In this document: positions 1 to 64,000 of the stretch, piece by piece
How the letters are laid out: each line of letters starts with the position of its first letter
Numbering within the stretch: the stretch's first letter is position 1
From: an uncultured Prevotella sp.
GTDB lineage: Bacteria > Bacteroidota > Bacteroidia > Bacteroidales > Bacteroidaceae
DNA: 64,000 nucleotides
Reading direction: 5' to 3'
Assembly (NCBI GenBank): GCA_934230115.1
Contig: CAKQEI010000002.1
Span: forward strand, 5,642-69,641
The notes under the pieces: model-generated
What the model saw: only the letters and a program-made list of their open reading frames with translations
Told to the model about the DNA's origin: nothing
Databases searched by the model: none
Program-made: the position numbers and the translations under genes

Positions 1-111
1 TTTAACTTGTTCAATTCGTAAGAATTACATTCAACTGCATCTTGATTTATAAAAATATAGCAGAACCATTACTCTACAGCTGTTTCCTTATTAATAAGGG
101 TAGAAATCAAA

Positions 112-2130
112 TTAATGACCACCAATAGCCCACCACAGCGGAGTGTACTGGCTGTCAACACCACCCTTAAGCAGACCGACAGCCTGCTTGTAGCCATCAG
201 CATCCGACGACTGGAGAGTTGTAGGATACTTCAGACGCTGTACAAACAGATTGATGTTCTGTGCCTTCTTGTAAGACTCAACCGACCACTCTGGCATATT
301 TGTAAGCGACATAGTAGAAGTAGGAATCTCGAAGAACGGCAGACCAAGACGACGGTGATTGTTCCAGTTCTCAAGCGGCAACCACGGAGTGTTGGCTATG
401 TAGAGCTGAGTGATAATCTTTGTCATGTGGTCGTTGAGCTTCTTGCCAGGATACATGATGTTCTGAGCGTTAGGATAGTTGTAGGTCACTGTAGACTCTG
501 CACCTGTATACGCGCTCTTGATAGTCATCTGTGTAGCAGTAGGCTCGGTTGTATGATCCCAGTTTACTGATGTACCTACACGGTTGTAATCGTCAGAAGC
601 GATGTATGCGTCATAAAGGTCCTCCATGTCGTTATACGCGAAGCTTGCCTTGATACCTGCATAGTAGGCATCCTTGGCTGTTGTGCCTACGCTCCATCCG
701 CGCTCTGCAGCCTCAGCCAAGAGGAAGTAAGTCTCCCACGGACCGAAGAACACACGCTTGTTGGTGTTGTTGCGATAGTCATCGGCAATGGCTGGGTATG
801 TACCCTCGGCACCATATGAGCCAGTCACAATATCCGAACCATTGATAAGACCATTGTTTGTAGCAGCCTCATCATGACCATAACCGGCGTTCAGACCATT
901 CCATGCGAATGTGGCGTCGATAGTTGCAACAGCCTTCTTGTCCTTGTCCATAAGCCACTGCTTATGCGAAGCCTTTTCCGAGTTGAATGCGCCTACATAG
1001 CCTGTCTGCAAACGGTTGGCATAGTCACCCGGCAGGAAGAAATACTTCAAGGCACGTGGGTCTACCTTCGAAGGCAGACCGTCGAAGAATGTCTGCTTTG
1101 TCGGGTTGTCGGTATAAGGACCTGCATGCTGGTTGATGTCCAGACCAAGATAGTTGGAAGCGTCCTTTACGTATGCAGCATAACGGTCAGCCACCTCATT
1201 GCCTTCTGCATCGGTAGTTGTCGACTTCACCACCTTTGCAAGAGCGTCAACAGAGTTGGCACCACCAAAGTTGGTGGTAAGGTTTGCCATTGTAGCGGTC
1301 ATAACCTGCGAGTCCCATGAACGGCTCATTACGCCAGACCAATCGTCCCAACCCGGATATTCCTGAACACGGAATGTTCCGTCGGCAGTAGTGATGCCTT
1401 GTCCCTGCTTTACGGCTGCCTCAAACTCGCTCTTAGCCTTATCTGGGTCTACCTCAGAGAGGCGCATGGCAAGACGCATACGCAAAGAGATTGCATAATT
1501 CTTCCACTTTGCAGCATTGAACTCGTAAGCCGGGTCGTTCTTCTTCTCCGAAGCGTTAGGCTCAACCGATGTGTCAATCTTTCCGATAGCGTCGGCAAGC
1601 TCATCAAGCATCCAGTAATAAACGTCCTTCTCAGAGCTGAATGTAGGAGCATTGCCCTGGAAACCGTCAAGCGGAGCCGGACCGAAATCGTCGGTAAACT
1701 CGCTCATGAGATAAGCGCGCCAGATACGTGCAAACTGGAGAACATTGGGATAGAACTCCTTCTCATGAGCACTGACAGTGCCCTGAGGATTCTCAGCCAA
1801 CGCTACAGCAGTATAGGCATTCTTAAGCCATGAAGACATCTGGTTGAAGGCAGCCTCATTGTAAGCATCATAGCTGCGGCCTGCAGGAACATCATAGTCG
1901 GAGCCCTGACGAGCAGCACCCATCCAGTTGATAACAAACAAACGCTCGGCAATATCCGGATTCTGCTGTGCGCCGCGGATAGAGTTAAAGAGCGAATAAT
2001 ATGGTTTTATCTTGTCTGCACCCGTTGACATCGGGTTCTCGTTCACCTCTTCAAAGTCAGAGCAAGATGTCATCGCTCCACCGAGAGCGAGTGCCATCAT
2101 AGCAGACATTATGAATTTATTCGTTTTCAT
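112..2130 (-). CDS. SusD/RagB-family glycan-binding lipoprotein
   Basis: Surface lipoprotein that captures glycan and forms the lid of the SusC porin. The 672-residue product has a signal peptide ending in a lipobox with Cys23 (MTSC followed by SDFEE; acidic residues after the Cys favour surface export in Bacteroidota). The body is the alpha-helical, TPR-like SusD type with Asn/Trp/Tyr-rich stretches. It starts 20 nt downstream of the susC stop, so the two are co-transcribed. At 672 residues it is longer than the usual 500-600. The pair is divergent from GH92/GH125 mannosidase genes, which suggests mannan or N-glycan oligosaccharides as ligand (inference). No SusE/F-like gene follows before the window edge. 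Confidence 0.9.
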   Translation of the reverse strand: MKTNKFIMSAMMALALGGAMTSCSDFEEVNENPMSTGADKIKPYYSLFNSIRGAQQNPDIAERLFVINWMGAARQGSDYDVPAGRSYDAYNEAAFNQMSSWLKNAYTAVALAENPQGTVSAHEKEFYPNVLQFARIWRAYLMSEFTDDFGPAPLDGFQGNAPTFSSEKDVYYWMLDELADAIGKIDTSVEPNASEKKNDPAYEFNAAKWKNYAISLRMRLAMRLSEVDPDKAKSEFEAAVKQGQGITTADGTFRVQEYPGWDDWSGVMSRSWDSQVMTATMANLTTNFGGANSVDALAKVVKSTTTDAEGNEVADRYAAYVKDASNYLGLDINQHAGPYTDNPTKQTFFDGLPSKVDPRALKYFFLPGDYANRLQTGYVGAFNSEKASHKQWLMDKDKKAVATIDATFAWNGLNAGYGHDEAATNNGLINGSDIVTGSYGAEGTYPAIADDYRNNTNKRVFFGPWETYFLLAEAAERGWSVGTTAKDAYYAGIKASFAYNDMEDLYDAYIASDDYNRVGTSVNWDHTTEPTATQMTIKSAYTGAESTVTYNYPNAQNIMYPGKKLNDHMTKIITQLYIANTPWLPLENWNNHRRLGLPFFEIPTSTMSLTNMPEWSVESYKKAQNINLFVQRLKYPTTLQSSDADGYKQAVGLLKGGVDSQYTPLWWAIGGH

Positions 2131-2150
2131 AAATTGTGTTCATTAATTGA

Positions 2151-5100
2151 TTAGAAACCGATTGATACATTAAACACGAAGCTGCGAGTTGTAGGTATAC
2201 CTGCATACTCGAAACCAGTTGCGTTGGTGCTTGTAGCAAATACCGACTCAGGGTCGATGCCGTTCATGTTGCTGTGAATCATAAAGACATTTGTCACAGT
2301 GAAACCAGCCTTGAGCGACTGAATGAAGTTGGTCTTTGCAAGGATGCTTGTAGGCACATTGTAGCCGAGAGACACGTTACGCAGACGGATGTTGCTTGCG
2401 CTATAGATGTTAGCCTCGCCGATACCCATGTTGCCAGTGCCAGCCACGGCATTCCAATACTGCTGTGTTGTCACCTTGTTGGTGTTCTGCACATAATTGC
2501 CGTTTGCGTCCTTGTATACACCTGCCACTACCATGTCGTCTACACGCTTGCCGCCAGGAGCTGTTGCTGCTGCTGTACCCGAACGCTGCATCATGGCGTT
2601 TGTACCAGAGAAGATTTCGCCACCAATACGTGCGTCAATCTGGAAGCTGAGGTTCCATCCCTTGTAAGAGAAGCTGTTGGTGAGACCCATGTTGCATGTT
2701 GCCTGCTGGTCGCCAATCTTCTCCATCTCAGATGTTGCCTGTGGCAGACCGTCGGATGTAAGAAGAAGCTGACCCTTATACTGGCCATCCTCTACGCGGA
2801 GGAACTTGGTGCCCCAAATCTCGCCATACTTGCCACCCTTAATAGCATAGATGCGGATATTGTCGTAACCGCCAAGCTGATAACGGTCTACACCGTCGTA
2901 GAGGTCCTTGATGGTGTTGTTGTTGTGAGAGATGTTGTAGTTGATTGTCCACTCGAAGTCCTTTGTACGGATAGGAGTAGCATAAGCCATCAACTCGACA
3001 CCAGTGTTCTGAATGTCACCAGCATTAATCTTCTTGTAGTTGTAGCCAGAAAGCGAGTTAACCGGGAGGTTCATCAACTGGTTGGTAGCGTTCGACTTAT
3101 ACCATGCGAAGTCCAATCCCAAACGGTTGTTGAGGAACTTCAACTCCACACCCACCTCATACGACTTGATAAGCTCGTTCTTCACATTCTTGTTGTAAAG
3201 AGTGTTGCTGCTCGAAGCGGTGATACCGCCATGAGAGTCGGGGCTTGTAGAGTAGAGGTTGTAGAGCTGATACGGATCCATATCGTTACCTACCTCGGCA
3301 TAAGAAGCACGAATCTTACCGAACGAGAACCAAGAAGGCATCTTCTTGCCAATCTTGTTGAACATCTCGCCGAAGAGCCATGATGCAGACACTGAAGGAT
3401 AGAAGAACGAGCGGTTTTCCTTGGAAAGTGCCGACGACCAGTCGTTACGGAATGTAGCGTCGAGGAAAGCCCATCCATCATAGTTTATGCCTACTGTACC
3501 ATAGAGAGAGTTGATCTTCTTCTGAGTGTAGGTTTCAGAGATGTCTGCCTTATTCTCACCATTGTTCAGAGAGAACTTGTTAGGAATGACGAGCTTTGAA
3601 GCCAAGCCTTTCATACCAGTCTTCTTGGTAGCCATAAGGTTGCCACCGAATGTCACAGTGCCACCAAACTTGTCGAAGATGTTGTCCTTAGTGGCTGTGA
3701 GGAGGTAGCTGAAGTTGTTCTCATAGAAGTGGTTGATGTTCTGCTCATAGAGAGTAGTAACGTTTGAGTTGCCCGAGTACACACGGCGGGTAGCCTCAAG
3801 TGTATACATATCGGTACCGGCCTTGATTTCGGCGGTCAACCACGACAATACTTTATACTTCAACGAAGCATTCATGAGGAAACGGTCGCGCGAGTCATCC
3901 GAGAGGCTGTACTTGCTCATCCAGTAAGGGTTGTTGCCGTCTTTGTTCCACCATACCATTTCGTTGTTCTCGTCGATGCAGTTCTCGAAGTCGCGAATGT
4001 CAAGAGTTGTCGGGAAGGTGAAGAGTCCGAGGGCAGAGTTGTTGTTGTTGTTACCCGAAACCGGACGGTTGTTAGCCTTGTTGCGGATATACTGCACCTT
4101 GCCGTCGAATGTCCAAGCATCGTTCTTGCCGAATGATGTCACGCCACGAAGCATAAGGTTGGTACGGTTGAGCTTGGCACCCGGAGTCATCGACTTGTTG
4201 TTCATGTTGGTCATAGAGGCATAGATAGAAGTCTTGCCATACTGCTGAGAGAGGGTTACGTTCTCCTGCAACTCTGTACCAGTGCCATAATAGTTGTCGA
4301 GATTGTCGTAAGACTGCATCTTGACCTTCTGACCATCCCAGCGCACATACTCCTGACCCTCGATGCGCGGACCCCAGCTAAGACCACTGGTAGAGTTATA
4401 CACGCCCTGTGTACCCTGACCGTATGTAGTCTGCACATCAGGCTTCATGAAGATGCTCTCGGCTGAAACGGTACCAGTGACAGTAATGCCAAGACCCTTG
4501 GTCTGACGACCCGACTTAGTTGTGATAAGGATTACACCGTTACCTGCACGTGAGCCATAGAGGGCAGCAGCCGATGCACCCTTGAGCACAGACATTGACT
4601 CGATGTCCTCAGGGTTGATATCCGAAAGACCGTTACCCATATCGGCAGACGGGTTCCAGTAGTCGTTGTTGTCGGCACCAGTGAAGTTGTCCATAGGCAC
4701 ACCGTCGACTACGATAAGCGGCTGGTTGAGACCAGTCACAGAGTTGTTACCACGGAGCTGAATCTTAGAAGAACCGCCAGGACCATTACTTGAACGTGTG
4801 ATCTGCACACCGGCAATCTTACCAGTCAAGGCGTTAGCCACATTGTTCTCATGTGAGTTAAGGATAGCGTCGCCCTTAACATCCTGAATGGCATAACCAA
4901 GCGACTTGCGCTCGCGCTTGATACCGAGAGCGGTTACAACCACCTCGTCAAGTGCCTTAGAGTCGTCCTTAAGTGTCACCTTTACATTGCTGCCATTGTA
5001 TACGACCTCAACTGGGGTCATACCAAGAGAAGTAATGCGCAGAGTCTCGCCCTTCTTCACATTCTTAAGAGTGAAGTTGCCGTCGATATCAGTAACTGTA

Positions 5101-5303
5101 CCAGCTCCAGTCTTGCCTTTCACTACTACTGAAGCACCAATAACAGGCTCGCCTGTGGCGTCAATTACGACTCCCTTACAATCTGCATCCTGCTGCACAT
5201 TCTGTGCTACAGTCTGAGCAGGTGATGTCGAAGCATAAACAACTCCTGAGGGCAAAGCCATAAGAGCCATCATTATGCCGACCGTTTGTACTCGTTTTGA
5301 CAT
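2151..5303 (-). CDS. SusC/RagA-family TonB-dependent outer-membrane glycan transporter
   Basis: TonB-dependent import channel for oligosaccharides. In order: signal peptide (about residues 1-25, cleavage near VYA-S), a carboxypeptidase-regulatory-like beta domain (about 43-115, with GEPVIGASVVVKG), a TonB-box-like ALDEVVVTALG stretch, a plug domain (about 130-265, with LRGNNSV and PLIVVDGVP), and a long beta barrel ending in a terminal Phe (VFNVSIGF). The 1050-residue length is normal for SusC. The start is an ATG, and the gene is first in a susC-susD operon transcribed away from the mannosidase genes. No ECF-sigma/anti-sigma or hybrid two-component regulator is visible nearby. Confidence 0.95.
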   Translation of the reverse strand: MSKRVQTVGIMMALMALPSGVVYASTSPAQTVAQNVQQDADCKGVVIDATGEPVIGASVVVKGKTGAGTVTDIDGNFTLKNVKKGETLRITSLGMTPVEVVYNGSNVKVTLKDDSKALDEVVVTALGIKRERKSLGYAIQDVKGDAILNSHENNVANALTGKIAGVQITRSSNGPGGSSKIQLRGNNSVTGLNQPLIVVDGVPMDNFTGADNNDYWNPSADMGNGLSDINPEDIESMSVLKGASAAALYGSRAGNGVILITTKSGRQTKGLGITVTGTVSAESIFMKPDVQTTYGQGTQGVYNSTSGLSWGPRIEGQEYVRWDGQKVKMQSYDNLDNYYGTGTELQENVTLSQQYGKTSIYASMTNMNNKSMTPGAKLNRTNLMLRGVTSFGKNDAWTFDGKVQYIRNKANNRPVSGNNNNNSALGLFTFPTTLDIRDFENCIDENNEMVWWNKDGNNPYWMSKYSLSDDSRDRFLMNASLKYKVLSWLTAEIKAGTDMYTLEATRRVYSGNSNVTTLYEQNINHFYENNFSYLLTATKDNIFDKFGGTVTFGGNLMATKKTGMKGLASKLVIPNKFSLNNGENKADISETYTQKKINSLYGTVGINYDGWAFLDATFRNDWSSALSKENRSFFYPSVSASWLFGEMFNKIGKKMPSWFSFGKIRASYAEVGNDMDPYQLYNLYSTSPDSHGGITASSSNTLYNKNVKNELIKSYEVGVELKFLNNRLGLDFAWYKSNATNQLMNLPVNSLSGYNYKKINAGDIQNTGVELMAYATPIRTKDFEWTINYNISHNNNTIKDLYDGVDRYQLGGYDNIRIYAIKGGKYGEIWGTKFLRVEDGQYKGQLLLTSDGLPQATSEMEKIGDQQATCNMGLTNSFSYKGWNLSFQIDARIGGEIFSGTNAMMQRSGTAAATAPGGKRVDDMVVAGVYKDANGNYVQNTNKVTTQQYWNAVAGTGNMGIGEANIYSASNIRLRNVSLGYNVPTSILAKTNFIQSLKAGFTVTNVFMIHSNMNGIDPESVFATSTNATGFEYAGIPTTRSFVFNVSIGF

Positions 5304-5411
5304 AGAAGTAAATTTTAGTTTATTTTGATTGTAATAGTTATTTTAATTTTTTCTCTTTGTTTGCAAGTAAAATTATTTACCTGGATGTATATGTGATTAG
5401 TTTGTCAGTTG

Positions 5412-5419
5412 CAAAATTA
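5412..5419 (-). promoter_or_regulatory. Candidate -7 element for susC
   Basis: On the minus strand this reads TAATTTTG, matching the Bacteroidota -7 consensus TAnnTTTG. It would give an untranslated leader of about 100 nt before the susC ATG. I see no clear TTTG at -33, so this rests on one element. Confidence 0.4.
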
Positions 5420-5596
5420 TCATTTTTTTTTCTAATCCGCATTAATTTTTCAATTAAAATTCACAACAACCCTATATATTTTACACTTCTTGGAATTATA
5501 TACATCAATTATACGTTTGAACATCTGTAAAATACTTTTTTCATGTTTTTTACTCGTTTTTATACTAAACCAACTTATTGTTTGAATTTTTTTTTC

Positions 5597-5604
5597 TAAT
5601 TTTG
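5597..5604 (+). promoter_or_regulatory. Candidate -7 element for the mannosidase operon
   Basis: TAATTTTG matches the Bacteroidota -7 consensus and lies 45 nt upstream of the first GH92 ATG. A TTG at 5578-5580 is the nearest -33 candidate, with a spacer (16 nt) shorter than usual. The divergent intergenic region 5304-5649 is otherwise very AT-rich and holds no ORF or clear hairpin. Confidence 0.45.
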
Positions 5605-5649
5605 CACGTAAACTACAAGATTTAAATCTTACAACCAATCAAAATTTCA

Positions 5650-7923
5650 ATGAAAAGATTACCAATTCTATTTCTTATTACTTGTTTCGCTATGATGGCT
5701 CATGCCATTAATGTAAACGTAAAGAATGCGGTGGACTACGTCAACACACTCGTGGGTTCTGATTCCGACCATGGTCTTTCCACAGGCAACACCTACCCTG
5801 CCATTGCCATGCCTTGGGGCATGAACTTCTGGGTAGCACAAACTGGAAAGATGGGCGACGGATGGCAGTACACCTACGCTGCCAAAAAGATTAGAGGACT
5901 TAAGCAGACCCATCAGCCGAGTCCATGGATTAACGACTACGGTCAGTTCTCGCTGATGCCTACCGTTGGCAAACCCATATTTGACGAGGAAAAGCGAGCC
6001 AGCTGGTTCTCACACAAGGCAGAGAAGGCTACACCTTATTATTATAGTGTCTATCTCGCCGACTACGACATCACGGCAGAGCTATGCCCCACGGAGCGTG
6101 CCGCACTCATGAGCTTCACCTTCCCCAAGACCGACAGTGCCAATGTTGTGGTAGATGCCTTCGACAAGGGTTCGTATATCAGAATCATCCCCGAAGAGCG
6201 CAAGATTGTTGGCTATTCCACACGCAACAGTGGCGGAGTGCCCGACAACTTCCGCAACTATTTCGTCATTGAGTTCGACCATGACTTCAGTGCCGCACAA
6301 ACAGTATTGAATGGAGAATTGAAGGACTCAAAACAGCAGGAAGGCAATCATGCCGGAGCTATCATCACATTCAAGACCAGCAAGCGAGGCGAAAAGGTAA
6401 TGGCTCGCGTGGCTTCTTCGTTTATCAGCGAGGCGCAAGCCGTTCAGAATCTCAACGAGCTGGGACATGCCAACATGGAGCAACTCAAGCAACAGGGACG
6501 CAACCGCTGGAACGAGGTGCTCGGCAAGATTGAGGTGGAAGACGAGAATATCGACCATCTGCGCACATTCTACAGCTGTCTCTACCGCTCATTGCTCTTC
6601 CCACGCGCCCTTTATGAGCTTACTGCATCGGGCGAGGTGAAGCACTACAGTCCATACAACGGCACCGTGCAGGACGGATATATGTTCACCGACACTGGCT
6701 TCTGGGACACCTTCCGCTGCCTGTTCCCACTTCTTAATATGATGTATCCGTCGGTGAATGCCAAGATTCAGGCAGGACTTGTCAACACCTATAAGGAGAG
6801 CGGATTCCTGCCAGAGTGGGCAAGTCCAGGACATCGCGGCTGCATGGTGGGCAACAACTCTGCCTCGGTAGTGGCTGATGCTTGGCTCAGTGGATTGCGT
6901 GGCTACGATGCCGAGACTCTTTGGCAGGCTGTGGTTCACGGAACTACTGCTGTTCATCCAGACGTCAACTCCACCGGCCGACTGGGCTATGAGTATTACA
7001 ACAAATTGGGATATGTGCCTTACGACGTGAAAATCAACGAGAGCGTGGCACGCACACTGGAATATGCCTACGACGACTGGTGCATCTATCAGTTTGGCAA
7101 GGCATTGGGCAAGTCAAACAAGGAACTCAAGCCTTTTGCCCAAAGAGCTATGAACTATCAGAAGGTGTTCGACAAGGAGAGCGGCTTGATGCGCGGACGA
7201 CTGCTCAACGGCAAGTTCCAGTCGCCTTTCAATCCTCTGAAGTGGGGCGATGCCTTCACCGAGGGCAACGCATGGCACTACACATGGTCGGTATTCCACG
7301 ACCCACAAGGACTTATCAACCTTATGGGAGGCAAGGACAGATTCAACCAGATGCTCGACTCTGTGTTCCTCCTGCCGCCAGTATTCGACAACAGCTACTA
7401 TGGCTTCACCATCCACGAGATTCGCGAGATGCAGGTGATGGACATGGGCAACTACGCTCATGGCAACCAACCCATACAACATGCCATATATCTCTACGGC
7501 TATAGCCTGCAGCCATGGAAGACCCAGTATTGGGTACACCAGGTGATGGACCGCCTTTACACTCCTACTCCCGACGGCTATTGCGGCGACGAGGACAACG
7601 GACAGACCTCTGCATGGTATGTGTTCTCAGCCATGGGCTTCTATCCCGTATGCCCTGGTTCAGGACAGTATGTATTAGGCTCGCCTTACTTCAAGTCGAT
7701 GAAGATACATCTGGAAAATGGCAAGGAAGTGAACATCTCTGCCGAAGGCAATGGCTGCTACGTAGACAACTTGTCGGTTGACGGCAAGCCGTACAACCAT
7801 AACTACATCGACATCAACTCGCTGAAGCAGGGCGCAAACCTCAACTTCAACATGTCGGAGAAGCCGAACATGCAGAGAGGAACAAGCGAGGAGGATGCTC
7901 CCTATTCCATGTCTAAGAAATAG
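5650..7923 (+). CDS. GH92 alpha-mannosidase, predicted alpha-1,2 type
   Basis: Exo-acting, calcium-dependent inverting alpha-mannosidase, probably periplasmic (signal peptide about 1-19, ending AHA). The C-terminal catalytic domain has EGNAW (Glu538) and GDED (Asp647, Asp649). The spacings equal those I recall for Bacteroides BT3990 (Glu533 acid, Asp642/Asp644 base) with a constant offset of 5. The same offset places Trp93, His589 and Glu590 on BT3990 Trp88, His584 and Glu585, which I recall as the alpha-1,2 specificity residues. The HGN(E/Q)P loop reads HGNQPIQH. The 757-residue length is normal. It is first in an operon with a second GH92 gene (41 nt spacer) and a GH125 gene. The family call is seen in the sequence; the linkage specificity is inference from remembered numbering. 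Confidence 0.93.
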   Translation: MKRLPILFLITCFAMMAHAINVNVKNAVDYVNTLVGSDSDHGLSTGNTYPAIAMPWGMNFWVAQTGKMGDGWQYTYAAKKIRGLKQTHQPSPWINDYGQFSLMPTVGKPIFDEEKRASWFSHKAEKATPYYYSVYLADYDITAELCPTERAALMSFTFPKTDSANVVVDAFDKGSYIRIIPEERKIVGYSTRNSGGVPDNFRNYFVIEFDHDFSAAQTVLNGELKDSKQQEGNHAGAIITFKTSKRGEKVMARVASSFISEAQAVQNLNELGHANMEQLKQQGRNRWNEVLGKIEVEDENIDHLRTFYSCLYRSLLFPRALYELTASGEVKHYSPYNGTVQDGYMFTDTGFWDTFRCLFPLLNMMYPSVNAKIQAGLVNTYKESGFLPEWASPGHRGCMVGNNSASVVADAWLSGLRGYDAETLWQAVVHGTTAVHPDVNSTGRLGYEYYNKLGYVPYDVKINESVARTLEYAYDDWCIYQFGKALGKSNKELKPFAQRAMNYQKVFDKESGLMRGRLLNGKFQSPFNPLKWGDAFTEGNAWHYTWSVFHDPQGLINLMGGKDRFNQMLDSVFLLPPVFDNSYYGFTIHEIREMQVMDMGNYAHGNQPIQHAIYLYGYSLQPWKTQYWVHQVMDRLYTPTPDGYCGDEDNGQTSAWYVFSAMGFYPVCPGSGQYVLGSPYFKSMKIHLENGKEVNISAEGNGCYVDNLSVDGKPYNHNYIDINSLKQGANLNFNMSEKPNMQRGTSEEDAPYSMSKK

Positions 7924-7964
7924 GTGGCGCTAAACACCCGAAACTTTTAAAACTATATTTATAT

Positions 7965-10136
7965 ATGAAATCAAAAATAGCAGCCCTATTACTAATTGCT
8001 TGCGGCATGATTGGCGGCAGTGTCTATGCCTCCAACAATCAAGCCTCAACCAATCTGACACAATACATCGACCAACGCATAGGCACTGGCGGACACGGAC
8101 ACGTGTTTCTTGGAGCAAACGTGCCCTTCGGCTATGTGCAGCTCGGCCCATCCGAGCACACTCGTGGCTGGGACTGGTGCTCTGGTTATCACGATTCCGA
8201 CTCAGTGCTGATAGGTTTTGGACATCAGCACATGAGTGGCACAGGCATTGGTGAGCTTGGCGATGTAGCGTTCCTCCCCGTGTTGGAAGCCAGTCAGAAA
8301 GAGGTGGTGTTCAGCCATGCCAATGAGAATGTGCGCCCTGGCTATTATGCCGTTAAACTGCAACAGCCCAACGTATGGGTGGAGCTTACTGCCACCAAGC
8401 GGGCAGGTTTCCACCGCTACACATTTGGCGCAGACACCAAGCAGGCGAAACTGATACTCGACCTTTTCCAGGGAATAGGTTGGGACAGCCCTACTGACTA
8501 TGCCGTGGATGAGACAACAGCTACAAGCATTGCAGGACACCGCTTCTCCACTGGATGGGCTAAAAACCAGAAGAACTTCTTCGTGGCTGAATTCTCTCAG
8601 CCTGTCACAGTGGAGCCATTGGACAGCGGCAGATGGATAATTAGGATTTCCGACGTCACACAACCTATATTAATTAAGGTGGGACTGTCGGCAGTGAGCA
8701 TTGCCAATGCCAAGCAGAACCTTAAGACAGAAATACCCGACTGGGATTTCCGCAAGGTAGTGGATGCAGCCGACGAGGCTTGGAACAAAGCTCTCGCCAA
8801 AGTAAAGATTGAGACCTCCGACCCTGCTGCCCGTCGCATATTCTATACCTCTATGTATCATTCGATGATAGCCCCGTCGGTATTTTCGGATGTAAACGGA
8901 GAGTATCGCGGAGCCGACGGCAAGGTGTATAAAGGCGACTTCAACAACTATACCACCTTCTCGCTTTGGGACACCTATCGCGCTGCGCATCCGCTGATGA
9001 CCATCATCCATAAGGACATGCTTACGGATATTGCCAACACCCTCGTCAACATCTACCGTCAGCAAGGCAAACTGCCAGTGTGGCATCTTATGGGCAACGA
9101 GACCGACTGCATGGTGGGCAACCCTGGCATACCCGTACTTGCCGACCTTGTGCTCAAAGGATACGTCAAGGACAAGGAGGCTGCCTTCGAGGCTATGAAG
9201 AAGTCGGCCATGCTCGACGAGCGCGGACTTGGACTGCTCAAGCAATACGGCTATCTGCCCTACGACAAGGACCCTGAGATGGAGACTGTGGCTAAGGGCT
9301 TGGAATATGCCTTAGCAGACGACTGTGTGGCTAAGGTTGCACGACTGTTGGGCAAGAAAGCCGATGCCAAATACTTTGGCGAGCGCGCCAAGAGCTATCG
9401 CCACTATTTCGACAAGCAGACTGGCTTTATGCGCGGCTTGAGCAGCGACGGCAAATTCCGCACACCGTTCAACCCCTTCTCCACTGTGCATCGCCAGGAC
9501 GACTACACCGAGGGCAACGCATGGCAATACACATGGCTTGTGCCGCACGATGTACATGGACTTGTCAAGCTCTTCGGCAGTGAGGCTAACTTCACAACGA
9601 AACTCGACTCGCTGTTCATCGTAAACGGTACGCTCGGCGACAATGCCTCGCCCGACATCTCGGGTCTCATAGGTCAGTATGCCCACGGCAATGAGCCAAG
9701 CCACCACGTGCTCTATATGTACAACTACGTGGGACAGCCTTGGAAGGCGGCACGACTCATACGCCAGACTATGAGCGAGATGTATAAGGACGAGCTCGAC
9801 GGACTGAGCGGCAACGAGGATGTTGGACAGATGTCGGCATGGTATATCCTTTCGGCTATGGGTCTGTATCAGGTGGAGCCTGCCGGAGGCAAGTACATCA
9901 TAGGAAGCCCTATCGTCGACAAGGCTACAATGAACGTGGGCGACGGAAAGACATTCACCATACTTTGTCCCGACAACAGCAAGGAGAATATATATGTGCA
10001 GTCGGCAAAGCTTAATGGCAAACCCTACACCAAGTCCTACATCATGTACGACGACATTATGCGTGGCGGAACACTCGAACTGCAAATGGGCAACAAGCCG
10101 TCGAAATGGGGCACTAAAGTGAGCGACAGACCATAA
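7965..10136 (+). CDS. GH92 alpha-mannosidase, second subtype
   Basis: Second GH92 exo-mannosidase of the operon, 723 residues, with a signal peptide (cleavage near VYA-S, about residue 22). The N-terminal beta domain begins YIDQRIGTGGHGHVF, and the catalytic domain carries EGNAW (Glu516), HGNEPSHH (Glu577) and GNED (Asp619). Compared with its neighbour it has Asn617 where that enzyme has the first Asp of the D-x-D pair. It also lacks the His-Glu pair tied to alpha-1,2 specificity, having NASPDISGLIGQ there instead. It therefore probably cuts a different linkage (alpha-1,3 is a reasonable guess), complementing the first enzyme. The start is an ATG after a 41 nt spacer, and the gene sits 25 nt before the GH125 gene. 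Confidence 0.93.
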   Translation: MKSKIAALLLIACGMIGGSVYASNNQASTNLTQYIDQRIGTGGHGHVFLGANVPFGYVQLGPSEHTRGWDWCSGYHDSDSVLIGFGHQHMSGTGIGELGDVAFLPVLEASQKEVVFSHANENVRPGYYAVKLQQPNVWVELTATKRAGFHRYTFGADTKQAKLILDLFQGIGWDSPTDYAVDETTATSIAGHRFSTGWAKNQKNFFVAEFSQPVTVEPLDSGRWIIRISDVTQPILIKVGLSAVSIANAKQNLKTEIPDWDFRKVVDAADEAWNKALAKVKIETSDPAARRIFYTSMYHSMIAPSVFSDVNGEYRGADGKVYKGDFNNYTTFSLWDTYRAAHPLMTIIHKDMLTDIANTLVNIYRQQGKLPVWHLMGNETDCMVGNPGIPVLADLVLKGYVKDKEAAFEAMKKSAMLDERGLGLLKQYGYLPYDKDPEMETVAKGLEYALADDCVAKVARLLGKKADAKYFGERAKSYRHYFDKQTGFMRGLSSDGKFRTPFNPFSTVHRQDDYTEGNAWQYTWLVPHDVHGLVKLFGSEANFTTKLDSLFIVNGTLGDNASPDISGLIGQYAHGNEPSHHVLYMYNYVGQPWKAARLIRQTMSEMYKDELDGLSGNEDVGQMSAWYILSAMGLYQVEPAGGKYIIGSPIVDKATMNVGDGKTFTILCPDNSKENIYVQSAKLNGKPYTKSYIMYDDIMRGGTLELQMGNKPSKWGTKVSDRP

Positions 10137-10161
10137 ACAACAATCTACAAAACTGAAAACA

Positions 10162-11667
10162 ATGAGATTATCTATAATAACTTTCGCCCTCTTGTCGGCT
10201 ATGTCGGCAATGGCACAAGAGAATGCAACGGTGGATGTGAACGCACGCTACACCAAAGTGGTTACACCTGTCAACGGCAAGTATGAGTCGAAGCGTCCAC
10301 CTATGGCCGAGCGTCTGTTCACATCTGAAGCTGTGGAGAAGAAGATTAAGGAAGTGCAGAAACTGCTGAAGAACAATCCTAAACTCGCATGGATGTTTGC
10401 CAACTGCTATCCCAACACTCTTGAGAGCACCGTTCATTACCGCGAACTTGAGAATGGCGACGAGGACACATTCATCTATACCGGCGACATTCCTGCCATG
10501 TGGCTTCGCGACTCTGGCGCGCAAGTATGGCCCTACGTTGCTCTTGCCAACAAGGACGAAAAACTACGAAAGATGTTGCGCGGAGTTATTCTGCGACAAT
10601 TCAAATGTGTCAACATCGACCGCTATGCCAATGCCTACAACGATGGTGCCACGGGAGCCGGATGGCAGAACGACGGCACACAGATGAGGGCTGAGGTGTT
10701 TGAGCGCAAGTATGAGATAGACTCATTCTGCTACCCTATCCGCCTTGCTTATGAATATTGGAAGGTGACGGGCGACGACTCTGTCTTTGGCGACGAATGG
10801 ATGATGGCTATCGAGAACATCCTCAAGACATTCCATGAGCAGCAGCGCAAGGACGGCAAGAATCCCTATCAGTTCACACGTGTCACCGACCGTGCCTTCG
10901 ACACCGTTGGCTGGGGCGGTTATGGCGCACCCGTCAAACCAGTAGGCTTGATTGCATCAACATTCCGTCCTTCCGACGATGCCACTATCCTGCCGTTCCT
11001 TATCCCGTCCAACTTCATGGCGGTGACTTCAATGAACAAGGCTGCCGAGATATTGCGCCACTATGCAGAGACTGCCAACAAGCGCAAGAGTATAAGCGAG
11101 GACAAGAAGAACAAGGCATTGCAACTCGCCCAGCAATGCAGCGACCTTGCCAAGGAGGTGAAGTCGGCATTGCAGAAATATGCTGTCTACAACCATCCTA
11201 AGTATGGCAAGATTTACGCCTATGAGGTTGACGGCTTCGGCAACCATCTGTTGATGGACGACGCCAATGTGCCTTCACTCTTGGGTATGGGTTATTTGGG
11301 CGACGTGGATATGGACGACCCTATCTATCAGAACACACGCAAGTTTGTATGGAGCGAGGACAACCCTTGCTTCTTCAGCGGTAAGGCTGGCGAGGGTATT
11401 GGCGGTCCGCACGTCGGCAACAACATGCCTTGGCCTATGTCGATAATGATGAAATGCTTCACTACGAAGGACGACAACGAGATTCGCTGGTGCATGAAGA
11501 CTCTGCTCAACACCGATGCCGGCATGGGATTCATTCATGAGTCGTTCAACAAAGACGACGCTTCCAATTATACTCGTCCCTGGTTTGCATGGCAGAACAC
11601 GCTTTTCGGCGAATTGGTCATCAAACTTATCAACGACGGAAAGGCTGACTTGCTCAACAATCTCTAA
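10162..11667 (+). CDS. GH125 exo-alpha-1,6-mannosidase
   Basis: The 501-residue product has a signal peptide (about 1-18, ending AMA) followed by a GH125 (formerly DUF1237) alpha/alpha-barrel. Recognizable family stretches are GDIPAMWLRDSGAQVWPY, AGWQNDGTQMRAEVFE, RPSDDATILPFLIPSN (the Asp pair near 271-272 probably contains the general acid), SLLGMGYLG, and GFIHESFN near the end. GH125 enzymes remove alpha-1,6-linked mannose, the backbone linkage left after GH92 enzymes trim side branches, so the three-gene operon makes biochemical sense. No cytosolic mannose-metabolism gene or endo-mannanase is present. The gene is followed by a strong hairpin. Confidence 0.93.
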   Translation: MRLSIITFALLSAMSAMAQENATVDVNARYTKVVTPVNGKYESKRPPMAERLFTSEAVEKKIKEVQKLLKNNPKLAWMFANCYPNTLESTVHYRELENGDEDTFIYTGDIPAMWLRDSGAQVWPYVALANKDEKLRKMLRGVILRQFKCVNIDRYANAYNDGATGAGWQNDGTQMRAEVFERKYEIDSFCYPIRLAYEYWKVTGDDSVFGDEWMMAIENILKTFHEQQRKDGKNPYQFTRVTDRAFDTVGWGGYGAPVKPVGLIASTFRPSDDATILPFLIPSNFMAVTSMNKAAEILRHYAETANKRKSISEDKKNKALQLAQQCSDLAKEVKSALQKYAVYNHPKYGKIYAYEVDGFGNHLLMDDANVPSLLGMGYLGDVDMDDPIYQNTRKFVWSEDNPCFFSGKAGEGIGGPHVGNNMPWPMSIMMKCFTTKDDNEIRWCMKTLLNTDAGMGFIHESFNKDDASNYTRPWFAWQNTLFGELVIKLINDGKADLLNNL

Positions 11668-11705
11668 GGTAAAAGACAAACTCCTTTACCATAAAAGACA
11701 GTAAA

Positions 11706-11769
11706 GTAAAAACAATCGTCCATCAGCTGACAGACAAGCGTCTAACAGCTGATGGACGATTGTTTTTAC
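11706..11769 (+). terminator. Terminator after the mannosidase operon (24-bp perfect stem)
   Basis: Arms 11706-11729 and 11746-11769 are perfect reverse complements (24 bp) around a 16 nt loop, and the right arm carries a run of five T. It lies 38 nt after the GH125 stop. The stem contains CGTCCATCAGCTG, a word that recurs in an unrelated inverted repeat at 39538-39620. Confidence 0.8.
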
Positions 11770-11821
11770 GTATATTAGTATCTATTCTTAATAAACCGAC
11801 CTTTATCTCGGGATTTTTAGC

Positions 11822-11829
11822 TAAATTTG
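11822..11829 (+). promoter_or_regulatory. Candidate -7 element for the cytidylyltransferase operon
   Basis: TAAATTTG matches the Bacteroidota -7 consensus and lies 45 nt upstream of the ATG at 11875. The nearest -33-like sequence (TTTA at 11802) has a short 16 nt spacer. Confidence 0.45.
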
Positions 11830-11874
11830 TGGCATTATAATAATTACATGTATAACTCCTAAAAAACATAAGAT

Positions 11875-12594
11875 ATGGCTAACATTGCACTTTTGATTGC
11901 CGGAGGTTCCGGCAACAGAATGGGACAAGATATTCCTAAACAGTTCATGCACGTGGAGGGATGCCCTATCATCATACATACTATGCGCTGCTTCCAAACC
12001 CACCCCGACATCGACGCCATTGCCGTGGTTTGCCTCAAGGGATGGGAGACGGTGCTGCAAGCTTATGCCAACCAATTTAACATCGACAAACTGAAATGGA
12101 TTTTCCCTGGCGGCAAATCGGGCATGGAGTCTATCCACAACGGTATATACGGACTGAAGCAGGCGGGATGTAAGGACACCGACCTTGTGCTCATACACGA
12201 CTCTGTGCGACCTTTGCTCGGACAGGACATCATTAGCAGCAATATTGCCATCTGCAAAGCCTATGGTTATGCCATCACTGGCATCAAGTGTCGCGAGGCT
12301 ATTCTTGAAAGCGAGGACGGATTCTCTACTTCGGTGAGCATTCCGCGCGACAAGCTCATACGCACTCAGACTCCGCAGACTTTCTGCTTAGGCAACATCA
12401 TCAACATACACGAGGAGGCCAAGCAGAAGGGCATTGTGGACAGTGTTGCATCCTGCACTCTCATTGCCGAGGTGGGAGGATATGAAATGCACATTGTGCC
12501 TGGCTCGGAGAAGAACATCAAGATTACTACCGTGGAGGACCTTGAGATTCTGAAGGCACTGATGCACACAAGCAAGGACGAATGGCTGAAGTAA
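11875..12594 (+). CDS. IspD/TarI-like CTP-dependent cytidylyltransferase
   Basis: Nucleotidyltransferase of the IspD family, transferring CMP to a polyol phosphate. The 239 residues show the N-terminal CTP loop AGGSGNRMG with Arg15, PKQ with Lys22, HDSVRP with Asp109 and Arg112, TQTPQTF (165-170), and NIKITT with Lys216 near the C terminus. Housekeeping IspD makes CDP-methylerythritol for isoprenoids; close relatives TarI and Bcs1 make CDP-ribitol. The next two genes are an NDP-sugar SDR (12 nt spacer) and a LicD transferase. This context favours a surface-glycan CDP-polyol role over isoprenoid synthesis, but if no other ispD exists in the genome it could be IspD itself. No membrane segment is seen. 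Confidence 0.85.
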   Translation: MANIALLIAGGSGNRMGQDIPKQFMHVEGCPIIIHTMRCFQTHPDIDAIAVVCLKGWETVLQAYANQFNIDKLKWIFPGGKSGMESIHNGIYGLKQAGCKDTDLVLIHDSVRPLLGQDIISSNIAICKAYGYAITGIKCREAILESEDGFSTSVSIPRDKLIRTQTPQTFCLGNIINIHEEAKQKGIVDSVASCTLIAEVGGYEMHIVPGSEKNIKITTVEDLEILKALMHTSKDEWLK

Positions 12595-12606
12595 TATTTA
12601 TAGCTT

Positions 12607-13635
12607 ATGACTTACGAAGATGACATACGGGCGGTAGCTACTCTCGACATACCTTGGGAGAAACTCAGCGGCTGCAACATTCTCATAACTGGAGCCACGG
12701 GACTTATAGGCTCTTGTCTGGTAGACGTGCTCATGTCGCGGAAAAACAAGGCTTATAATGTCTATGCGGCAGGAAGAAACGAGGAGAGGGCCATGCGGAA
12801 ATTCAAGAAATATGCCGACGACAAAGCTTTCCATTTCGTAAAATACGACGTCACAGAACCGTTAACTGGCGATACCTGCTTCCATTACATCATTCATGCA
12901 GCAAGCAACGCAAGCCCAAACTTCTTTGCCAATAATCCTGTGGAGGTAATCAAGGCTAACATCTATGGTGTGAGCAATCTTATGGACTATGGACTGTGCC
13001 ACGGTACACTGCGTTTTCTCTTTGTCTCTTCTGGCGAAGTGTATGGCGAGGGTGACGGACGTGTGTTCACCGAAGACTACAGCGGCTATGTCAACCCCAC
13101 TTCTCCACGCTCTTGCTATCCTTCGAGCAAGCGTGCCGCCGAAACTCTTTGCGTGTCCTATGCTGAGGAATATGGTATGCAGACTGTCATTGCCCGACCT
13201 TGCCACACTTATGGACCAGGCTTTACGGAAGACGACAACCGTGTGTACGCCCAGTTCATTAGAAATGTTCTCGCTGGCGAGGACATAGTGATGAAAAGCA
13301 CGGGCGAGCAGTTCCGTTCATGGTGCTATGTGGTTGACTGTGCTGCTGCATTGCTCTACATCTTGCTAAAGGGAGAAAACGGTCATGCCTACAACATTGC
13401 CGACGAGAGCTCTAACATAACCATTAAGCAATTGGCTGAGATGATAGCAAGCACGGGAGGCAAAAAGGTTATTAGGGAGATTCCTTCGGATGCTGAGCAA
13501 AAGGGTTTCAATGTGGTGAAGAAATCAGTCTACTCCACTGACAAACTGAAGGACTTGGGATGGAAAGTAGAGGGAACTATGGAGGAGAAGATTAAAAGGA
13601 CTATAGAAAAAAATATCTCAGCTAATTTCTGTTAA
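12607..13635 (+). CDS. NAD-dependent epimerase/dehydratase (extended SDR)
   Basis: Extended short-chain dehydrogenase/reductase of 342 residues. The Rossmann nucleotide motif GATGLIG has glycines 29, 32 and 35. FVSSGEVYG (139-147) supplies the Ser, and SCYPSSK supplies the Tyr171-x3-Lys175 catalytic pair. The C-terminal half has the RPCHTYGPG and nucleotide-sugar-binding features of UDP-glucuronate decarboxylase and NDP-hexose dehydratase/epimerase enzymes. It is not the MDR-type TarJ reductase, so it is more likely to act on an NDP-sugar than on ribulose 5-phosphate. It sits between the cytidylyltransferase and LicD genes in one direction, consistent with one surface-glycan pathway. The exact substrate cannot be read from the sequence. 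Confidence 0.87.
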   Translation: MTYEDDIRAVATLDIPWEKLSGCNILITGATGLIGSCLVDVLMSRKNKAYNVYAAGRNEERAMRKFKKYADDKAFHFVKYDVTEPLTGDTCFHYIIHAASNASPNFFANNPVEVIKANIYGVSNLMDYGLCHGTLRFLFVSSGEVYGEGDGRVFTEDYSGYVNPTSPRSCYPSSKRAAETLCVSYAEEYGMQTVIARPCHTYGPGFTEDDNRVYAQFIRNVLAGEDIVMKSTGEQFRSWCYVVDCAAALLYILLKGENGHAYNIADESSNITIKQLAEMIASTGGKKVIREIPSDAEQKGFNVVKKSVYSTDKLKDLGWKVEGTMEEKIKRTIEKNISANFC

Positions 13636-13721
13636 TTACTGGCTAAGTCCAAACTTCCTCTAACTCCTTTTCTGACACACCCTCACGTATATATATATAT
13701 AATGTATAAGAAAAACAGACA

Positions 13722-14525
13722 ATGAATTACTTAGAAGAATTTAAGAATAAGCAGTTGCGACGCGCCCAACTCAAGCAGCTAAGTATTCTTGAGGAGATAG
13801 CACGCATCTGCGACAAACACGACATAAAATACTGGCTCGACGGTGGCACCATGCTTGGAGCCGTGCGCCACAAAGGTTTCATTCCTTGGGACGACGACAT
13901 TGACATTGCCATGACCGAGGAGGATGCCAACCGATTTGCCGAGATTGCTCCTAAGGAGCTGCCCGAAGGACTTGTGCTGCAAACACCCGAAACCGAGGAG
14001 ACACGCGAACCTATCATGAAGGTGCGCGACCTCAACTCATTCTACGTAGAGGGCAACGAGGATTTCTCGCTACCCTACTCCAAGGGGCTCTTTGTCGACA
14101 TATTCCCAATGATTAGCTATCCCAACGTGTCGCGTAAATTCTGCAAGAAATATGGCAGGAACATGTCGAAGTGCTACTCCATACTCCACCACTCGCACAA
14201 ATACTCATGGAGAGCCGTTGCGGAGTTCTTCTATTTCGGAGCTAAGTATCTTCATAGCAAGCTGATGTGGAAGATAGCCTTCGCCACTCATAAGTGCGAC
14301 CATATCTCCAACCGCCTCATCAACAACGGCTACGGTGTGATGCACCATAAGGACACGGTGTTTCCGCTGTCAACCATCGAGTTTGAAGGTAAGACGTTCT
14401 CTGCCCCACACGACCCTCACACCTTCCTTACTAATATATATGGCAACTACATGCAGATTCCACCGAAAGAGAAACAAGTGGTGCATTCGGTGTTTATTAT
14501 GCCTGAATTGTTCGAGGAGCATTGA
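13722..14525 (+). CDS. LicD-family phosphotransferase
   Basis: 267-residue member of the LicD/fukutin nucleotidyltransferase-fold family. These enzymes move a phosphorylated alcohol (phosphocholine, or ribitol phosphate in the FKTN/FKRP branch) from a CDP carrier onto a glycan. The defining N-terminal region is present: DGGTMLGAVRHKGFIPWDDD followed by IDIAM (about residues 41-66), with metal-binding Asp residues. There is no signal peptide or clear membrane segment, so it probably acts on the cytoplasmic face on a lipid-linked glycan. It is the last gene of the cytidylyltransferase-SDR-licD unit, 86 nt after the SDR, and is followed by a strong shared terminator. The donor (CDP-polyol from the first gene) is inferred from context. 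Confidence 0.88.
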   Translation: MNYLEEFKNKQLRRAQLKQLSILEEIARICDKHDIKYWLDGGTMLGAVRHKGFIPWDDDIDIAMTEEDANRFAEIAPKELPEGLVLQTPETEETREPIMKVRDLNSFYVEGNEDFSLPYSKGLFVDIFPMISYPNVSRKFCKKYGRNMSKCYSILHHSHKYSWRAVAEFFYFGAKYLHSKLMWKIAFATHKCDHISNRLINNGYGVMHHKDTVFPLSTIEFEGKTFSAPHDPHTFLTNIYGNYMQIPPKEKQVVHSVFIMPELFEEH

Positions 14526-14532
14526 TGATAAC

Positions 14533-14588
14533 AAAAACGGCAACATCGCATAGCGTTTAAATTCTCACTATGCGATGTTGCCGTTTTT
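14533..14588. terminator. Bidirectional terminator between licD and recQ
   Basis: Perfect 21-bp stem (14533-14553 with 14568-14588) and a 14 nt loop, with A5 and T5 at the outer ends. It works in both orientations between convergent genes whose stops lie 8 nt and 7 nt away. Confidence 0.85.
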
Positions 14589-14595
14589 ATTCAAT

Positions 14596-16773
14596 TTAGT
14601 TTGCTTGTTCCGAAAGGAACTTTATCCTCACAAATCTTATTTCATTCTCCGTATAGTCGCCGCCAAGCTCGTCCATAGCGTCGTCTATATCGTCGGTCTC
14701 CGACTCACGGAAGTATTCGTAGATGTCGTCCACCTGGTCTTCGTCCATCACGTCCTCAAGGAAGTAATCGATGTTCACCTTAGTGCCAGAATAGACAATA
14801 GCATCTATCTCATCGAGCAAATCCTCGAAATCGAGGTTTAGGGCGCGGGCTATATCGTCGAGTGGCATACGGCGGTCGAGATAGCCTATTATCTTCACCT
14901 TGGTCATAGAGTCCTTGGCCACAGTGCGCACAAACATCTCTTCAGGACGCTCTATCTCGTTGTCCTCGCAGTAGCGTTTGATGAGCTGGCAGAACTCCTT
15001 GCCATAGCGGCGAGCCTTGCCCACACCTACGCCTTGGATGTTGCGCAGTTCCTCTACCGACACCGGATAGAGTGTTGCCATCTGCTCAAGCGATATGTCC
15101 TGAAAGATGACATAGCCAGGCAGAGAGAGTTTTTTGGCAGTCTTGCGGCGCAAGTCCTGAAGCATACTGTAGAGCGTTGGGTCGAGTGCCGAAGCTCCGT
15201 GCTCCTCGCTCTCTTCTTCCATCTGCTCTGTGAAGTCGGTATCCTCAACATAGGTGAAGTCGACAGGATTTTTTATGAATCGTCGGCCTGCTGCCGTCAC
15301 CTTAAGCAGTCCATAGCTTTCTATGTCTTTAAGGATATAGCCTGCTATCATACCCTGACGGATAACGGGGTTCCATGTCTTTGGCGGCATGTCCTCGCCC
15401 ATACCAAACTCCTCAAGCTGTTCGTGGTGGTGCGACACTATATCGTCGGTGGCACGACCCTTGATGAAGTCTACCAAATAGTCCTGGCGGAAACCTTCCT
15501 TCATGGCAAGTATGGAGCGCAACACTATGAGCAAGGCTTCCTTGCCCTCGCGCTTCACCTTAGGATGTCGGCAGTTGTCGCAGTTGCCACAGTTGTCCTT
15601 GGTATATTCCTCGCCGAAATAGTGCAGCAGCACCTTGCGGCGGCACATAGAGCTCTCGGCATAGGCTGCTGTCTCCTGCAACAGTTGTCTGCCAATGTCC
15701 TGCTCAGCCACAGGCTTGCCCTCCATAAACTTCTCAAGTTTCTGCAAGTCCTTGTATGAGTAGAAGGCAATACATATTCCCTCGCCACCGTCGCGTCCGG
15801 CACGTCCGGTCTCCTGATAGTAGCCTTCAAGACTCTTAGGAATGTCGTAGTGTATGACGAAGCGCACATCGGGCTTGTCGATGCCCATGCCAAAGGCTAT
15901 GGTTGCCACAATCACGTCGATGCGCTCCATGAGGAAGTCGTCTTGAGTCTGCGAGCGTGTGGCAGAGTCAAGACCTGCATGGTAAGGAGCCGCCTTTATG
16001 TCGTTGGCCTTAAGCACGGCTGCAAGTTCCTCCACCTTCTTGCGCGATATGCAATAAACGATGCCACTCTTGCCAGGGTGCTGTTTCACAAACTTAATAA
16101 TCTGCTTGTCGATGTCCTTGGTCTTCTGGCGCACCTCGTAGTAAAGGTTGGGGCGGTTGAAAGAGCTTTTAAACTCATGGGCGTTCATTATGCCAAGACT
16201 CTTCTTTATGTCCATGCGCACCTTGTCGGTGGCAGTGGCAGTGAGTGCAATGACGGGAGCCACACCTATCTTCTGTATTGTAGGGCGCAGGTTGCGGTAC
16301 TCAGGTCGGAAGTCATGTCCCCACTCCGAGATACAGTGAGCCTCGTCGATGGCATAGAAAGATATTTTGAATGAGCGGAAGAACCCAAGGTTGTCCTCCT
16401 TGTTAAGCGATTCGGGAGCCACATAAAGTAGTTTGGTGCGACCTTCGCGCACGTCCTTATACACCTGCTGTATGGCTGCCTTGTTGAGCGAGGAGTTGAG
16501 ATAGTGGGCTACACCACTCTCCTCGCTGAGTCCATTGATGACATCCACCTGGTTCTTCATCAATGCTATAAGTGGCGATATCACAATCGCCGTGCCTTCC
16601 ATTATCAGCGACGGCAACTGATAGCACAGACTCTTGCCGCCACCAGTTGGCATTAGCACAAAGGTGTCGTTGCCAGAAAGCAGGTTGCGTATGATTGCCT
16701 CTTGCTCGCCCTTGAAGGAATCGAAGCCGAAGTAATGCTTCAGTTGTTCGTTGAGGTTAATTGTCCCAGTCAT
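14596..16773 (-). CDS. recQ: ATP-dependent DNA helicase RecQ
   Basis: 3'-5' DNA helicase acting in recombination and fork repair. The 725 residues show Walker A MPTGGGKS (41-48), DEAHCISEWGHDFR (motif II region, about 139), helicase C-terminal motifs with GRAGRDG, and a zinc-binding cluster (CRRKVLLHYFGE then CGNCDNC). An RQC winged domain follows, then an HRDC-type domain (about 530-605, with LPGYVIFQDISLEQMA). A 120-residue acidic C-terminal extension follows HRDC. It lies downstream of clpP-clpX in the same direction with a 167 nt gap. That gap holds a loose inverted repeat (16827-16836 with 16882-16891) but no promoter I can identify. Confidence 0.96.
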   Translation of the reverse strand: MTGTINLNEQLKHYFGFDSFKGEQEAIIRNLLSGNDTFVLMPTGGGKSLCYQLPSLIMEGTAIVISPLIALMKNQVDVINGLSEESGVAHYLNSSLNKAAIQQVYKDVREGRTKLLYVAPESLNKEDNLGFFRSFKISFYAIDEAHCISEWGHDFRPEYRNLRPTIQKIGVAPVIALTATATDKVRMDIKKSLGIMNAHEFKSSFNRPNLYYEVRQKTKDIDKQIIKFVKQHPGKSGIVYCISRKKVEELAAVLKANDIKAAPYHAGLDSATRSQTQDDFLMERIDVIVATIAFGMGIDKPDVRFVIHYDIPKSLEGYYQETGRAGRDGGEGICIAFYSYKDLQKLEKFMEGKPVAEQDIGRQLLQETAAYAESSMCRRKVLLHYFGEEYTKDNCGNCDNCRHPKVKREGKEALLIVLRSILAMKEGFRQDYLVDFIKGRATDDIVSHHHEQLEEFGMGEDMPPKTWNPVIRQGMIAGYILKDIESYGLLKVTAAGRRFIKNPVDFTYVEDTDFTEQMEEESEEHGASALDPTLYSMLQDLRRKTAKKLSLPGYVIFQDISLEQMATLYPVSVEELRNIQGVGVGKARRYGKEFCQLIKRYCEDNEIERPEEMFVRTVAKDSMTKVKIIGYLDRRMPLDDIARALNLDFEDLLDEIDAIVYSGTKVNIDYFLEDVMDEDQVDDIYEYFRESETDDIDDAMDELGGDYTENEIRFVRIKFLSEQAN

Positions 16774-16940
16774 AGTAGTAAGATTTAATTCTATTAGAAC
16801 TTAAAGAAACTCTTGAAGCAGAAAGGTTGAAGCCATAAACCTTATTCTTAATCGTCCTACTGTTTAGGCATAAACAAGACCATGGCTTCAAATTCTCCCT
16901 CTTCATTGTTTCTTCAAATCCTTCACATGCTAAAACTTGA

Positions 16941-18170
16941 TTATTTCAAGTGTGACTTCTCAAGCTGCTGCTCGGCATACTCGCGTGTCACAGTGAACTC
17001 GTCCACCTTCTTCGACGGCACCTCAAACATGGCATCCATCACGATGGATTCCACGATAGAGCGGAGTCCACGTGCTCCAAGCTTGTATTCCACTGCCTTG
17101 TCTACGATGAAGTCAAGAGCCTCTTCGGTGATGTCGAGCTTTATGCCGTCCATCTCGAAGAGTTTCTTATACTGCTTCACGATAGAGTTCTTCGGCTCTA
17201 TAAGGATGCGGCGCAATGCTTCACGGTCGAGCGGATTGAGATAGGTGAGCACCGGCAGACGTCCGATAATCTCGGGTATGAGTCCGAACGACTTGAGGTC
17301 CTGCGGCAATATATACTTCATGAGGTCGCCCTTGTCAATGTTGCGAGCGTTCTTCACCGAGTTGAATCCTACGGTGTGGGCATTGAGTCGCTGTGCTATC
17401 TTACGCTCGATACCGTCGAAGGCACCACCACAGATGAACAGAATGTTGCGTGTGTCCACATGAATGTAGTCCTGGTCGGGATGCTTGCGTCCTCCCTTTG
17501 GCGGCACGTTCACCATTGTTCCCTCAAGGAGCTTGAGCAAGCCCTGCTGCACACCCTCGCCGCTCACGTCGCGTGTGATGCTTGGGTTGTCGGCCTTGCG
17601 TGCTATCTTGTCTATCTCGTCGATGAAGACAATGCCGCGCTCGGCGGCTGCCACATCGTAGTCTGACACCTGAAGGAGTCGTGAGAGAATGCTCTCCACG
17701 TCCTCGCCCACATAGCCAGCTTCTGTGAACACAGTGGCATCGACTATGGTGAACGGCACCTTGAGCAGCTTTGCTATGGTGCGTGCGAGCAGAGTCTTGC
17801 CGGTTCCGGTAGAGCCTACCATAATGATGTTGCTCTTCTCTATCTCCACACCTGCGTCGTCGACAGGCTGTGCGAGTCGCTTATAGTGGTTGTAGACAGC
17901 CACCGAGAGGTATTTCTTAGCCTCATCCTGGCCGATGATATATTCGTCAAGATATTCCTTTATCTCTGTTGGCTTGGGCACTTTGGTCAGCTCCACGTCG
18001 AATCCGTTGCGGCGTTTGCGCTTGGCGGCGTCCGGACCAATTCCTGCCTCAACAACAATCTGGTAGGCCTGCTGTGCGCACTGGTCGCAAATGAAGCCGT
18101 TAAGACCTGTTATGATGAAGTTGACATCCTTTTCTGCTCTTCCGCAGAAACTGCATACTTTCTTTGGCAT
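16941..18170 (-). CDS. clpX: ATP-dependent protease ATPase subunit ClpX
   Basis: AAA+ unfoldase that feeds substrates to ClpP. The start is set at the ATG giving [11 protein letters not shown], because the N-terminal zinc-binding domain begins there (Cys6, Cys9, Cys28, Cys31); upstream in-frame codons overlap the clpP end and do not look like ClpX. The 409 residues include Walker A GSTGTGKT, Walker B ([11 protein letters not shown]), the GYVGEDVE pore loop, sensor regions, and the [13 protein letters not shown] and [10 protein letters not shown] stretches. It begins 17 nt after the clpP stop, so the two subunits are co-transcribed. Confidence 0.97.
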
Positions 18171-18187
18171 TGTTCTTCTCTCTTTCC

Positions 18188-18853
18188 TTACTTCTTTCTT
18201 GTCATTACCTGGTCGATCATTCCATACTCCTTGGCTTCCTCGGCTGTCATCCAATAGTTGCGGTCGGAGTCGGCCCACACCTTGTCAAACGGAGTATGCG
18301 AGTGGTCGGAGATGATGGTGTAGAGTTCCTTCTTGAACTTCTGTATCTCGCGAGCCTCAATCTCGATGTCCGATGCCTGACCCTGCACACCACCGAGCGG
18401 CTGATGTATCATCACGCGGCTGTGCTTAAGTGCATAGCGCTTGCCTTCCTGGCCTGCCACGAGCAGCACTGCGCCCATAGAGGCAGCCATGCCAGTACAC
18501 ATGGTCGACACGTCGCTGCTGATGAACTGCATTGTGTCGTAGATGGCAAGACCGGCTGTCACGCTACCGCCGGGAGAGTTGATGTATATTGAGATGTCCT
18601 TGCCCGAATCTATTGAGTCGAGATAGAGCAGCTGTGCGCAGATGGTATTGGCTGTATAGTCGTTGATTTCGGTTCCGAGGAAGATGATGCGGTCCATCAT
18701 CAAGCGCGAGAACACGTCCATTTGTGTCACATTGAGCTGGCGCTCCTCAAGTATATAAGGGTTGAGGTACTGAGCCTGAGCCTTCATTACGTCGTCTAAT
18801 GCCAAGCCGTTCATACCGAGATGTCCGGTAGCATATTTTCTAAAGTCGTTCAT
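18188..18853 (-). CDS. clpP: ATP-dependent Clp protease proteolytic subunit ClpP
   Basis: Serine protease that assembles as a double heptamer and degrades proteins unfolded by ClpX. The catalytic triad is visible in the 221 residues: Ser125 in GMAASMGA, His150 in MIHQPLGG, and an Asp near 197 in DSDRNYWM. An N-terminal region of about 30 residues precedes the mature fold and may be a propeptide. It is first in clpP-clpX(-recQ). Trigger factor, often next to clpP, is absent here; the upstream neighbour is a ROK-family gene. Confidence 0.97.
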
Positions 18854-18883
18854 ATTTTGTTGAGTGTTTTTGTTTCCTTTCTA

Positions 18884-18891
18884 CAAAGATA
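18884..18891 (-). promoter_or_regulatory. Candidate -7 element for clpP
   Basis: The minus strand reads TATCTTTG, matching TAnnTTTG, 30 nt upstream of the clpP ATG. A CTTG 16 nt further upstream is only a weak -33 candidate. Confidence 0.45.
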
Positions 18892-18962
18892 CAAAAAAAG
18901 TGGATAACAAGCGTTATTTGTTTCTTTTTTTTTACTTGCCACCAGACAATGGCTCCTTATCT

Positions 18963-20153
18963 TTATTCGAGCACTTTCTTTCTTGCCAGCAGACAGGCTC
19001 CTATGATGCAGCCACGATCGTTGAACTTTGCCAAAGCCACGCGGGTGTCCTTGCTCACAAGGTTAAGCGAGTATTTGCGCATAGAGCCAGTCAATGCCTG
19101 CAGCAAGAAGTCGCCAGTGCGTGCGAGCATTCCGCCCACCACCACGAGTTCGGGATTGAACACATTGATGAGGTTGGCCACTGTCTCGCCGAGCACAAAT
19201 CCTATATGCTCTATCACGTCGAGGCACAGAGGGTCTTCGTTCACCACTGCGTCCACCACATCGTTGATAGTGAAGTCGGTCTTGCCATCCTGTGTAAGGA
19301 ACGACGACTCGCCTGCGGCAATGCGCTCCTTCACTATGCGCATGATGGCTCTACCCGATGCCTCTGTCTCCAGACAACCCTTCTTGCCGCAATGGCACAG
19401 AATCTCGTTGTTGAACAAGTGCATGTGGCCTATTTCTCCAGCAAAGCCCGAGCGTCCGTTGTAGAGCTTGCCGTCGATGATGATGCCAAGACCCAAGCCC
19501 ATGCTGGCATTTATGACGAGCACATTCTTCTCGCCATGCACTGCTCCGTTCATGTATTCGGCGTATGCCACGGCACGCGAGTCGTTCTCGATAGCCACCG
19601 GATAGTTAAGGATGTTGGAGAGTACCGTGGTGAGCGGTTCCTCTGTGAAGTTGTAGGTTGTGTGGCTATAGCCGCTATCCGAGTTCACACGTCCGCCAAT
19701 GCAGAAGAGCACGTTGATAAGCTTCTCTTTGTTCACTCCCGATCGTTCGATGAATCCTTTCACCACATCACACAATTCCTCCATCGACTCCATTGTGTTG
19801 TCGATGCGGCAAGGATGCTCCTCGTCTATGTCGATGAGGTCGCCACGGAAATTGGCAAGTCCCATGTTCACCATTCCGTCTTTTATCTCCACTCCGACGA
19901 AATAGCCTGAGTCTGGATTAAGACCATAGAGCACAGGGTGGCGTCCTTCACTCGTCTCCTGCTTGCCATACTCGTTTACATAGCCCATATTGAGCAATTC
20001 ACCCACGGCCTTTGTCACGGTGGGTACGCTCAGGGCTACGACCTTTGCGAGCTCCTGAATTGTGGCGTTGCCGTTGATGACGAAATAGTTGAGAATGTTC
20101 TTCTTCAGAAGCACGCTCTTATTTTCGCTTTTGGCATTGAAGATATTCTGCAT
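18963..20153 (-). CDS. ROK-family transcriptional regulator
   Basis: 396-residue ROK protein. An N-terminal winged helix-turn-helix (about 18-75: ATIQELAKVVALSVPTVTKA, then LLNMGYVNEYG) is fused to a sugar-kinase-like ROK domain. That domain contains the nucleotide-binding DGMVNMGLANF region, the GLGIIIDGKL motif, and the zinc motif GHMHLF...CHCGKKGC. ROK repressors such as NagC and XylR sense sugars or sugar phosphates. The HTH argues for a repressor rather than a pure glucokinase. It lies downstream of and co-oriented with a GH31 glycosidase, but a hairpin and its own promoter lie between them. GH31 control is plausible, not shown. Confidence 0.88.
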   Translation of the reverse strand: MQNIFNAKSENKSVLLKKNILNYFVINGNATIQELAKVVALSVPTVTKAVGELLNMGYVNEYGKQETSEGRHPVLYGLNPDSGYFVGVEIKDGMVNMGLANFRGDLIDIDEEHPCRIDNTMESMEELCDVVKGFIERSGVNKEKLINVLFCIGGRVNSDSGYSHTTYNFTEEPLTTVLSNILNYPVAIENDSRAVAYAEYMNGAVHGEKNVLVINASMGLGLGIIIDGKLYNGRSGFAGEIGHMHLFNNEILCHCGKKGCLETEASGRAIMRIVKERIAAGESSFLTQDGKTDFTINDVVDAVVNEDPLCLDVIEHIGFVLGETVANLINVFNPELVVVGGMLARTGDFLLQALTGSMRKYSLNLVSKDTRVALAKFNDRGCIIGACLLARKKVLE

Positions 20154-20217
20154 GATTTTTGCGATTTTTTGTTGTTTGTCGATTGTAACGGTGTGCTAAA
20201 ACATTATAATGTATTTG

Positions 20218-20248
20218 CAAAGATAGTGATTAAAAATGTAACAAACAA
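20218..20248 (-). promoter_or_regulatory. Promoter of the ROK regulator gene
   Basis: The minus strand shows TATCTTTG as -7 (20218-20225) and TTG as -33 (20246-20248) with a 20 nt spacer, a good fit to the Bacteroidota pattern. It predicts a leader of about 55 nt. Confidence 0.55.
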
Positions 20249-20268
20249 GAAACCAAACAAAGAAATAA

Positions 20269-20315
20269 GGGACAATATCAAATTGTCTTTGAAATAAAAC
20301 ATTTGACATTGTCCC
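20269..20315 (-). terminator. Probable terminator after the GH31 gene
   Basis: Eleven-base arms (20269-20279 with 20305-20315) pair with one mismatch. On the minus strand the hairpin is followed by a T-rich stretch (TTATTTCTTTG). It lies 43 nt past the GH31 stop and separates GH31 from the ROK gene. Confidence 0.5.
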
Positions 20316-20357
20316 TGTCATTAGATTGTCGCCTTTGGCGTTATCTGTTTCAAGACG

Positions 20358-23300
20358 TTAGTTCTTTAGTTCCACTGTGCCGAGATTGCGGTCTACCAGC
20401 ATTCCGTCCTTCATCTTCAGTGCAAACTTGCCTGCCTTCTTGGCACGGAACTTAAGCACAAAGAGGTCGTGGTCGCCCTCGTCGAGCAGGAAGTTGTTGC
20501 CACGGTTGACGAATGTCGGGAGCAACTCTTTCTGTCCGTTGGTGTGCAGACGGTCGTAGGTAAGGTTCACCATATCCTTCATTCCTATGAGGTCGATGCC
20601 CACATATTCCAGTTCCGCTACGTTGTAGGGCAAAGCGAAGCTCAAGGCGTTGACATAGTGCAGAGCCTTGCCCGACACCTTTACCTCTATCATGTCGCCT
20701 GCAGCATAGGTGGTGCGGCTTGGTGTGAGCACAAGCGAGCCTGAGCAATGGTCGTTGCTGTAGTATACGCCACCATCGAGTTCGTTCGACACGCAAGAGA
20801 TGTCGTAGGCGTCGATGAGTCCGTTCTGGTTGATGTCGCCCGAGCTTACATAGTCAAAGTCGCTATCGCCACGGCGCAGACCAGTATAGTTCATATAAGA
20901 GGTGAGGTCGTTCTCGTCGATACGGTTGTCGTGGTTGATGTCGCCCTGGAGCACGCTCTGAGTACCTGCCACCTTATATATATACATCTCTCTGCCTGAG
21001 GCGAAGTTGCCCACTGCCTTCTGCAGATTCATCTTCACATAGCGTGCCTCCGGATTGCCTTCGAAGCTGAATGTCTTCTTTGAGCCATCCTTAGCCCAAG
21101 CGAATGCCACTGGCTTCGACCATGTCTGGCGGTCCTTGCTATAAGAGATTGTTCCTTCGAGCAATGTACCGTTGCCAGCGTCCTCGCGTGGCATATATTC
21201 CATGCGGTCGAGCTTGTTGACAGAGCGCAGGTCGATAGTCATGTCGCCTGGTATGGCCTCGCCCTTGCCCCACTGTGAGTGCCACTGGGTCTTCTCGTCG
21301 AAGTCGAAGAGCTTCTGTGCCGACTGTCCCGACTGGTTCTTGAACGATGTCTGGGCCTTAAGTCCCTTAAGTGCAAACTCCAGCGGATTGTTCTTTGTCT
21401 TGCCAGTCACGGTTGTCCAATCAGATGCTCCGTCACGGTTTACGGCACGCACTCGCATTGTGTATTCCTTCTCTGGCAGCAAGTCGCCTACGGTGAAGCT
21501 TGTGCCGTGGATAGTGGAGAGCAACATGCCGTCGTGTTCTATCTCATAGTAGTCAGCATCGGCCTGAGCCGCCCACGATGGTGTGAGGTCGAACACTCCG
21601 CGTCCGTCTTCAGCTATCTTAACTGCAGGGGCAGCGAGCGTGCCATTGTGCTTGAGCAGTCTACCTGCGGTGTTGAACTCAAATCCATCTACCGTTACAG
21701 CCACGTTCTCCTTGGTCACGTCCATCTTGCCTATCTTCACAAGCAACTGTGCGTTCTTCTTTATCACCACCTTTGCAGCCTCACTGCCTGGTGTGGAGAA
21801 GCGGTTGAGATTAGGCTCTGCATCGTAGTAATACATGTTCTCGCCATTCTCATATTCGCTGAGCGAACGAGCCTCCGCGAGTTTCACCGTCTTTTTCTTG
21901 CCATCGCCAGTCAACAATGCCGCAACCTTCTTTGGAGCCTTTGTCACGTTTATGCGAAGCTCTGTCTGCTTCATAGGCTCAAAACCGTCGTAAGAGCCAG
22001 TGGTCTTGTGCACTCTCACTACGAGGTTGCCCTTGTTCACCGTGAAGTCAACCGGTGTTACAGTCGACTTGCCCTGCTTGTAGGCTTCGGTTGTGCCGTC
22101 GTCGTCATACAGGTTGAAGCTTGCGTTCACTCCGTTGTTCTGTGTCTTATCCGATGCGTAAATCTCAAAGGCACGGTAGTCGCTGCGTATCTGCGACGGA
22201 TTGTTGTTGGGGTTGGTCATCGGGATGATGGCGTCTGCCTTCACAAACACTGGTATCTTCCACAGTGGAGCCGGATACTCGTTGATGATGCGTCCACCCT
22301 CGTAGGCGTCACCATTCCAGTAGTCTATCCATGTTCCCTCGGGCAGATAGATGCCGTTGCGTATGTCGTTGCCTTCCTTATCGGCACGTGTGTCCTGGTA
22401 TACGGGAGCCACGAGCATCGACGGACCGAAGAGGAACTGGTATTTTGTCTGTGTTCCGTGGGTGTAGTCGTTTGGATACTCAAGGAACATGGCTCGTATC
22501 ATCGGCTTGCCGCTTACTGCCTCATGGGCTATGGTGTAGGTATAAGGCATGAGCATCGACTTGAGCTTTAGGTAAGAGCGGTTGATGCTTGCGGCTGGCT
22601 CACCGAGCACTTCAGGATATTTCGGGTTGGCTCCCCATCCGTCCATGTTTAGTTCCATAGGTGTGAATGTCTTCCACTGGAACTCGCGCACGTTCACTGG
22701 CACGTTCTTTCCTCCGAATATGCCGTCTACGTCGGATGTGATATTTGGCTGTCCGGCAAGTCCAGAGCCGATAAAGGTCGGGATATGGAAGCGTATGTAT
22801 TCCCAGTCGCCACCAGTCTGGTCGCCGCTCCACACTGTTGCGTAACGCTGTGTTCCTGCCCATCCGTCGAGAGTGATGATAAACGGACGTGCATTGGAGC
22901 CATAATAAGGCATTATCTGGGCTACGTCTGCCACACCGTTCAGTCCGAACGAGTAGCCATAGCCCACCCATGCTACGTCGGTCTTGAGCACACGCACTCC
23001 TGCATCGCGCACCTCTTTCACTATATCGCGCTGAAGCAGAGCCTCAACACCTTCCTTGGGATGCAGGTCGCTCTGTGTCCACAGTCCTATCTCAACACCC
23101 TTTGAGCGTGCATAGTCGCCAAACTGGCGCAGGTTCTCTACATTGCCGTCAAGGGTTGGTGTCTGTCCATAACCGGCTCCATAGCCGTCGTTGGGCAGGA
23201 ACCATCCAAGTGGCATGTCGTTGTTGAGGTAGCGGTCGATGGCTGCACGTGCCGAGAACTGATAGTTGTTCTTCTCGCCATTCAGACTTTCCTTTATGCC

Positions 23301-24287
23301 GCCATTATCCTTCTGGCTCTCATTATAGCGTTTGCCGTCCTCATAGAGCATGAATCCGTCCTTTGCCTCTTTCCAGTAGTCGCGGTTGTAGGCATTAAGA
23401 TGTCCTTCGTAGAATCCGAACTTAGGCATAAGCACTGGTTCGCCCGTGAGCTGATAGAAGTCGGCAAGTAGTTGCTCGGGCTTCTGGTCTACCATCACAA
23501 AGAGGTCGAGATAGTCGTCGGAGTGTTGCAGACGCACAAGGTCGGGATTCTCCGAGCCAAAGTCGTAGCGTCCTGGGCGGAACGTGTGCCACATCATGCC
23601 GTAGCCTGCTGTGCTCCAATAGAAAGGTGTTGGCGAGGCTACTCCTCCGTCTACCCAGTTGTTGGTGTTCTCTATGGCTATGCTCTCGCCACGATGTGAG
23701 AAGCGTCCATTCTGCACACCACCTCCATAGAAGTATTCGCCCTCATGCGACTTCAAAGTCACGCTTGTGGCTCCGTTTTCAGTTACCGATGGCGTCAGGT
23801 TGTCTACCACAGTCTTGCCTGTGCGCAGGTCTACTATGGTTATGTTACCGTTCTGCTTGTTTATGTTCAGGCTCACAGCAGCTGTTGTCACCTGTATTGT
23901 GCCGTCTACATCAATAGGCGAAAGCGCATTGATTGTGCGTCGTGGCGAGTCTACCAATATCTTGGCAGGAGGTGTTGCCACAGGGTCGCGCACAATGCCG
24001 CCCTTATCGTCGCGGAACAGTCGCAAGATGTTGTCGCCATAGAAGTCGATGGTGAGTCTATGTCCATTGGCATAGTTCACCTCTATTGTGTGGTTGTTGA
24101 TTTGCGCTACGTTCTTTACGATGAGACTCTCTGCCGAGGGCATCGTTGCTGTCTGCGCTACAAGTCCCGAACGCAAAGGCAATGCCTCTGCCGAATGCGG
24201 CACGCCAGCAAGTGTGGCTACTGCCACCGGCAAGGCGATGGCTACCGAGGCGTGGAGCGCGATGTTTTTCTTTTTGTTCTGTTTCAT
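20358..24287 (-). CDS. GH31 alpha-glycosidase with FN3, discoidin, dockerin-like and cohesin-like modules
   Basis: Large secreted GH31 enzyme. I start it at the ATG (MKQNKKKN) rather than a TTG four codons upstream; the signal peptide then runs to about residue 40. Domains in order: an N-terminal beta domain, a GH31 catalytic barrel with nucleophile Asp437 (LKTDVAW) and acid/base Asp519 (ITSDVDG), C-terminal GH31 beta domains (YDDDGTTEAY), an FN3 domain (about 895-980), an F5/8 type C domain (about 985-1110), a dockerin-like pair of Ca-binding repeats (GDINHDNRIDENDL and GDINQNGLIDAYDI, about 1113-1175), and a beta domain resembling cohesin/CBM folds to residue 1309. Alpha-glucosidase or alpha-xylosidase activity is likely. 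The dockerin with a cohesin-like domain in one Bacteroidota enzyme is notable. Confidence 0.92.
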   Translation of the reverse strand: MKQNKKKNIALHASVAIALPVAVATLAGVPHSAEALPLRSGLVAQTATMPSAESLIVKNVAQINNHTIEVNYANGHRLTIDFYGDNILRLFRDDKGGIVRDPVATPPAKILVDSPRRTINALSPIDVDGTIQVTTAAVSLNINKQNGNITIVDLRTGKTVVDNLTPSVTENGATSVTLKSHEGEYFYGGGVQNGRFSHRGESIAIENTNNWVDGGVASPTPFYWSTAGYGMMWHTFRPGRYDFGSENPDLVRLQHSDDYLDLFVMVDQKPEQLLADFYQLTGEPVLMPKFGFYEGHLNAYNRDYWKEAKDGFMLYEDGKRYNESQKDNGGIKESLNGEKNNYQFSARAAIDRYLNNDMPLGWFLPNDGYGAGYGQTPTLDGNVENLRQFGDYARSKGVEIGLWTQSDLHPKEGVEALLQRDIVKEVRDAGVRVLKTDVAWVGYGYSFGLNGVADVAQIMPYYGSNARPFIITLDGWAGTQRYATVWSGDQTGGDWEYIRFHIPTFIGSGLAGQPNITSDVDGIFGGKNVPVNVREFQWKTFTPMELNMDGWGANPKYPEVLGEPAASINRSYLKLKSMLMPYTYTIAHEAVSGKPMIRAMFLEYPNDYTHGTQTKYQFLFGPSMLVAPVYQDTRADKEGNDIRNGIYLPEGTWIDYWNGDAYEGGRIINEYPAPLWKIPVFVKADAIIPMTNPNNNPSQIRSDYRAFEIYASDKTQNNGVNASFNLYDDDGTTEAYKQGKSTVTPVDFTVNKGNLVVRVHKTTGSYDGFEPMKQTELRINVTKAPKKVAALLTGDGKKKTVKLAEARSLSEYENGENMYYYDAEPNLNRFSTPGSEAAKVVIKKNAQLLVKIGKMDVTKENVAVTVDGFEFNTAGRLLKHNGTLAAPAVKIAEDGRGVFDLTPSWAAQADADYYEIEHDGMLLSTIHGTSFTVGDLLPEKEYTMRVRAVNRDGASDWTTVTGKTKNNPLEFALKGLKAQTSFKNQSGQSAQKLFDFDEKTQWHSQWGKGEAIPGDMTIDLRSVNKLDRMEYMPREDAGNGTLLEGTISYSKDRQTWSKPVAFAWAKDGSKKTFSFEGNPEARYVKMNLQKAVGNFASGREMYIYKVAGTQSVLQGDINHDNRIDENDLTSYMNYTGLRRGDSDFDYVSSGDINQNGLIDAYDISCVSNELDGGVYYSNDHCSGSLVLTPSRTTYAAGDMIEVKVSGKALHYVNALSFALPYNVAELEYVGIDLIGMKDMVNLTYDRLHTNGQKELLPTFVNRGNNFLLDEGDHDLFVLKFRAKKAGKFALKMKDGMLVDRNLGTVELKN

Positions 24288-24357
24288 AGAAAAAATCAAG
24301 TAATATTGTTGTTGTCAAATGTTTACGATTGTTTTTAATATATTCTTTTTGACGATG

Positions 24358-24365
24358 CAAATTTA
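24358..24365 (-). promoter_or_regulatory. Candidate -7 element for the GH31 gene
   Basis: The minus strand reads TAAATTTG, matching the consensus, 70 nt upstream of the GH31 ATG. No convincing -33 element is visible. Confidence 0.45.
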
Positions 24366-24436
24366 GATAAAATTTCCGAATTATAAGCCAGTTGGGATAA
24401 AAAAACCAAAATGAATGTATCCGACAGAAAAGCTTC

Positions 24437-24505
24437 GTATCAAGGCATGATACGATCATTTCAAGGCACAATACGGTCGTATCAAGGCATGATACGATCA
24501 TTTCA
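24437..24505. repeat. 21-bp tandem repeats in the GH31/lipoprotein intergenic region
   Basis: Three full 21-bp units (24437-24457, 24458-24478, 24479-24499) and a partial fourth. Units 1 and 3 are identical; unit 2 differs at six positions. Units 1 and 3 each hold a GTATC-7nt-GATAC dyad. The 403-nt gap 24288-24690 has no gene; this array sits between the two divergent promoters. Confidence 0.85.
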
Positions 24506-24619
24506 TAACACGCAACAGTTCTTTATGTGGGTTGAAACATGTAGCCTGTGTTGACGAGGAGAATGAGTTGATGGGAATAGAGAATAGGGAAATCCCTACC
24601 TATTAATATGGTTTTAACC

Positions 24620-24651
24620 TTTATCTAATTGAAATACTTTTCTTAAATTTG
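24620..24651 (+). promoter_or_regulatory. Promoter of the small lipoprotein gene
   Basis: TTTA at 24620-24623 (near-match to TTTG), a 20 nt spacer, then TAAATTTG at 24644-24651. It lies 39 nt before the ATG at 24691. Confidence 0.5.
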
Positions 24652-24690
24652 CAATCAGAAAACATATTTAATCACTTAACAACGACGATT

Positions 24691-25437
24691 ATGAAACGCA
24701 TTTACTATTTCATTACACTCCTATTTCTGGCTGCAGCACCAATGACATTCACAAGCTGTGATAATGACGACCCATTTTACTGGGACGACAATTATTGGGG
24801 CAACGACTGGAGCGAAGACAATGGCTATGACAAGAACGACAAGACTCCACTTGACGTACAAATGGCACAGGTGCTAAACGGATCATGGACGGGAACTGTG
24901 GTGAACGAATACTACGACGAGGACGGAAAACGCGTGAAGACACAATGCGACGTGGACTTCGACTTCACACAATACACTGTCAACTCCAACCAAGGCAGCG
25001 GCACGGAAACCGACTATGCACCTCTCTACGACAACTACGGAAAGCCCATATACGACGAGAATGGAAAACAAATGTACGAATCGCAGACTCTGAAGTTCAA
25101 ATGGAACTTCGACTCACGCTCATACATGCTCTACCTCACCTACGATAGCGGTATGCGCTTTGTCATTGACACCGACCCCAACAAACGTGAGTTCTTCCTT
25201 GGCTACGACGAGAAAGAGAAATGGGACTTCTTCGAGGCTGTGATGAACCAAGTGGGAGGCAACGAGCGCGCTACCATCAAATGTGAACGCGTGACTCAAA
25301 ACCGCTCAGCCAAGAGCAAGGCTGCACAAGCAGGCATGGCTGAAACGCAGCCCAACGCTGCAAAGCTATCCTTTGGAAAAGCCTTTATTGCCAAGCAGGA
25401 GGCAGAGAATGTGCCATTTGCACTGCGCAAAAGGTAG
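24691..25437 (+). CDS. Hypothetical lipoprotein
   Basis: The start is the ATG at 24691, which gives a standard lipoprotein signal (lipobox FTSC, Cys23); a TTG further upstream overlaps the promoter -7 element and is rejected. The 248-residue product has a very acidic Asp/Tyr/Trp-rich segment right after the Cys (about 24-50) and then a beta-rich domain of about 140 residues (NGSWTGTVVNEYYDEDG onward). The tail is Lys/Ala-rich. The fold resembles small lipocalin-like Bacteroidota lipoproteins, but I cannot name a family. It is monocistronic between the repeat array and the IMP cyclohydrolase gene. Confidence 0.75.
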   Translation: MKRIYYFITLLFLAAAPMTFTSCDNDDPFYWDDNYWGNDWSEDNGYDKNDKTPLDVQMAQVLNGSWTGTVVNEYYDEDGKRVKTQCDVDFDFTQYTVNSNQGSGTETDYAPLYDNYGKPIYDENGKQMYESQTLKFKWNFDSRSYMLYLTYDSGMRFVIDTDPNKREFFLGYDEKEKWDFFEAVMNQVGGNERATIKCERVTQNRSAKSKAAQAGMAETQPNAAKLSFGKAFIAKQEAENVPFALRKR

Positions 25438-25518
25438 TTGTAAAGGGCATAAATCAACAAATAAGCGCGTCTTGATGTTTTTTTAGCATTTAAAATATGT
25501 AATATCCGTTGTTTTTGC

Positions 25519-25526
25519 TAACTTTG
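25519..25526 (+). promoter_or_regulatory. Candidate -7 element for the IMP cyclohydrolase gene
   Basis: TAACTTTG matches the Bacteroidota -7 consensus, 53 nt upstream of the ATG at 25580. No good -33 element is seen. Confidence 0.5.
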
Positions 25527-25579
25527 CACTTTAAAACATAGAGAACTTGTTTAAAGACATCAATAATAGTAAAAGTTTT

Positions 25580-26173
25580 ATGGCTGGAACAAAAAAAATC
25601 AAGACCGCGCTTGTATCTGTATTCCACAAGGACGGTCTCGACGAGCTCCTCAAGAAGCTCAACGCAGAAGGTGTTAAATTCCTTTCCACTGGTGGTACAC
25701 AGGCTTTCATCGAGTCGCTTGGCTTTGAATGCCAGGCTGTAGAGAGCGTAACCTCATACCCGTCAATCCTTGGCGGACGCGTGAAGACTCTTCACCCACG
25801 CATCTTTGGAGGCATTCTCGCACGCCGCGAAAACGAGGGCGACCTTAACCAGATGGCTGAGTATGCCATTCCCGAAATCGACCTCGTGATTGTAGACCTC
25901 TACCCATTCGAGCAGACTGTGGCAAGCGGCGCAAGCGATGCCGACATCATCGAGAAGATTGACATAGGCGGCATCTCTCTTATCCGCGCTGGAGCCAAGA
26001 ACTTCAACGACGTGGTGATTGTGCCAAGCAAGGCTGAATATCCCGTATTGCTCGACATACTCAACAAGAAGGGCGCAGAGACCGACCTCGCCGAGCGCAA
26101 GATGTTTGCAGAACGCGCATTCGGAGTGAGCAGCCACTACGACACTGCAATCCACGAGTGGTTTGCTAAATAG
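25580..26173 (+). CDS. purH: Stand-alone IMP cyclohydrolase (PurH N-terminal domain only)
   Basis: The last step of IMP synthesis is the cyclization of FAICAR. The 197-residue product matches the N-terminal MGS-like domain of PurH: TALVSVFHKDGLDEL, STGGTQAFIESLG, SILGGRVKTLHPRIFGGIL, VIVDLYPFEQTV, KIDIGGISLIRAGAKN. It ends at the point where bifunctional PurH would continue into the transformylase domain. The start is the ATG (MAGTKK) at 25580, placed by homology; an earlier in-frame codon is less likely. The transformylase is encoded separately at 39882-41063. The gene lies upstream of mreB, as I recall purH does in Bacteroides. Confidence 0.9.
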   Translation: MAGTKKIKTALVSVFHKDGLDELLKKLNAEGVKFLSTGGTQAFIESLGFECQAVESVTSYPSILGGRVKTLHPRIFGGILARRENEGDLNQMAEYAIPEIDLVIVDLYPFEQTVASGASDADIIEKIDIGGISLIRAGAKNFNDVVIVPSKAEYPVLLDILNKKGAETDLAERKMFAERAFGVSSHYDTAIHEWFAK

Positions 26174-26194
26174 AATTAGGAATTAGGAGTTTTT

Positions 26195-26352
26195 GAGTTT
26201 TGAATTATCGGCATAGCCGATTTGGAATTGTTCAATTAGGAATTGAGAATTCACAACTTATAACTAAGAATTCATAACTCATAGCTAAGAATTCACAACT
26301 CTGAACTCCCAACTCATAATTCAAAATCGGCAAAGCCGATAATTCAAAACTC
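26195..26352. repeat. Inverted repeat and AATTC-rich low-complexity leader before mreB
   Basis: Arms 26195-26222 and 26325-26352 (28 nt) match as an inverted repeat except at three central positions. Each arm holds its own small dyad ATCGGC/GCCGAT. Between them lie many degenerate copies of AATTCATAACTC-like words. There is no T-run, so it is not a typical terminator. Confidence 0.75.
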
Positions 26353-26378
26353 ATAACTCAAAATTCAAAATTCATTAA

Positions 26379-27401
26379 ATGGGATTTTTTTCTTTCGTAC
26401 AGGAAATTGCGATGGACCTTGGCACTGCCAACACCATTATCATCAGCGACGACAAGATCGTTGTTGACGAACCTTCGGTGGTGGCTCTTGACCGTCGCAC
26501 CGACAAAATGATTGCTGTCGGCTCGAAGGCGAAGATGATGTATGAGAAGACTCACGACAACATCAAAACCATCCGACCACTCCGCGACGGAGTGATTGCC
26601 GACTTTACCGCTTGCGAACAAATGATGCGCGGCCTCATCAAAATGGTTCATACCGGAAGCCGCTTCTTCTCACCATCGCTCCGCATGGTTATTGGCGTAC
26701 CTTCAGGCTCTACCGAGGTTGAGCTTCGTGCCGTGCGCGACAGCGCCGAACATGCCGACGGACGCGATGTATACCTTATCTTCGAGCCAATGGCTGCTGC
26801 CATAGGTATCGGTATCGACGTGGAAGCTCCCGAGGGCAACATGATAGTAGACATAGGTGGAGGCTCTACCGAAATCGCTGTCATATCATTGGGTGGCATA
26901 GTGTCGAACAACTCTATCCGCACTGCGGGCGACGACCTCACTGCCGACATTCAGGAATATATGTCGCGCCAGCACAACGTGAAGGTGTCGGAGCGTATGG
27001 CTGAGCGTATCAAGATACACGTGGGTTCTGCACTCACCGAACTTGGCGACGAGGCTCCTGAAGACTTCATCGTGCATGGTCCTAACCGTATCACAGCTCT
27101 GCCTATGGAGGTGCCTGTATGCTATCAGGAGATTGCCCACTGTCTCGACAAGACTGTGGCAAAGATTGAGAACGCCGTACTCTCGGCTCTCGAAAACACT
27201 CCCCCAGAGCTTTATGCCGACATCGTGAAGAACGGTATCTACCTCTCAGGCGGCGGTGCCTTGCTTCGTGGCTTGGACAAGCGCTTGAGCGACAAGATAA
27301 ACATTCCGTTCCACATTGCCGAAGACCCATTGCACAGCGTGGCAAAGGGCGCAGGCGTGGCTCTTAAGAACATCGACCGTTTCTCATTCCTGATGAGATA
27401 A
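26379..27401 (+). CDS. mreB: Rod shape-determining protein MreB
   Basis: Bacterial actin that guides the elongation cell-wall machinery along the inner membrane. The 340 residues contain the actin-fold nucleotide motifs: MDLGTANT (phosphate 1), VVDEPSVVAL, IGVPSGSTEVELRAV, FEPMAAAIG, VDIGGGSTEIAV (phosphate 2), and YLSGGGALLRGL (adenosine motif). Length and motif order are normal. It is first in the mreB-mreC-mreD-mrdA-rodA cluster. A 134-nt spacer with a 20-bp inverted repeat separates it from mreC, which could allow different levels of MreB and the membrane partners. Confidence 0.97.
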   Translation: MGFFSFVQEIAMDLGTANTIIISDDKIVVDEPSVVALDRRTDKMIAVGSKAKMMYEKTHDNIKTIRPLRDGVIADFTACEQMMRGLIKMVHTGSRFFSPSLRMVIGVPSGSTEVELRAVRDSAEHADGRDVYLIFEPMAAAIGIGIDVEAPEGNMIVDIGGGSTEIAVISLGGIVSNNSIRTAGDDLTADIQEYMSRQHNVKVSERMAERIKIHVGSALTELGDEAPEDFIVHGPNRITALPMEVPVCYQEIAHCLDKTVAKIENAVLSALENTPPELYADIVKNGIYLSGGGALLRGLDKRLSDKINIPFHIAEDPLHSVAKGAGVALKNIDRFSFLMR

Positions 27402-27410
27402 TATAAAAGT

Positions 27411-27507
27411 AAAAAAGTAAAAAAGTAAAGAAGTAAGAAGGGTGCGGCAATAAGTCGCGCTGAACAGTGGCAACAAAAAGCCACCGTCTTTACTTTTTTA
27501 CTTTTTT
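27411..27507 (+). repeat. Inverted repeat between mreB and mreC
   Basis: Arms 27411-27430 and 27488-27507 are perfect 20-bp reverse complements built from AAAAAAGT units. The 57-nt loop holds a second hairpin (GTGGC 27467-27471 with GCCAC 27480-27484). The right arm is T-rich, so it may attenuate or protect the mRNA. Confidence 0.7.
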
Positions 27508-27535
27508 GCTCTTTTACTTTTTTAGTTTTACAATA

Positions 27536-28396
27536 ATGCGCAACCTATTAGATTTTCTCGCCCGCCACAACCACTGGTTTGTATTCGTACTGCTCGAAGT
27601 GATAAGCTTCGTGCTGCTGTTCCACTACAACAGCTATCAGGGCAGTGTTTGGTTTTCATCGGCAAACGCCGTGAGCGGCAAGGTATATGAATGGAATTCT
27701 GCCGTGGGACAGTTCTTCTCGCTTACCGAGGTAAACCGACAACTCACCGAGCGCAACCTCTATCTTGAACGCGAGGTGGCTCAGCTCACCGAACAGATAG
27801 AGCGCACCACAAAAGACTCCACTCTCGTTGAGCGCATGCAGCAAGACGTGATGAAAGGCTTTGAGACAATACCGGCAAAGGTGGTAAGCTCGTCGCTTGA
27901 CAAAGCCAACAACTTCATGACTATCAACAAAGGTACCGCCGACGGAGTGAAGAAAGACATGGGCGTAGTGAGCGGAACGGGAGTTGTGGGCATAGTTTAT
28001 CTCACAAGCGACCACTACTCGGTGGTAATACCCGTGCTCAGCCAACAATCGAACATCAGCTGCTCCATAAAGGGCAGAGGCTACTTCGGCTACCTGCACT
28101 GGACAGGCGGCTCACCCGAATATGCCTACATCGACGACATTCCACGACATGCACACTTCAAGCTCGGCGACTACATTATCACCTCAGGCTACTCATCAGT
28201 GTTTCCTGCAGGCATCATTGTTGGACGCATAAAGCATGTCTACAACTCGGAGAACGGCATGTCCTACCGACTTAAGGTGACACTGTCGACCGACTTCGCA
28301 CGACTCCGCGACGTGTGCGTTATCAATGACCGTGAGATGGACAAGAAACTTGAGATATTGCGTGCCGCAGAAGACTCGCTCAAGGCACGCGAATAA
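27536..28396 (+). CDS. mreC: Rod shape-determining protein MreC
   Basis: Bitopic membrane protein that links MreB to periplasmic cell-wall synthases. The start is the ATG giving MRNLLDFLARHNHW; an ORF extension upstream runs through the inverted repeat and is not coding-like. The 286 residues have one membrane segment (about 14-32), a coiled coil (about 60-100, TEVNRQLTERNLYLEREVAQ), then the double beta-barrel domain (VVSSSLDKANNFMTINKG, GVVGIVYLTSDHYSVVIPVL). It ends 18 nt before mreD. Confidence 0.93.
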   Translation: MRNLLDFLARHNHWFVFVLLEVISFVLLFHYNSYQGSVWFSSANAVSGKVYEWNSAVGQFFSLTEVNRQLTERNLYLEREVAQLTEQIERTTKDSTLVERMQQDVMKGFETIPAKVVSSSLDKANNFMTINKGTADGVKKDMGVVSGTGVVGIVYLTSDHYSVVIPVLSQQSNISCSIKGRGYFGYLHWTGGSPEYAYIDDIPRHAHFKLGDYIITSGYSSVFPAGIIVGRIKHVYNSENGMSYRLKVTLSTDFARLRDVCVINDREMDKKLEILRAAEDSLKARE

Positions 28397-28414
28397 CAAA
28401 ATCCACATACACAC

Positions 28415-28918
28415 ATGAATTTGAACATCATCAGAAACTTCGTTTTCTTCATCATACTGCTCATAGTGCAGGTGCTTGTGCTCAACCATATCCGACTGTT
28501 CGGATGTGCCACACCTCTGCTATACGCCTATTTTGTGCTGCCTATGCAGCGCAACCAGGCTAAATGGGCAACACTCGTTTGGTGCTTCACACTCGGACTG
28601 GCTGTAGACACATTCTCCAACACACCGGGGGTGGCTGCTGCCACAATGACACTTGCAGCTCTTTTGCAGCCTTATCTGCTCGAACTGTTTGTGCCACGCG
28701 ACAGTGCCGACGACCTGACACCTTCGTTTCGCACACTTGGAGTGTCGAAATTCGTGAGCTACACCATTATCCTTGTGCTTATATGCTGCATGGCGTTCTT
28801 CACCATCGAGGCGTTCAACCTCTACAACTGGATGCAATGGGCAAGCAGTATTGTTGGCAGCACGATATTGACAGTGATACTCATATTGGTAATTGAAAAC
28901 GTAAGAGACAGAAAATGA
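28415..28918 (+). CDS. mreD: Rod shape-determining protein MreD
   Basis: Small polytopic membrane protein of the elongasome. The 167 residues are strongly hydrophobic with about five membrane segments, beginning NFVFFIILLIVQVLVLNHI and ending with a segment around SIVGSTILTVILILVIENV. MreD is poorly conserved, and the call relies on size, topology and position between mreC and mrdA. The stop overlaps the mrdA start by 4 nt (ATGA), indicating translational coupling. Confidence 0.9.
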   Translation: MNLNIIRNFVFFIILLIVQVLVLNHIRLFGCATPLLYAYFVLPMQRNQAKWATLVWCFTLGLAVDTFSNTPGVAAATMTLAALLQPYLLELFVPRDSADDLTPSFRTLGVSKFVSYTIILVLICCMAFFTIEAFNLYNWMQWASSIVGSTILTVILILVIENVRDRK

Positions 28919-30903
28919 GTAAATTCAACCTCGAAAATCGTCGTTTTGTGCTTAGCGGAGTGGCGGTGGCTATTGTCACCATCTACATCATACGCCTATT
29001 CACTCTGCAACTCATGAGCGACGACTACAAGAAGAATGCCGACTCCAACGCTTTTCTCAAGAAGATAGAGTTTCCGTCGCGCGGTGCCATCTACGACCGC
29101 AACGGTAGACTGATGGTGTACAACCAACCTGCCTACGACATCATGGTGGTGATGAACGAGGCAAAAGGACGCATCGACACCACAGAGTTCTGCCAGGCTC
29201 TCGGCATAACCAAGGAGTTCTTCATAAAGCGAATGGACGACATAAAGGACTACTCCAAGAATCCAGGCTACTCGCGGTTCACACAACAGTTGTTCATGAG
29301 CCAACTAAGCAACGAGGAATTCTCGGTGTTCCAAGAGAAGATGTTCCGATTCCCAGGCTTTTATGTGCAGCGTCGAAGCATACGCCAATACCAGACTGGC
29401 GTTGCAGCACATGTGCTCGGAGATGTGGCTGAAGTGTCGCCTGCAGATATCGAGGACGACAACTACTATCAGCCGGGCGACTACATAGGCAAACTCGGTG
29501 TGGAGAAGAGCTACGAGAAGGAGTTGAGGGGCGAGAAAGGAGTGCAGATACTTCTGCGCGACGCACGCGGACGCATACAAGGCAAATACAAGAACGGCGA
29601 ATACGACCGACGACCAGTGGCTGGCAAAGACCTTACTCTGGGCATAGACGAGAAACTGCAAGCTCTCGGCGAAAGACTCATGGAGGGAAAGATAGGCTCC
29701 ATAGTGGCTCTCGACCCTCAGACGGGCGAAATACTTGCAATGGTGTCAGCACCAAGCTACGACCCACGCATTATGGTGGGACGCTCACGATCCAAAAACC
29801 ACAAGCTGCTGTCGAAGGACGCTTGGAAACCATTGCTCAACCGCTCCATCATGGGTATGTATCCTCCGGGCTCTACATTCAAGACCTCGCAGGCTCTGAC
29901 CTATATGACAGAGGGCATCATAACGCCAAGCACGGCATTTCCTTGCCACCGCGGTTTCTACTGCCGCGGATTGCACGTGGGTTGCCACTCTCATGCAGCA
30001 CCCATCGCTCTTATAGACGCCATAAGCACATCATGCAATGCCTACTTCTGTTGGGGACTATACTACATGATGGGCAACCGTGCGAAATACAAGAATCCTT
30101 ACGATGCCATGAACGTATGGCGCGACTATATGGTGAGCATGGGATTTGGCTATAAACTCGGCATCGACTTGCCGGGCGAGAAACGCGGAATGATTCCTAA
30201 CGCCGACTACTATGACCGCAACTACAAAGGCTCGTGGAACGGACTCACCATCATATCCATCTCCATAGGACAGGGCGAGGTGACACTCACTCCATTGCAG
30301 ATAGCCAACCTTGGAGCAACCATTGCCAACCGTGGCTATTACTATGTGCCTCACGTAGTGCGTAAGGTGGAAGGCGAACCGCTCGACACTCTCTACCGCA
30401 ACCGCCACTACACAAAGGCTTCGCGACGTGCCTACGACTATGTGGTGGCAGGTATGCGCTCATCGGCCTTGAAGGGTACGTGTAAGATGCTGTCGCGACT
30501 GCCGTTCGAGGCATGTGGCAAGACGGGTACTGCACAGAACCATGGACGCGACCACTCTGTGTTCATGGGCTTTGCACCAATGAACAATCCTAAGATTGCC
30601 ATTGCCGTATACGTAGAGAACGGAGGATGGGGCGCCGACTTCGGTGTACCTATAGGCGGACTGATGATGGAGCAATATCTCACCGGAAAGCTGTCACCCT
30701 CTGCCGAGGCACAAGCTGCCGCAATGCAGAAACGACGCATTGGCTATGGTCCACGATTCCCGGGACAGGAGAAGGCGAAAGCTGCAAAGAAGAAGGCAGA
30801 AGCCAAGAAAAAGGCTAAGGAAACTGCCGAGAAAGACAGCAAGGACAACAACGTGCCCGAGGCAATAGCAAAACCATCGGAGGGAAATGCCGTAGCACCA
30901 TAA
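28915..30903 (+). CDS. mrdA: Penicillin-binding protein 2 (elongation transpeptidase)
   Basis: Class B PBP that cross-links peptidoglycan during elongation, partnered with RodA. The 662 residues have an N-terminal membrane anchor (about 11-32), a PBP dimer domain beginning FPSRGAIYDRNGRLMVYNQP, and a transpeptidase domain with Ser320-T-F-Lys323, Ser373-C-N and Lys536-T-G. The C terminus is a Lys/Ala-rich low-complexity tail (about 615-662). The start overlaps mreD. The 39 nt before rodA are AATTC-rich, like the leader of mreB. Confidence 0.95.
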   Translation: MSKFNLENRRFVLSGVAVAIVTIYIIRLFTLQLMSDDYKKNADSNAFLKKIEFPSRGAIYDRNGRLMVYNQPAYDIMVVMNEAKGRIDTTEFCQALGITKEFFIKRMDDIKDYSKNPGYSRFTQQLFMSQLSNEEFSVFQEKMFRFPGFYVQRRSIRQYQTGVAAHVLGDVAEVSPADIEDDNYYQPGDYIGKLGVEKSYEKELRGEKGVQILLRDARGRIQGKYKNGEYDRRPVAGKDLTLGIDEKLQALGERLMEGKIGSIVALDPQTGEILAMVSAPSYDPRIMVGRSRSKNHKLLSKDAWKPLLNRSIMGMYPPGSTFKTSQALTYMTEGIITPSTAFPCHRGFYCRGLHVGCHSHAAPIALIDAISTSCNAYFCWGLYYMMGNRAKYKNPYDAMNVWRDYMVSMGFGYKLGIDLPGEKRGMIPNADYYDRNYKGSWNGLTIISISIGQGEVTLTPLQIANLGATIANRGYYYVPHVVRKVEGEPLDTLYRNRHYTKASRRAYDYVVAGMRSSALKGTCKMLSRLPFEACGKTGTAQNHGRDHSVFMGFAPMNNPKIAIAVYVENGGWGADFGVPIGGLMMEQYLTGKLSPSAEAQAAAMQKRRIGYGPRFPGQEKAKAAKKKAEAKKKAKETAEKDSKDNNVPEAIAKPSEGNAVAP

Positions 30904-30942
30904 ATCTCAATTCTTAATTTTCAATTCTTAATTGTAATTGTC

Positions 30943-32403
30943 ATGCCAAACAAACCTCAAAGCATTTGGTCGCAAGTCGACTGGATAACAATAGGCATAT
31001 ACATAGCCCTGATGATATTCGGATGGATAAGCATCTGCGGAGCCAGCTACACCTACGGCGAGAACGACATCTTCAGTCTTGGCACACGCTCGGGAATGCA
31101 GATTGTGTGGATAGGCACAAGTATATGCCTGGGATTTGTCATACTGATGATGGACACGCGGTTTTTCGACACGTTCTCATATATTATATATGGTATATTG
31201 CTGCTACTGCTGTTTGCCACCATCTTCAATCCACACGACATCAAAGGCTCACACTCGTGGCTAGTCATAGGTCCGTTGCGACTGCAGCCTGCCGAGTTCG
31301 GCAAGTTTGCCACAGCACTCGCTTTGGCTAAACTCATGAGCGCATACGGCTACAACATACATAGGTGGAAGGATTTTGCCGCAGCCATAGCAGTGATATT
31401 CATCCCTATGCTTTGCATCGTAGGACAGCGAGAAACGGGTTCTGCCCTTGTCTACCTCACCTTCTTCCTTGTGCTCTACCGCGAGGGAATGCCGGGCAGC
31501 ATACTGTTTACGGGTGTTGCAATGGTGGTGTATTTTGTAGTGGGCATAAAATACGAGGGTGTCATGCTGTTGACCACACCTACATCGGTGGGCAAGTTTG
31601 TGGTGCTTCTATTAGTGCAGATATTCACGGCAGGCATGGTTAAGGTGTATTGCGAGGAGCAACGCATGACCAAGATAATACTGGGCTACAGCTTAGGCAT
31701 CACTGCGTTGGCAATGCTCTTCTCGGTGTACGTGATACCGTTCGACGTCACATGGGTGCAACTCACAGTATGTGTAGCAATGTTCGTGTATCTGCTACTC
31801 TATGCCCTGCGCACACGATTCACCCATTCGTTCATGATTCTCGCCTTTGCCGTTGGCTCGGTGGTGTTCTTCTATTCTGCCGACTATGTGCTCAACAACG
31901 TCATGGAGCCTCATCAGCGAGTGCGCATCAACGTGTTGCTCGGTCTCGACGAAGACCTTGCCGGAGCGGGCTACAATGTTCACCAGAGCGAGATAGCCAT
32001 CGGCTCGGGAGGACTAAAGGGTAAGGGATTTCTCAACGGCACACAGACAAAGCTGAAGTTTGTGCCAGAGCAAGACACCGACTTCATATTCTGCACTGTA
32101 GGCGAGGAGGAAGGATTTGTAGGTTCTGCCAGCGTATTGCTGCTCTTCCTTGCGCTTATACTGCGACTCATGAAACTTGCCGAGCGGCAACCATTCACGT
32201 TTGGGCGAGTCTACGGCTACTGTGTGGCATCGGTCTTCCTCTTCCATGTGTTCATCAATGTGGGAATGGTGCTTGGACTAACGCCCGTAATCGGCATTCC
32301 GCTGCCATTCTTCAGTTACGGTGGCTCGTCGTTGTGGGGTTTCACTATTCTTATGTTTATATTCCTTAGACTTGATGCAGGACGCAATTTAGCTCAAGCA
32401 TAA
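30943..32403 (+). CDS. rodA: Rod shape-determining glycosyltransferase RodA
   Basis: SEDS-family peptidoglycan polymerase of the elongasome. The 486 residues contain about ten membrane segments and SEDS landmarks such as GSHSWLVIGPLRLQPAEFGK, QRETGSALVYLTFFLVLYREG, YNVHQSEIAIGSGGLKGKGF, PEQDTDFIFCTVGEEEGF and the final PLPFFSYGGSSL. It is longer than the enterobacterial protein because of an insert of extra membrane segments in the middle (about 180-290), which I believe is usual for Bacteroidota. It is the last gene of the cluster, followed by a strong terminator. Confidence 0.95.
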   Translation: MPNKPQSIWSQVDWITIGIYIALMIFGWISICGASYTYGENDIFSLGTRSGMQIVWIGTSICLGFVILMMDTRFFDTFSYIIYGILLLLLFATIFNPHDIKGSHSWLVIGPLRLQPAEFGKFATALALAKLMSAYGYNIHRWKDFAAAIAVIFIPMLCIVGQRETGSALVYLTFFLVLYREGMPGSILFTGVAMVVYFVVGIKYEGVMLLTTPTSVGKFVVLLLVQIFTAGMVKVYCEEQRMTKIILGYSLGITALAMLFSVYVIPFDVTWVQLTVCVAMFVYLLLYALRTRFTHSFMILAFAVGSVVFFYSADYVLNNVMEPHQRVRINVLLGLDEDLAGAGYNVHQSEIAIGSGGLKGKGFLNGTQTKLKFVPEQDTDFIFCTVGEEEGFVGSASVLLLFLALILRLMKLAERQPFTFGRVYGYCVASVFLFHVFINVGMVLGLTPVIGIPLPFFSYGGSSLWGFTILMFIFLRLDAGRNLAQA

Positions 32404-32414
32404 GATATAAGAAC

Positions 32415-32471
32415 AAAAAAAAGATATTTTCGAATGCCTATTCAGTTTGCATTCGAAAATATCTTTTTTTT
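32415..32471. terminator. Bidirectional terminator between rodA and trxB
   Basis: Perfect 23-bp stem (32415-32437 with 32449-32471) and an 11 nt loop. A8 and T8 runs at the ends make it functional for both convergent operons. Confidence 0.87.
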
Positions 32472-32503
32472 GGTATTAATAAAGCAACTTAATCAATCAC
32501 CGA

Positions 32504-33451
32504 TTAAGCATTCAGATTGGCAAGATAACGCTCTGCCTCAAGGGCAGCCTTGCAACCAGAACCTGCTGCAACAATAGCCTGACGATAGACTGGGTCGGCA
32601 CAGTCGCCAGCAGCGAACACACCCTCAACATTAGTGCGGGGTGAAGAGCCTATGGTCTTGATATAGCCAGTATCGTCGCAATCGACAAACTGACGGAACA
32701 CATCAGTGTTAGGCTTATGACCAATAGCGAGGAAGAAGCCATCGATAGGCAAGTCGTAGTGTTGCTCGTCGGCCTCGCCCTTGCGCTTTACGAGATGAGC
32801 ACCCTCCACACCATCGTCACCATAGAGTCCCTCGGTGTTATGCTCGTAGAGTACCTCAATCTTCTCGTTGTCCTCAACACGCTTTTTCATCACGTCGCTT
32901 GCACGAAGGAAAGGCTTGCGCACAATCATATACACCTTCTTGCAAAGGCCTGCAAGGTAAAGAGCTTCCTCGCAAGCAGTGTCGCCACCGCCTACAACAG
33001 CTACTGTGCGCTTGCGATAGAAGAAGCCATCGCATGTGGCACATGCGCTCACACCCTGACCATTGTACTTCTTCTCGTCATCCAAGCCAAGATACTTAGC
33101 ACTTGCACCAGTGGCTATGATTACAGAGTCAGCCTCTATTTCCTTGCCAGTGTCTGTAGTAAGCACATAGGGTTTGCTTGAGAAGTCAACCTTGGCAATG
33201 CTTCCCTCGCGTATGTCGGCACCAAAACGCTCTGCCTGCTTGCGCAAGTCCATCATCATCTGATTGCCGTCAACTCCCTCAGGATAGCCAGGGAAATTCT
33301 CAACCACTGTGGTCTGTGTGAGCTGTCCGCCCGTCTGAATGCCACAGTACTCTACCGGAGCGAGGTTGGCTCGTCCGGCATATATTGCAGCCGTATAGCC
33401 AGCAGGACCGCTGCCGACGATAAGGCATTTCACATGTTCTCTCTGTTCCAT
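32504..33451 (-). CDS. trxB: Thioredoxin-disulfide reductase
   Basis: FAD/NADPH enzyme that reduces thioredoxin in the cytosol. The 315 residues show FAD-binding GSGPAGYTAAIYAGRA (13-28), the redox pair Cys137-A-T-Cys140, the NADPH motif VVGGGDTACEEA, and the C-terminal FAD motif GVFAAGDCADPVYRQAI. It lies 41 nt downstream of a glutathione-peroxidase-family gene in the same direction. Those peroxidases are usually thioredoxin-dependent in bacteria, so the two genes plausibly form a peroxide-defence unit. Confidence 0.96.
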   Translation of the reverse strand: MEQREHVKCLIVGSGPAGYTAAIYAGRANLAPVEYCGIQTGGQLTQTTVVENFPGYPEGVDGNQMMMDLRKQAERFGADIREGSIAKVDFSSKPYVLTTDTGKEIEADSVIIATGASAKYLGLDDEKKYNGQGVSACATCDGFFYRKRTVAVVGGGDTACEEALYLAGLCKKVYMIVRKPFLRASDVMKKRVEDNEKIEVLYEHNTEGLYGDDGVEGAHLVKRKGEADEQHYDLPIDGFFLAIGHKPNTDVFRQFVDCDDTGYIKTIGSSPRTNVEGVFAAGDCADPVYRQAIVAAGSGCKAALEAERYLANLNA

Positions 33452-33492
33452 TGTTATGTAGTTTATGTATGTTAGTAAGCGTGGGGTTCTAA

Positions 33493-34041
33493 TTACAGCA
33501 ATTCCTCAATCTGCTTGGCAATGTTCTCGATGTCTTCTGTAGGCTCGAAGCGTGCCACCACCTGACCGCGCTTGTTGGTGAGGAATTTGGTGAAGTTCCA
33601 CTTAATGTCGCTTGTCTCCTTATAGTCGGGTGTCTCCTTGGCGAGAATTTCCTCAAGCACTGGTGTGAGCTTATGTTCGGGGTTGAATCCGGCAAATGTC
33701 TTCTGTTCCTTAAGGAACTTGTAGAGAGCATCGGCATCGTCGCCATTCACCTTCAGCTTCTTGAAACGCGGAAACTCTGTGCCATAGTTAAGCTTGCAGA
33801 ACTGGTGAATAGACTCATCAGTGCCAGGTGCCTGTGCTCCAAACTGGTTGCAAGGAAAATCGAGTACCTCGAAACCCTGTGCGTGGTATTTCTCATAGAG
33901 CTTCTCCAGCTCCTCATACTGTGGTGTGAATCCGCACTTTGTAGCGGTGTTGACAATGAGCAGCACTTCGTTGGCATACTCCTTAAGAGACACTTCCTTA
34001 CCCTTTCTGTCCTTTACAGAATAATCGTATACAGTTCTCAT
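33493..34041 (-). CDS. Glutathione peroxidase-family (thioredoxin-type) peroxidase
   Basis: Reduces hydroperoxides. The 182 residues have the GPx fold with peroxidatic Cys36 in NTATKCGFTPQY, the DFPCNQFG motif containing the conserved Gln66, and the late WNFTKF motif with the third catalytic residue Trp. It has Cys rather than selenocysteine. A Cys64 in FPCNQ corresponds to no standard resolving Cys I can assign with certainty. It is first in a gpx-trxB unit, which suggests electrons come from thioredoxin. A 9-1-9 palindrome overlaps its predicted transcription start. Confidence 0.93.
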   Translation of the reverse strand: MRTVYDYSVKDRKGKEVSLKEYANEVLLIVNTATKCGFTPQYEELEKLYEKYHAQGFEVLDFPCNQFGAQAPGTDESIHQFCKLNYGTEFPRFKKLKVNGDDADALYKFLKEQKTFAGFNPEHKLTPVLEEILAKETPDYKETSDIKWNFTKFLTNKRGQVVARFEPTEDIENIAKQIEELL

Positions 34042-34080
34042 TTTCTTTTTCTGTGTTTTATATGTGTTCTAATTACTTCT

Positions 34081-34099
34081 TACCTTATAATATAAGGTA
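34081..34099. promoter_or_regulatory. 9-1-9 palindrome at the gpx-trxB transcription start
   Basis: Perfect palindrome, arms TACCTTATA and TATAAGGTA around a central A (34090). It lies just downstream of the predicted -7 element (TAATTTTG on the minus strand, 34100-34107) and 40 nt before the gpx ATG. Its size and position suit a dimeric repressor of the Fur/PerR kind (inference). Confidence 0.55.
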
Positions 34100-34107
34100 C
34101 AAAATTA
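34100..34107 (-). promoter_or_regulatory. Candidate -7 element for gpx-trxB
   Basis: The minus strand reads TAATTTTG. A CTTG at 34126-34129 gives a -33 candidate with an 18 nt spacer. Confidence 0.5.
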
Positions 34108-34168
34108 GATAAAAATAATGAGAAACAAGAACACTGCAAGAAAAAAATCTTGGTTAGCTATAGCAGCA

Positions 34169-34193
34169 GAGCCGTGTCATAGACACACGGCTC
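34169..34193 (-). terminator. Possible hairpin at the end of the receiver/ATP-grasp gene
   Basis: Nine-bp perfect arms GAGCCGTGT/ACACGGCTC around a 7 nt loop, overlapping the stop codon. The nearest T-run on the minus strand is about 18 nt downstream, so it is not a canonical terminator. Confidence 0.3.
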
Positions 34194-37125
34194 CCTCCTG
34201 CTTCTTTCCGTCCATCATTATCTTCAGTGGCTTGGCAAACCTCACCACACGCACATGTTCTGTCTCCTCTACTGCTTCCATGCCATCAAGCAGGTCCTTG
34301 CGGAAGAGTCCTTGGCCACGGTTGGCATCCACAGTGAAATAGCCCACTCCAAAGGAAGTGAGGTTCTGGAAGAAGTGGGTGCCTTGACTCGGGTCTACAC
34401 GATAGTTCTTCAGAGTAACCTCCACAATAACACGGGCAGCCGATATGTGCGGCCACTTAACTGGTATGCCAAGCCAAGGGTCGCTCGAGCCCCAACGTCC
34501 AGGACCAACAAGCACATAGTTGGTACCACGGTCGAGATACTCGCGGTTTATCTTTTCGATCTCTCGGGCTATAGTAGGATTGTTGGAGGCAGTGAACGAA
34601 TCGTCGGTCTTGACATACACCACGTCGGTGACATCCTCGGTTACTCCATGACCCAAAGAGTTGTGAGAGCGCACTACACAATTGGCATCGGGCACTGCTG
34701 CCACATCCTCATCGAGCATCTGCTTGGAATCGACAATGGGGCGTATCTGCAAGAGATACAAACTGCCCGTGCGGTCCTCATTAAGATTGCAGGCAAACTC
34801 TATCTCCACTGGGCGACGCATCGACTCGGCACCATACTTCATCGACATCTGCAACAGTTCGGGCAACGGGAACACTCCATGCTGCAGCACAGAGGCAAAG
34901 GTTATCACCTTGCGTCCACCATCGTATATACCGTCGCGTATCACCTGGTCGTAGGGGTCGTAGGTAGAAGCTATGTAGTTGAGCGAGTGATCGCGCTCAG
35001 CCTCCTTCACCTTAAGGTTCAGAATGTTGAACCCATCGTCCACCTTGAAGTCATTGCCCACATGCCTTGTATCGAGAGCATAGAAGCGGGTCTGTGTCTC
35101 GCGCAGAGCCGTGTCAAGCTCGCTTGTCTGCAACACCTGATGTGGATGATAGGGCGACACACGAAGGGTCTGCCCTCCGTCTACGATATACTTGCCAAGT
35201 CCGAGGGCAAGCGATGCTATGCCGTCTTCAGCACGCTCGTCGCCTATGGGATAATAGTTGAGCGAGCGCAACACTCCCGACACATTGGGATAGTAGCGAC
35301 CGTCGTATTGTTTGCCCACAACCTCTTGCAGGATGACAGCCATCTTCTCCTGATCGATAACATTGCTTGTGGCTGTCATGTAGGCTTTTGAGTCTTTGTA
35401 GTAGACCGAAGCATAGACACCCTTTATGGCGCAAGCCAACATCTCAAGCATGGCATACTTGTCGGCGAGATAGGGAATCATATAGGTGGAATATATTCCT
35501 GCGAACGGCTGATAATGGGCATCCTCAAGCAGCGAGCTGGAACGTATGGCTATAGGACTCTTCACGGCCTCGAAGAAGGTGAAGAAGTCGGCTATCAGCG
35601 AATCGGGCAATTGCGCACGCATGAAGTGCTGAAGTATGTCCTCGTCAGACGCATCGCTCAAGGCTATCTGATAAAGATTGTTCTGCTCCATAAACTGGTC
35701 GAACACATCTGTACAGAGCACCACCGTCTTGGGTATCTGCACTGTGGCACCAGGGAAAGAATTGAAGTCAGGATGAGTCTTGATTATATTGTCGAGGAAA
35801 GCCAAGCCACGTCCCTTGCCTCCAAGCGAGCCTTCACCAATGCGGGCAAAATGAGAGTAGGAGTCAAACTTCATACGGTCGAACACTGCCACTACACCAA
35901 TGTTCTTCATGTGGCGATACTGCACTATGGCATCGAAGATTATCTCGCGGTGTGCCGTTATATCCTTAAGGCGTTCCCACGTTACCTTCTTCAAGAACTC
36001 CGATACTGGGAATATGGCACGTGCCGAAAGCCAGCGGCTCATATGGTTGCGCGATATGTGGTAGAGCATGGAATCGTCGGGAATATTGAAGATGTTGTCC
36101 TGCAGTTCCTTGAGCGAATGTATACGCATAATCTCGGCCTTGGTCTTAGGGTCACGGAATATGAAGTCGCCAAAGCCCATGTGCTCCTCCATCATCTTGC
36201 GCAGGTCGAGAGCCATCTTCTTGGAGTTCTTGTCGACAAAGCGGAAACCCTCAGCCTCTGCTTTCTCACGGTTGTGCGACTCTGAACTCTCGATGATGAG
36301 CGGCAGATATGGATTCATGGAGTGTATGCAGCGAAGCAGTTTGAGTCCAGCCTCACTGTCCTTCACGCCACCCAAAGGGAAGCGCACGTCGCTTATCACG
36401 CCAAGCACATTGTCGGAATAGCGTTCATACAGAGCCATAGCCTCCTCGTAGGTTCGGGCAAGCACCACCTTAGGACGACCGCGCATTCTTAATGTGGCAG
36501 CATGGCGGTTGAGAGCCTCTGTAGAGAAGCGCTTGCTTTGCGCCAAGATATAGTTGTAGAGGTTTGGCAAGATAGAGCTATAGAAGCGTATGCTGTCCTC
36601 CACAACAAGTATCATCTGCACCCCACCCTCCTTGATGTCATGCTCAAGATTCATCTTGTCCTCTATGAGCTTGATGATAGAGAGGATGAGGTTTGTATTG
36701 CCAAGCCAGCAGAACACATAGTCGAAGATGCTTAGATCCTCATTTTCCATACGCTTGGTAATGCCATGCGAGAATGGCGTGAGCACCACGCAATGGATAG
36801 CAGGAAACCCTGCCTTAATGTCGCGTGCCACCGAGAAGGCGTCGTTGTCGGCATTGCCTGGCATACATATCACGAGGTCGATGTGCATCGTGCGCAACAC
36901 CTGATAGGCTTCCTCAGTGGTGCTCACCTGGGTGAATGTGGGCGGATAGCGCAGTCCGAGTTCCACATACTCGTTGTAAATCTTCTCCTCCACACGCCCG
37001 TCGTCTTCGAGCATGAAGGCATCGTAGGGGTTAGCCACAATCAGCACGTTGTAGATGCGGCGCATCATAAGGTTGACAAACGTCACATCCTTAAGATAGA
37101 ATTTCTGGTATTCTTGGGGTATCAT
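34177..37125 (-). CDS. Tandem receiver plus PEP-synthase-like ATP-grasp protein
   Basis: 982 residues of unusual composition. Residues about 25-155 are a receiver-like domain without a usable acceptor Asp (LVICMPG). Residues 171-312 are a second receiver that looks competent: Glu176-Asp177, Asp246 in ISDVRFP, Ser280-Ser281, Lys299. From about 430 to 800 there is a PPDK_N/PEP-synthase ATP-grasp domain (GEGSLGGKGRG, IAIRSSSLLEDA, FAGIYSTY, LYLLQIRPIV). The last 180 residues (VGPGRWGSSDPWLGIPVKWP, DPSQGTHFFQNLTSFG) are a conserved-looking domain that is neither the phosphohistidine swivel nor the PEP-binding barrel. It cannot be a normal PEP synthase; a regulated phosphotransferase is possible. 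A perfect AGGAGG (37135-37140) lies 9 nt upstream of the ATG, rare in this phylum. It begins 27 nt after a 5'-nucleotidase-half gene. Confidence 0.8.
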   Translation of the reverse strand: MIPQEYQKFYLKDVTFVNLMMRRIYNVLIVANPYDAFMLEDDGRVEEKIYNEYVELGLRYPPTFTQVSTTEEAYQVLRTMHIDLVICMPGNADNDAFSVARDIKAGFPAIHCVVLTPFSHGITKRMENEDLSIFDYVFCWLGNTNLILSIIKLIEDKMNLEHDIKEGGVQMILVVEDSIRFYSSILPNLYNYILAQSKRFSTEALNRHAATLRMRGRPKVVLARTYEEAMALYERYSDNVLGVISDVRFPLGGVKDSEAGLKLLRCIHSMNPYLPLIIESSESHNREKAEAEGFRFVDKNSKKMALDLRKMMEEHMGFGDFIFRDPKTKAEIMRIHSLKELQDNIFNIPDDSMLYHISRNHMSRWLSARAIFPVSEFLKKVTWERLKDITAHREIIFDAIVQYRHMKNIGVVAVFDRMKFDSYSHFARIGEGSLGGKGRGLAFLDNIIKTHPDFNSFPGATVQIPKTVVLCTDVFDQFMEQNNLYQIALSDASDEDILQHFMRAQLPDSLIADFFTFFEAVKSPIAIRSSSLLEDAHYQPFAGIYSTYMIPYLADKYAMLEMLACAIKGVYASVYYKDSKAYMTATSNVIDQEKMAVILQEVVGKQYDGRYYPNVSGVLRSLNYYPIGDERAEDGIASLALGLGKYIVDGGQTLRVSPYHPHQVLQTSELDTALRETQTRFYALDTRHVGNDFKVDDGFNILNLKVKEAERDHSLNYIASTYDPYDQVIRDGIYDGGRKVITFASVLQHGVFPLPELLQMSMKYGAESMRRPVEIEFACNLNEDRTGSLYLLQIRPIVDSKQMLDEDVAAVPDANCVVRSHNSLGHGVTEDVTDVVYVKTDDSFTASNNPTIAREIEKINREYLDRGTNYVLVGPGRWGSSDPWLGIPVKWPHISAARVIVEVTLKNYRVDPSQGTHFFQNLTSFGVGYFTVDANRGQGLFRKDLLDGMEAVEETEHVRVVRFAKPLKIMMDGKKQEGAVCL

Positions 37126-37152
37126 AGGTTGGGTCCTCCTTTATAATATAGT

Positions 37153-37995
37153 CTATCGCTGCATGGTCAAGAGCAATTTGCCCACAAAGATGGCATTCTT
37201 GCCGTTCTGGTCGTTAGGAATCTTCTTGCCATCAGCATTCTCGACATACTGCAAAGTCTCGAAAAAGGTGTGCGAGTGTCCGCCAAGCACCACGTCGATG
37301 TCGTGGTTGCCACTCATCATCTTGTGGTCGTCGACGTTCTGCTTAACTATCCAACCGAGGTGAGAGAGACACACCACAAGGTCGCACTTCTTGTCGCGCT
37401 TGAGCATTCGAGCCACGTCGTCGGCTGTCTTTATCGGGTCAAGATATTTCACTCCCTCGCATTTTGCTGCATCTACAAGTCCGTCCATTGGCGGACAGAT
37501 GCCAAACACTCCTATGCGCAGTCCGCTACGCTTGATTACGATGTAGGGTTTAACGATGCCCTGCAATGGAGTGCCTGTGAAATCGTAGTTGGAACATACC
37601 ACGGGGAACTTGGCAGCACGGAATATGCGTGCCATATTGTCGAGTCCGAAGTCAAACTCATGGTTGCCTATAGTCACAGCGTCGTAGCCCATACGGTTCA
37701 TGAGCTCCACCTCAACGTCACCCTTGAACAGAGTGTAGAACGGTGAGCCTTGCGAGAAGTCGCCCGAATCGAAGAGCAACAAGTCGGGATTCTCCTTACG
37801 CTCCTGCTCAATCATGGCAATACGGCGAAGGAAGCCTCCACGTCCAGCCACAAGAGTATCGGCAAGGTTAGGATTAAGCGGAAGTATGCAACTATGGGTG
37901 TCGTTGGTGTGGAGTATCTCCAATGTCTTTGTTTTCTGGGCTGAAACAGTGAGTGTTGCACAGAAAAGTGCTATGATAAGGAATAATTTCTTCAT
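37153..37995 (-). CDS. 5'-nucleotidase/2',3'-cyclic phosphodiesterase, metallophosphatase half
   Basis: Exported calcineurin-like phosphoesterase of 280 residues with a cleavable signal peptide (about 1-19, ending VSA). The dinuclear metal ligands of the UshA family are all present: HTNDTHS, DSGDFSQGSP, GNHEFDFG, and GGHSHTFFE. The protein ends just after the metallophosphatase domain; the C-terminal nucleotide-binding domain that completes UshA-type enzymes is the preceding gene (38036-38806, 40 nt away). The two products probably associate in the periplasm to hydrolyse extracellular nucleotides. Confidence 0.9.
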   Translation of the reverse strand: MKKLFLIIALFCATLTVSAQKTKTLEILHTNDTHSCILPLNPNLADTLVAGRGGFLRRIAMIEQERKENPDLLLFDSGDFSQGSPFYTLFKGDVEVELMNRMGYDAVTIGNHEFDFGLDNMARIFRAAKFPVVCSNYDFTGTPLQGIVKPYIVIKRSGLRIGVFGICPPMDGLVDAAKCEGVKYLDPIKTADDVARMLKRDKKCDLVVCLSHLGWIVKQNVDDHKMMSGNHDIDVVLGGHSHTFFETLQYVENADGKKIPNDQNGKNAIFVGKLLLTMQR

Positions 37996-38035
37996 AACGG
38001 TATTCTACGTTCTTGTTTATTGTCTTTTAAAGTTA

Positions 38036-38806
38036 TCAATTCTTCACCGTCACGCGTCCCTCTACCTTGGCATCCACCATCTTGCCTTCGGCCTTCATCT
38101 GCTTGAAGTAGTCCTCAATAAGGAAGCGTGCATTATTCTCCTCGCTCTTTGGCGACACTACATTGGTCTTCTTCTTGAAGGCATAGAGATAGTCGTTGCC
38201 CTGAGCAAGATAGTCGATGGTGGCTATGCGATAAGAAGCATTGGGGTCTACCTGCTTGCCGTTGATAGAAGACGAAAGCAACTGTCCATCCTTCGAAATC
38301 TCAAGGCGCACACTATGGCTCACACCTTCGCCTCCAACCTTGGCTATCTGGCCAAACAGCTCAAGCACATCGCTGCCGCTAAGCGTGAGCAAACACAGCT
38401 TATTGTCGAAGGGAGCGATGTCGAGAATGTCGCCACGGGTGACATCACCCTTGCTCAAAGTGGCACGTATGCCACCCATATTATAGACAGCAAAGTCGGG
38501 ATGCTCGCCAAAACGCTGGCTACTCCACACCAATATGTCGGACAAAAGGTTTGACAACGGACTTTCAGGACGCTTGCGCCACAAATCGGAGGCAGCAGTA
38601 CCCATGACTGGCAGCATCAAACTGTCGACATGTGCCTTGTAAGGAGCAAGATAAGCTGTTGCCTCAGCGAGAATAATAGAGTCGTAACGCGAGTCGATGA
38701 GTATGCGCGAACGGGTGACCTCGGCCACCTGATACTGATGCTGGGCACACGATGTAGCTAAGAGCGACACCGTGGCAAGCGAAATGAGTGCAAATTGTTT
38801 GTTCAT
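38036..38806 (-). CDS. 5'-nucleotidase C-terminal (substrate-binding) domain lipoprotein
   Basis: 256-residue lipoprotein (lipobox ATSC, Cys20) consisting of the C-terminal domain of UshA-type 5'-nucleotidases. It contains PESPLSNLLSDI, YNMGGIRATLSKGDVTRGDI, APFDNKLCLLTLSG, and SYRIATIDYLAQGNDYLYAF, which in the family form the nucleoside-stacking pocket. It has no metal site. Because it precedes the metallophosphatase gene in the same operon, the natural reading is one enzyme split in two, with this half holding the complex to a membrane. Confidence 0.88.
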   Translation of the reverse strand: MNKQFALISLATVSLLATSCAQHQYQVAEVTRSRILIDSRYDSIILAEATAYLAPYKAHVDSLMLPVMGTAASDLWRKRPESPLSNLLSDILVWSSQRFGEHPDFAVYNMGGIRATLSKGDVTRGDILDIAPFDNKLCLLTLSGSDVLELFGQIAKVGGEGVSHSVRLEISKDGQLLSSSINGKQVDPNASYRIATIDYLAQGNDYLYAFKKKTNVVSPKSEENNARFLIEDYFKQMKAEGKMVDAKVEGRVTVKN

Positions 38807-38830
38807 GCGATATTATTTGATTTTATTATG

Positions 38831-38838
38831 CAAAGATA
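38831..38838 (-). promoter_or_regulatory. Candidate -7 element for the 5'-nucleotidase operon
   Basis: The minus strand reads TATCTTTG, 24 nt upstream of the ATG. The -33 element is not clear. Confidence 0.45.
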
Positions 38839-38911
38839 TTAATTTTTATCAACAAATAAAACAATCATCAACAGTTATTAAAGCTTTATATAGAATTTAA
38901 CTCACTAAATA

Positions 38912-38943
38912 TTTGTGAGTTACACGAAAAAGCAGTAACTTTG
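38912..38943 (+). promoter_or_regulatory. Promoter of rplS
   Basis: TTTG (38912-38915), 20 nt spacer, TAACTTTG (38936-38943): one of the best matches in the window to the Bacteroidota sigma consensus. A dyad AACTCAC (38899-38905)/GTGAGTT (38915-38921) overlaps the -33 element and might bind a regulator. Confidence 0.75.
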
Positions 38944-38954
38944 CAACCGCTTTT

Positions 38955-38997
38955 CGGCGTAACCTATGACGGGAAGAAGTGTTGCCCAGTTACGTTG
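38955..38997 (+). promoter_or_regulatory. Possible structured leader of rplS mRNA
   Basis: Within the predicted 85-nt leader, 38955-38963 can pair with 38989-38997 (9 bp including two G-U), enclosing GGG 38971-38973 with CCC 38985-38987. Ribosomal-protein mRNAs often carry such autoregulatory leaders; that function is inference here. Confidence 0.35.
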
Positions 38998-39035
38998 CGC
39001 GAGAACGATAAACAAATTTAATTATCAGATTTACA

Positions 39036-39398
39036 ATGGATTTAATTAAAGTTGCTGAAGAAGCATTTGCAACCGGCAAGAAGTTCCCAGAGTTCCGTTC
39101 TGGTGACACAATCACAGTCGCTTACAAAATTATCGAGGGTACAAAGGAGCGTATTCAGCTCTACCGCGGTGTAGTTATCAAGATTTCTGGCCACGGTGAC
39201 AAGAAGCGTTTCACTGTTCGCAAGATGTCAGGTACTGTAGGTGTAGAGCGTATCTTCCCTATCGAGTCACCGAACATCGACAGCATTGAGATCAACAAGT
39301 ACGGTAAGGTACGTCGCGCTAAGCTCTACTACCTCCGCAAGCTCACTGGTAAGAAGGCTCGCATCGCTGAGCGTCGTGTTAACGCAACAGCAGAGTAA
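39036..39398 (+). CDS. rplS: 50S ribosomal protein L19
   Basis: The 120 residues match L19: [61 protein letters not shown] and [15 protein letters not shown]19 sits at the 30S-50S interface. It is monocistronic, with a strong promoter, a leader of about 85 nt, and a terminator 29 nt after the stop. The usual trmD/rimM neighbours of other phyla are absent. Confidence 0.97.
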
Positions 39399-39426
39399 AT
39401 TTCGAGTACCTTTATCGAAAAGAAAT

Positions 39427-39467
39427 AAAAGCAGAGAATGTCTGTTCAAACGACATTCCCTGCTTTT
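39427..39467 (+). terminator. Terminator after rplS
   Basis: A 16-bp stem (39427-39442 with 39452-39467) with one A-C mismatch and a 9 nt loop, followed by a run of T. Confidence 0.8.
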
Positions 39468-39537
39468 TTTTGTCTACCTATACCAATTTCGCGCACGTAT
39501 ATACATATTCTGTATACATATATATAAACAAACAGCA

Positions 39538-39620
39538 GCCGTCACCCAACTGATGGACACGCATCGGCCACTTGAGCGACACGCGTCCATCAGTTGAGTG
39601 ACGGCCGTCTATCAGCTGAG
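39538..39620. repeat. Intergenic inverted repeat with ATCAGYTGA words
   Basis: Arms 39538-39562 and 39583-39605 pair with one mismatch and a 2-nt bulge. A third copy of the core (CTATCAGCTGAG) follows at about 39609-39620. The core CGTCCATCAGYTG also forms the stem of the terminator at 11706-11769, so it may be a dispersed palindromic element. Confidence 0.65.
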
Positions 39621-39658
39621 TGGTAGGGTGAATAATTACCTCAACCACACATTCCTTT

Positions 39659-39862
39659 TTACTTCTTGTGTCTGTTGGCACGTTGCTCGCGGTATTTAGC
39701 CTTCTGACGTGCCGAACCGCTGCCATGGGCACCGGTGATGTACTGTTTCTTCTTTGCCTTAGTCTTCACTTTGCCGTCGTCGGTCTTCTTTGACGAAGCT
39801 CCGCCACGTCCCCATGAAATGCCATTGGCAATGATTGAATCGATATCGTCGCCTTTGCTCAT
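39659..39862 (-). CDS. Small basic hypothetical protein
   Basis: 67 residues with an acidic N terminus (MSKGDDIDSIIANGISWGRG) and a strongly Lys/Arg/Gln-rich C-terminal half (KAKKKQYITG onward, ending RANRHKK). It has no signal peptide or membrane segment, and is probably disordered and nucleic-acid binding (inference from composition). It begins 19 nt after the AICAR transformylase stop on the same strand, so it is likely co-transcribed. I do not recognize a family. Confidence 0.65.
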   Translation of the reverse strand: MSKGDDIDSIIANGISWGRGGASSKKTDDGKVKTKAKKKQYITGAHGSGSARQKAKYREQRANRHKK

Positions 39863-39881
39863 AATATGTTTTATTATTTAA

Positions 39882-41063
39882 TTAATGGTGGAACAAACGC
39901 ACTCCTGTGAACGCCATAGTGATGCCATACTTATCGCAAGTGTCAATCACATTGTCGTCGCGCACCGAACCGCCTGCCTGGGCAATATACTCTACACCAC
40001 TCTTGTGGGCACGCTCAATGTTGTCGCCAAACGGGAAGAATGCATCTGAACCAAGGGCTACACCACGGTTCTGGGCTATCCATGCCTTCTTCTCCTCCAT
40101 GGTCAACACCTCCGGCTTCTCCTTGAAGAACATCTGCCATGTACCATCGCGCAGCACATCATCATGATCCTCCGATATGTATACGTCGATAGTGTTGTCG
40201 CGGTCGGCACGACGTATGCCGTCGACAAATGGCAAGTTCATCACTTTCGGATGCTGACGCAGCCACCAAATGTCGGCCTTGTTGCCCGCAAGACGTGTAC
40301 AGTGGATGCGGCTCTGCTGACCGGCTCCAATGCCGATAGCCTGACCATCCTTAACATAGCATACAGAGTTTGACTGAGTGTACTTGAGCGTAATGAGCGA
40401 GATAATGAGGTCGCGGATAGCTTCGGGAGTGAAATTCTTTGCCTTTGTAGGAATGTTCTCGAAGAGTTTCGGATCGTCGAGACGCACCTCATTGCGGCCC
40501 TGCTCGAATGTAACACCAAACACCTGCTTGTGCTCAATGGGGGCAGGAACATAGTTGGGGTCGATTTTTATAACGTTGTATGTACCCTTGCGCTTTGCCT
40601 TGAGTATCTCGATGGCCTCGGGAGTGAAGTCAGGAGCTATCACACCATCGCTCACCTCACGCTTGATGAGTGTAGCAGTGGCAGCATCGCAAGTGTCGCT
40701 CAATGCGACAAAGTCGCCATAAGAGCTCATGCGGTCGGCACCGCGGGCACGAGCATAGGCGCATGCAATCGGCGAGAGTTCTATCTTTACGTCGTCAACG
40801 AAGTATATCTTCTTAAGTGTGTCGCTAAGAGGCAGACCTACAGCAGCACCTGCAGGAGACACGTGCTTGAATGAAGCTGCGGCTGGCAGACCAGTAGCTA
40901 CCTTGAGCTCCTTGACAAGCTGCCACGAGTTGAGCGCGTCGAGGAAATTGATGTAGCCAGGACGACCGTTGAGTACTTCGATTGGGAGTTCGCCTTCTTC
41001 CATATATATGCGCGAAGGCTTCTGATTCGGATTGCATCCGTACTTAAGTGCTAATTCTTTCAT
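39882..41063 (-). CDS. Stand-alone AICAR transformylase (PurH C-terminal domain type)
   Basis: Transfers a formyl group from 10-formyl-THF to AICAR, the step before IMP cyclohydrolase. The 393 residues are the transformylase fold only. They include LKYGCNPNQKPSRIY, SFKHVSPAGAAVGLPLSD (the Lys-His pair used in catalysis), YARARGADRMSSYGDFVALS, LITLKYTQSNSVCYVKDGQ, IGIGAGQQSRIHCTRLAG, DAFFPFGDNIERA and AQAGGSVRDD. It has no MGS-like cyclohydrolase part, which lies about 14 kb away at 25580-26173. The gene is divergent from a 74-residue protein gene with closely spaced promoters. Confidence 0.92.
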   Translation of the reverse strand: MKELALKYGCNPNQKPSRIYMEEGELPIEVLNGRPGYINFLDALNSWQLVKELKVATGLPAAASFKHVSPAGAAVGLPLSDTLKKIYFVDDVKIELSPIACAYARARGADRMSSYGDFVALSDTCDAATATLIKREVSDGVIAPDFTPEAIEILKAKRKGTYNVIKIDPNYVPAPIEHKQVFGVTFEQGRNEVRLDDPKLFENIPTKAKNFTPEAIRDLIISLITLKYTQSNSVCYVKDGQAIGIGAGQQSRIHCTRLAGNKADIWWLRQHPKVMNLPFVDGIRRADRDNTIDVYISEDHDDVLRDGTWQMFFKEKPEVLTMEEKKAWIAQNRGVALGSDAFFPFGDNIERAHKSGVEYIAQAGGSVRDDNVIDTCDKYGITMAFTGVRLFHH

Positions 41064-41094
41064 ACAGTAATTATAAGAATGAAAAATATATCTG

Positions 41095-41132
41095 CAAAAT
41101 TACTATTTTTCCATTAAAAAGCCGTACTTTTG
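41095..41132. promoter_or_regulatory. Divergent overlapping promoters
   Basis: TAATTTTG on the minus strand (41095-41102) serves the transformylase gene, and TACTTTTG on the plus strand (41125-41132) serves the 74-residue gene. The two -7 elements are only 22 nt apart, so RNA polymerases may compete. -33 elements are weak. Confidence 0.45.
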
Positions 41133-41167
41133 CCCCGAAATATTACGCATTAAGTATGTTATGAATT

Positions 41168-41392
41168 ATGAATTACGCATTGAAGAAACTTTTTGACACG
41201 GTGGAGCACCAATTGGAGCTCATTCCGCAGAAAGTATTTGCCAAAGAGAAGCTGTCAAGTTACATCAAGGGCACAGAGAAACCCAAGCGCGAGACTCTCG
41301 ACCGAATATCGTTGCTCGTGGGTTTTCAAAACTGGGATAAGTTCAAGGAAGCCTTGCATGGTGAGGCTGACGGACAAGAGAACTTCAAGTAG
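41168..41392 (+). CDS. Small HTH-like hypothetical protein
   Basis: 74 residues, predicted alpha-helical, with the pattern KLSSYIKGTEKPKRETLDRI then LLVGFQNWDKFKEAL. The same layout (helix, S-x-T-L-x-R-Y-G-x, then TLDxLSxYIGxxDYxxF) occurs in the 188-residue protein at 45531-46097, which suggests a shared DNA-binding-type domain common in Bacteroidota. It has its own promoter and terminator. An ATG at 41161 is followed by a stop in another frame; the ATG at 41168 opens this ORF. Regulatory function is inference. Confidence 0.7.
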   Translation: MNYALKKLFDTVEHQLELIPQKVFAKEKLSSYIKGTEKPKRETLDRISLLVGFQNWDKFKEALHGEADGQENFK

Positions 41393-41400
41393 GAAAAATG

Positions 41401-41444
41401 AAAAAGCACGTTCGAGATTGCCGAGGCATCTGAACGTGCTTTTT
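41401..41444. terminator. Bidirectional terminator, small HTH-like gene and fabH
   Basis: Perfect 13-bp stem AAAAAGCACGTTC/GAACGTGCTTTTT with T-runs in both directions, between convergent genes. Confidence 0.82.
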
Positions 41445-41469
41445 ATTTTAAGATAATATGTTTCCTTGA

Positions 41470-42489
41470 TTACTTCTGTCCTGCTACTGCAGAACCATCG
41501 TAGCCCCACTTGTAGAAAGAAGCGCCATGAACGAAACCTGCACCGAATGCGGTGAAGATGACGTTGTCGCCCTTCTTCATATTTTTCTCATTATCCCACA
41601 ATGCCAAAGGTATTGTGGCGGCACTTGTATTGCCGTAACGCTCGATATTAACAACCACCTTATCCATAGGCAGACCAATACGCTTGGTCACAGCCTCGAT
41701 GATACGTAGGTTGGCCTCGTGGGGCACAACCCATCTCACATCGTCGGCAGTGAGGTTGTTGCGCTTCATCACTTCAGCCACATCGTTGCTCATGTCGGTA
41801 ACAGCATAGCGGAACACTGTGCGACCCTCTTGATAGAGGTAGTGCAAACGATGGTCAACAGTGAAGTGTGAAGGTGGGCAAACCGAACCGCCCGCCTTCA
41901 TGTGAAGGAATGGAAGTCCGATGCCATCCGTGCGCAGATAAGAGTTCTGCACGCCTACATTCTCCTCCTCGGTAGCCTCAACGAGCACTGCTCCGGCGCC
42001 GTCGCCGAAGAGCACACATGTGGCACGGTCTTGATAGTCGACGAGTGACGACATCTTGTCGGCACCAATAACGATTATCTTCTTGTAGCGACCACTCTCG
42101 ATCATTGTGGCAGCCACGTCGAGCGAATAAAGGAATCCGCAGCATGCTGCCTCAAGGTCGAAAGCAAAGGCATTTTTAAGTCCAAGTTTACCAAGGACAA
42201 TAGATGCCGTAGAGGGGAACTTGTAGTCGGGAGTTGTGGTGGTTACGATCAGCGCGTCAATCGTGTCAGGGTCTACGCCAGTCTTCTTGATGAGCTGCTT
42301 GGCTGCCTTGCGGGCCATATAGCTCGTACCGAGACCTTCCTCTGTGAGGATGTGGCGCTCTTTGATACCGACACGAGTCATAATCCACTCGTCGCTGGTG
42401 TCTACCATGCGCGACAACTCCTCATTGCTGAGCACGTAGTCGGGCACATAGCCTCCAACTCCAGTGATTACTGCGTTTATCTTAGCCAT
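41470..42489 (-). CDS. fabH: 3-oxoacyl-[acyl-carrier-protein] synthase III (FabH)
   Basis: Initiates fatty-acid synthesis by condensing acyl-CoA with malonyl-ACP. The 339 residues have the thiolase fold with Cys116 (EAACCGF), the His of [10 protein letters not shown], and the Asn of [12 protein letters not shown], together the Cys-His-Asn triad. The N-terminal [16 protein letters not shown] and [16 protein letters not shown] are typical. It lies 14 nt after rpmF in the order yceD-rpmF-fabH, the widely conserved link between a ribosomal protein and lipid genes; plsX, often in between, is missing. Confidence 0.96.
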
Positions 42490-42503
42490 CTTGGAGAATT
42501 TAA

Positions 42504-42689
42504 TTACTCAGCTACTTCCTTAACGATAGCCACCTTGCCACGATAGTATCCGCAAGTTGGGCATACTGTGTGGTATACATAGTAAGCGCCACAGTTAGGG
42601 CATACTGCCAATGTAGGAGCTACTGCCTTATCATGAGTTCTTCTCTTAAGTGTACGTGTCTTTGACTGTCTTCTTTTAGGATGTGCCAT
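42504..42689 (-). CDS. rpmF: 50S ribosomal protein L32
   Basis: 61 residues beginning [20 protein letters not shown], with a zinc ribbon of four cysteines (Cys30, Cys33, Cys43, Cys46). This is the zinc-binding form of L32; no cysteine-free paralogue is seen here. It lies 6 nt after the DUF177 gene and 14 nt before fabH. Confidence 0.97.
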
Positions 42690-42695
42690 TTTTCT

Positions 42696-43229
42696 TTAAT
42701 CTTTAATTATTGTTTTTAATTTTTCTAATCCATTCCAACGGGGGTCTACCGCCTGCACTTCATCCTCGCCACTACTTCGGGTAGCTGAGTGTTCTTCAAG
42801 AACCTTTATCATCGCCGCGTTACATTTTCCAGGTGTATGCACGTGCTTAGCGGGAATGTTGAGCAGTATAAATTCGTAGATAAACCACGCCACATCCAAC
42901 AAGCCTTCACGCTCGTCGACTGTGATGAGGTCGTCGTCCTCGGAATACTCTTCTCCAAATTTAGCAACAAGACGGTCGTCCGTCTCTATTGGCTGCTCCA
43001 TATCATCAAGACAACGGTCGCACGGAATAACGACAGTGCCTTCGGTATGGAAGTCGAGCTCAAAATAGTTCTCCGTGCGCTTTACATTTATAGACACACT
43101 TATGTTGCCACGCTTGATTTCGTCCTCGTCCAACGACTCGAAATAAGCGTCGCTCAAATTGAAGTTGAGTGTGCTTACACCCTCGTTCAATTCCTTCAAA
43201 TCTATTTTAAGATCTTCTAAATTACACAT
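42696..43229 (-). CDS. yceD: DUF177/YceD-family protein
   Basis: Conserved protein linked to large-subunit rRNA processing and L32 in other organisms. I choose the ATG at 43229 (MCNLEDLKIDLKELNEG, 177 residues) over one 11 codons upstream. The DUF177 fold begins here, and a near-perfect promoter lies inside the longer version, leaving almost no leader. The CxxC pair (VIPCDRCLDDM, about residues 69-72) and the C-terminal DPRWNGLEKL motif, which commonly ends this family, are present. Confidence 0.88.
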   Translation of the reverse strand: MCNLEDLKIDLKELNEGVSTLNFNLSDAYFESLDEDEIKRGNISVSINVKRTENYFELDFHTEGTVVIPCDRCLDDMEQPIETDDRLVAKFGEEYSEDDDLITVDEREGLLDVAWFIYEFILLNIPAKHVHTPGKCNAAMIKVLEEHSATRSSGEDEVQAVDPRWNGLEKLKTIIKD

Positions 43230-43237
43230 TTGGTGTG

Positions 43238-43270
43238 CAAAGTTACGAATATTTTCCGACATACAACAAA
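43238..43270 (-). promoter_or_regulatory. Promoter of the yceD-rpmF-fabH operon (near-leaderless)
   Basis: Minus strand: TTTG (43267-43270), 21 nt spacer, TAACTTTG (43238-43245). Transcription would start within a few bases of the ATG at 43229, so the mRNA is probably close to leaderless. Confidence 0.65.
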
Positions 43271-43301
43271 ATCTTTACAAAGTTTTTGATATTAAGTGTT
43301 T

Positions 43302-44483
43302 TTATTTCTTCAGTTCGATGCGGAATGTAGTTCCAACACCCACTTCTGAGCTTTTCACCCATATTTTTCCCTTGTGATACTCCTCTATGATACGCTTTGC
43401 GAGCGAAAGTCCAAGTCCCCATCCGCGCTTCTTGGTTGTGAATCCCGGTCGGAACACGTTGCGTATGTCTTTCTTGCGTATGCCCTTGCCCGTGTCAGCC
43501 ACCTCTATCACGACCTTCGTAGGCTCCTCGAATATCCTTAGCGTTATCGTGCCTTCGCCGCCCATAGCGTCAACAGCATTCTTCGAAAGATTTTCTATCA
43601 CCCATTCAAACAGCGACGCATTTATCTTGACCACTATGTCGCCTTCAGGAAAGTCGCGCACCATTTTCACCTTGTTTGACGTGCGGCGGTCCATATAGTC
43701 GATTACATGTTCCATCACCTCCTTAAGGTCGGTATCAACTGGTTCGGGCAACGAGCCAATTTTTGAGAATCTATCAGCAATGAGTTGCAGACGTTTCACG
43801 TCCTTGTTCATCTCTGGTATCAGATCGTCGTCGGGATAAGTCTCCTTGAGTATCTCCACCCACGCCATAAGGCTCGATATTGGAGTGCCAAGCTGATGGG
43901 CGGTCTCTTTAGACAGTCCCACCCACACCTTGTTTTGTTCTGCCCTCTTTGATGTGAGCAGGGCAAAGATGGCTATTACGACAAATATCATCACCACACC
44001 TAATTGTATATAAGGATAGGAGGCAAGTCGGCGCAGCATCACCGAGTCGTCGTAGCACACATTAATATAATCAGCCGATGATATACTGTCTGTGTTATTG
44101 TCGTCAATGGCAATACGTATATCTCGGTCTTCGCGCATAAGCTTGCGTCCCATATATTGCACAAAGCGCATGGTGTCCTCTGCGTTCTCACAATCCTTAA
44201 TGTCGATATTGCGATATGCCTGTACATTTCCATTCGAGTCAAGCACAATCACAGGGATTGTATTGTTGCCGTTGATAACCTTCAGCACAAGGTTTATGTC
44301 GGTGTTCTCGTCGGCACGGTTGAGAGTGCGCATTGCCTCTGCCCACACCTCCATTTTGTTGTGTTCCTCCATAGCAAGGTCGCGTATGAGGATATGCGAC
44401 ACAACAAGCGACGCCACGGCGATAACCACCGCGGCGAACACCAGTAATATCTTTACTCTACGTATTTGGTCGGTCCATTGCAT
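43302..44483 (-). CDS. Sensor histidine kinase (orphan)
   Basis: 393 residues starting at the ATG giving MQWTDQIRRVKI; an extension upstream is not kinase-like. Two membrane segments (about 11-31 and 158-177) bracket a periplasmic sensor domain of about 125 residues. The cytoplasmic part has an H-box SKETAHQLGTPISS with His196, an N-box (NLSKNAVDAM), G1 DTGKGI, an F-box region, and G2 GWGLGLSLAKR. There is no HAMP domain, no receiver domain and no adjacent response regulator. It is last in the long minus-strand run that starts with fimbrillin genes, after a Hanks kinase gene. Confidence 0.92.
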   Translation of the reverse strand: MQWTDQIRRVKILLVFAAVVIAVASLVVSHILIRDLAMEEHNKMEVWAEAMRTLNRADENTDINLVLKVINGNNTIPVIVLDSNGNVQAYRNIDIKDCENAEDTMRFVQYMGRKLMREDRDIRIAIDDNNTDSISSADYINVCYDDSVMLRRLASYPYIQLGVVMIFVVIAIFALLTSKRAEQNKVWVGLSKETAHQLGTPISSLMAWVEILKETYPDDDLIPEMNKDVKRLQLIADRFSKIGSLPEPVDTDLKEVMEHVIDYMDRRTSNKVKMVRDFPEGDIVVKINASLFEWVIENLSKNAVDAMGGEGTITLRIFEEPTKVVIEVADTGKGIRKKDIRNVFRPGFTTKKRGWGLGLSLAKRIIEEYHKGKIWVKSSEVGVGTTFRIELKK

Positions 44484-44572
44484 ATAAATGTATAACGCAA
44501 TTATCGACAAATTATTATTGAGGTTTATTGAATTAGTATTGCAATGAAAGCTCACACTAAATGATGAGAGCC

Positions 44573-45523
44573 TCACCAGAGACTACTATCCATCACCTTA
44601 TTGGCAGCTCCAGCAGAAACAGAATCGTTGTTTACGGTGTCTGCCGTTGTGGTTTGGCGTGCGTTCATCATCACACCAATGACGACAAGCAGCACCAATG
44701 CCAATGCTATGAGGAGGGCGTTCACCACGACTAACGATCTGCCCTTGTCAGCCATCAGAAGCCTCACCTGCGCAATGTCTGCAGGACGATGGACACAATC
44801 GGCTGTAGCACACTTCCGCCCCACCCTCACCAGTTGCTTGCTACGTACAGCCTCAGCCATATACTCCAACACCTTTCCAAACGAATAGATGTCGGCGCTG
44901 GGACTGCTTACAGCATTTGGCTGCAACTGCTCGGGGGCTATATAGCCACGTGTGCCAGCCGGAATCTTAAGCACGCAGAACGTCTCGCTGTCCGATAGTC
45001 CAAAATCTATCAGCTTTACGTCGCCGCCACGATGTGTAAGCATGATGTTCGACGGCTTGATGTCGCGGTGTACTATCTGCTTGGCGTGCATATACTCCAT
45101 AGCATCAAGCAGCTGAGCAGCTATCTTATGTACCACCTCTTCAGTCATCTTGCCGCCTTTCACAGCCGTCTCAAGCGTCTCGCCGTCCACATATTCCATG
45201 ACAATGCAGTCGCCCAATTCGCCCACTGACTCCATGCTTATAGTGCGGCAGATGTTGGGATGATCGAGCTGCAATCCTATCTCAAACTCCTTCATCAGCG
45301 CCTGACGATACACCGGCGTATAACGAAAATCAGTCTTCAGGCATTTCAGTACATAACGCTTGCCATACCTCACGGCTGTGAACATACGTGCATGGCCCGA
45401 CTTCGACACATAGCACTCGCTGATATTGGTGAATCCGTTGTCGGCTCGTGCTACGTTAAAATCCGATTCGCTATCTATGTCCACCACATATCCCGAAGTA
45501 GGGCGGTTTTCACTGTCATTCAT
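44573..45523 (-). CDS. Membrane-anchored Hanks-type Ser/Thr protein kinase
   Basis: 316 residues. The N-terminal kinase domain has the VLKCLK lysine (Lys60), HRDIKPSN (Asp154, an RD kinase), DFG (Asp173), GTRGYIAPEQ, and the DIYSFGKVLEYM helix. The Gly-rich loop is degenerate (SKSGHAR). A single membrane segment (about 264-286) follows, with a short 30-residue extracytoplasmic tail and no PASTA repeats. It sits 7 nt after a DNA-binding-like gene and 89 nt before the histidine kinase, at the end of the fimbrillin/LRR gene run. Confidence 0.92.
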   Translation of the reverse strand: MNDSENRPTSGYVVDIDSESDFNVARADNGFTNISECYVSKSGHARMFTAVRYGKRYVLKCLKTDFRYTPVYRQALMKEFEIGLQLDHPNICRTISMESVGELGDCIVMEYVDGETLETAVKGGKMTEEVVHKIAAQLLDAMEYMHAKQIVHRDIKPSNIMLTHRGGDVKLIDFGLSDSETFCVLKIPAGTRGYIAPEQLQPNAVSSPSADIYSFGKVLEYMAEAVRSKQLVRVGRKCATADCVHRPADIAQVRLLMADKGRSLVVVNALLIALALVLLVVIGVMMNARQTTTADTVNNDSVSAGAANKVMDSSLW

Positions 45524-45530
45524 AATCTGT

Positions 45531-46097
45531 CTAAATTATCTTTCTCACTATCGAAAGTCCGCCATTGCGTCCTGCTACAAAGGGTGGTGTACGTTCGCCA
45601 TTACGCTCTATATACGGCAGGTACAACGGCTGTTCCTTAATAAAACATCCTGTTACAAACATATCATCCGACTGCAACTTGCTGTTATGCGCTTCGACTA
45701 CACGATATGCACTATCGCCTATGTATTCAAGACGAAGCAGACGATTGGGTGCCCACCCTATCTCCACATTATCACCTCGCTCCAAATCGCTGCTCACAAG
45801 TTGGCAAGCATCAAAAAACGACGAATTGTAGCGTGTGCTGTTCTTCAGCCAAAGCATAAACGAGGCATAGTCCTTATGTCCTATATATGCCGATAGAGAG
45901 TCGAGGGTCAGCATGCGCGGCTTATGGCTGTCGCTGACATAGCCATACAGTCGCTTCAACGTCGACGGCGACACGGATATCTCATGACGGAGGCGCAGCT
46001 TCACCGAGAACTCCTCAAAGTCGGTGGTCGTGGTAAGGTGCTTGCCATAACGCTCCTCGACAAGTCGTTTCAGCTCTTCTATTTCTGGTGTGTTCAT
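45531..46097 (-). CDS. Putative DNA-binding regulatory protein
   Basis: 188 residues from the ATG (MNTPEIEELK); a GTG two codons earlier is possible but less likely. The N-terminal 75 residues are helical with ISVSPSTLKRLYGYV and LTLDSLSAYIGHKDYASFMLW, a pattern that looks like a Bacteroidota helix-turn-helix domain and recurs in the 74-residue protein at 41168. The C-terminal 110 residues are beta-rich (VEIGWAPNRLLRLEYIG, FIKEQPLYLPYI), perhaps an SH3-like or ligand-sensing domain. It lies 11 nt after the FN3-LRR lipoprotein stop and 7 nt before the kinase gene. Confidence 0.7.
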   Translation of the reverse strand: MNTPEIEELKRLVEERYGKHLTTTTDFEEFSVKLRLRHEISVSPSTLKRLYGYVSDSHKPRMLTLDSLSAYIGHKDYASFMLWLKNSTRYNSSFFDACQLVSSDLERGDNVEIGWAPNRLLRLEYIGDSAYRVVEAHNSKLQSDDMFVTGCFIKEQPLYLPYIERNGERTPPFVAGRNGGLSIVRKII

Positions 46098-46108
46098 AGT
46101 CACTTCAT

Positions 46109-47740
46109 TTAAATGTCATCAATTATATTCTCAAACTGGTCCCAGTATGACTTTGCCCGATAATACTTCTCCCTGCCTTTCGGCACATGCACACGGCACG
46201 TCTTCAGAAAGTCGGTAGCAACATTGGCAAATGTGTTGTCATAGCATACTGGTGGCAATGCAGCTCCGATGTAAATGTCAGTAAGCGGACAACCGTCGAA
46301 GACGTATTCGTTTATAATGACCACTTTCTTGCCAAGGCGCACCGTGGTAAGGTGGCTGCATTTCTGGAACAATCCGGAAGGCAGCTGCTTAAGGGTGGAG
46401 GGCAGCACCACTTCCTTCACCTTGCTGTTATAGAAGGCGCACATACCCAACTTGGTCAGTCCGTCGGAGAATACGAATTTCTCTATGTTGCTTTCGCGGA
46501 AGGCATAGTCGCCCACGCTCTCTATGGTAGAGGGCAATGTGTATTCGCCCTTCTTGCCCATCGGGAACCAGAGGATGCACTTGCCATCGACACTCAGGAG
46601 TACGCCGTCCTTGCTCATGAAGTGAGTGTTGGCTGCCGACACGTCGATGGTCTCCAGCAACGTGCATCCTGCCGATGGACTTACGGCACTTACCGATGCT
46701 GGGATAGTGATGCTACGCAGAGAGGTGCAGTCCTCGAAGGCTTCCTTCTCTATCTTGACAGCTCCCATTGGCAGCTTGATGGTATTCAGACCAGTGCAAG
46801 CACGAAACAGACCTACGCCTATAACTCCGTCCTCTGTAAATCGTGATTCGCCATACTCGCCACCACCCGCAACGATGCTTGCTCCCGAGATGTCGAGGTC
46901 GGCAAGACGTCCGGCTGTAGGATGGTTCTCCTCGTCGCGTCCTGCCATGATGCGCAGCGTGCGCAGATCGTCGCCATTGAGCGGACCTACCAGAGAAAGA
47001 CTGGTAAGATTGAATATCTGGTCGCCGAGGAGGGTGGAAAGGATGCCTGACTTACCAAGCACGACGGCTGATGAGGTGGTGAACTGGATGGCTTCGCCTT
47101 CCGACTCGCCGATGCTGTTGACTGCAAATGGCTTGATGGTATACGTTATGTTGGGCTGCAGACCGTCAATAAGCAGACTGTACATTCCCTTGTCGTCAAC
47201 CTCATCACTCTGCATAATGGTCTTCTCGCCACCCTCGATGCCTTCGCCCAACACATGGCAACCGCAGGATGTAATGGGGTCTCCGCCATTGTCCGTGATG
47301 CTGTAGCCTACAATAAGGCTGACCGGAGCACTACTCAGCACTTCTGCCTTGCTTACCGTGGGGCGTTTGTTGGGCTGCGTGGCAAAGCTAACCATCTCGC
47401 CAGAAAGCGAGGCTGAACCGTTGGTGCCATGAAGCATATAATAATAGGTGGTGCCGGCATGGAGCGAGGATAGGTGCATACTGACATTGCCGTCGGCATC
47501 AGCCAATACTTCCTGCCTCTCAGACATGCTCTTGTCATTGCCATAACTGAACCAAAGACTGGGCATGTCCACTCCCTTGTCCTTGACACACTTGCCCGAC
47601 AGTGTGGCTTCTGTACGACTGATGTCCGTAGCCGGAAGCGTCTGGAGGCGAGGCTCAAAGTTGTACGGACTGTCGCTGCTGCAAGAGCTGACCATTACGA
47701 CAGCCATCAACAATAATATATAGAGAATACGATTATTCAT
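46109..47740 (-). CDS. FN3 and BspA-type LRR surface lipoprotein
   Basis: 543-residue lipoprotein (VSSC, Cys20). Two fibronectin-III-like domains (about 30-125 and 128-225) are followed by BspA/TpLRR leucine-rich repeats (about 300-490) with units such as IEKEAFEDCTSLRSITIPAS and IESVGDYAFRESNIEKFVF. The C terminus (VHVPKGREKYYRAKSYWDQF) is the usual end of these proteins. BspA-type repeats in oral Bacteroidota bind host matrix proteins or other bacteria, so adhesion is a reasonable guess. It lies 16 nt after the PEGA-like gene and 11 nt before the regulator gene. Confidence 0.88.
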   Translation of the reverse strand: MNNRILYILLLMAVVMVSSCSSDSPYNFEPRLQTLPATDISRTEATLSGKCVKDKGVDMPSLWFSYGNDKSMSERQEVLADADGNVSMHLSSLHAGTTYYYMLHGTNGSASLSGEMVSFATQPNKRPTVSKAEVLSSAPVSLIVGYSITDNGGDPITSCGCHVLGEGIEGGEKTIMQSDEVDDKGMYSLLIDGLQPNITYTIKPFAVNSIGESEGEAIQFTTSSAVVLGKSGILSTLLGDQIFNLTSLSLVGPLNGDDLRTLRIMAGRDEENHPTAGRLADLDISGASIVAGGGEYGESRFTEDGVIGVGLFRACTGLNTIKLPMGAVKIEKEAFEDCTSLRSITIPASVSAVSPSAGCTLLETIDVSAANTHFMSKDGVLLSVDGKCILWFPMGKKGEYTLPSTIESVGDYAFRESNIEKFVFSDGLTKLGMCAFYNSKVKEVVLPSTLKQLPSGLFQKCSHLTTVRLGKKVVIINEYVFDGCPLTDIYIGAALPPVCYDNTFANVATDFLKTCRVHVPKGREKYYRAKSYWDQFENIIDDI

Positions 47741-47756
47741 AATCGGTACGTTTTTT

Positions 47757-48812
47757 TTACTTGCGCTTTGTTATCATTCCCGTCTTTCCAAGACATATTC
47801 CTACACCTATACATCCCTGCCATTGCTTGCCTGCAATGGTCAGTGCCGACGCACTGAAGCTGAATCGTCCTACCGAAGCTACAACGCCAAGCTCTGCCGT
47901 AAAGCCTTTATGGCTGAACTCCTCGTTGCGTAGCCAACCGCCGCCCTCGCTGTCGGCAAGCTGCCATGCGGTGGTCTGACTGCCGTAGCCCACACCTTCG
48001 AATATGTTGAGCAAGCCATTCAGACGATGTATGCCACCCACGGTGAGGACATACGCAGAAGTCTGCGTGCGTCCGGTATAATAAGGAGTATTGCTGGTAG
48101 AGGGTCGATAGCCGTCGCTATTGCACGAACCTATCGTCGTAGGCGCCGAATGCAGATTGCTGCTCACATGCACATAAGCACCATGACGACGCATCAAGGC
48201 TGCCATTACGCCCCACGAGGGTCCGTCGGTATGGAGTGAGGCTGTGAGCAACGTGAAGGCATGGAGCTGAACTATGCGTCGGGGCGGTGCCACGGTTACG
48301 GTGTCGACGATGGTCTGGGTGTATACTATAGTGTCGTGCTTCTCCACTACAGCGGTCTGTGGCAGGCGGAGGCGCATCTCGTAGGTCATGCGACTCTCAA
48401 GCTTCGTGCCGAACTTATAGTCGCGCAGCACTCCCCATTGAGGATGTTTCAGCGTTATGCTCTTGGTACCCTTGGGTAGGAAAAGCCATATCTCGCCCAC
48501 CTTGTCGCGACGTTCTACAATGCCTAAGGGCGAAGAGAAGGCAAAGTCGGCAGGTGCCACTACCTTGAGCAGTGCGCACGCCTCGCCGTTAAGGTCGCGT
48601 ACGGCATCGATGAAGGCGCTCACGTCGGTAGGCAACTGACGGAAGCTTGCCACCGTAAAGGTGCTGTCTGCCGCTGCCGGCACGACTGTCGCCACCGAAG
48701 CCTTAGCATCGCTCAACGACAGACACGACAATATCATAGTATACACCACGCAAAGCATAACTTTACGTAGCGTAAAGGACAACTTTACATATGCCTTCTT
48801 TATACTTTTCAT
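47757..48812 (-). CDS. PEGA-like domain protein with a C-terminal beta-rich region
   Basis: 351 residues with an N-terminal signal or membrane segment (about 15-35). Next comes a domain of about 85 residues (LNGEACALLKVVAPADFAF then GEIWLFLPKGTKSITLKHPQ and GVLRDY) that I recognize as a recurrent Bacteroidota module resembling PEGA domains. The C-terminal half is Gly/Ser/Tyr/Thr-rich with alternating hydrophobics, consistent with outer-membrane beta strands. The stop-to-start gap to its upstream neighbour is 1 nt, so the two are tightly coupled. Function unknown. Confidence 0.75.
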   Translation of the reverse strand: MKSIKKAYVKLSFTLRKVMLCVVYTMILSCLSLSDAKASVATVVPAAADSTFTVASFRQLPTDVSAFIDAVRDLNGEACALLKVVAPADFAFSSPLGIVERRDKVGEIWLFLPKGTKSITLKHPQWGVLRDYKFGTKLESRMTYEMRLRLPQTAVVEKHDTIVYTQTIVDTVTVAPPRRIVQLHAFTLLTASLHTDGPSWGVMAALMRRHGAYVHVSSNLHSAPTTIGSCNSDGYRPSTSNTPYYTGRTQTSAYVLTVGGIHRLNGLLNIFEGVGYGSQTTAWQLADSEGGGWLRNEEFSHKGFTAELGVVASVGRFSFSASALTIAGKQWQGCIGVGICLGKTGMITKRK

Positions 48813-48813
48813 A

Positions 48814-49845
48814 TTACTCTAAATTAAAGTCGGATATTTCAATTACTCCATCACTACCACTTACAGTTGCCGACGGCTGCCACGTGCGCACATGGATGAG
48901 TGGCATGGAGGCATTGCGGAAGTCCCACAGCAGAAACAGCCAGCCGTCGTCGGCATAGCGGTCGCTCTGATAGCGCTGGCGCAGCGACACTCCGTAGATG
49001 CCGTCTTTCGTGGGATGGCGCATTATGCGGAAGTCGGAGAAGCGCACGTCCACCTTCTTGTTCATGCCGAACACCTTGGAGAGTCGCGAGAGATAGTCGG
49101 CCTTGGTATGGAGGGCGTAGCTCACACGGCTGTCAGCGCCCACCTTGGCTTCATCCTTCGACTGACGTACTACGTTGCCCACAATAATGAGCGCGTCGTT
49201 GCTGAACACCTGACGTAGGAAGTCGATGTCCTTCGTGGTGTATGCCGTGCGCAGATGCTCGCAGTAATTGAGTATCTGACGGCGGCGTGTGGCGTCGGTT
49301 TCCTCCAGCTTTCCGCTTATTATCTTGGAAGCCTCAGCATAGAACGGACTGTTGTGCGCCATCGTGCGCACGTCCACAGCTGGCAGTCTCACCTCCTTAC
49401 GGCTTACTTTAGCAGCAGATTGCTGACCATGCACATCCTCCGCACTACCGTCGATGGCAGATGTCTGCCCCTCAGGTGCTGTCATTGTAGGCTGCAAGGA
49501 GTCGGCTGACGTAGCGGTAAAGACCACGATGCCCTGCATGTCGACATATCCTTCACGACCCGTAGACAATTCGCGGAAGCGCAGACGACCGCCACGAAAC
49601 TGTGTGTCGAGCATACATCCACGCAGCGGGATGCGGAACATCACGTTGCCACGCGCGTCCTCCACCACATACTGTCGTTCGCCGTTGGTCATGGTCTGCT
49701 CCACAAGCTGCATGCCCTCGCTCGTGCCGTAGCGCGTCTCGGTCGTCACATTATTATATTTTCCAATAGGCAGCACCCACAAAGCCACTGCCCACAAGGA
49801 AAGAATCAGCACAAGGGCTGATAATACATACGTTATTTTCTTCAT
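48814..49845 (-). CDS. Membrane-anchored protein with NTF2-like C-terminal domain
   Basis: 343 residues with one N-terminal membrane segment (about 7-28), a linker with short repeats (about 35-150), and a C-terminal domain of about 160 residues. That domain contains QILNYCEHLRTAYTTKDIDF, FSNDALIIVGNVV, IMRHPTKDGIYGVSL, WLFLLWDFRN and IHVRTWQP. It reads like a SnoaL/NTF2-type fold found in many Bacteroidota proteins of unknown role. It lies 10 nt after a fimbrillin gene and 1 nt before the PEGA-like gene, so it may help process or anchor the surface structure. Confidence 0.75.
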   Translation of the reverse strand: MKKITYVLSALVLILSLWAVALWVLPIGKYNNVTTETRYGTSEGMQLVEQTMTNGERQYVVEDARGNVMFRIPLRGCMLDTQFRGGRLRFRELSTGREGYVDMQGIVVFTATSADSLQPTMTAPEGQTSAIDGSAEDVHGQQSAAKVSRKEVRLPAVDVRTMAHNSPFYAEASKIISGKLEETDATRRRQILNYCEHLRTAYTTKDIDFLRQVFSNDALIIVGNVVRQSKDEAKVGADSRVSYALHTKADYLSRLSKVFGMNKKVDVRFSDFRIMRHPTKDGIYGVSLRQRYQSDRYADDGWLFLLWDFRNASMPLIHVRTWQPSATVSGSDGVIEISDFNLE

Positions 49846-49855
49846 TCAGAAAGTG

Positions 49856-50752
49856 TTATTGCCAGTCCTTTATCTCACCGCCGATTTCTATCTTCACTTG
49901 CTCGGGGTCTTTTGAAATGATAAGGTTGACAAGATTTTCCACACCTGGTTTATAATTGAATCGGCTCTCATAGAAATAGCTCACACCGTTTACCTCCACT
50001 TCAAGGAATGGCATACTTGTAGTGATGTTCTGCGGCACGACGATGGCAGAATAGCTGGTCTCGTCGTCCTGATGAGCTATGATGCTCTGGCGTGCCATCC
50101 TCGGATTGTACGTGACGATGCCTTGGCGTAGGTCGACTGTGGCAGAGGTGAAGGTGCTGTGTATATACACCTTGGCTTTGGTGGGCAGCTCGCCTTCGAA
50201 GTCCTCGCCCTTTATCAGGCGTATGCGTAGCTTGCTCATGATGTGATGAAACAAAAGAGCAACGGGCGAATCCGACGCTGTGACACTCTTCTGCGAAGCA
50301 AAGAGCAGGTCGCTCGCCTCATAGCCACCAAGCGATGTGGCTGTCTTCGGGGTGTTTTGGTCGAGAGCCACGCTGAAAGGCTGACTGTCGAGACTGAGCA
50401 CTTTATCCATGCGTGGACAGATGGCATAGACATTGAATGTGCCGTCGTCCCAATAGAGGGGACGTACTGATGTCCATTTGTCGCCGTCGTAGGTCAGCGC
50501 ATCGTTGTTGGCAAGATTGCCTCCCAACTCCATTGGTTTTTCAGTGTTTGCCACATACAGTCCTATGCGGTCGCCTATCTCGAAGTCGGTTTCCGTGGCA
50601 CGTGTCTGCGACGGATGCTTCACAACGAACGTCATCGGCGTCGACTTGGCATCCTTGTATTGCGGATTGGCATCATCTGAGCAAGCCGCAAGAAACGCTG
50701 CCCCTACAATGCTGACACTCATACAAGCCCACCTTATTATATTATTCTTCAT
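49856..50752 (-). CDS. Fimbrillin-family (Mfa-like) lipoprotein
   Basis: 298-residue lipoprotein (LAAC, Cys24) with the fimbrillin layout. The N-terminal beta domain contains the Arg of SQTRATETDFEIGDRIGLY, where such pilins are often cleaved. Then come WTSVRPLYWDDGTFNVYAI, GGYEASDLLFA, LLFHHIMSKLRIRL, and a second domain with YSAIVVPQNI. The tail ends IKDWQ. Fimbrillins assemble by strand exchange after N-terminal processing. There are 62 nt between it and the upstream hybrid gene. Confidence 0.85.
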   Translation of the reverse strand: MKNNIIRWACMSVSIVGAAFLAACSDDANPQYKDAKSTPMTFVVKHPSQTRATETDFEIGDRIGLYVANTEKPMELGGNLANNDALTYDGDKWTSVRPLYWDDGTFNVYAICPRMDKVLSLDSQPFSVALDQNTPKTATSLGGYEASDLLFASQKSVTASDSPVALLFHHIMSKLRIRLIKGEDFEGELPTKAKVYIHSTFTSATVDLRQGIVTYNPRMARQSIIAHQDDETSYSAIVVPQNITTSMPFLEVEVNGVSYFYESRFNYKPGVENLVNLIISKDPEQVKIEIGGEIKDWQ

Positions 50753-50814
50753 TCTTTGTCTTGTTTATTATTATTACGTTACTCACATTCACTGCTGCAG
50801 CCTGCATTTCTGCT

Positions 50815-52998
50815 TCATTTTGCAATAATGTGTTTAAAGCCCGACCAGGATTCTGACGACTTATAGTCATTTAAAGCAGACTTAGGCACTATAACAGTAA
50901 GGTCTTCTAATAGAACTCCATCAAAAGCTCCGTCATTCACAACTGGAGGAACTGTGCTCTTACATTCAACTACGCGAAGCGATTTGCAATCTTGGAAGGC
51001 ACCCACATCGATTAACTCAAGACCGCTTGGCAATATTATCTTTTGAAGATTTTCGCTATTTGAAAATGCCCATTCATGAATACACGTAACTCCCTCAGGT
51101 ATCTCTGCCTCCCCAGTAAAAGCGCAATTTAAAAAAGCAAATGATGAAATGCTTAGCAATCCCTTGGGTATCTTAAAGCTTCCTGAGAAGTAATTTCCTT
51201 CGAAGTTGCTACCTCCAAAAACTATAAGACTCTTCGGCAATTCAAGTTCGCCTATGAATCCGTTATCACGAAATGCCCATTCACCTATAGCAGTGATGCC
51301 ATCATGCAACTGTAGTCTGCCTCCAAACCCACAACCCCCAAAAGCACACGAGGGTATAACGGTCAAGGATTTAGGAATCACAAGGTCGCCTTTCAAGCCA
51401 GTACAACCATGGAAAGCACTTGAACCTATCTTCTTCAGATGACTTGGCAATATCAGATTGCCATACAGATACTGACAATTATAGAAACAACTACCTCCAA
51501 TTTCCTCGATTCCATCCGGCAGATTCAATGGACATGCAAAACCACACTCTGAAAAAGCAGAAGCGTCTATCTTCTTCAATGTGGAAGGCAATGTCAGGAC
51601 ACCGATAAAGTCGTTGTTTGTAAAAGCATTATCGCCAATCTCTACCACACCTTCAGGAATATTTAGAGAGCCCGTCAGACCTGCACCGTCAAAAACCCTT
51701 GGATTAATACGCTTAAGAACGTCAGGAAACACAAAGCTTGTCAGCGTTTTTTTATCTTTGAAACAAAAACCAGGCAATACATCATCGTCAGCTTTATCTG
51801 GCCAATACTGCTCTCCCCCAAACATATAGCTGTATACTCCTTTTATTCTTACATCCTTTAGATTTAGAGCCGTAAGATTTGGCATACTGTCGCGCATAAT
51901 TCTAAAATCACGCGCATTAATGGTACCGGTCACCTTCATGCGTTTCACCTTGGTAAGATCCTTATGCGAAGCTGCTATCGAGTCATTTAGATGTCCGGCA
52001 GTGGTGTTGATAACGACATACTCCGTAGCCGTGGCATCATGGCTTTGGATATCATCCTCCCAAGGGGCAATGCTCTCGCTTACAAGCGTGAGACGATACT
52101 TGCCACTACCCTCGGCCTTGTCCACTCTGATGTTGAACTTCATCATCTTGCCCGACACATAGGTAAGCGCCTCGTTCTTCGCAAACTTGTAAGGTGCACC
52201 ACCTATGGTGATGCTGAAGAGCGTTGTGCCTGCCGGGACGGTCTGAGGCACTACGATGGCACGCCATTCATTGTTCACTTGCGAGGGAATAGTTGCCGAC
52301 GACTCCACATCACCTGCCACTTTCACGGTTCCATCCGTCATGTTTATGCTTGCCTTACGCGCCAGATTGGTGGCAAGCACTGTCTTATCTATGCTTTCCC
52401 ATTCGCTATCGGTGAAACCCTCGCCCTTGAGCAGCTTCACGCAGGCACTCGACATACGGTGTCTCAGCAGCAGACGCAAGGCAGCATTGGAGGGAGCTAC
52501 GTCGCTCAACTTGCCCCATAGGAAGTCGCTCGCTTCATAACCGCCCATCTTGCCGTCGGCAGTAGCGGTGCTCTGGTCGCGCTGTACATTAAAAGTATAG
52601 TTGTCGATGCTTTCGGGGTTGGCGTATGGATAGTAGCCATAAACGTCTATATGGGTATGATTGTCCTTCCAGTAAACGTCTTGGTCTGAATTCCATTTAC
52701 GGTTGGCTTCATCGTAAGTGTAGCATACATTGTCGGCACGGTTGCCACTCTGTTGTAATGTGCCGGGAATGTCGGCATTATAGTCAACAATGTAGATACC
52801 AATTCCGTCGCCGTCGCAAAAGCCACCGTCGTTGACACGTGTCACCGCCACCGGGTCTATCTCGCCCGAAAGCTCAATACGACGGGTATGGTGCTGTGTG
52901 CCGTCTTCGCCGAACAGTCCGTCAGCGCAACCGGCACACAACACCACACATACCATTATGGCAATGTATATAAGAATGTTTATGTATTTTCTTATCAT
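50815..52998 (-). CDS. Fimbrillin-LRR (BspA-type) hybrid lipoprotein, copy 2
   Basis: 727-residue lipoprotein (CAGC, Cys24). Residues about 30-330 are a fimbrillin-family domain pair (VTRVNDGGFCDGDGIGIYIV, VYWKDNHTHIDVYGYYPYA, GGYEASDFLWGK, LLLRHRMSSACVKL, WRAIVVPQTV). Residues about 400-690 are BspA-type leucine-rich repeats (GVVEIGDNAFTNNDFIGVLT and similar), ending with the NDYKSSESWSGFKHI motif. It is a close paralogue of the upstream gene and overlaps it by 4 nt (ATGA). A pilus-tip adhesin is a plausible role. Confidence 0.87.
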   Translation of the reverse strand: MIRKYINILIYIAIMVCVVLCAGCADGLFGEDGTQHHTRRIELSGEIDPVAVTRVNDGGFCDGDGIGIYIVDYNADIPGTLQQSGNRADNVCYTYDEANRKWNSDQDVYWKDNHTHIDVYGYYPYANPESIDNYTFNVQRDQSTATADGKMGGYEASDFLWGKLSDVAPSNAALRLLLRHRMSSACVKLLKGEGFTDSEWESIDKTVLATNLARKASINMTDGTVKVAGDVESSATIPSQVNNEWRAIVVPQTVPAGTTLFSITIGGAPYKFAKNEALTYVSGKMMKFNIRVDKAEGSGKYRLTLVSESIAPWEDDIQSHDATATEYVVINTTAGHLNDSIAASHKDLTKVKRMKVTGTINARDFRIMRDSMPNLTALNLKDVRIKGVYSYMFGGEQYWPDKADDDVLPGFCFKDKKTLTSFVFPDVLKRINPRVFDGAGLTGSLNIPEGVVEIGDNAFTNNDFIGVLTLPSTLKKIDASAFSECGFACPLNLPDGIEEIGGSCFYNCQYLYGNLILPSHLKKIGSSAFHGCTGLKGDLVIPKSLTVIPSCAFGGCGFGGRLQLHDGITAIGEWAFRDNGFIGELELPKSLIVFGGSNFEGNYFSGSFKIPKGLLSISSFAFLNCAFTGEAEIPEGVTCIHEWAFSNSENLQKIILPSGLELIDVGAFQDCKSLRVVECKSTVPPVVNDGAFDGVLLEDLTVIVPKSALNDYKSSESWSGFKHIIAK

Positions 52999-55160
52999 TC
53001 GACAGTTTTTAATAATAAACCCGACCAGAAATCTGACGACTTATAGTCATTTAAAGCAGACTTAGGCACTATAACAGTGAGGTCTTCCAATGGGACTCCA
53101 TTGAAAGCTGTGCTCCTCACAACTGGAGGAACGGTGCTCTTACATTCTATTACGCGAAGCGATTTGCAAGATTTGAATGCGTAATCATCGATTAACTCAA
53201 GAGTGCTTGGCAAGATTATCTTTTGCAGATTTTCGCTATTATAAAAAGCTCCTTCACCAATAGACAGAATACCTTCTGGGATCTCCACCTCACCCGAGAA
53301 AGTGCAGTGAGCAAAAGCTGATGATGAAATTTTTAGCAATCCCTTGGGTATCTTTAAGCTTCCTGAGAAATAATTTCCATAGAAGTTTCCACCTTCAAGT
53401 ATTGTAAGACTCTCCGGCAATTCAAGTTCGCCAATGAATCCGTTATCACGAAAAGCATCTTCACCTATAGCAGTGATGCCATCATGCAACTGTAATCTGC
53501 CTCCCAACCCACATTCGTAAAAAGCGTCCGGGGGTATAACGGTCAAGGATTTAGGAATCACCAAGTCACCTTTCAAACCCGTACAACCACGGAATGCGCA
53601 CCTATCCATATTCTTCAGATGACTTGGCAATATCAAATTGCCATACAGATTACGACAATCCTCAAAACATCCCCATCCTATTTCCTCGATTCCATCCGGC
53701 AAGTTCAATGGACATATAAAACAACACCCATTAAAAGCATAATCGTCTATTTTCTTCAACGTGGAAGGTAATGTCAGCACACCTGTAAAATCGCTGCCAG
53801 CAAAAGCCCCACGACCAATTTCTACCACACCTTCGGGAATATTGAGCGAGTGCTTTAGACCGGAGCCGGCAAAAGCACCACTTTCGATACCCTTTAGAAC
53901 GTCTGGAAACACAATGCTTGTCAGCGATTTCTTTCCTCTAAAACAATCAGAAGGAAATTCATCATCTTTAAAATCATGAATATTAAAGCCACTGGTCGGG
54001 GCTTTGATTCTTACATCCTTAAGGTTTAGAGCCGTAAGTTTTGGCATGCTGTCGCGCATCATTATGAAATCATACCCATTAATGGTGCCGGTCACCTTCA
54101 TGCGTTTCACCATGACAATATCCTTATGCGAAGCGGCTATCGAGTCCTTAAGATGTCCGGCAGTGGAGTTGATAACAACATACTCCGTAGCCGTGGCGTC
54201 ATAGCTTTGGAGATCGTTCTCCCAAGGGGCAATGCTCTCGCTTACAAGCGTGAGGTGGTACTTGCCACTACCCTCGGCCTTATCCACTCTGATATTGAAC
54301 TTCATCATCTTGCCCGACACATAGGTAAACGCCTCGTTCTTCGCAAACTTGTAAGGTGCTCCACCTATAGTGATGCTGAAGAGCGTAGTGCCAGCCGGAA
54401 CTGTCTGAGGCACTACGATGGCACGCCATTCATCGTTCACTTGCAAGGGAATGGTAGGCGATGACTCCACGGAGCCTGCCACTTTCACGGTTCCGTCAGT
54501 CATGTTTATGCTTGCCTTACGTGCCAGGTTGGTGGCAAGCACCATCTTGTCTATGCTTTCCCATTCGCTATCGGTGAAACCTTCACCCTTGAGCAGTTTC
54601 ACGCAGGCACTCGACATACGGTGTCTCAGCAGCAGACGCAAAGCGGCAGTGGTGGGTGCTACATCGCTCAACTTGCCCCAAAGGAAGTCGCTCGCCTCAT
54701 AACCGCCCATCTTGCCGTCGGCAGTGGCAGTGCTCTGGTCGCGCTGCACATTAAAAGTATAGTTGTCGATGTTTACGGATTGGGCGTATGGATAATAGCC
54801 ATATACGTCAATATGGGTATGAAAGTCCTTCCAGTAAACATCATAGTCAGAATTCCATTTACGGTTGGCTTCATCGTAAGTGTAGCATACATTGTCGGCA
54901 CGGTTGCCACTCTGCTGCAGTGTGCCAGGTATACCTGCCTTATAGTCAACAATGTAGATGCCCATTCCGTCGCCGTCGCAAAAGCCACCGTCGTTGACAC
55001 GCGTCACTACCACCTGGTCTATCTCGCCCGAAAGCTCAATACGCTGTGCGTGGTGCTGTGTGCCGTCTTCGCCTAACAGTCCGTCAGCGCAACCGACACA
55101 CAACACCACACATATAGTTATGGCAATGTATATAAGAAAGTTTATGTGTTTCCTTATCAT
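52995..55160 (-). CDS. Fimbrillin-LRR (BspA-type) hybrid lipoprotein, copy 1
   Basis: 721 residues from the ATG giving MIRKHINFLIYIA; a further 20 upstream codons overlap the neighbouring gene and lack a signal peptide. Lipobox CVGC, Cys24. The domain order is the same as in copy 2: fimbrillin-type N-terminal part, then LRRs and a final NDYKSSDFWSGLL. The fimbrillin part is almost identical between copies, while the LRR part differs more, chiefly in the repeat around the first LRR (copy 1 lacks several residues). It lies 34 nt after the first fimbrillin gene. Confidence 0.87.
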   Translation of the reverse strand: MIRKHINFLIYIAITICVVLCVGCADGLLGEDGTQHHAQRIELSGEIDQVVVTRVNDGGFCDGDGMGIYIVDYKAGIPGTLQQSGNRADNVCYTYDEANRKWNSDYDVYWKDFHTHIDVYGYYPYAQSVNIDNYTFNVQRDQSTATADGKMGGYEASDFLWGKLSDVAPTTAALRLLLRHRMSSACVKLLKGEGFTDSEWESIDKMVLATNLARKASINMTDGTVKVAGSVESSPTIPLQVNDEWRAIVVPQTVPAGTTLFSITIGGAPYKFAKNEAFTYVSGKMMKFNIRVDKAEGSGKYHLTLVSESIAPWENDLQSYDATATEYVVINSTAGHLKDSIAASHKDIVMVKRMKVTGTINGYDFIMMRDSMPKLTALNLKDVRIKAPTSGFNIHDFKDDEFPSDCFRGKKSLTSIVFPDVLKGIESGAFAGSGLKHSLNIPEGVVEIGRGAFAGSDFTGVLTLPSTLKKIDDYAFNGCCFICPLNLPDGIEEIGWGCFEDCRNLYGNLILPSHLKNMDRCAFRGCTGLKGDLVIPKSLTVIPPDAFYECGLGGRLQLHDGITAIGEDAFRDNGFIGELELPESLTILEGGNFYGNYFSGSLKIPKGLLKISSSAFAHCTFSGEVEIPEGILSIGEGAFYNSENLQKIILPSTLELIDDYAFKSCKSLRVIECKSTVPPVVRSTAFNGVPLEDLTVIVPKSALNDYKSSDFWSGLLLKTVE

Positions 55161-55194
55161 GTGATAGTAATTAATAATATACATGTTACACAGA

Positions 55195-56178
55195 TTATTC
55201 CTCAGTAGCCGTTCCACCATAGTCCACGTCGTCTGCGTCCCATCCGGTTATGGTGGCGTTCAAGCCGTCGCTTTCCTTGACAAGTGTGACATTGACCGTA
55301 TAGCTTTTGCCACTTACAAAATCGAAAGCCTTGGAGAACACGAAGTCATGTCCATCCACATTCACATTTATCAGATTGGTCTGCTCTACTTGCTGCGGCA
55401 CAACTATGGCACGATAGACATTGCCGTCCTTGTATGGTGTCATCGGAGTCATAGTCAATGACTCGCCATCATAATTCATAATAGGCTCCACCTCGCCCGT
55501 TGCAAGGTCTATATTGGCACTTACGGCTGGTATGTTAAGCGTCACCTTAACATCCGAAGCAGCAAGCGACGCATCGGTGAATCCTTCGCCTGGCGTCAAG
55601 ACTATCGCCACTCTACTCATCACTTGCTTTAACGCAATGTGGACAATCGTCTGTCTTGGCACCACGTTCATCGTAGAGCCTACCATAACATCGGAATTGT
55701 TATAAGAGTTGATATTGCTTTGGTCTGCCTCTACTTTAAACACCATAGGGTTCTCGTTAATGTGTGTTGCCTGATAAGGATAATACAAATAAAAATCAGC
55801 ACGCGTCTTTTTATCCTTCCAATACACAGTCTCGTCGGGAGTCCAATACACAGTCTCGTCGGGAGTCAAAGCACTGTGAGCATACGTATAGCGCATATTG
55901 TCAACATAATTGCCCGACGGCTTTAGGTCATTATGCGAACCGTCATCGTTACGATTTACTACATATAGTCCTATAGCATCGTCATTCGTAAATGCAGATT
56001 CGGTGACACCAATTATAGAGGTGCTGATGTCAATGGGTATACGCACTGTTGGTTTTTCGGGCTGCGGAGGTGTAGGCTCATCGTCCACACCGTTTTCTGC
56101 TCCCGAAGAGCAAGTCAACAGAAAGAAACTGACAGCAGCAATATATAAGCACTTATTCAACAACTTATTTATTATCAT
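55195..56178 (-). CDS. Fimbrillin-family lipoprotein, first gene of the surface operon
   Basis: 327-residue lipoprotein starting at ATG 56178 (lipobox LLTC, Cys23); a TTG 3 codons upstream is ignored. A Pro-rich linker (PTPPQPEKPT) precedes the fimbrillin fold, with NDDAIGLYVVN, ADFYLYYPYQA, IVHIALKQVMSRVAIVL, VYRAIVVPQQV and a final ATITGWDADDVDYGG. An in-frame 24-bp tandem duplication (55821-55868) repeats TPDETVYW just before the KDKKTRADF motif. It is preceded by a good promoter and begins the ten-gene minus-strand run. Confidence 0.85.
   Translation of the reverse strand: MIINKLLNKCLYIAAVSFFLLTCSSGAENGVDDEPTPPQPEKPTVRIPIDISTSIIGVTESAFTNDDAIGLYVVNRNDDGSHNDLKPSGNYVDNMRYTYAHSALTPDETVYWTPDETVYWKDKKTRADFYLYYPYQATHINENPMVFKVEADQSNINSYNNSDVMVGSTMNVVPRQTIVHIALKQVMSRVAIVLTPGEGFTDASLAASDVKVTLNIPAVSANIDLATGEVEPIMNYDGESLTMTPMTPYKDGNVYRAIVVPQQVEQTNLINVNVDGHDFVFSKAFDFVSGKSYTVNVTLVKESDGLNATITGWDADDVDYGGTATEE
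55821..55868 (-). repeat. 24-bp tandem duplication inside the fimbrillin gene
   Basis: 55821-55844 and 55845-55868 are identical except for the last base. The repeat keeps the reading frame and duplicates the octapeptide TPDETVYW. Near-identity implies a recent slippage event. Confidence 0.9.
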
Positions 56179-56218
56179 AGATTTCAAGTTTTGTAATTGT
56201 CGTATTATAACATTTTTG

Positions 56219-56250
56219 CAAAATTACACAATTTATGTGAATACGACAAG
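56219..56250 (-). promoter_or_regulatory. Promoter of the fimbrillin/LRR operon
   Basis: Minus strand: CTTG (56247-56250) as -33, 20 nt spacer, TAATTTTG (56219-56226) as -7, about 41 nt upstream of the ATG. Confidence 0.6.
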
Positions 56251-56287
56251 TTCATAATAGTTCATATTAATAAAAATATACCGTTTG

Positions 56288-56319
56288 CTTGTAGGTTCCC
56301 TTGAAAAAGTGTATTTTTG
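56288..56319 (+). promoter_or_regulatory. Promoter of the frameshifted ATPase gene
   Basis: CTTG (56288-56291), 20 nt spacer, TATTTTTG (56312-56319). It lies 48 nt upstream of the ATG at 56368. Confidence 0.55.
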
Positions 56320-56367
56320 CAAAAACATATTTTCAGAAATCATTTTCTAAAAAATCATTTTCCTAAT

Positions 56368-57769
56368 ATGAAATTCGTAGACAGAAACAAGGAACAGAAG
56401 CGTCTTGAGAAGGCTTTCGGTTCAGAAACAAGTAAGTTTGTTGTCATCTATGGACGTCGTCGTCTTGGCAAATCTACGTTGCTCAAGAGGGGTGATAAAC
56501 GAAAACGACATCTATTTCGAGGCAGGACGTCAGGAAACTCAAGTCCAGATATCACTTCTTGCAGGGACAATAGCCCATCTGTACAGCGGCTTCGATATGC
56601 CCCTCTATCCGTCATGGGAGTCTATTCTTACGGTATTCAACAGAGTTTGCAAGGAAAAAACCGTACTTGTTCTTGACGAGTTTCCGTATATGGTGGAGAA
56701 GGATCCTTCATTACCGTCCGTATTGCAGAACATTATAGACAGCGGCACGCTCCGTTATCATCTCGTCATCTGCGGCTCGTCACAACGCATGATGCAGCAT
56801 TTTGTCCTCGACAAGTCTGACCCTCTCTATGGACGAGCCAATGAGAAAATCAATCTTCGCCCTATTCGTCCACAGCATTGGCAAGAGGCTATGAACCTTG
56901 ATGCCGTTAGCACCATAGAGGAGTATTGTGTATGGGGTGGAATTCCTCGCTATTGGGCGTTAAGGGAAGATTATGATTCTCTGAATGAAGCCATAGACCA
57001 ACTTGTGCTTGACGAGCATGGCATCCTTTTCAGTGAACCTACGGCACTGTTTATAGACGAGACCAACGATATAGCCCCATTCCAGTCTATCATGACCGCC
57101 ATCGGACACGGCAACACCAGATATTCTGCCGTTGCATCAGCCATAGGCAAGAAAACCACTGAAATATCAAAGCCGTTATCTGCCCTAACAGAAATGTCGT
57201 ACATCAGCAAGGATGTTCCTTTCGGCGAAAGCGAGGAGAAGACAAAGAAGACGCTATATGTCATAGACGACAACTTCATGGCGTTCTACTATACGTTCAT
57301 TGAGCCACACCGTTCGATGCTTGCTCTTGGCAGGACTGCGTTTGTGATGCAGAAGATAGAGAACGGATTCCCTGCTTTTGTCGGAAATATATGGGAGAAA
57401 TTGTGCCAGACTGCTGTTTCAGGCAACCAACTTTTGGGGCATACTTGGAATATGGCTCGCCGTTGGTGGGGAAAGGTACCCGTGTACGAAGAAGGACGCA
57501 AGACACCGATAGGATTTGAGGAACTGGAGTTTGATGTTGTGGCTGAGGCTGCAGACAACAAGGACACTATTCTTGTGGGAGAATGTAAATGGAAGTCGGC
57601 TGATTATGCAGACCGCCTTCTCTTGAAGCTGAAGGCAAAAACACAGAAGGCTCTGTTTGCGCAGGGCAAAAACATCATCTATGTGCTATTCCTAAAGGAG
57701 CCTCCTTTGTCCGAAGCCGACTGTCGTATGATGCTTCCTGATGAAGTTCTTAAATGCCAACCCGAATAG
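56368..57769 (+). pseudogene. AAA ATPase with C-terminal DUF234/PD-(D/E)XK domain, frameshifted
   Basis: The reading frame opens at ATG 56368 with KFVDRNKEQKRLEKAF and a Walker A YGRRRLGKST, and runs off frame at the GGGG run 56489-56492. The +1 frame then continues with NENDIYFEAGRQETQVQISL and the rest of the family: Walker B VLVLDEFPYM, ICGSSQRMM, YGRANEKINLRPI, and a C-terminal nuclease-like EELEFDVVAEA...ILVGECKWK. Removing one G restores an uninterrupted ATPase of about 466 residues. As it stands the ATPase lacks its P-loop in the long frame. A true mutation, phase variation at the G-run or a sequencing error are all possible. Confidence 0.85.
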
Positions 57770-57780
57770 CTTTCTTTTAA

Positions 57781-57798
57781 ATTACATCACCAAAACCA
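57781..57798 (+). repeat. 18-bp direct repeat, left copy
   Basis: ATTACATCACCAAAACCA, identical to 58933-58950. The two copies flank the Rpn-family gene with its promoter and terminator. Confidence 0.85.
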
Positions 57799-57825
57799 CC
57801 TCCGCATCATTGTCCTTTGGAAAAA
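57787..57825 (-). pseudogene. Remnant of the 3' end of a zinc-ribbon protein gene
   Basis: In the minus frame this reads FFQRTMMRRWFW and a TGA stop. It resembles the last residues of the intact 99-residue protein at 58939-59238 (EFLSRMMKRWFW, stop). The rest of the gene is missing, so this looks like a leftover of a duplicate copy. Confidence 0.55.
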
Positions 57826-57854
57826 CAATAGCGGAGACCGAAGTCCCCGCTATT
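57821..57854 (-). terminator. Terminator after the Rpn-family gene
   Basis: A 12-bp stem (57827-57838 with 57843-57854, one mismatch) closed on the minus strand by a TTCG tetraloop and followed by GTTTTT. Confidence 0.75.
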
Positions 57855-57895
57855 ATGAAAATCATATCGTACTGTTAGATAGTTCACGAACGAAA

Positions 57896-58858
57896 TTACA
57901 GTTTAAGATTCAGAATCTCTTCTTCCGACAAGCCCGATGCTTGCACTATAGTTTCTAAAGGCACTCCAAGAGAAAGGAGATTGGCAGCCATCTTTTCCTT
58001 TGCTTCTTTTTCGCCCTCAGCTATGCCTTTAGCCATGCCCTCAGCCATGCCTTTAACCATGCCCTCAGCCATGCCTTTAGCCATGCCCTCAGCCATGCCT
58101 TCCGCATGTCCTTCCGCATGTCCTTCCGCAAACTTCGTCTTCTCAGCCGTTCGTATGGCATTCACTATGTCGCGGTAGGCATTGACGCTGTCCTCGTACA
58201 TTTTTAGCTCCTGCTTATTAAACTTGGATATTTCAGCTTGCTCAAAAAGCCTTGTAAAGACACGCTCCTGAAGAGCTGCTGGGCGTTGCATAAGTCTGGA
58301 GAGATTCTTAAGCACATACATCCATTTGTCATACATCGTCACGAGTTCCGATTCCTGCTTGTCGAACTTCGGAATTTCAACATAGATATACGTCAGTTTG
58401 TCGTAGAATATCTCATGCGTGTCCACCTCCATCAGCTTTACTTCATGGTGCCATCGTTTGGCGTTCTCAAGTCCATCTGCAAAGTTGAAGTTCAGCAGAC
58501 CGATTGTATATACGGGGTTAAGATGGAAATCCCATTCTCCTCCACGCTGTGCCTGTTCACGAATGGGGAACGTAGAATAATATATAGTACGGTCCTTGAA
58601 AAACTCCTGATATACATTCTGCATCTCTACTATAAACTTCTCGCCCTTGTCGTTCTCGCAATATACATCGAAGATGGCACGTCGGGCATCAGCACGGTCG
58701 CCAAGTTGCTCAGAATTTAGATATGTGACATCTTGAACGTTCTGCTCGCCATGAAACATAGCGTTCAGAAAGCTGATGAGCAATTCCTTGTTAAACTCAG
58801 AACCGAAGAGTCGCTTAAAGCCAAAGTCAGTATGTGGATTAATGTATTTCTCTACCAT
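57896..58858 (-). CDS. Rpn/PD-(D/E)XK nuclease-family (transposase-like) protein
   Basis: 320 residues from ATG 58858 (MVEKYINPHTDFGFKRLFG); upstream in-frame codons lie in the promoter. The N-terminal PD-(D/E)XK core has the family opening TDFGFKRLFGSE, RRAIFDVYCENDKGEKFIVEMQ (the D..E-x-Q version of the nuclease motif), and YYSTFPIREQ. The C-terminal part is helical and carries 4-residue repeats (AEGM, AKGM, AEGH; coded 58017-58130), then a short EEILNL helix. Such proteins are annotated as recombination-promoting nucleases or PDDEXK transposases and have variable repeat numbers. The gene has its own promoter and terminator and is flanked by an 18-bp direct repeat. Confidence 0.88.
   Translation of the reverse strand: MVEKYINPHTDFGFKRLFGSEFNKELLISFLNAMFHGEQNVQDVTYLNSEQLGDRADARRAIFDVYCENDKGEKFIVEMQNVYQEFFKDRTIYYSTFPIREQAQRGGEWDFHLNPVYTIGLLNFNFADGLENAKRWHHEVKLMEVDTHEIFYDKLTYIYVEIPKFDKQESELVTMYDKWMYVLKNLSRLMQRPAALQERVFTRLFEQAEISKFNKQELKMYEDSVNAYRDIVNAIRTAEKTKFAEGHAEGHAEGMAEGMAKGMAEGMVKGMAEGMAKGIAEGEKEAKEKMAANLLSLGVPLETIVQASGLSEEEILNLKL
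58017..58130 (-). repeat. 12-bp in-frame repeat tract in the Rpn-family gene
   Basis: About nine degenerate 12-bp units coding AEGM/AKGM/AEGH tetrapeptides. Alternate units are most alike, giving a 24-bp higher-order period. Length change would keep the frame. Confidence 0.85.
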
Positions 58859-58884
58859 AACGCTGCTATTTATTATTTCATCAG

Positions 58885-58915
58885 CAAATATACAGCATTT
58901 TTGTTGATTTACAAA
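58885..58915 (-). promoter_or_regulatory. Promoter of the Rpn-family gene
   Basis: Minus strand: TTTG (58912-58915), 19 nt spacer, TATATTTG (58885-58892). It lies 26 nt upstream of the ATG; a close match to consensus. Confidence 0.7.
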
Positions 58916-58932
58916 CATTTGCTGGCAAAAAT

Positions 58933-58950
58933 ATTACATCACCAAAACCA
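58933..58950 (+). repeat. 18-bp direct repeat, right copy
   Basis: Identical to 57781-57798. This copy overlaps the 3' end of the intact zinc-ribbon protein gene. Confidence 0.85.
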
Positions 58951-59238
58951 TCTCTTCATCATTCTACTCAGAAATTCCTTGGTAATAGGGAAGCCCGAGG
59001 CATCGCCTACGACGGCGTCGATATGGCAGTAGGGGCATTCGGCTGTAGGTTCTTCGTCTGATATGTAGTCAGTTATTTCGGACGGCGGGAATATCTCGCA
59101 GCAGCTGAAGCAGCCGCAAAGTTTCGACTGCTCCAACTGTCGCTTGTTGCGGATGCTGCAATCGTGAGCTTGGCGAAACACATCCTCCTTCTCATCCTTT
59201 CGCATTCGCTTAAATGTGTCGTAAGTTAATTTTTTCAT
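58939..59238 (-). CDS. Small zinc-ribbon cytoplasmic protein
   Basis: 99 residues from ATG 59238 (MKKLTYDTFKRMRKDEKEDV); a longer frame upstream overlaps the next gene and is not convincing. Cysteines in KLCGCFSCCEIF and AECPYCHIDAVVGD could bind zinc, and the C terminus GFPITKEFLSRMMKRWFW is distinctive. I know similar proteins as scattered conserved hypothetical cytoplasmic proteins without an assigned function. It lies 19 nt after the 112-residue gene on the same strand. Confidence 0.75.
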   Translation of the reverse strand: MKKLTYDTFKRMRKDEKEDVFRQAHDCSIRNKRQLEQSKLCGCFSCCEIFPPSEITDYISDEEPTAECPYCHIDAVVGDASGFPITKEFLSRMMKRWFW

Positions 59239-59257
59239 AGTTTCCACATTGTCTTTG

Positions 59258-59596
59258 TTAGGTATGATATTGGTGTGTCTTCTTATAGTTAGTACCATCG
59301 CAGTTGACGATAGAGATTTCCAGCACCAATCCATCCAACTGATAGTCAGTCGGGATATTGATGGCACGTCTTACGATATCCATTTCTAAGAAGTTGCTGC
59401 CGTCCTTTTTGCAGAGCACAACGTCCAGATAGTCAGGCATGTCTGGTATAGTTCCTGGCTCCGACATTTGTGGCTGCAACTCCCCAAACGCTTCCTTCAC
59501 ATACTCATATATTCCCCGAGTATATTTTTCGATGTCCACCCCTACATAGCGTGTATAGGTGTATTTGATAATGCATAAAGACATTTTACCTGCCAT
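59258..59596 (-). CDS. Hypothetical protein
   Basis: 112 residues, or 108 if the second Met (MSLCIIKYTYTRYVGVDIEKY) is the start. No signal peptide, membrane segment or motif that I recognize. Mixed alpha/beta composition with EKYTRGIYEYVKEAFGEL and a beta-rich second half (LDGLVLEISIVNCDG). It is likely co-transcribed with the zinc-ribbon gene 19 nt downstream. I find no clear promoter. Confidence 0.6.
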   Translation of the reverse strand: MAGKMSLCIIKYTYTRYVGVDIEKYTRGIYEYVKEAFGELQPQMSEPGTIPDMPDYLDVVLCKKDGSNFLEMDIVRRAINIPTDYQLDGLVLEISIVNCDGTNYKKTHQYHT

Positions 59597-59654
59597 ATTG
59601 TTTTGTATTTCAGATTATACCTTATATAATATAGTAATATGAATGGAAAATTTC

Positions 59655-59692
59655 AAAAAAAAGTGCTGGTATTTCAAAGACACCAACACTTT
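59655..59692 (-). terminator. Terminator after the PD-(D/E)XK nuclease gene
   Basis: An 11-bp stem (59660-59670 with 59682-59692, one mismatch), followed on the minus strand by eight T. It lies 48 nt past the stop. Confidence 0.75.
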
Positions 59693-59739
59693 CATTCTGA
59701 TCTTTATTCTGAACAACTATCTATATATCTGTTGTCATA

Positions 59740-61242
59740 TTAATAAGCATCGACAATCTTGACACGCTTGAATAGAGTATTGCTGTGTTTTTTTATATGT
59801 TCGAGGAAACTTTTAAAGTCGCCTTTGCGCCACATTTTTGTAATCATAGCTTTACCTGCGGCCTTATTGTTTTCATATAACGTACCATAGCCAGGCCCAA
59901 AAGGTGTGTCTTGCTTTATTGGATACAAGTCCCAACTGTTAGTGATTTCTATTTCAAAACCTGATTCGGTTTTTGCCTTTTTATCATCTTCAGATAAGCA
60001 TATCACACTATCGTATTGTTTCTTCTTTTTATTGTGGGCATAATATGAATTGATTTTTGTAGGGAATGCTGCTCTAACCTCATCAATGCTTTTAGGTGAT
60101 GAAAGTTCCATCCATTTCATGAAGAAAACAGCAACAGTTCTGCCCTTGGACAGAGAATTTTCAAAACCATCTATAGTAGTCCAATTGCCATCACCATTCT
60201 TATCCCAAAGAACGCGATATTTTGAATTGTCTCGACGATTCTGCTTGAACACGTTCATCAGTTCACCTTCGTGACCTTCTACAATCTGGCTTTTGCACAC
60301 ATACAATATGGTGGTAAACAGATTGATGTTGTTGTCCCAAAAGTTCTGTAGCAGTTCTACATACTCACTATTCACATTTATGTCATTCATAAGTTTTCTG
60401 GTCGCCTCACCTCCAGCCACAAACAATGCGGCATCATACAGCTCTTTATATCTGCTATACAAATCAGTTAGATTTTTTCGATGAGTCGAAGATATAGCCA
60501 GAATAGAGTTTGACAACTTGTTAGGGTCGATCTCTTTATCATCAGTCCATTGTGTAGCTGGCACACTCAGATTCTCAATGTAGGCATTAATCAAGTCGCT
60601 ATACTCAGACGACATTGGGTATGCAGTCAATGGCTCTATCACATTATCAAGCAGAGTCTGGTATGTAAGATGTACAAATTGTTCACAACTGCATGTTTTT
60701 GTATCGTCGGGGGTCAGATATATTTCGATGGCATGGGCTCCTTTCTCTTTAGCCAGATATTGGACGACCGCATCGTGATATTTCTTTGTTTGGTTTTGCC
60801 CCTCATTTGAGTATACCTTGTTTTCAACCACCAATGGCATCATCTTTTTATTGCCATCACAATCAGTCAGCCAAAGTTTCATCCATATATCCAATCGTTC
60901 CTTACCATTGCTTTCTGATATTTGATTAAGACATCTTTCTGTAGTACAATCTTCTACTTCCAGTTGATAATTTCCGCTTATCATCAACATTGCAAGGTCT
61001 GGTTGCAGAGCTTCATTATGTAATGCATACAGTGCCAGCACCTTTTTCAAAGGAATAAGACCCAGACCATGCTCTGAGTCAGGATTGAAAAGCCAACACA
61101 AGAAAGCGCTATGTCTGTTCTCATTACGCTCAATTTTCAATATGCTGAATATATTCTGTTTGTTATAGGATGCCGAAAGATTCTGATATATAGAATCATT
61201 TTGCATATCTATTATTTTCTTTTTTAAATCTTGGTAGCTCAT
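59740..61242 (-). CDS. PD-(D/E)XK nuclease-family protein
   Basis: 500 residues. The N-terminal half fits the PDDEXK_4-type nuclease family: ERNENRHSAFLCWLFNP (37-54), the catalytic Asp118 in ERLDIWMKL, Glu140-Asn-Lys142 in LVVENKVYSNE, and the Gln/Tyr of QNQTKKYHD. The C-terminal 200 residues (from about DNSKYRVLWDKNGDGNW) form a second domain, with IEITNSWDLYPIKQ, that I do not recognize. It is monocistronic, AT-richer than the left of the window, and preceded by a long imperfect inverted repeat. Proteins of this kind occur in defence-rich regions, so anti-phage activity is possible but not shown. Confidence 0.8.
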   Translation of the reverse strand: MSYQDLKKKIIDMQNDSIYQNLSASYNKQNIFSILKIERNENRHSAFLCWLFNPDSEHGLGLIPLKKVLALYALHNEALQPDLAMLMISGNYQLEVEDCTTERCLNQISESNGKERLDIWMKLWLTDCDGNKKMMPLVVENKVYSNEGQNQTKKYHDAVVQYLAKEKGAHAIEIYLTPDDTKTCSCEQFVHLTYQTLLDNVIEPLTAYPMSSEYSDLINAYIENLSVPATQWTDDKEIDPNKLSNSILAISSTHRKNLTDLYSRYKELYDAALFVAGGEATRKLMNDINVNSEYVELLQNFWDNNINLFTTILYVCKSQIVEGHEGELMNVFKQNRRDNSKYRVLWDKNGDGNWTTIDGFENSLSKGRTVAVFFMKWMELSSPKSIDEVRAAFPTKINSYYAHNKKKKQYDSVICLSEDDKKAKTESGFEIEITNSWDLYPIKQDTPFGPGYGTLYENNKAAGKAMITKMWRKGDFKSFLEHIKKHSNTLFKRVKIVDAY

Positions 61243-61277
61243 TGTAAGTAATTGTTAGAAATTACCAGTAATTTGTT

Positions 61278-61362
61278 AAGTCTAAAAGTTGAGTAAGATA
61301 CATATGCTATGTCATTAAAAATCAACTATAAACGAACATTGTTTTACTTCACTTTTAGACTT
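61278..61362. repeat. Long imperfect inverted repeat upstream of the nuclease gene
   Basis: A 12-bp perfect outer part (61278-61289 with 61351-61362) continues inward for about 8 bp after one mismatch; loop about 43 nt. It starts 36 nt upstream of the nuclease ATG, so it is either in the leader or a protein-binding site. Confidence 0.65.
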
Positions 61363-61388
61363 TACAATCCATTAGTTATAAATAAAGT

Positions 61389-61425
61389 GTCATTAGTGTC
61401 CCGATTTTAACGGGACACTAATGAC
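61389..61425 (-). terminator. Terminator after the 185-residue lipoprotein gene
   Basis: Perfect 15-bp stem (61389-61403 with 61411-61425) with a 7 nt loop, followed on the minus strand by ACTTTATTT. Confidence 0.65.
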
Positions 61426-61479
61426 TTAACCTTTTTGATTTTTTTGAAGAGTGATGTAACCTATTCAAATATATAGCTA

Positions 61480-62037
61480 TTATGGAGTCACCTTTATACC
61501 ATAATTAGGACATTCGAGACCAGTCACAATGAAGTTCTCGTCATCTTCGGGATCACTGTCAACCTTTATTCTTACCGTGGTTTTATCGCTTATTGTCACC
61601 TTAAACCAATTGTCGGCCTCAGCTTCATAATCCATCTTTGGTCCTTCGTCGCCATAATCACCTTCATCGCCGAGTACAAACCATTTAATATATTCACCGT
61701 GCTCTCCTTGTCCGTAATCAATTCCATCATCATAATCGGCCAATGCTTTCTTAACTTTAGGCGATAGATGACGCTCAAAATTTGCGGTATAAGCAGAATA
61801 TGACTCAGAACCAAATTCATCAGACGAATAGATAGTGTTTTTGTAGAAATTCTTCAGAAATTCGATTTTCTTATCCTTCAGCTCAGCTGCTTTCTCTTCT
61901 TTACTTATCGAATCGTTATAAATGGAGTCTGCAACCATCTGCTTACGTAACTCAGCCTCCTTTGCAGACTTCGAATTGCATGACGACACCACACCAATGG
62001 TGATGAACACCAAGAATAGATATACTATTTTCTTCAT
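61480..62037 (-). CDS. Hypothetical lipoprotein
   Basis: 185 residues with lipobox VSSC (Cys20), then a charged helical region (about 24-66, KSAKEAELRKQMVADS onward) and an acidic, Gly/Asp-rich C-terminal domain (GDEGDYGDEGPKMDYE; DSDPEDDENFIV). The domain with SDKTTVRIKVDSD and a late Cys is reminiscent of small periplasmic beta-sandwich proteins in Bacteroidota, but I cannot name it. It lies 33 nt after the 289-residue lipoprotein gene on the same strand and is followed by a hairpin. Confidence 0.75.
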   Translation of the reverse strand: MKKIVYLFLVFITIGVVSSCNSKSAKEAELRKQMVADSIYNDSISKEEKAAELKDKKIEFLKNFYKNTIYSSDEFGSESYSAYTANFERHLSPKVKKALADYDDGIDYGQGEHGEYIKWFVLGDEGDYGDEGPKMDYEAEADNWFKVTISDKTTVRIKVDSDPEDDENFIVTGLECPNYGIKVTP

Positions 62038-62070
62038 AGTCTTTTACTTCCTTATTTTGATTTATACTGC

Positions 62071-62940
62071 TTACTTCTTTTCTATTTTCTTTACGTCCTT
62101 GTTCTCCTTTGTAAATTCCGTGTATTCGGAACCGGTAAACTTGGCTTTTTTCAGAATGTCCTTCAGTGTGTTGCCACCCTTTTGGTTGAAGGTTACTGTC
62201 CAACTCAGTGCGTGGTTATAGGCAGCCATTGCATAGCCTTCAAGTTGGAAGTTATAGGTAAAAGTCTCACCAGGTTGAAGGTCAACTCCAGAAACAGTTT
62301 TTGTACTTGGTGCGGAGTTGCCGTCATTGTCGGTAAAATGAAAAACTACATCATAGTTCGTACCCCTTACCGGAAACTCACCTTCGTTTCTAATGTTCTG
62401 TTCGATATTAACCCAAGAGTACTGACGATTGTACACACCGTCAAACCTTTTCAATTTCATTTCCGTCAGTTGTCCGAACTTCTTCATGAAAAACTTCATG
62501 AAATCACTATCTTCCTTGAACAGGGAGTTAAGCGCAAGATCGGAGAGTTTCTTCATTGGTACCCCAGACTTTACTGCAAGGTCTGAATACTGTTCATCAA
62601 TATTGAACAGTCCATAGGAGTCAACAATCTGCCACTGGTCATTGCCAACAACCTTAAACTCAAGTTTCTGTTCTCTTGGGTTTCTTATTGTTGCCGTGTA
62701 ATTGCCAGTAGCATTGTCCTTTTCCACGTCGATGTCAGCAAGTTGAATTACTCGTGGTAGTTTCATATTACTGACTAATTTAGCGTCAGGATACAAGTCA
62801 TAGATTGTTGCCACATCGTTATTCTGCAGAGCTGTGACAAACTGGTTGGTCATTTCTTCAACCTTACTCTTGTTAGGGTCGCATGATGATAGTCCTAGGA
62901 CTGCAATCAATGCAATTATAAAAATGTTTCTTACTTTCAT
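62071..62940 (-). CDS. Hypothetical lipoprotein
   Basis: 289 residues with lipobox LSSC (Cys20). The N-terminal part (EEMTNQFVTALQNNDVATIYDLYPDAK) looks like an NTF2/DUF4878-type domain, and the C-terminal part (about 170-270: VNIEQNIRNEGEFPVRGTNY, LQPGETFTYNF) like an Ig-like beta-sandwich. A Lys-rich tail follows. It lies 15 nt after a Sel1-repeat protein gene and 33 nt before another lipoprotein gene, so the three form an envelope-protein unit of unknown role. Confidence 0.72.
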   Translation of the reverse strand: MKVRNIFIIALIAVLGLSSCDPNKSKVEEMTNQFVTALQNNDVATIYDLYPDAKLVSNMKLPRVIQLADIDVEKDNATGNYTATIRNPREQKLEFKVVGNDQWQIVDSYGLFNIDEQYSDLAVKSGVPMKKLSDLALNSLFKEDSDFMKFFMKKFGQLTEMKLKRFDGVYNRQYSWVNIEQNIRNEGEFPVRGTNYDVVFHFTDNDGNSAPSTKTVSGVDLQPGETFTYNFQLEGYAMAAYNHALSWTVTFNQKGGNTLKDILKKAKFTGSEYTEFTKENKDVKKIEKK

Positions 62941-62955
62941 ATTAATGCATTATTA

Positions 62956-63861
62956 TTAATAAATAACATTGGTAACTTTACCATTTCTAACTTTTACTAT
63001 TTTTGGAAAGACTTTCCCTAATAAATTGGCCATTTGTAGACCAGCATTAGGTATATATTGTTTATATGTTCCTACTTTATCCCGTGAAGGACCATTATAT
63101 TTATACATTTGATATCTGGTACCATCGTCCTCCAAGGTCTTGTATTCTGTGAGAATTCCTTCTGGCATACCGATGTAGACTTTGCCTTTTTTTATGCTGT
63201 CGAATGCTTTTTGTCCATACTTTGCCACAAGGCTTTTTTCTTGTTCTATAGCGACCTGTAATTTGGGTAAATTATTATAAATCGTTTGCAAATCCTCATC
63301 TCCTAATTCTGCACCCATCTTTAAATACTTTACAAAATCATTGTAGGATAAGTATCTCTTTACTCCATAATTAGTTTGGTTATACATAGCATTACAATAG
63401 TCGCCAACCAACGTAGTTATTGCAGTTTTGTCTTTATGGTCAGCTGCAATACGGAGATACCTCACTCCTTCCGCAACATTTTTTGTGATGTTGTGTTCTC
63501 CTGACAGTTTTACCAATCCATAATAACAGGCCGCTAAGTAGTTGCCTTTATCAGCTGATTTCTTCCACAAGTTCATGGCTTCTGTCATGTTTTTGTTAAA
63601 AAAGCCAGGAAGACCTTCACATAAAAATTTACCCACGATAAACTGTGCTTCAGCATCACCATTCGCACTTGCTTTTTTTATCCATTTGATGCCATTTATT
63701 GGATCTTTTGCCTCTATCAGTTGTAAAGCTAAAAGTCTTTGGCTTTCAGCGTTTCCAGCCTCCGCTTTCTTTGTGAGTTGCGTAATGTCATCAGTTCCTT
63801 GTGCGTTACCTACTAGTGTAAACGCAAATAATAGCATAAAAATTAAATAGATTTTTTTCAT
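62956..63861 (-). CDS. Secreted Sel1-like repeat protein
   Basis: 301 residues starting at ATG 63861 (MKKIYLIFMLLFAF), with a signal peptide ending near residue 20 (VGNAQ). About three Sel1/TPR-like repeats (residues about 25-150) contain AEAGNAESQRLLALQLIEA, ASANGDAEAQFIVGKFLCEG, and SADKGNYLAACYYGLVKLSG. The C-terminal 80 residues (KKGKVYIGMPEGILTEYKTL, KIVKVRNGKVTNVIY) resemble a small SmpA/DUF-type beta domain. Sel1 repeats usually mediate protein binding. It is first in a three-gene envelope-protein unit. Confidence 0.75.
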   Translation of the reverse strand: MKKIYLIFMLLFAFTLVGNAQGTDDITQLTKKAEAGNAESQRLLALQLIEAKDPINGIKWIKKASANGDAEAQFIVGKFLCEGLPGFFNKNMTEAMNLWKKSADKGNYLAACYYGLVKLSGEHNITKNVAEGVRYLRIAADHKDKTAITTLVGDYCNAMYNQTNYGVKRYLSYNDFVKYLKMGAELGDEDLQTIYNNLPKLQVAIEQEKSLVAKYGQKAFDSIKKGKVYIGMPEGILTEYKTLEDDGTRYQMYKYNGPSRDKVGTYKQYIPNAGLQMANLLGKVFPKIVKVRNGKVTNVIY

Positions 63862-63921
63862 AATAAAAAAATTAAAATTTTTAGATAAGTAACTGTTCAA
63901 AATTAATTTTATAAATATGAG

Positions 63922-64000
63922 CTATAATTCACGAATAAGTTCGTACCCACAGATGCCAAGGCCCTGTTCGTACAATAGAAAAGCGAGTCCGTAGTCTCGT
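63922..64000 (-). CDS. C-terminal end of a partial gene running off the window
   Basis: The minus frame is open from the window edge and ends with DYGLAFLLYEQGLGICGYEL then IREL and a TAG stop. The composition is protein-like, and the stop lies 60 nt upstream of the Sel1-repeat gene start. I cannot assign a family from 25 residues, and it could be chance. Confidence 0.4.
   Translation of the reverse strand, partial: RDYGLAFLLYEQGLGICGYELIREL

Follow-up and report, generated by a model that had tools for sequence, protein, structure and literature searches.

Ten open reading frames (ORFs), all on the minus strand, occupy one part of the window, which is the whole stretch of 64,000 nucleotides of Prevotella DNA that was analysed. 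They lie at the positions claimed for them in an earlier, sequence-only reading. The genes and the associated DNA elements are as follows.

56247..56264, minus strand: operator, TGAACTATTATGAACTTG, a TGAAC direct repeat overlapping the -33 TTG of fimA
56219..56226, minus strand: -7 box, TAATTTTG, 20 nt after the operator
55195..56178, minus strand: fimA, fimbrillin lipoprotein (Mfa_like_1); alternative start TTG at 56187
52995..55220, minus strand: fimbrillin-LRR hybrid 1, lacking the BACON/M64 half seen in relatives
50815..52998, minus strand: fimbrillin-LRR hybrid 2, 81% identity to hybrid 1
49856..50752, minus strand: fimB, second fimbrillin lipoprotein
48814..49845, minus strand: NTF2 protein, membrane-anchored, NTF2-like domain at the C-terminal end
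47757..48812, minus strand: PEGA-barrel protein, with a periplasmic PEGA-like domain and an 8-strand OmpX-like outer-membrane barrel (predicted)
46109..47740, minus strand: FN3-like/LRR_5 lipoprotein (Pfam; FN3 below cut-off)
45531..46103, minus strand: HTH-type protein of 190 aa, candidate regulator binding the operator; ATG 46097 is a possible start
44573..45523, minus strand: Hanks-type kinase, one transmembrane (TM) segment near the C terminus
44550..44571, minus strand: degenerate terminator hairpin, 3' of the kinase gene
43302..44483, minus strand: histidine kinase, a neighbour from the yceD-rpmF-fabH block, outside the module

The intergenic gaps measure 62, 10, 1, 16, 5, 7 and 89 nt, and there are two overlaps, one of 4 nt and one of 26 nt if counted from the longest ORF start. 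Pfam places Mfa_like_1 in four proteins and LRR_5 in three, in addition to one protein kinase and one histidine kinase. The earlier fimbrillin, LRR and kinase labels are therefore upheld, whereas FN3 and the NTF2-like domain (Cds6_C) score below the Pfam cut-offs. The fimbrillins have hydrophobic N termini ending in Cys, and the four Mfa_like_1 proteins give the run the several fimbrillin-fold lipoproteins in one operon that characterize a type V locus. Fimbriae of this type polymerize by strand exchange into surface fibres after proteolytic maturation.

Neither the 351-aa nor the 190-aa protein matches Pfam at E 0.1, and both were assessed from AlphaFold models. The 351-aa protein is modelled as an N-terminal beta domain followed by an 8-strand OmpX-like barrel, as in OmpX/Ail-type proteins; the PEGA-like label of its periplasmic domain was confirmed by no domain library. 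The model of the 190-aa protein shows an HTH-like domain of five helices together with a beta domain. Bacteroidales also encode larger frames, some 320-900 aa long, that contain its N-terminal HTH segment (about residues 5-90). The Hanks kinase (Pkinase, 1.9e-38, Pfam) has the catalytic Lys, HRD Asp, Asn and DFG Asp; these residues are invariant in 23/23 kinases and the Gly-rich loop is non-canonical. The catalytic domain is predicted to be cytoplasmic. In the window, only a short tail follows the TM segment of the kinase, and the NTF2 domain sits on a separate TM-anchored protein, a homologue of which in Bacteroides (L029) has WG repeats. The L102 locus encodes a 541-aa fusion of kinase, TM segment and NTF2 domain, next to genes for HTH and PEGA-barrel proteins, and at L100, L101, L108, L119 and L126 an LRR follows the TM segment of the kinase (Pfam for L101, L102 and L126). 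These fusions suggest the layout of a signalling line.

Conservation was assessed by scanning species genomes with an alignment of the HTH protein. The best 80 of 321 loci by HTH similarity (L001-L080) were divided, by our own grouping, into 28 Prevotella-type, 26 Bacteroides-type and 26 more distant loci. Prevotella-type loci keep the order fimbrillin, fimbrillin-LRR, fimbrillin, NTF2, barrel, FN3-LRR, HTH and Hanks kinase; the recurrence in relatives on which the earlier reading depended is thus found, and the loss of linkage that would have spoken against it is not. Among these best 80 of 321 loci, the Prevotella type has FN3-LRR in 28/28 and kinase, PEGA-barrel and NTF2 genes in 27/28 each, all on the HTH strand. 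In the Bacteroides type the kinase is on the HTH strand in 26/26, and FN3-LRR (23/26), PEGA-barrel (21/26), NTF2 (21/26) and fimbrillin genes (22/26) are encoded tail to tail with it on the other strand, so the linkage survives the loss of a common transcript. The distant loci of the same set have a kinase in 26/26 (21 within 2 kb), a barrel-type gene in 14/26 and fimbrillins in 8/26. The link between surface genes and a Ser/Thr kinase noticed in the window is therefore conserved across Prevotella-type and Bacteroides-type loci.

A second sample, free of selection by the HTH query, comprised 121 evenly drawn genomes of the family of G004, including G004 itself (the chosen centre and a carrier). 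Here, the kinase lies within 8 kb of the HTH gene in 37/45 cases, counted on 45 of 61 HTH matches after the 16 weakest, N-terminal or short ones were left out. Conversely, an HTH gene is near the kinase in 38/44, counted on 44 of 61 kinase matches. One omitted kinase match (141 bits, in a 1262-aa frame) scores above the weakest kept; with it included, the count is 38/45. For the PEGA-barrel, 14 of 35 matches entered the linkage count. Module carriers, defined as genomes with a PEGA-barrel match over 300 bits, number 11/121, and 12 more genomes have weaker matches. All 11 carriers have the kinase on the same contig as the PEGA-barrel gene, with the HTH gene next to it in 10/11. The module is thus patchy in distribution and mostly kept together, and the HTH-kinase pair is a wider partnership. 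Since the association of the nine genes recurs in dozens of genomes, it is far beyond chance, and they almost certainly form a conserved module. A correlation between HTH and kinase trees (r 0.877) was set aside, as it is confounded by species history.

The sequence-only reading had joined these nine genes and the histidine kinase in a ten-gene, self-sensing unit. The nine are indeed conserved together, but the lower boundary was misplaced. The shared strand, the 89-nt gap and an adjacency of the two kinases that also occurs in L001 and L010 speak for the larger unit. However, among 17 histidine-kinase loci, several of whose flanks end at contig ends, the gene adjoins yceD in 11 and the Hanks kinase in only 2. 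An orthologue at E <= 1e-60 is present in 17/17 Prevotella-type and 0/13 Bacteroides-type module genomes (30 tested), and in L. stercorea (L001) a terminator follows the kinase gene. This hairpin, with its T-rich tail, has the properties of a strong intrinsic terminator (-19.0 kcal/mol, z -4.55); its counterpart in the window is weakened (-11.9, z -1.5), and at L010 no such hairpin is visible by eye. In the window, the same-strand run goes on past the histidine kinase through yceD, rpmF and fabH with gaps of 39, 6 and 14 nt, and no receiver domain was found by Pfam among the ten proteins. We assign the histidine kinase to the yceD-rpmF-fabH block and leave it out of the module, and the ten-gene version is almost certainly wrong.

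Upstream of fimA, an 18-bp operator, TGAAC(C/T)ATTATG(A/G)ACTTG, overlaps the -33 element and is conserved in relatives. Its two TGAAC copies are 10 bp apart and the -33 TTG falls within its end. The window match has 0 mismatches and is unique at up to 3 mismatches, where 0.15 is expected. The box downstream fits TAnnTTTG, the known -7 consensus (PMC7366714). Over 56 unique sites with <=1 mismatch in the loci collected, the spacing to this box is 20 nt in 44 and 21 nt in 6, and the box is absent in 6. A sigma-70 scan of the window was uninformative because Bacteroidetes use other boxes. We also considered a phase-variable promoter, given a 10-bp inverted repeat around the window -7 box, and rejected it: the repeat is absent from L. 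stercorea L130, and nine other promoters have no pair of 9-bp arms.

The operator co-occurs with the module. Exact copies occur in 8/121 family genomes (G004 included), corresponding to 8/11 module carriers and 0/110 others (Fisher p 1.8e-10; 2e-9 without the chosen centre), and the reversed pattern has no match in the 121 genomes. Seven of the nine exact sites in these eight genomes immediately precede the first fimbrillin gene (G113, G014, G005, G016, G102, G132, G004:C2), and the remaining two are found before other genes (G012:C11, G004:C9). With <=1 mismatch, the operator is found in 22/25 locus-derived carriers; 17 of these were inspected, and it precedes a fimbrillin gene in 15, faces away in G013 and is represented in G028 by two sites that precede no fimbrillin. 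A copy with two mismatches stands immediately before fimA in both G003 and G024. In G007 (L010), the N-terminal part of a fimbrillin is missing and an ISL3-type transposase gene adjoins it. When 3 mismatches are allowed, 6-24 matches per genome arise in the reversed control, and such sites count by position only. Where the HTH-kinase pair is 33 kb away or on another contig (G021, G026), the operator is kept at fimA; in G054, with no HTH gene by the kinase, it has decayed to 3 mismatches. G106 has two one-mismatch copies, one before an LRR/Big_2 gene beside the HTH gene. G030, by contrast, has the HTH, the kinase and, 360 kb away, a set of three fimbrillins, with no operator at up to 3 mismatches; this counts against a simple operator-HTH picture and slightly lowers its odds.

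In distant Bacteroidales this promoter stands in front of the HTH gene itself in 10/26 loci, six of which were in the training set of the matrix and four (L060, L066, L067, L073) outside it. In an order-level scan requiring the -7 box, the operator was found in 1/198 genomes (the chosen centre) and HTH relatives in 31/198; the operator is thus confined to the close HTH group, and distant genomes with an HTH-kinase pair do without this sequence. Like G030, these distant genomes complicate a simple picture, as do L017, where the operator points away from fimA, and copies before unrelated genes. Such further copies (L132, L133, L134, L137, L145, L017) lie before genes encoding TonB_C, zinc-ribbon, PvuRts1I-like, GTPase and uncharacterized proteins, and a wider regulon is possible.

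On balance, we favour a kinase-HTH pathway that spans the envelope and serves as the module's own control circuit for its surface appendage. Four observations underlie this reading: the gene content, the pairing of the HTH protein with a single-TM Hanks kinase, the nearly invariant operator at fimA, and the fusions. The HTH protein would bind the TGAAC direct repeat and recruit RNA polymerase like a class II activator; binding to the operator is, judging from co-occurrence, likely. The inner-membrane kinase would control the HTH protein, probably through phosphorylation, and such control is itself fairly probable. Information from the envelope might reach the kinase via the NTF2/WG and PEGA-barrel proteins, a route that we propose only tentatively. 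The signal would then pass from surface LRR/fimbrillin proteins to the barrel with its periplasmic domain and on through NTF2/WG, kinase and HTH protein to the operator at fimA; in this way fimbrial expression would be set by the condition of the surface or appendage. Phospho-control of expression was one option raised in the sequence-only reading; control of appendage expression is the likeliest role for the linked kinase, and phosphorylation itself we infer.

The same kinase could instead act in the envelope or in assembly, phosphorylating appendage-pathway or cell-envelope proteins, while the HTH protein merely regulates the operon. Its fusion to extracytoplasmic NTF2 or LRR domains would suit such a role, as would a linkage to surface genes that is kept on either strand. 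However, the catalytic domain is predicted to be cytoplasmic and the closest partner of the kinase is the HTH gene (37/45), even without fimbrillins nearby, which makes this role unlikely. It is also quite unlikely that another regulator binds the operator and that the HTH-kinase pair is a separate cassette travelling with the fimbrial operon. Although operator copies precede unrelated genes, HTH-kinase pairs without this operator are common, and G030 combines HTH, kinase and fimbrillins with no recognizable operator, the exact operator is limited to module carriers in the 121-genome sample and is directly before HTH genes in 10/26 distant loci. Its retention in trans in G021 and G026 and its decay in G054 likewise point to the HTH protein.

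A small HTH gene preceding a kinase gene is also reminiscent of toxin-antitoxin-like or anti-phage cassettes; the kinase matches the PADLOC defence-kinase models mad6, PD-T4-6 and Stk2, and the region upstream of the module has candidate defence-type genes. Yet these matches span the kinase domain, as for any Hanks kinase, no HipA-family kinase domain is among the Pfam matches of the kinase up to E 0.1, and the linkage to surface genes and promoter is stable. Such a cassette is very improbable.

The pathway of kinase and HTH protein can be compared with established systems. In mycobacteria, PknH-EmbR couples a Hanks kinase to an adjacent transcription factor. The module similarly has a membrane Hanks kinase adjoining the gene of a probable regulator, but with another HTH family, in another phylum and with a fixed operator at a surface operon. 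Two-component and ECF sigma/anti-sigma systems are surface signalling routes, and the proposed path likewise leads from the outer membrane to transcription; the nine genes, however, encode no receiver domain or sigma factor (Pfam) and a Ser/Thr-type kinase takes their place. The arrangement may, tentatively, represent a distinct class of Bacteroidales transmembrane signalling, in which a single-TM Hanks kinase, paired with its own HTH activator of 190 aa, is coupled to extracytoplasmic sensors (NTF2/WG, LRR, PEGA-barrel) that are either exchangeable or fused, and would act in this branch on a fixed direct-repeat operator at surface-protein promoters. If so, a eukaryote-like kinase fills the role of two-component or anti-sigma systems. 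To our knowledge, the on/off switching of fibres in Bacteroidales is poorly known and few targets have been assigned to their Ser/Thr kinases. In the Prevotella/Bacteroides group, genes for sticky fibres travel with a membrane kinase, a predicted DNA-binding protein and a near-constant DNA element, which points to dedicated control; the locus packages kinase, probable regulator, precise DNA site and target genes in genera with cultured species. Bacteroides acidifaciens DSM 15896 and Butyricimonas synergistica DSM 23225 are examples of carriers in culture.

The module is real, conserved and of a known kind, a fimbrillin surface locus. No description of it, its control part included, was found in titles and beginnings of abstracts in the open-access literature searched. 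We know of no type V (Fim/Mfa) locus with a kinase. With such loci, e.g. Mfa1-5 of P. gingivalis (PMC5789003), the module shares several Mfa_like_1 fimbrillin lipoproteins in one operon. It differs in that LRR (in relatives also BACON/M64-like) domains are fused to fimbrillin and that the locus includes barrel, NTF2, HTH and kinase genes. Compared with the sequence-only reading, the operator, the HTH-kinase pairing and a protease-like domain missing from the window lineage are new.

This domain is found in the fimbrillin-LRR protein of most relatives, which is about 1,170 aa long and ends in BACON and M64-like domains (assigned by Pfam for L002 and L030, plus alignment). In the window and in L. 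stercorea there are two shorter copies that lack this half, and a search of the window for an M64 remnant gave a best tblastn E of 0.38. Two full fimbrillin-LRR-M64 genes lie in tandem in G004 (L164:325-7382); duplication of the fimbrillin-LRR gene thus also happened elsewhere. The zinc motif is HEXXXH, not HEXXH, in 43/53 proteins matching the M64 profile, and 10 have no motif match; this spacing makes peptidase activity uncertain. HEXXXH is known from M49 peptidases. In L002:1725-5255, L030:17203-20568 and others, a conserved HEAGGH...DE exceeds by one residue the HEXXH of M64 peptidases with solved structures. The relatives' domain resembles M64 peptidases such as BF3526 (PDB 4df9, relative 3p1v; PMC12402451) but differs in this conserved spacing, and it is absent from the window. 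PF09471 was tried as a module marker and, occurring in 105/121 genomes, is not diagnostic.

Upstream of the module (window 56317-61242), a DUF234/ATPase_2 gene that is broken into two overlapping frames lies between a 142-aa gene (58939-59367) and fimA. A PDDEXK_2 transposase-type nuclease gene is also found between the two, and a PDDEXK_4 gene further up. The DUF234/ATPase_2 and PDDEXK_2 genes may be an insertion, because the fimA promoter of L. stercorea L130 seems to be immediately preceded by the end of a similar short gene.
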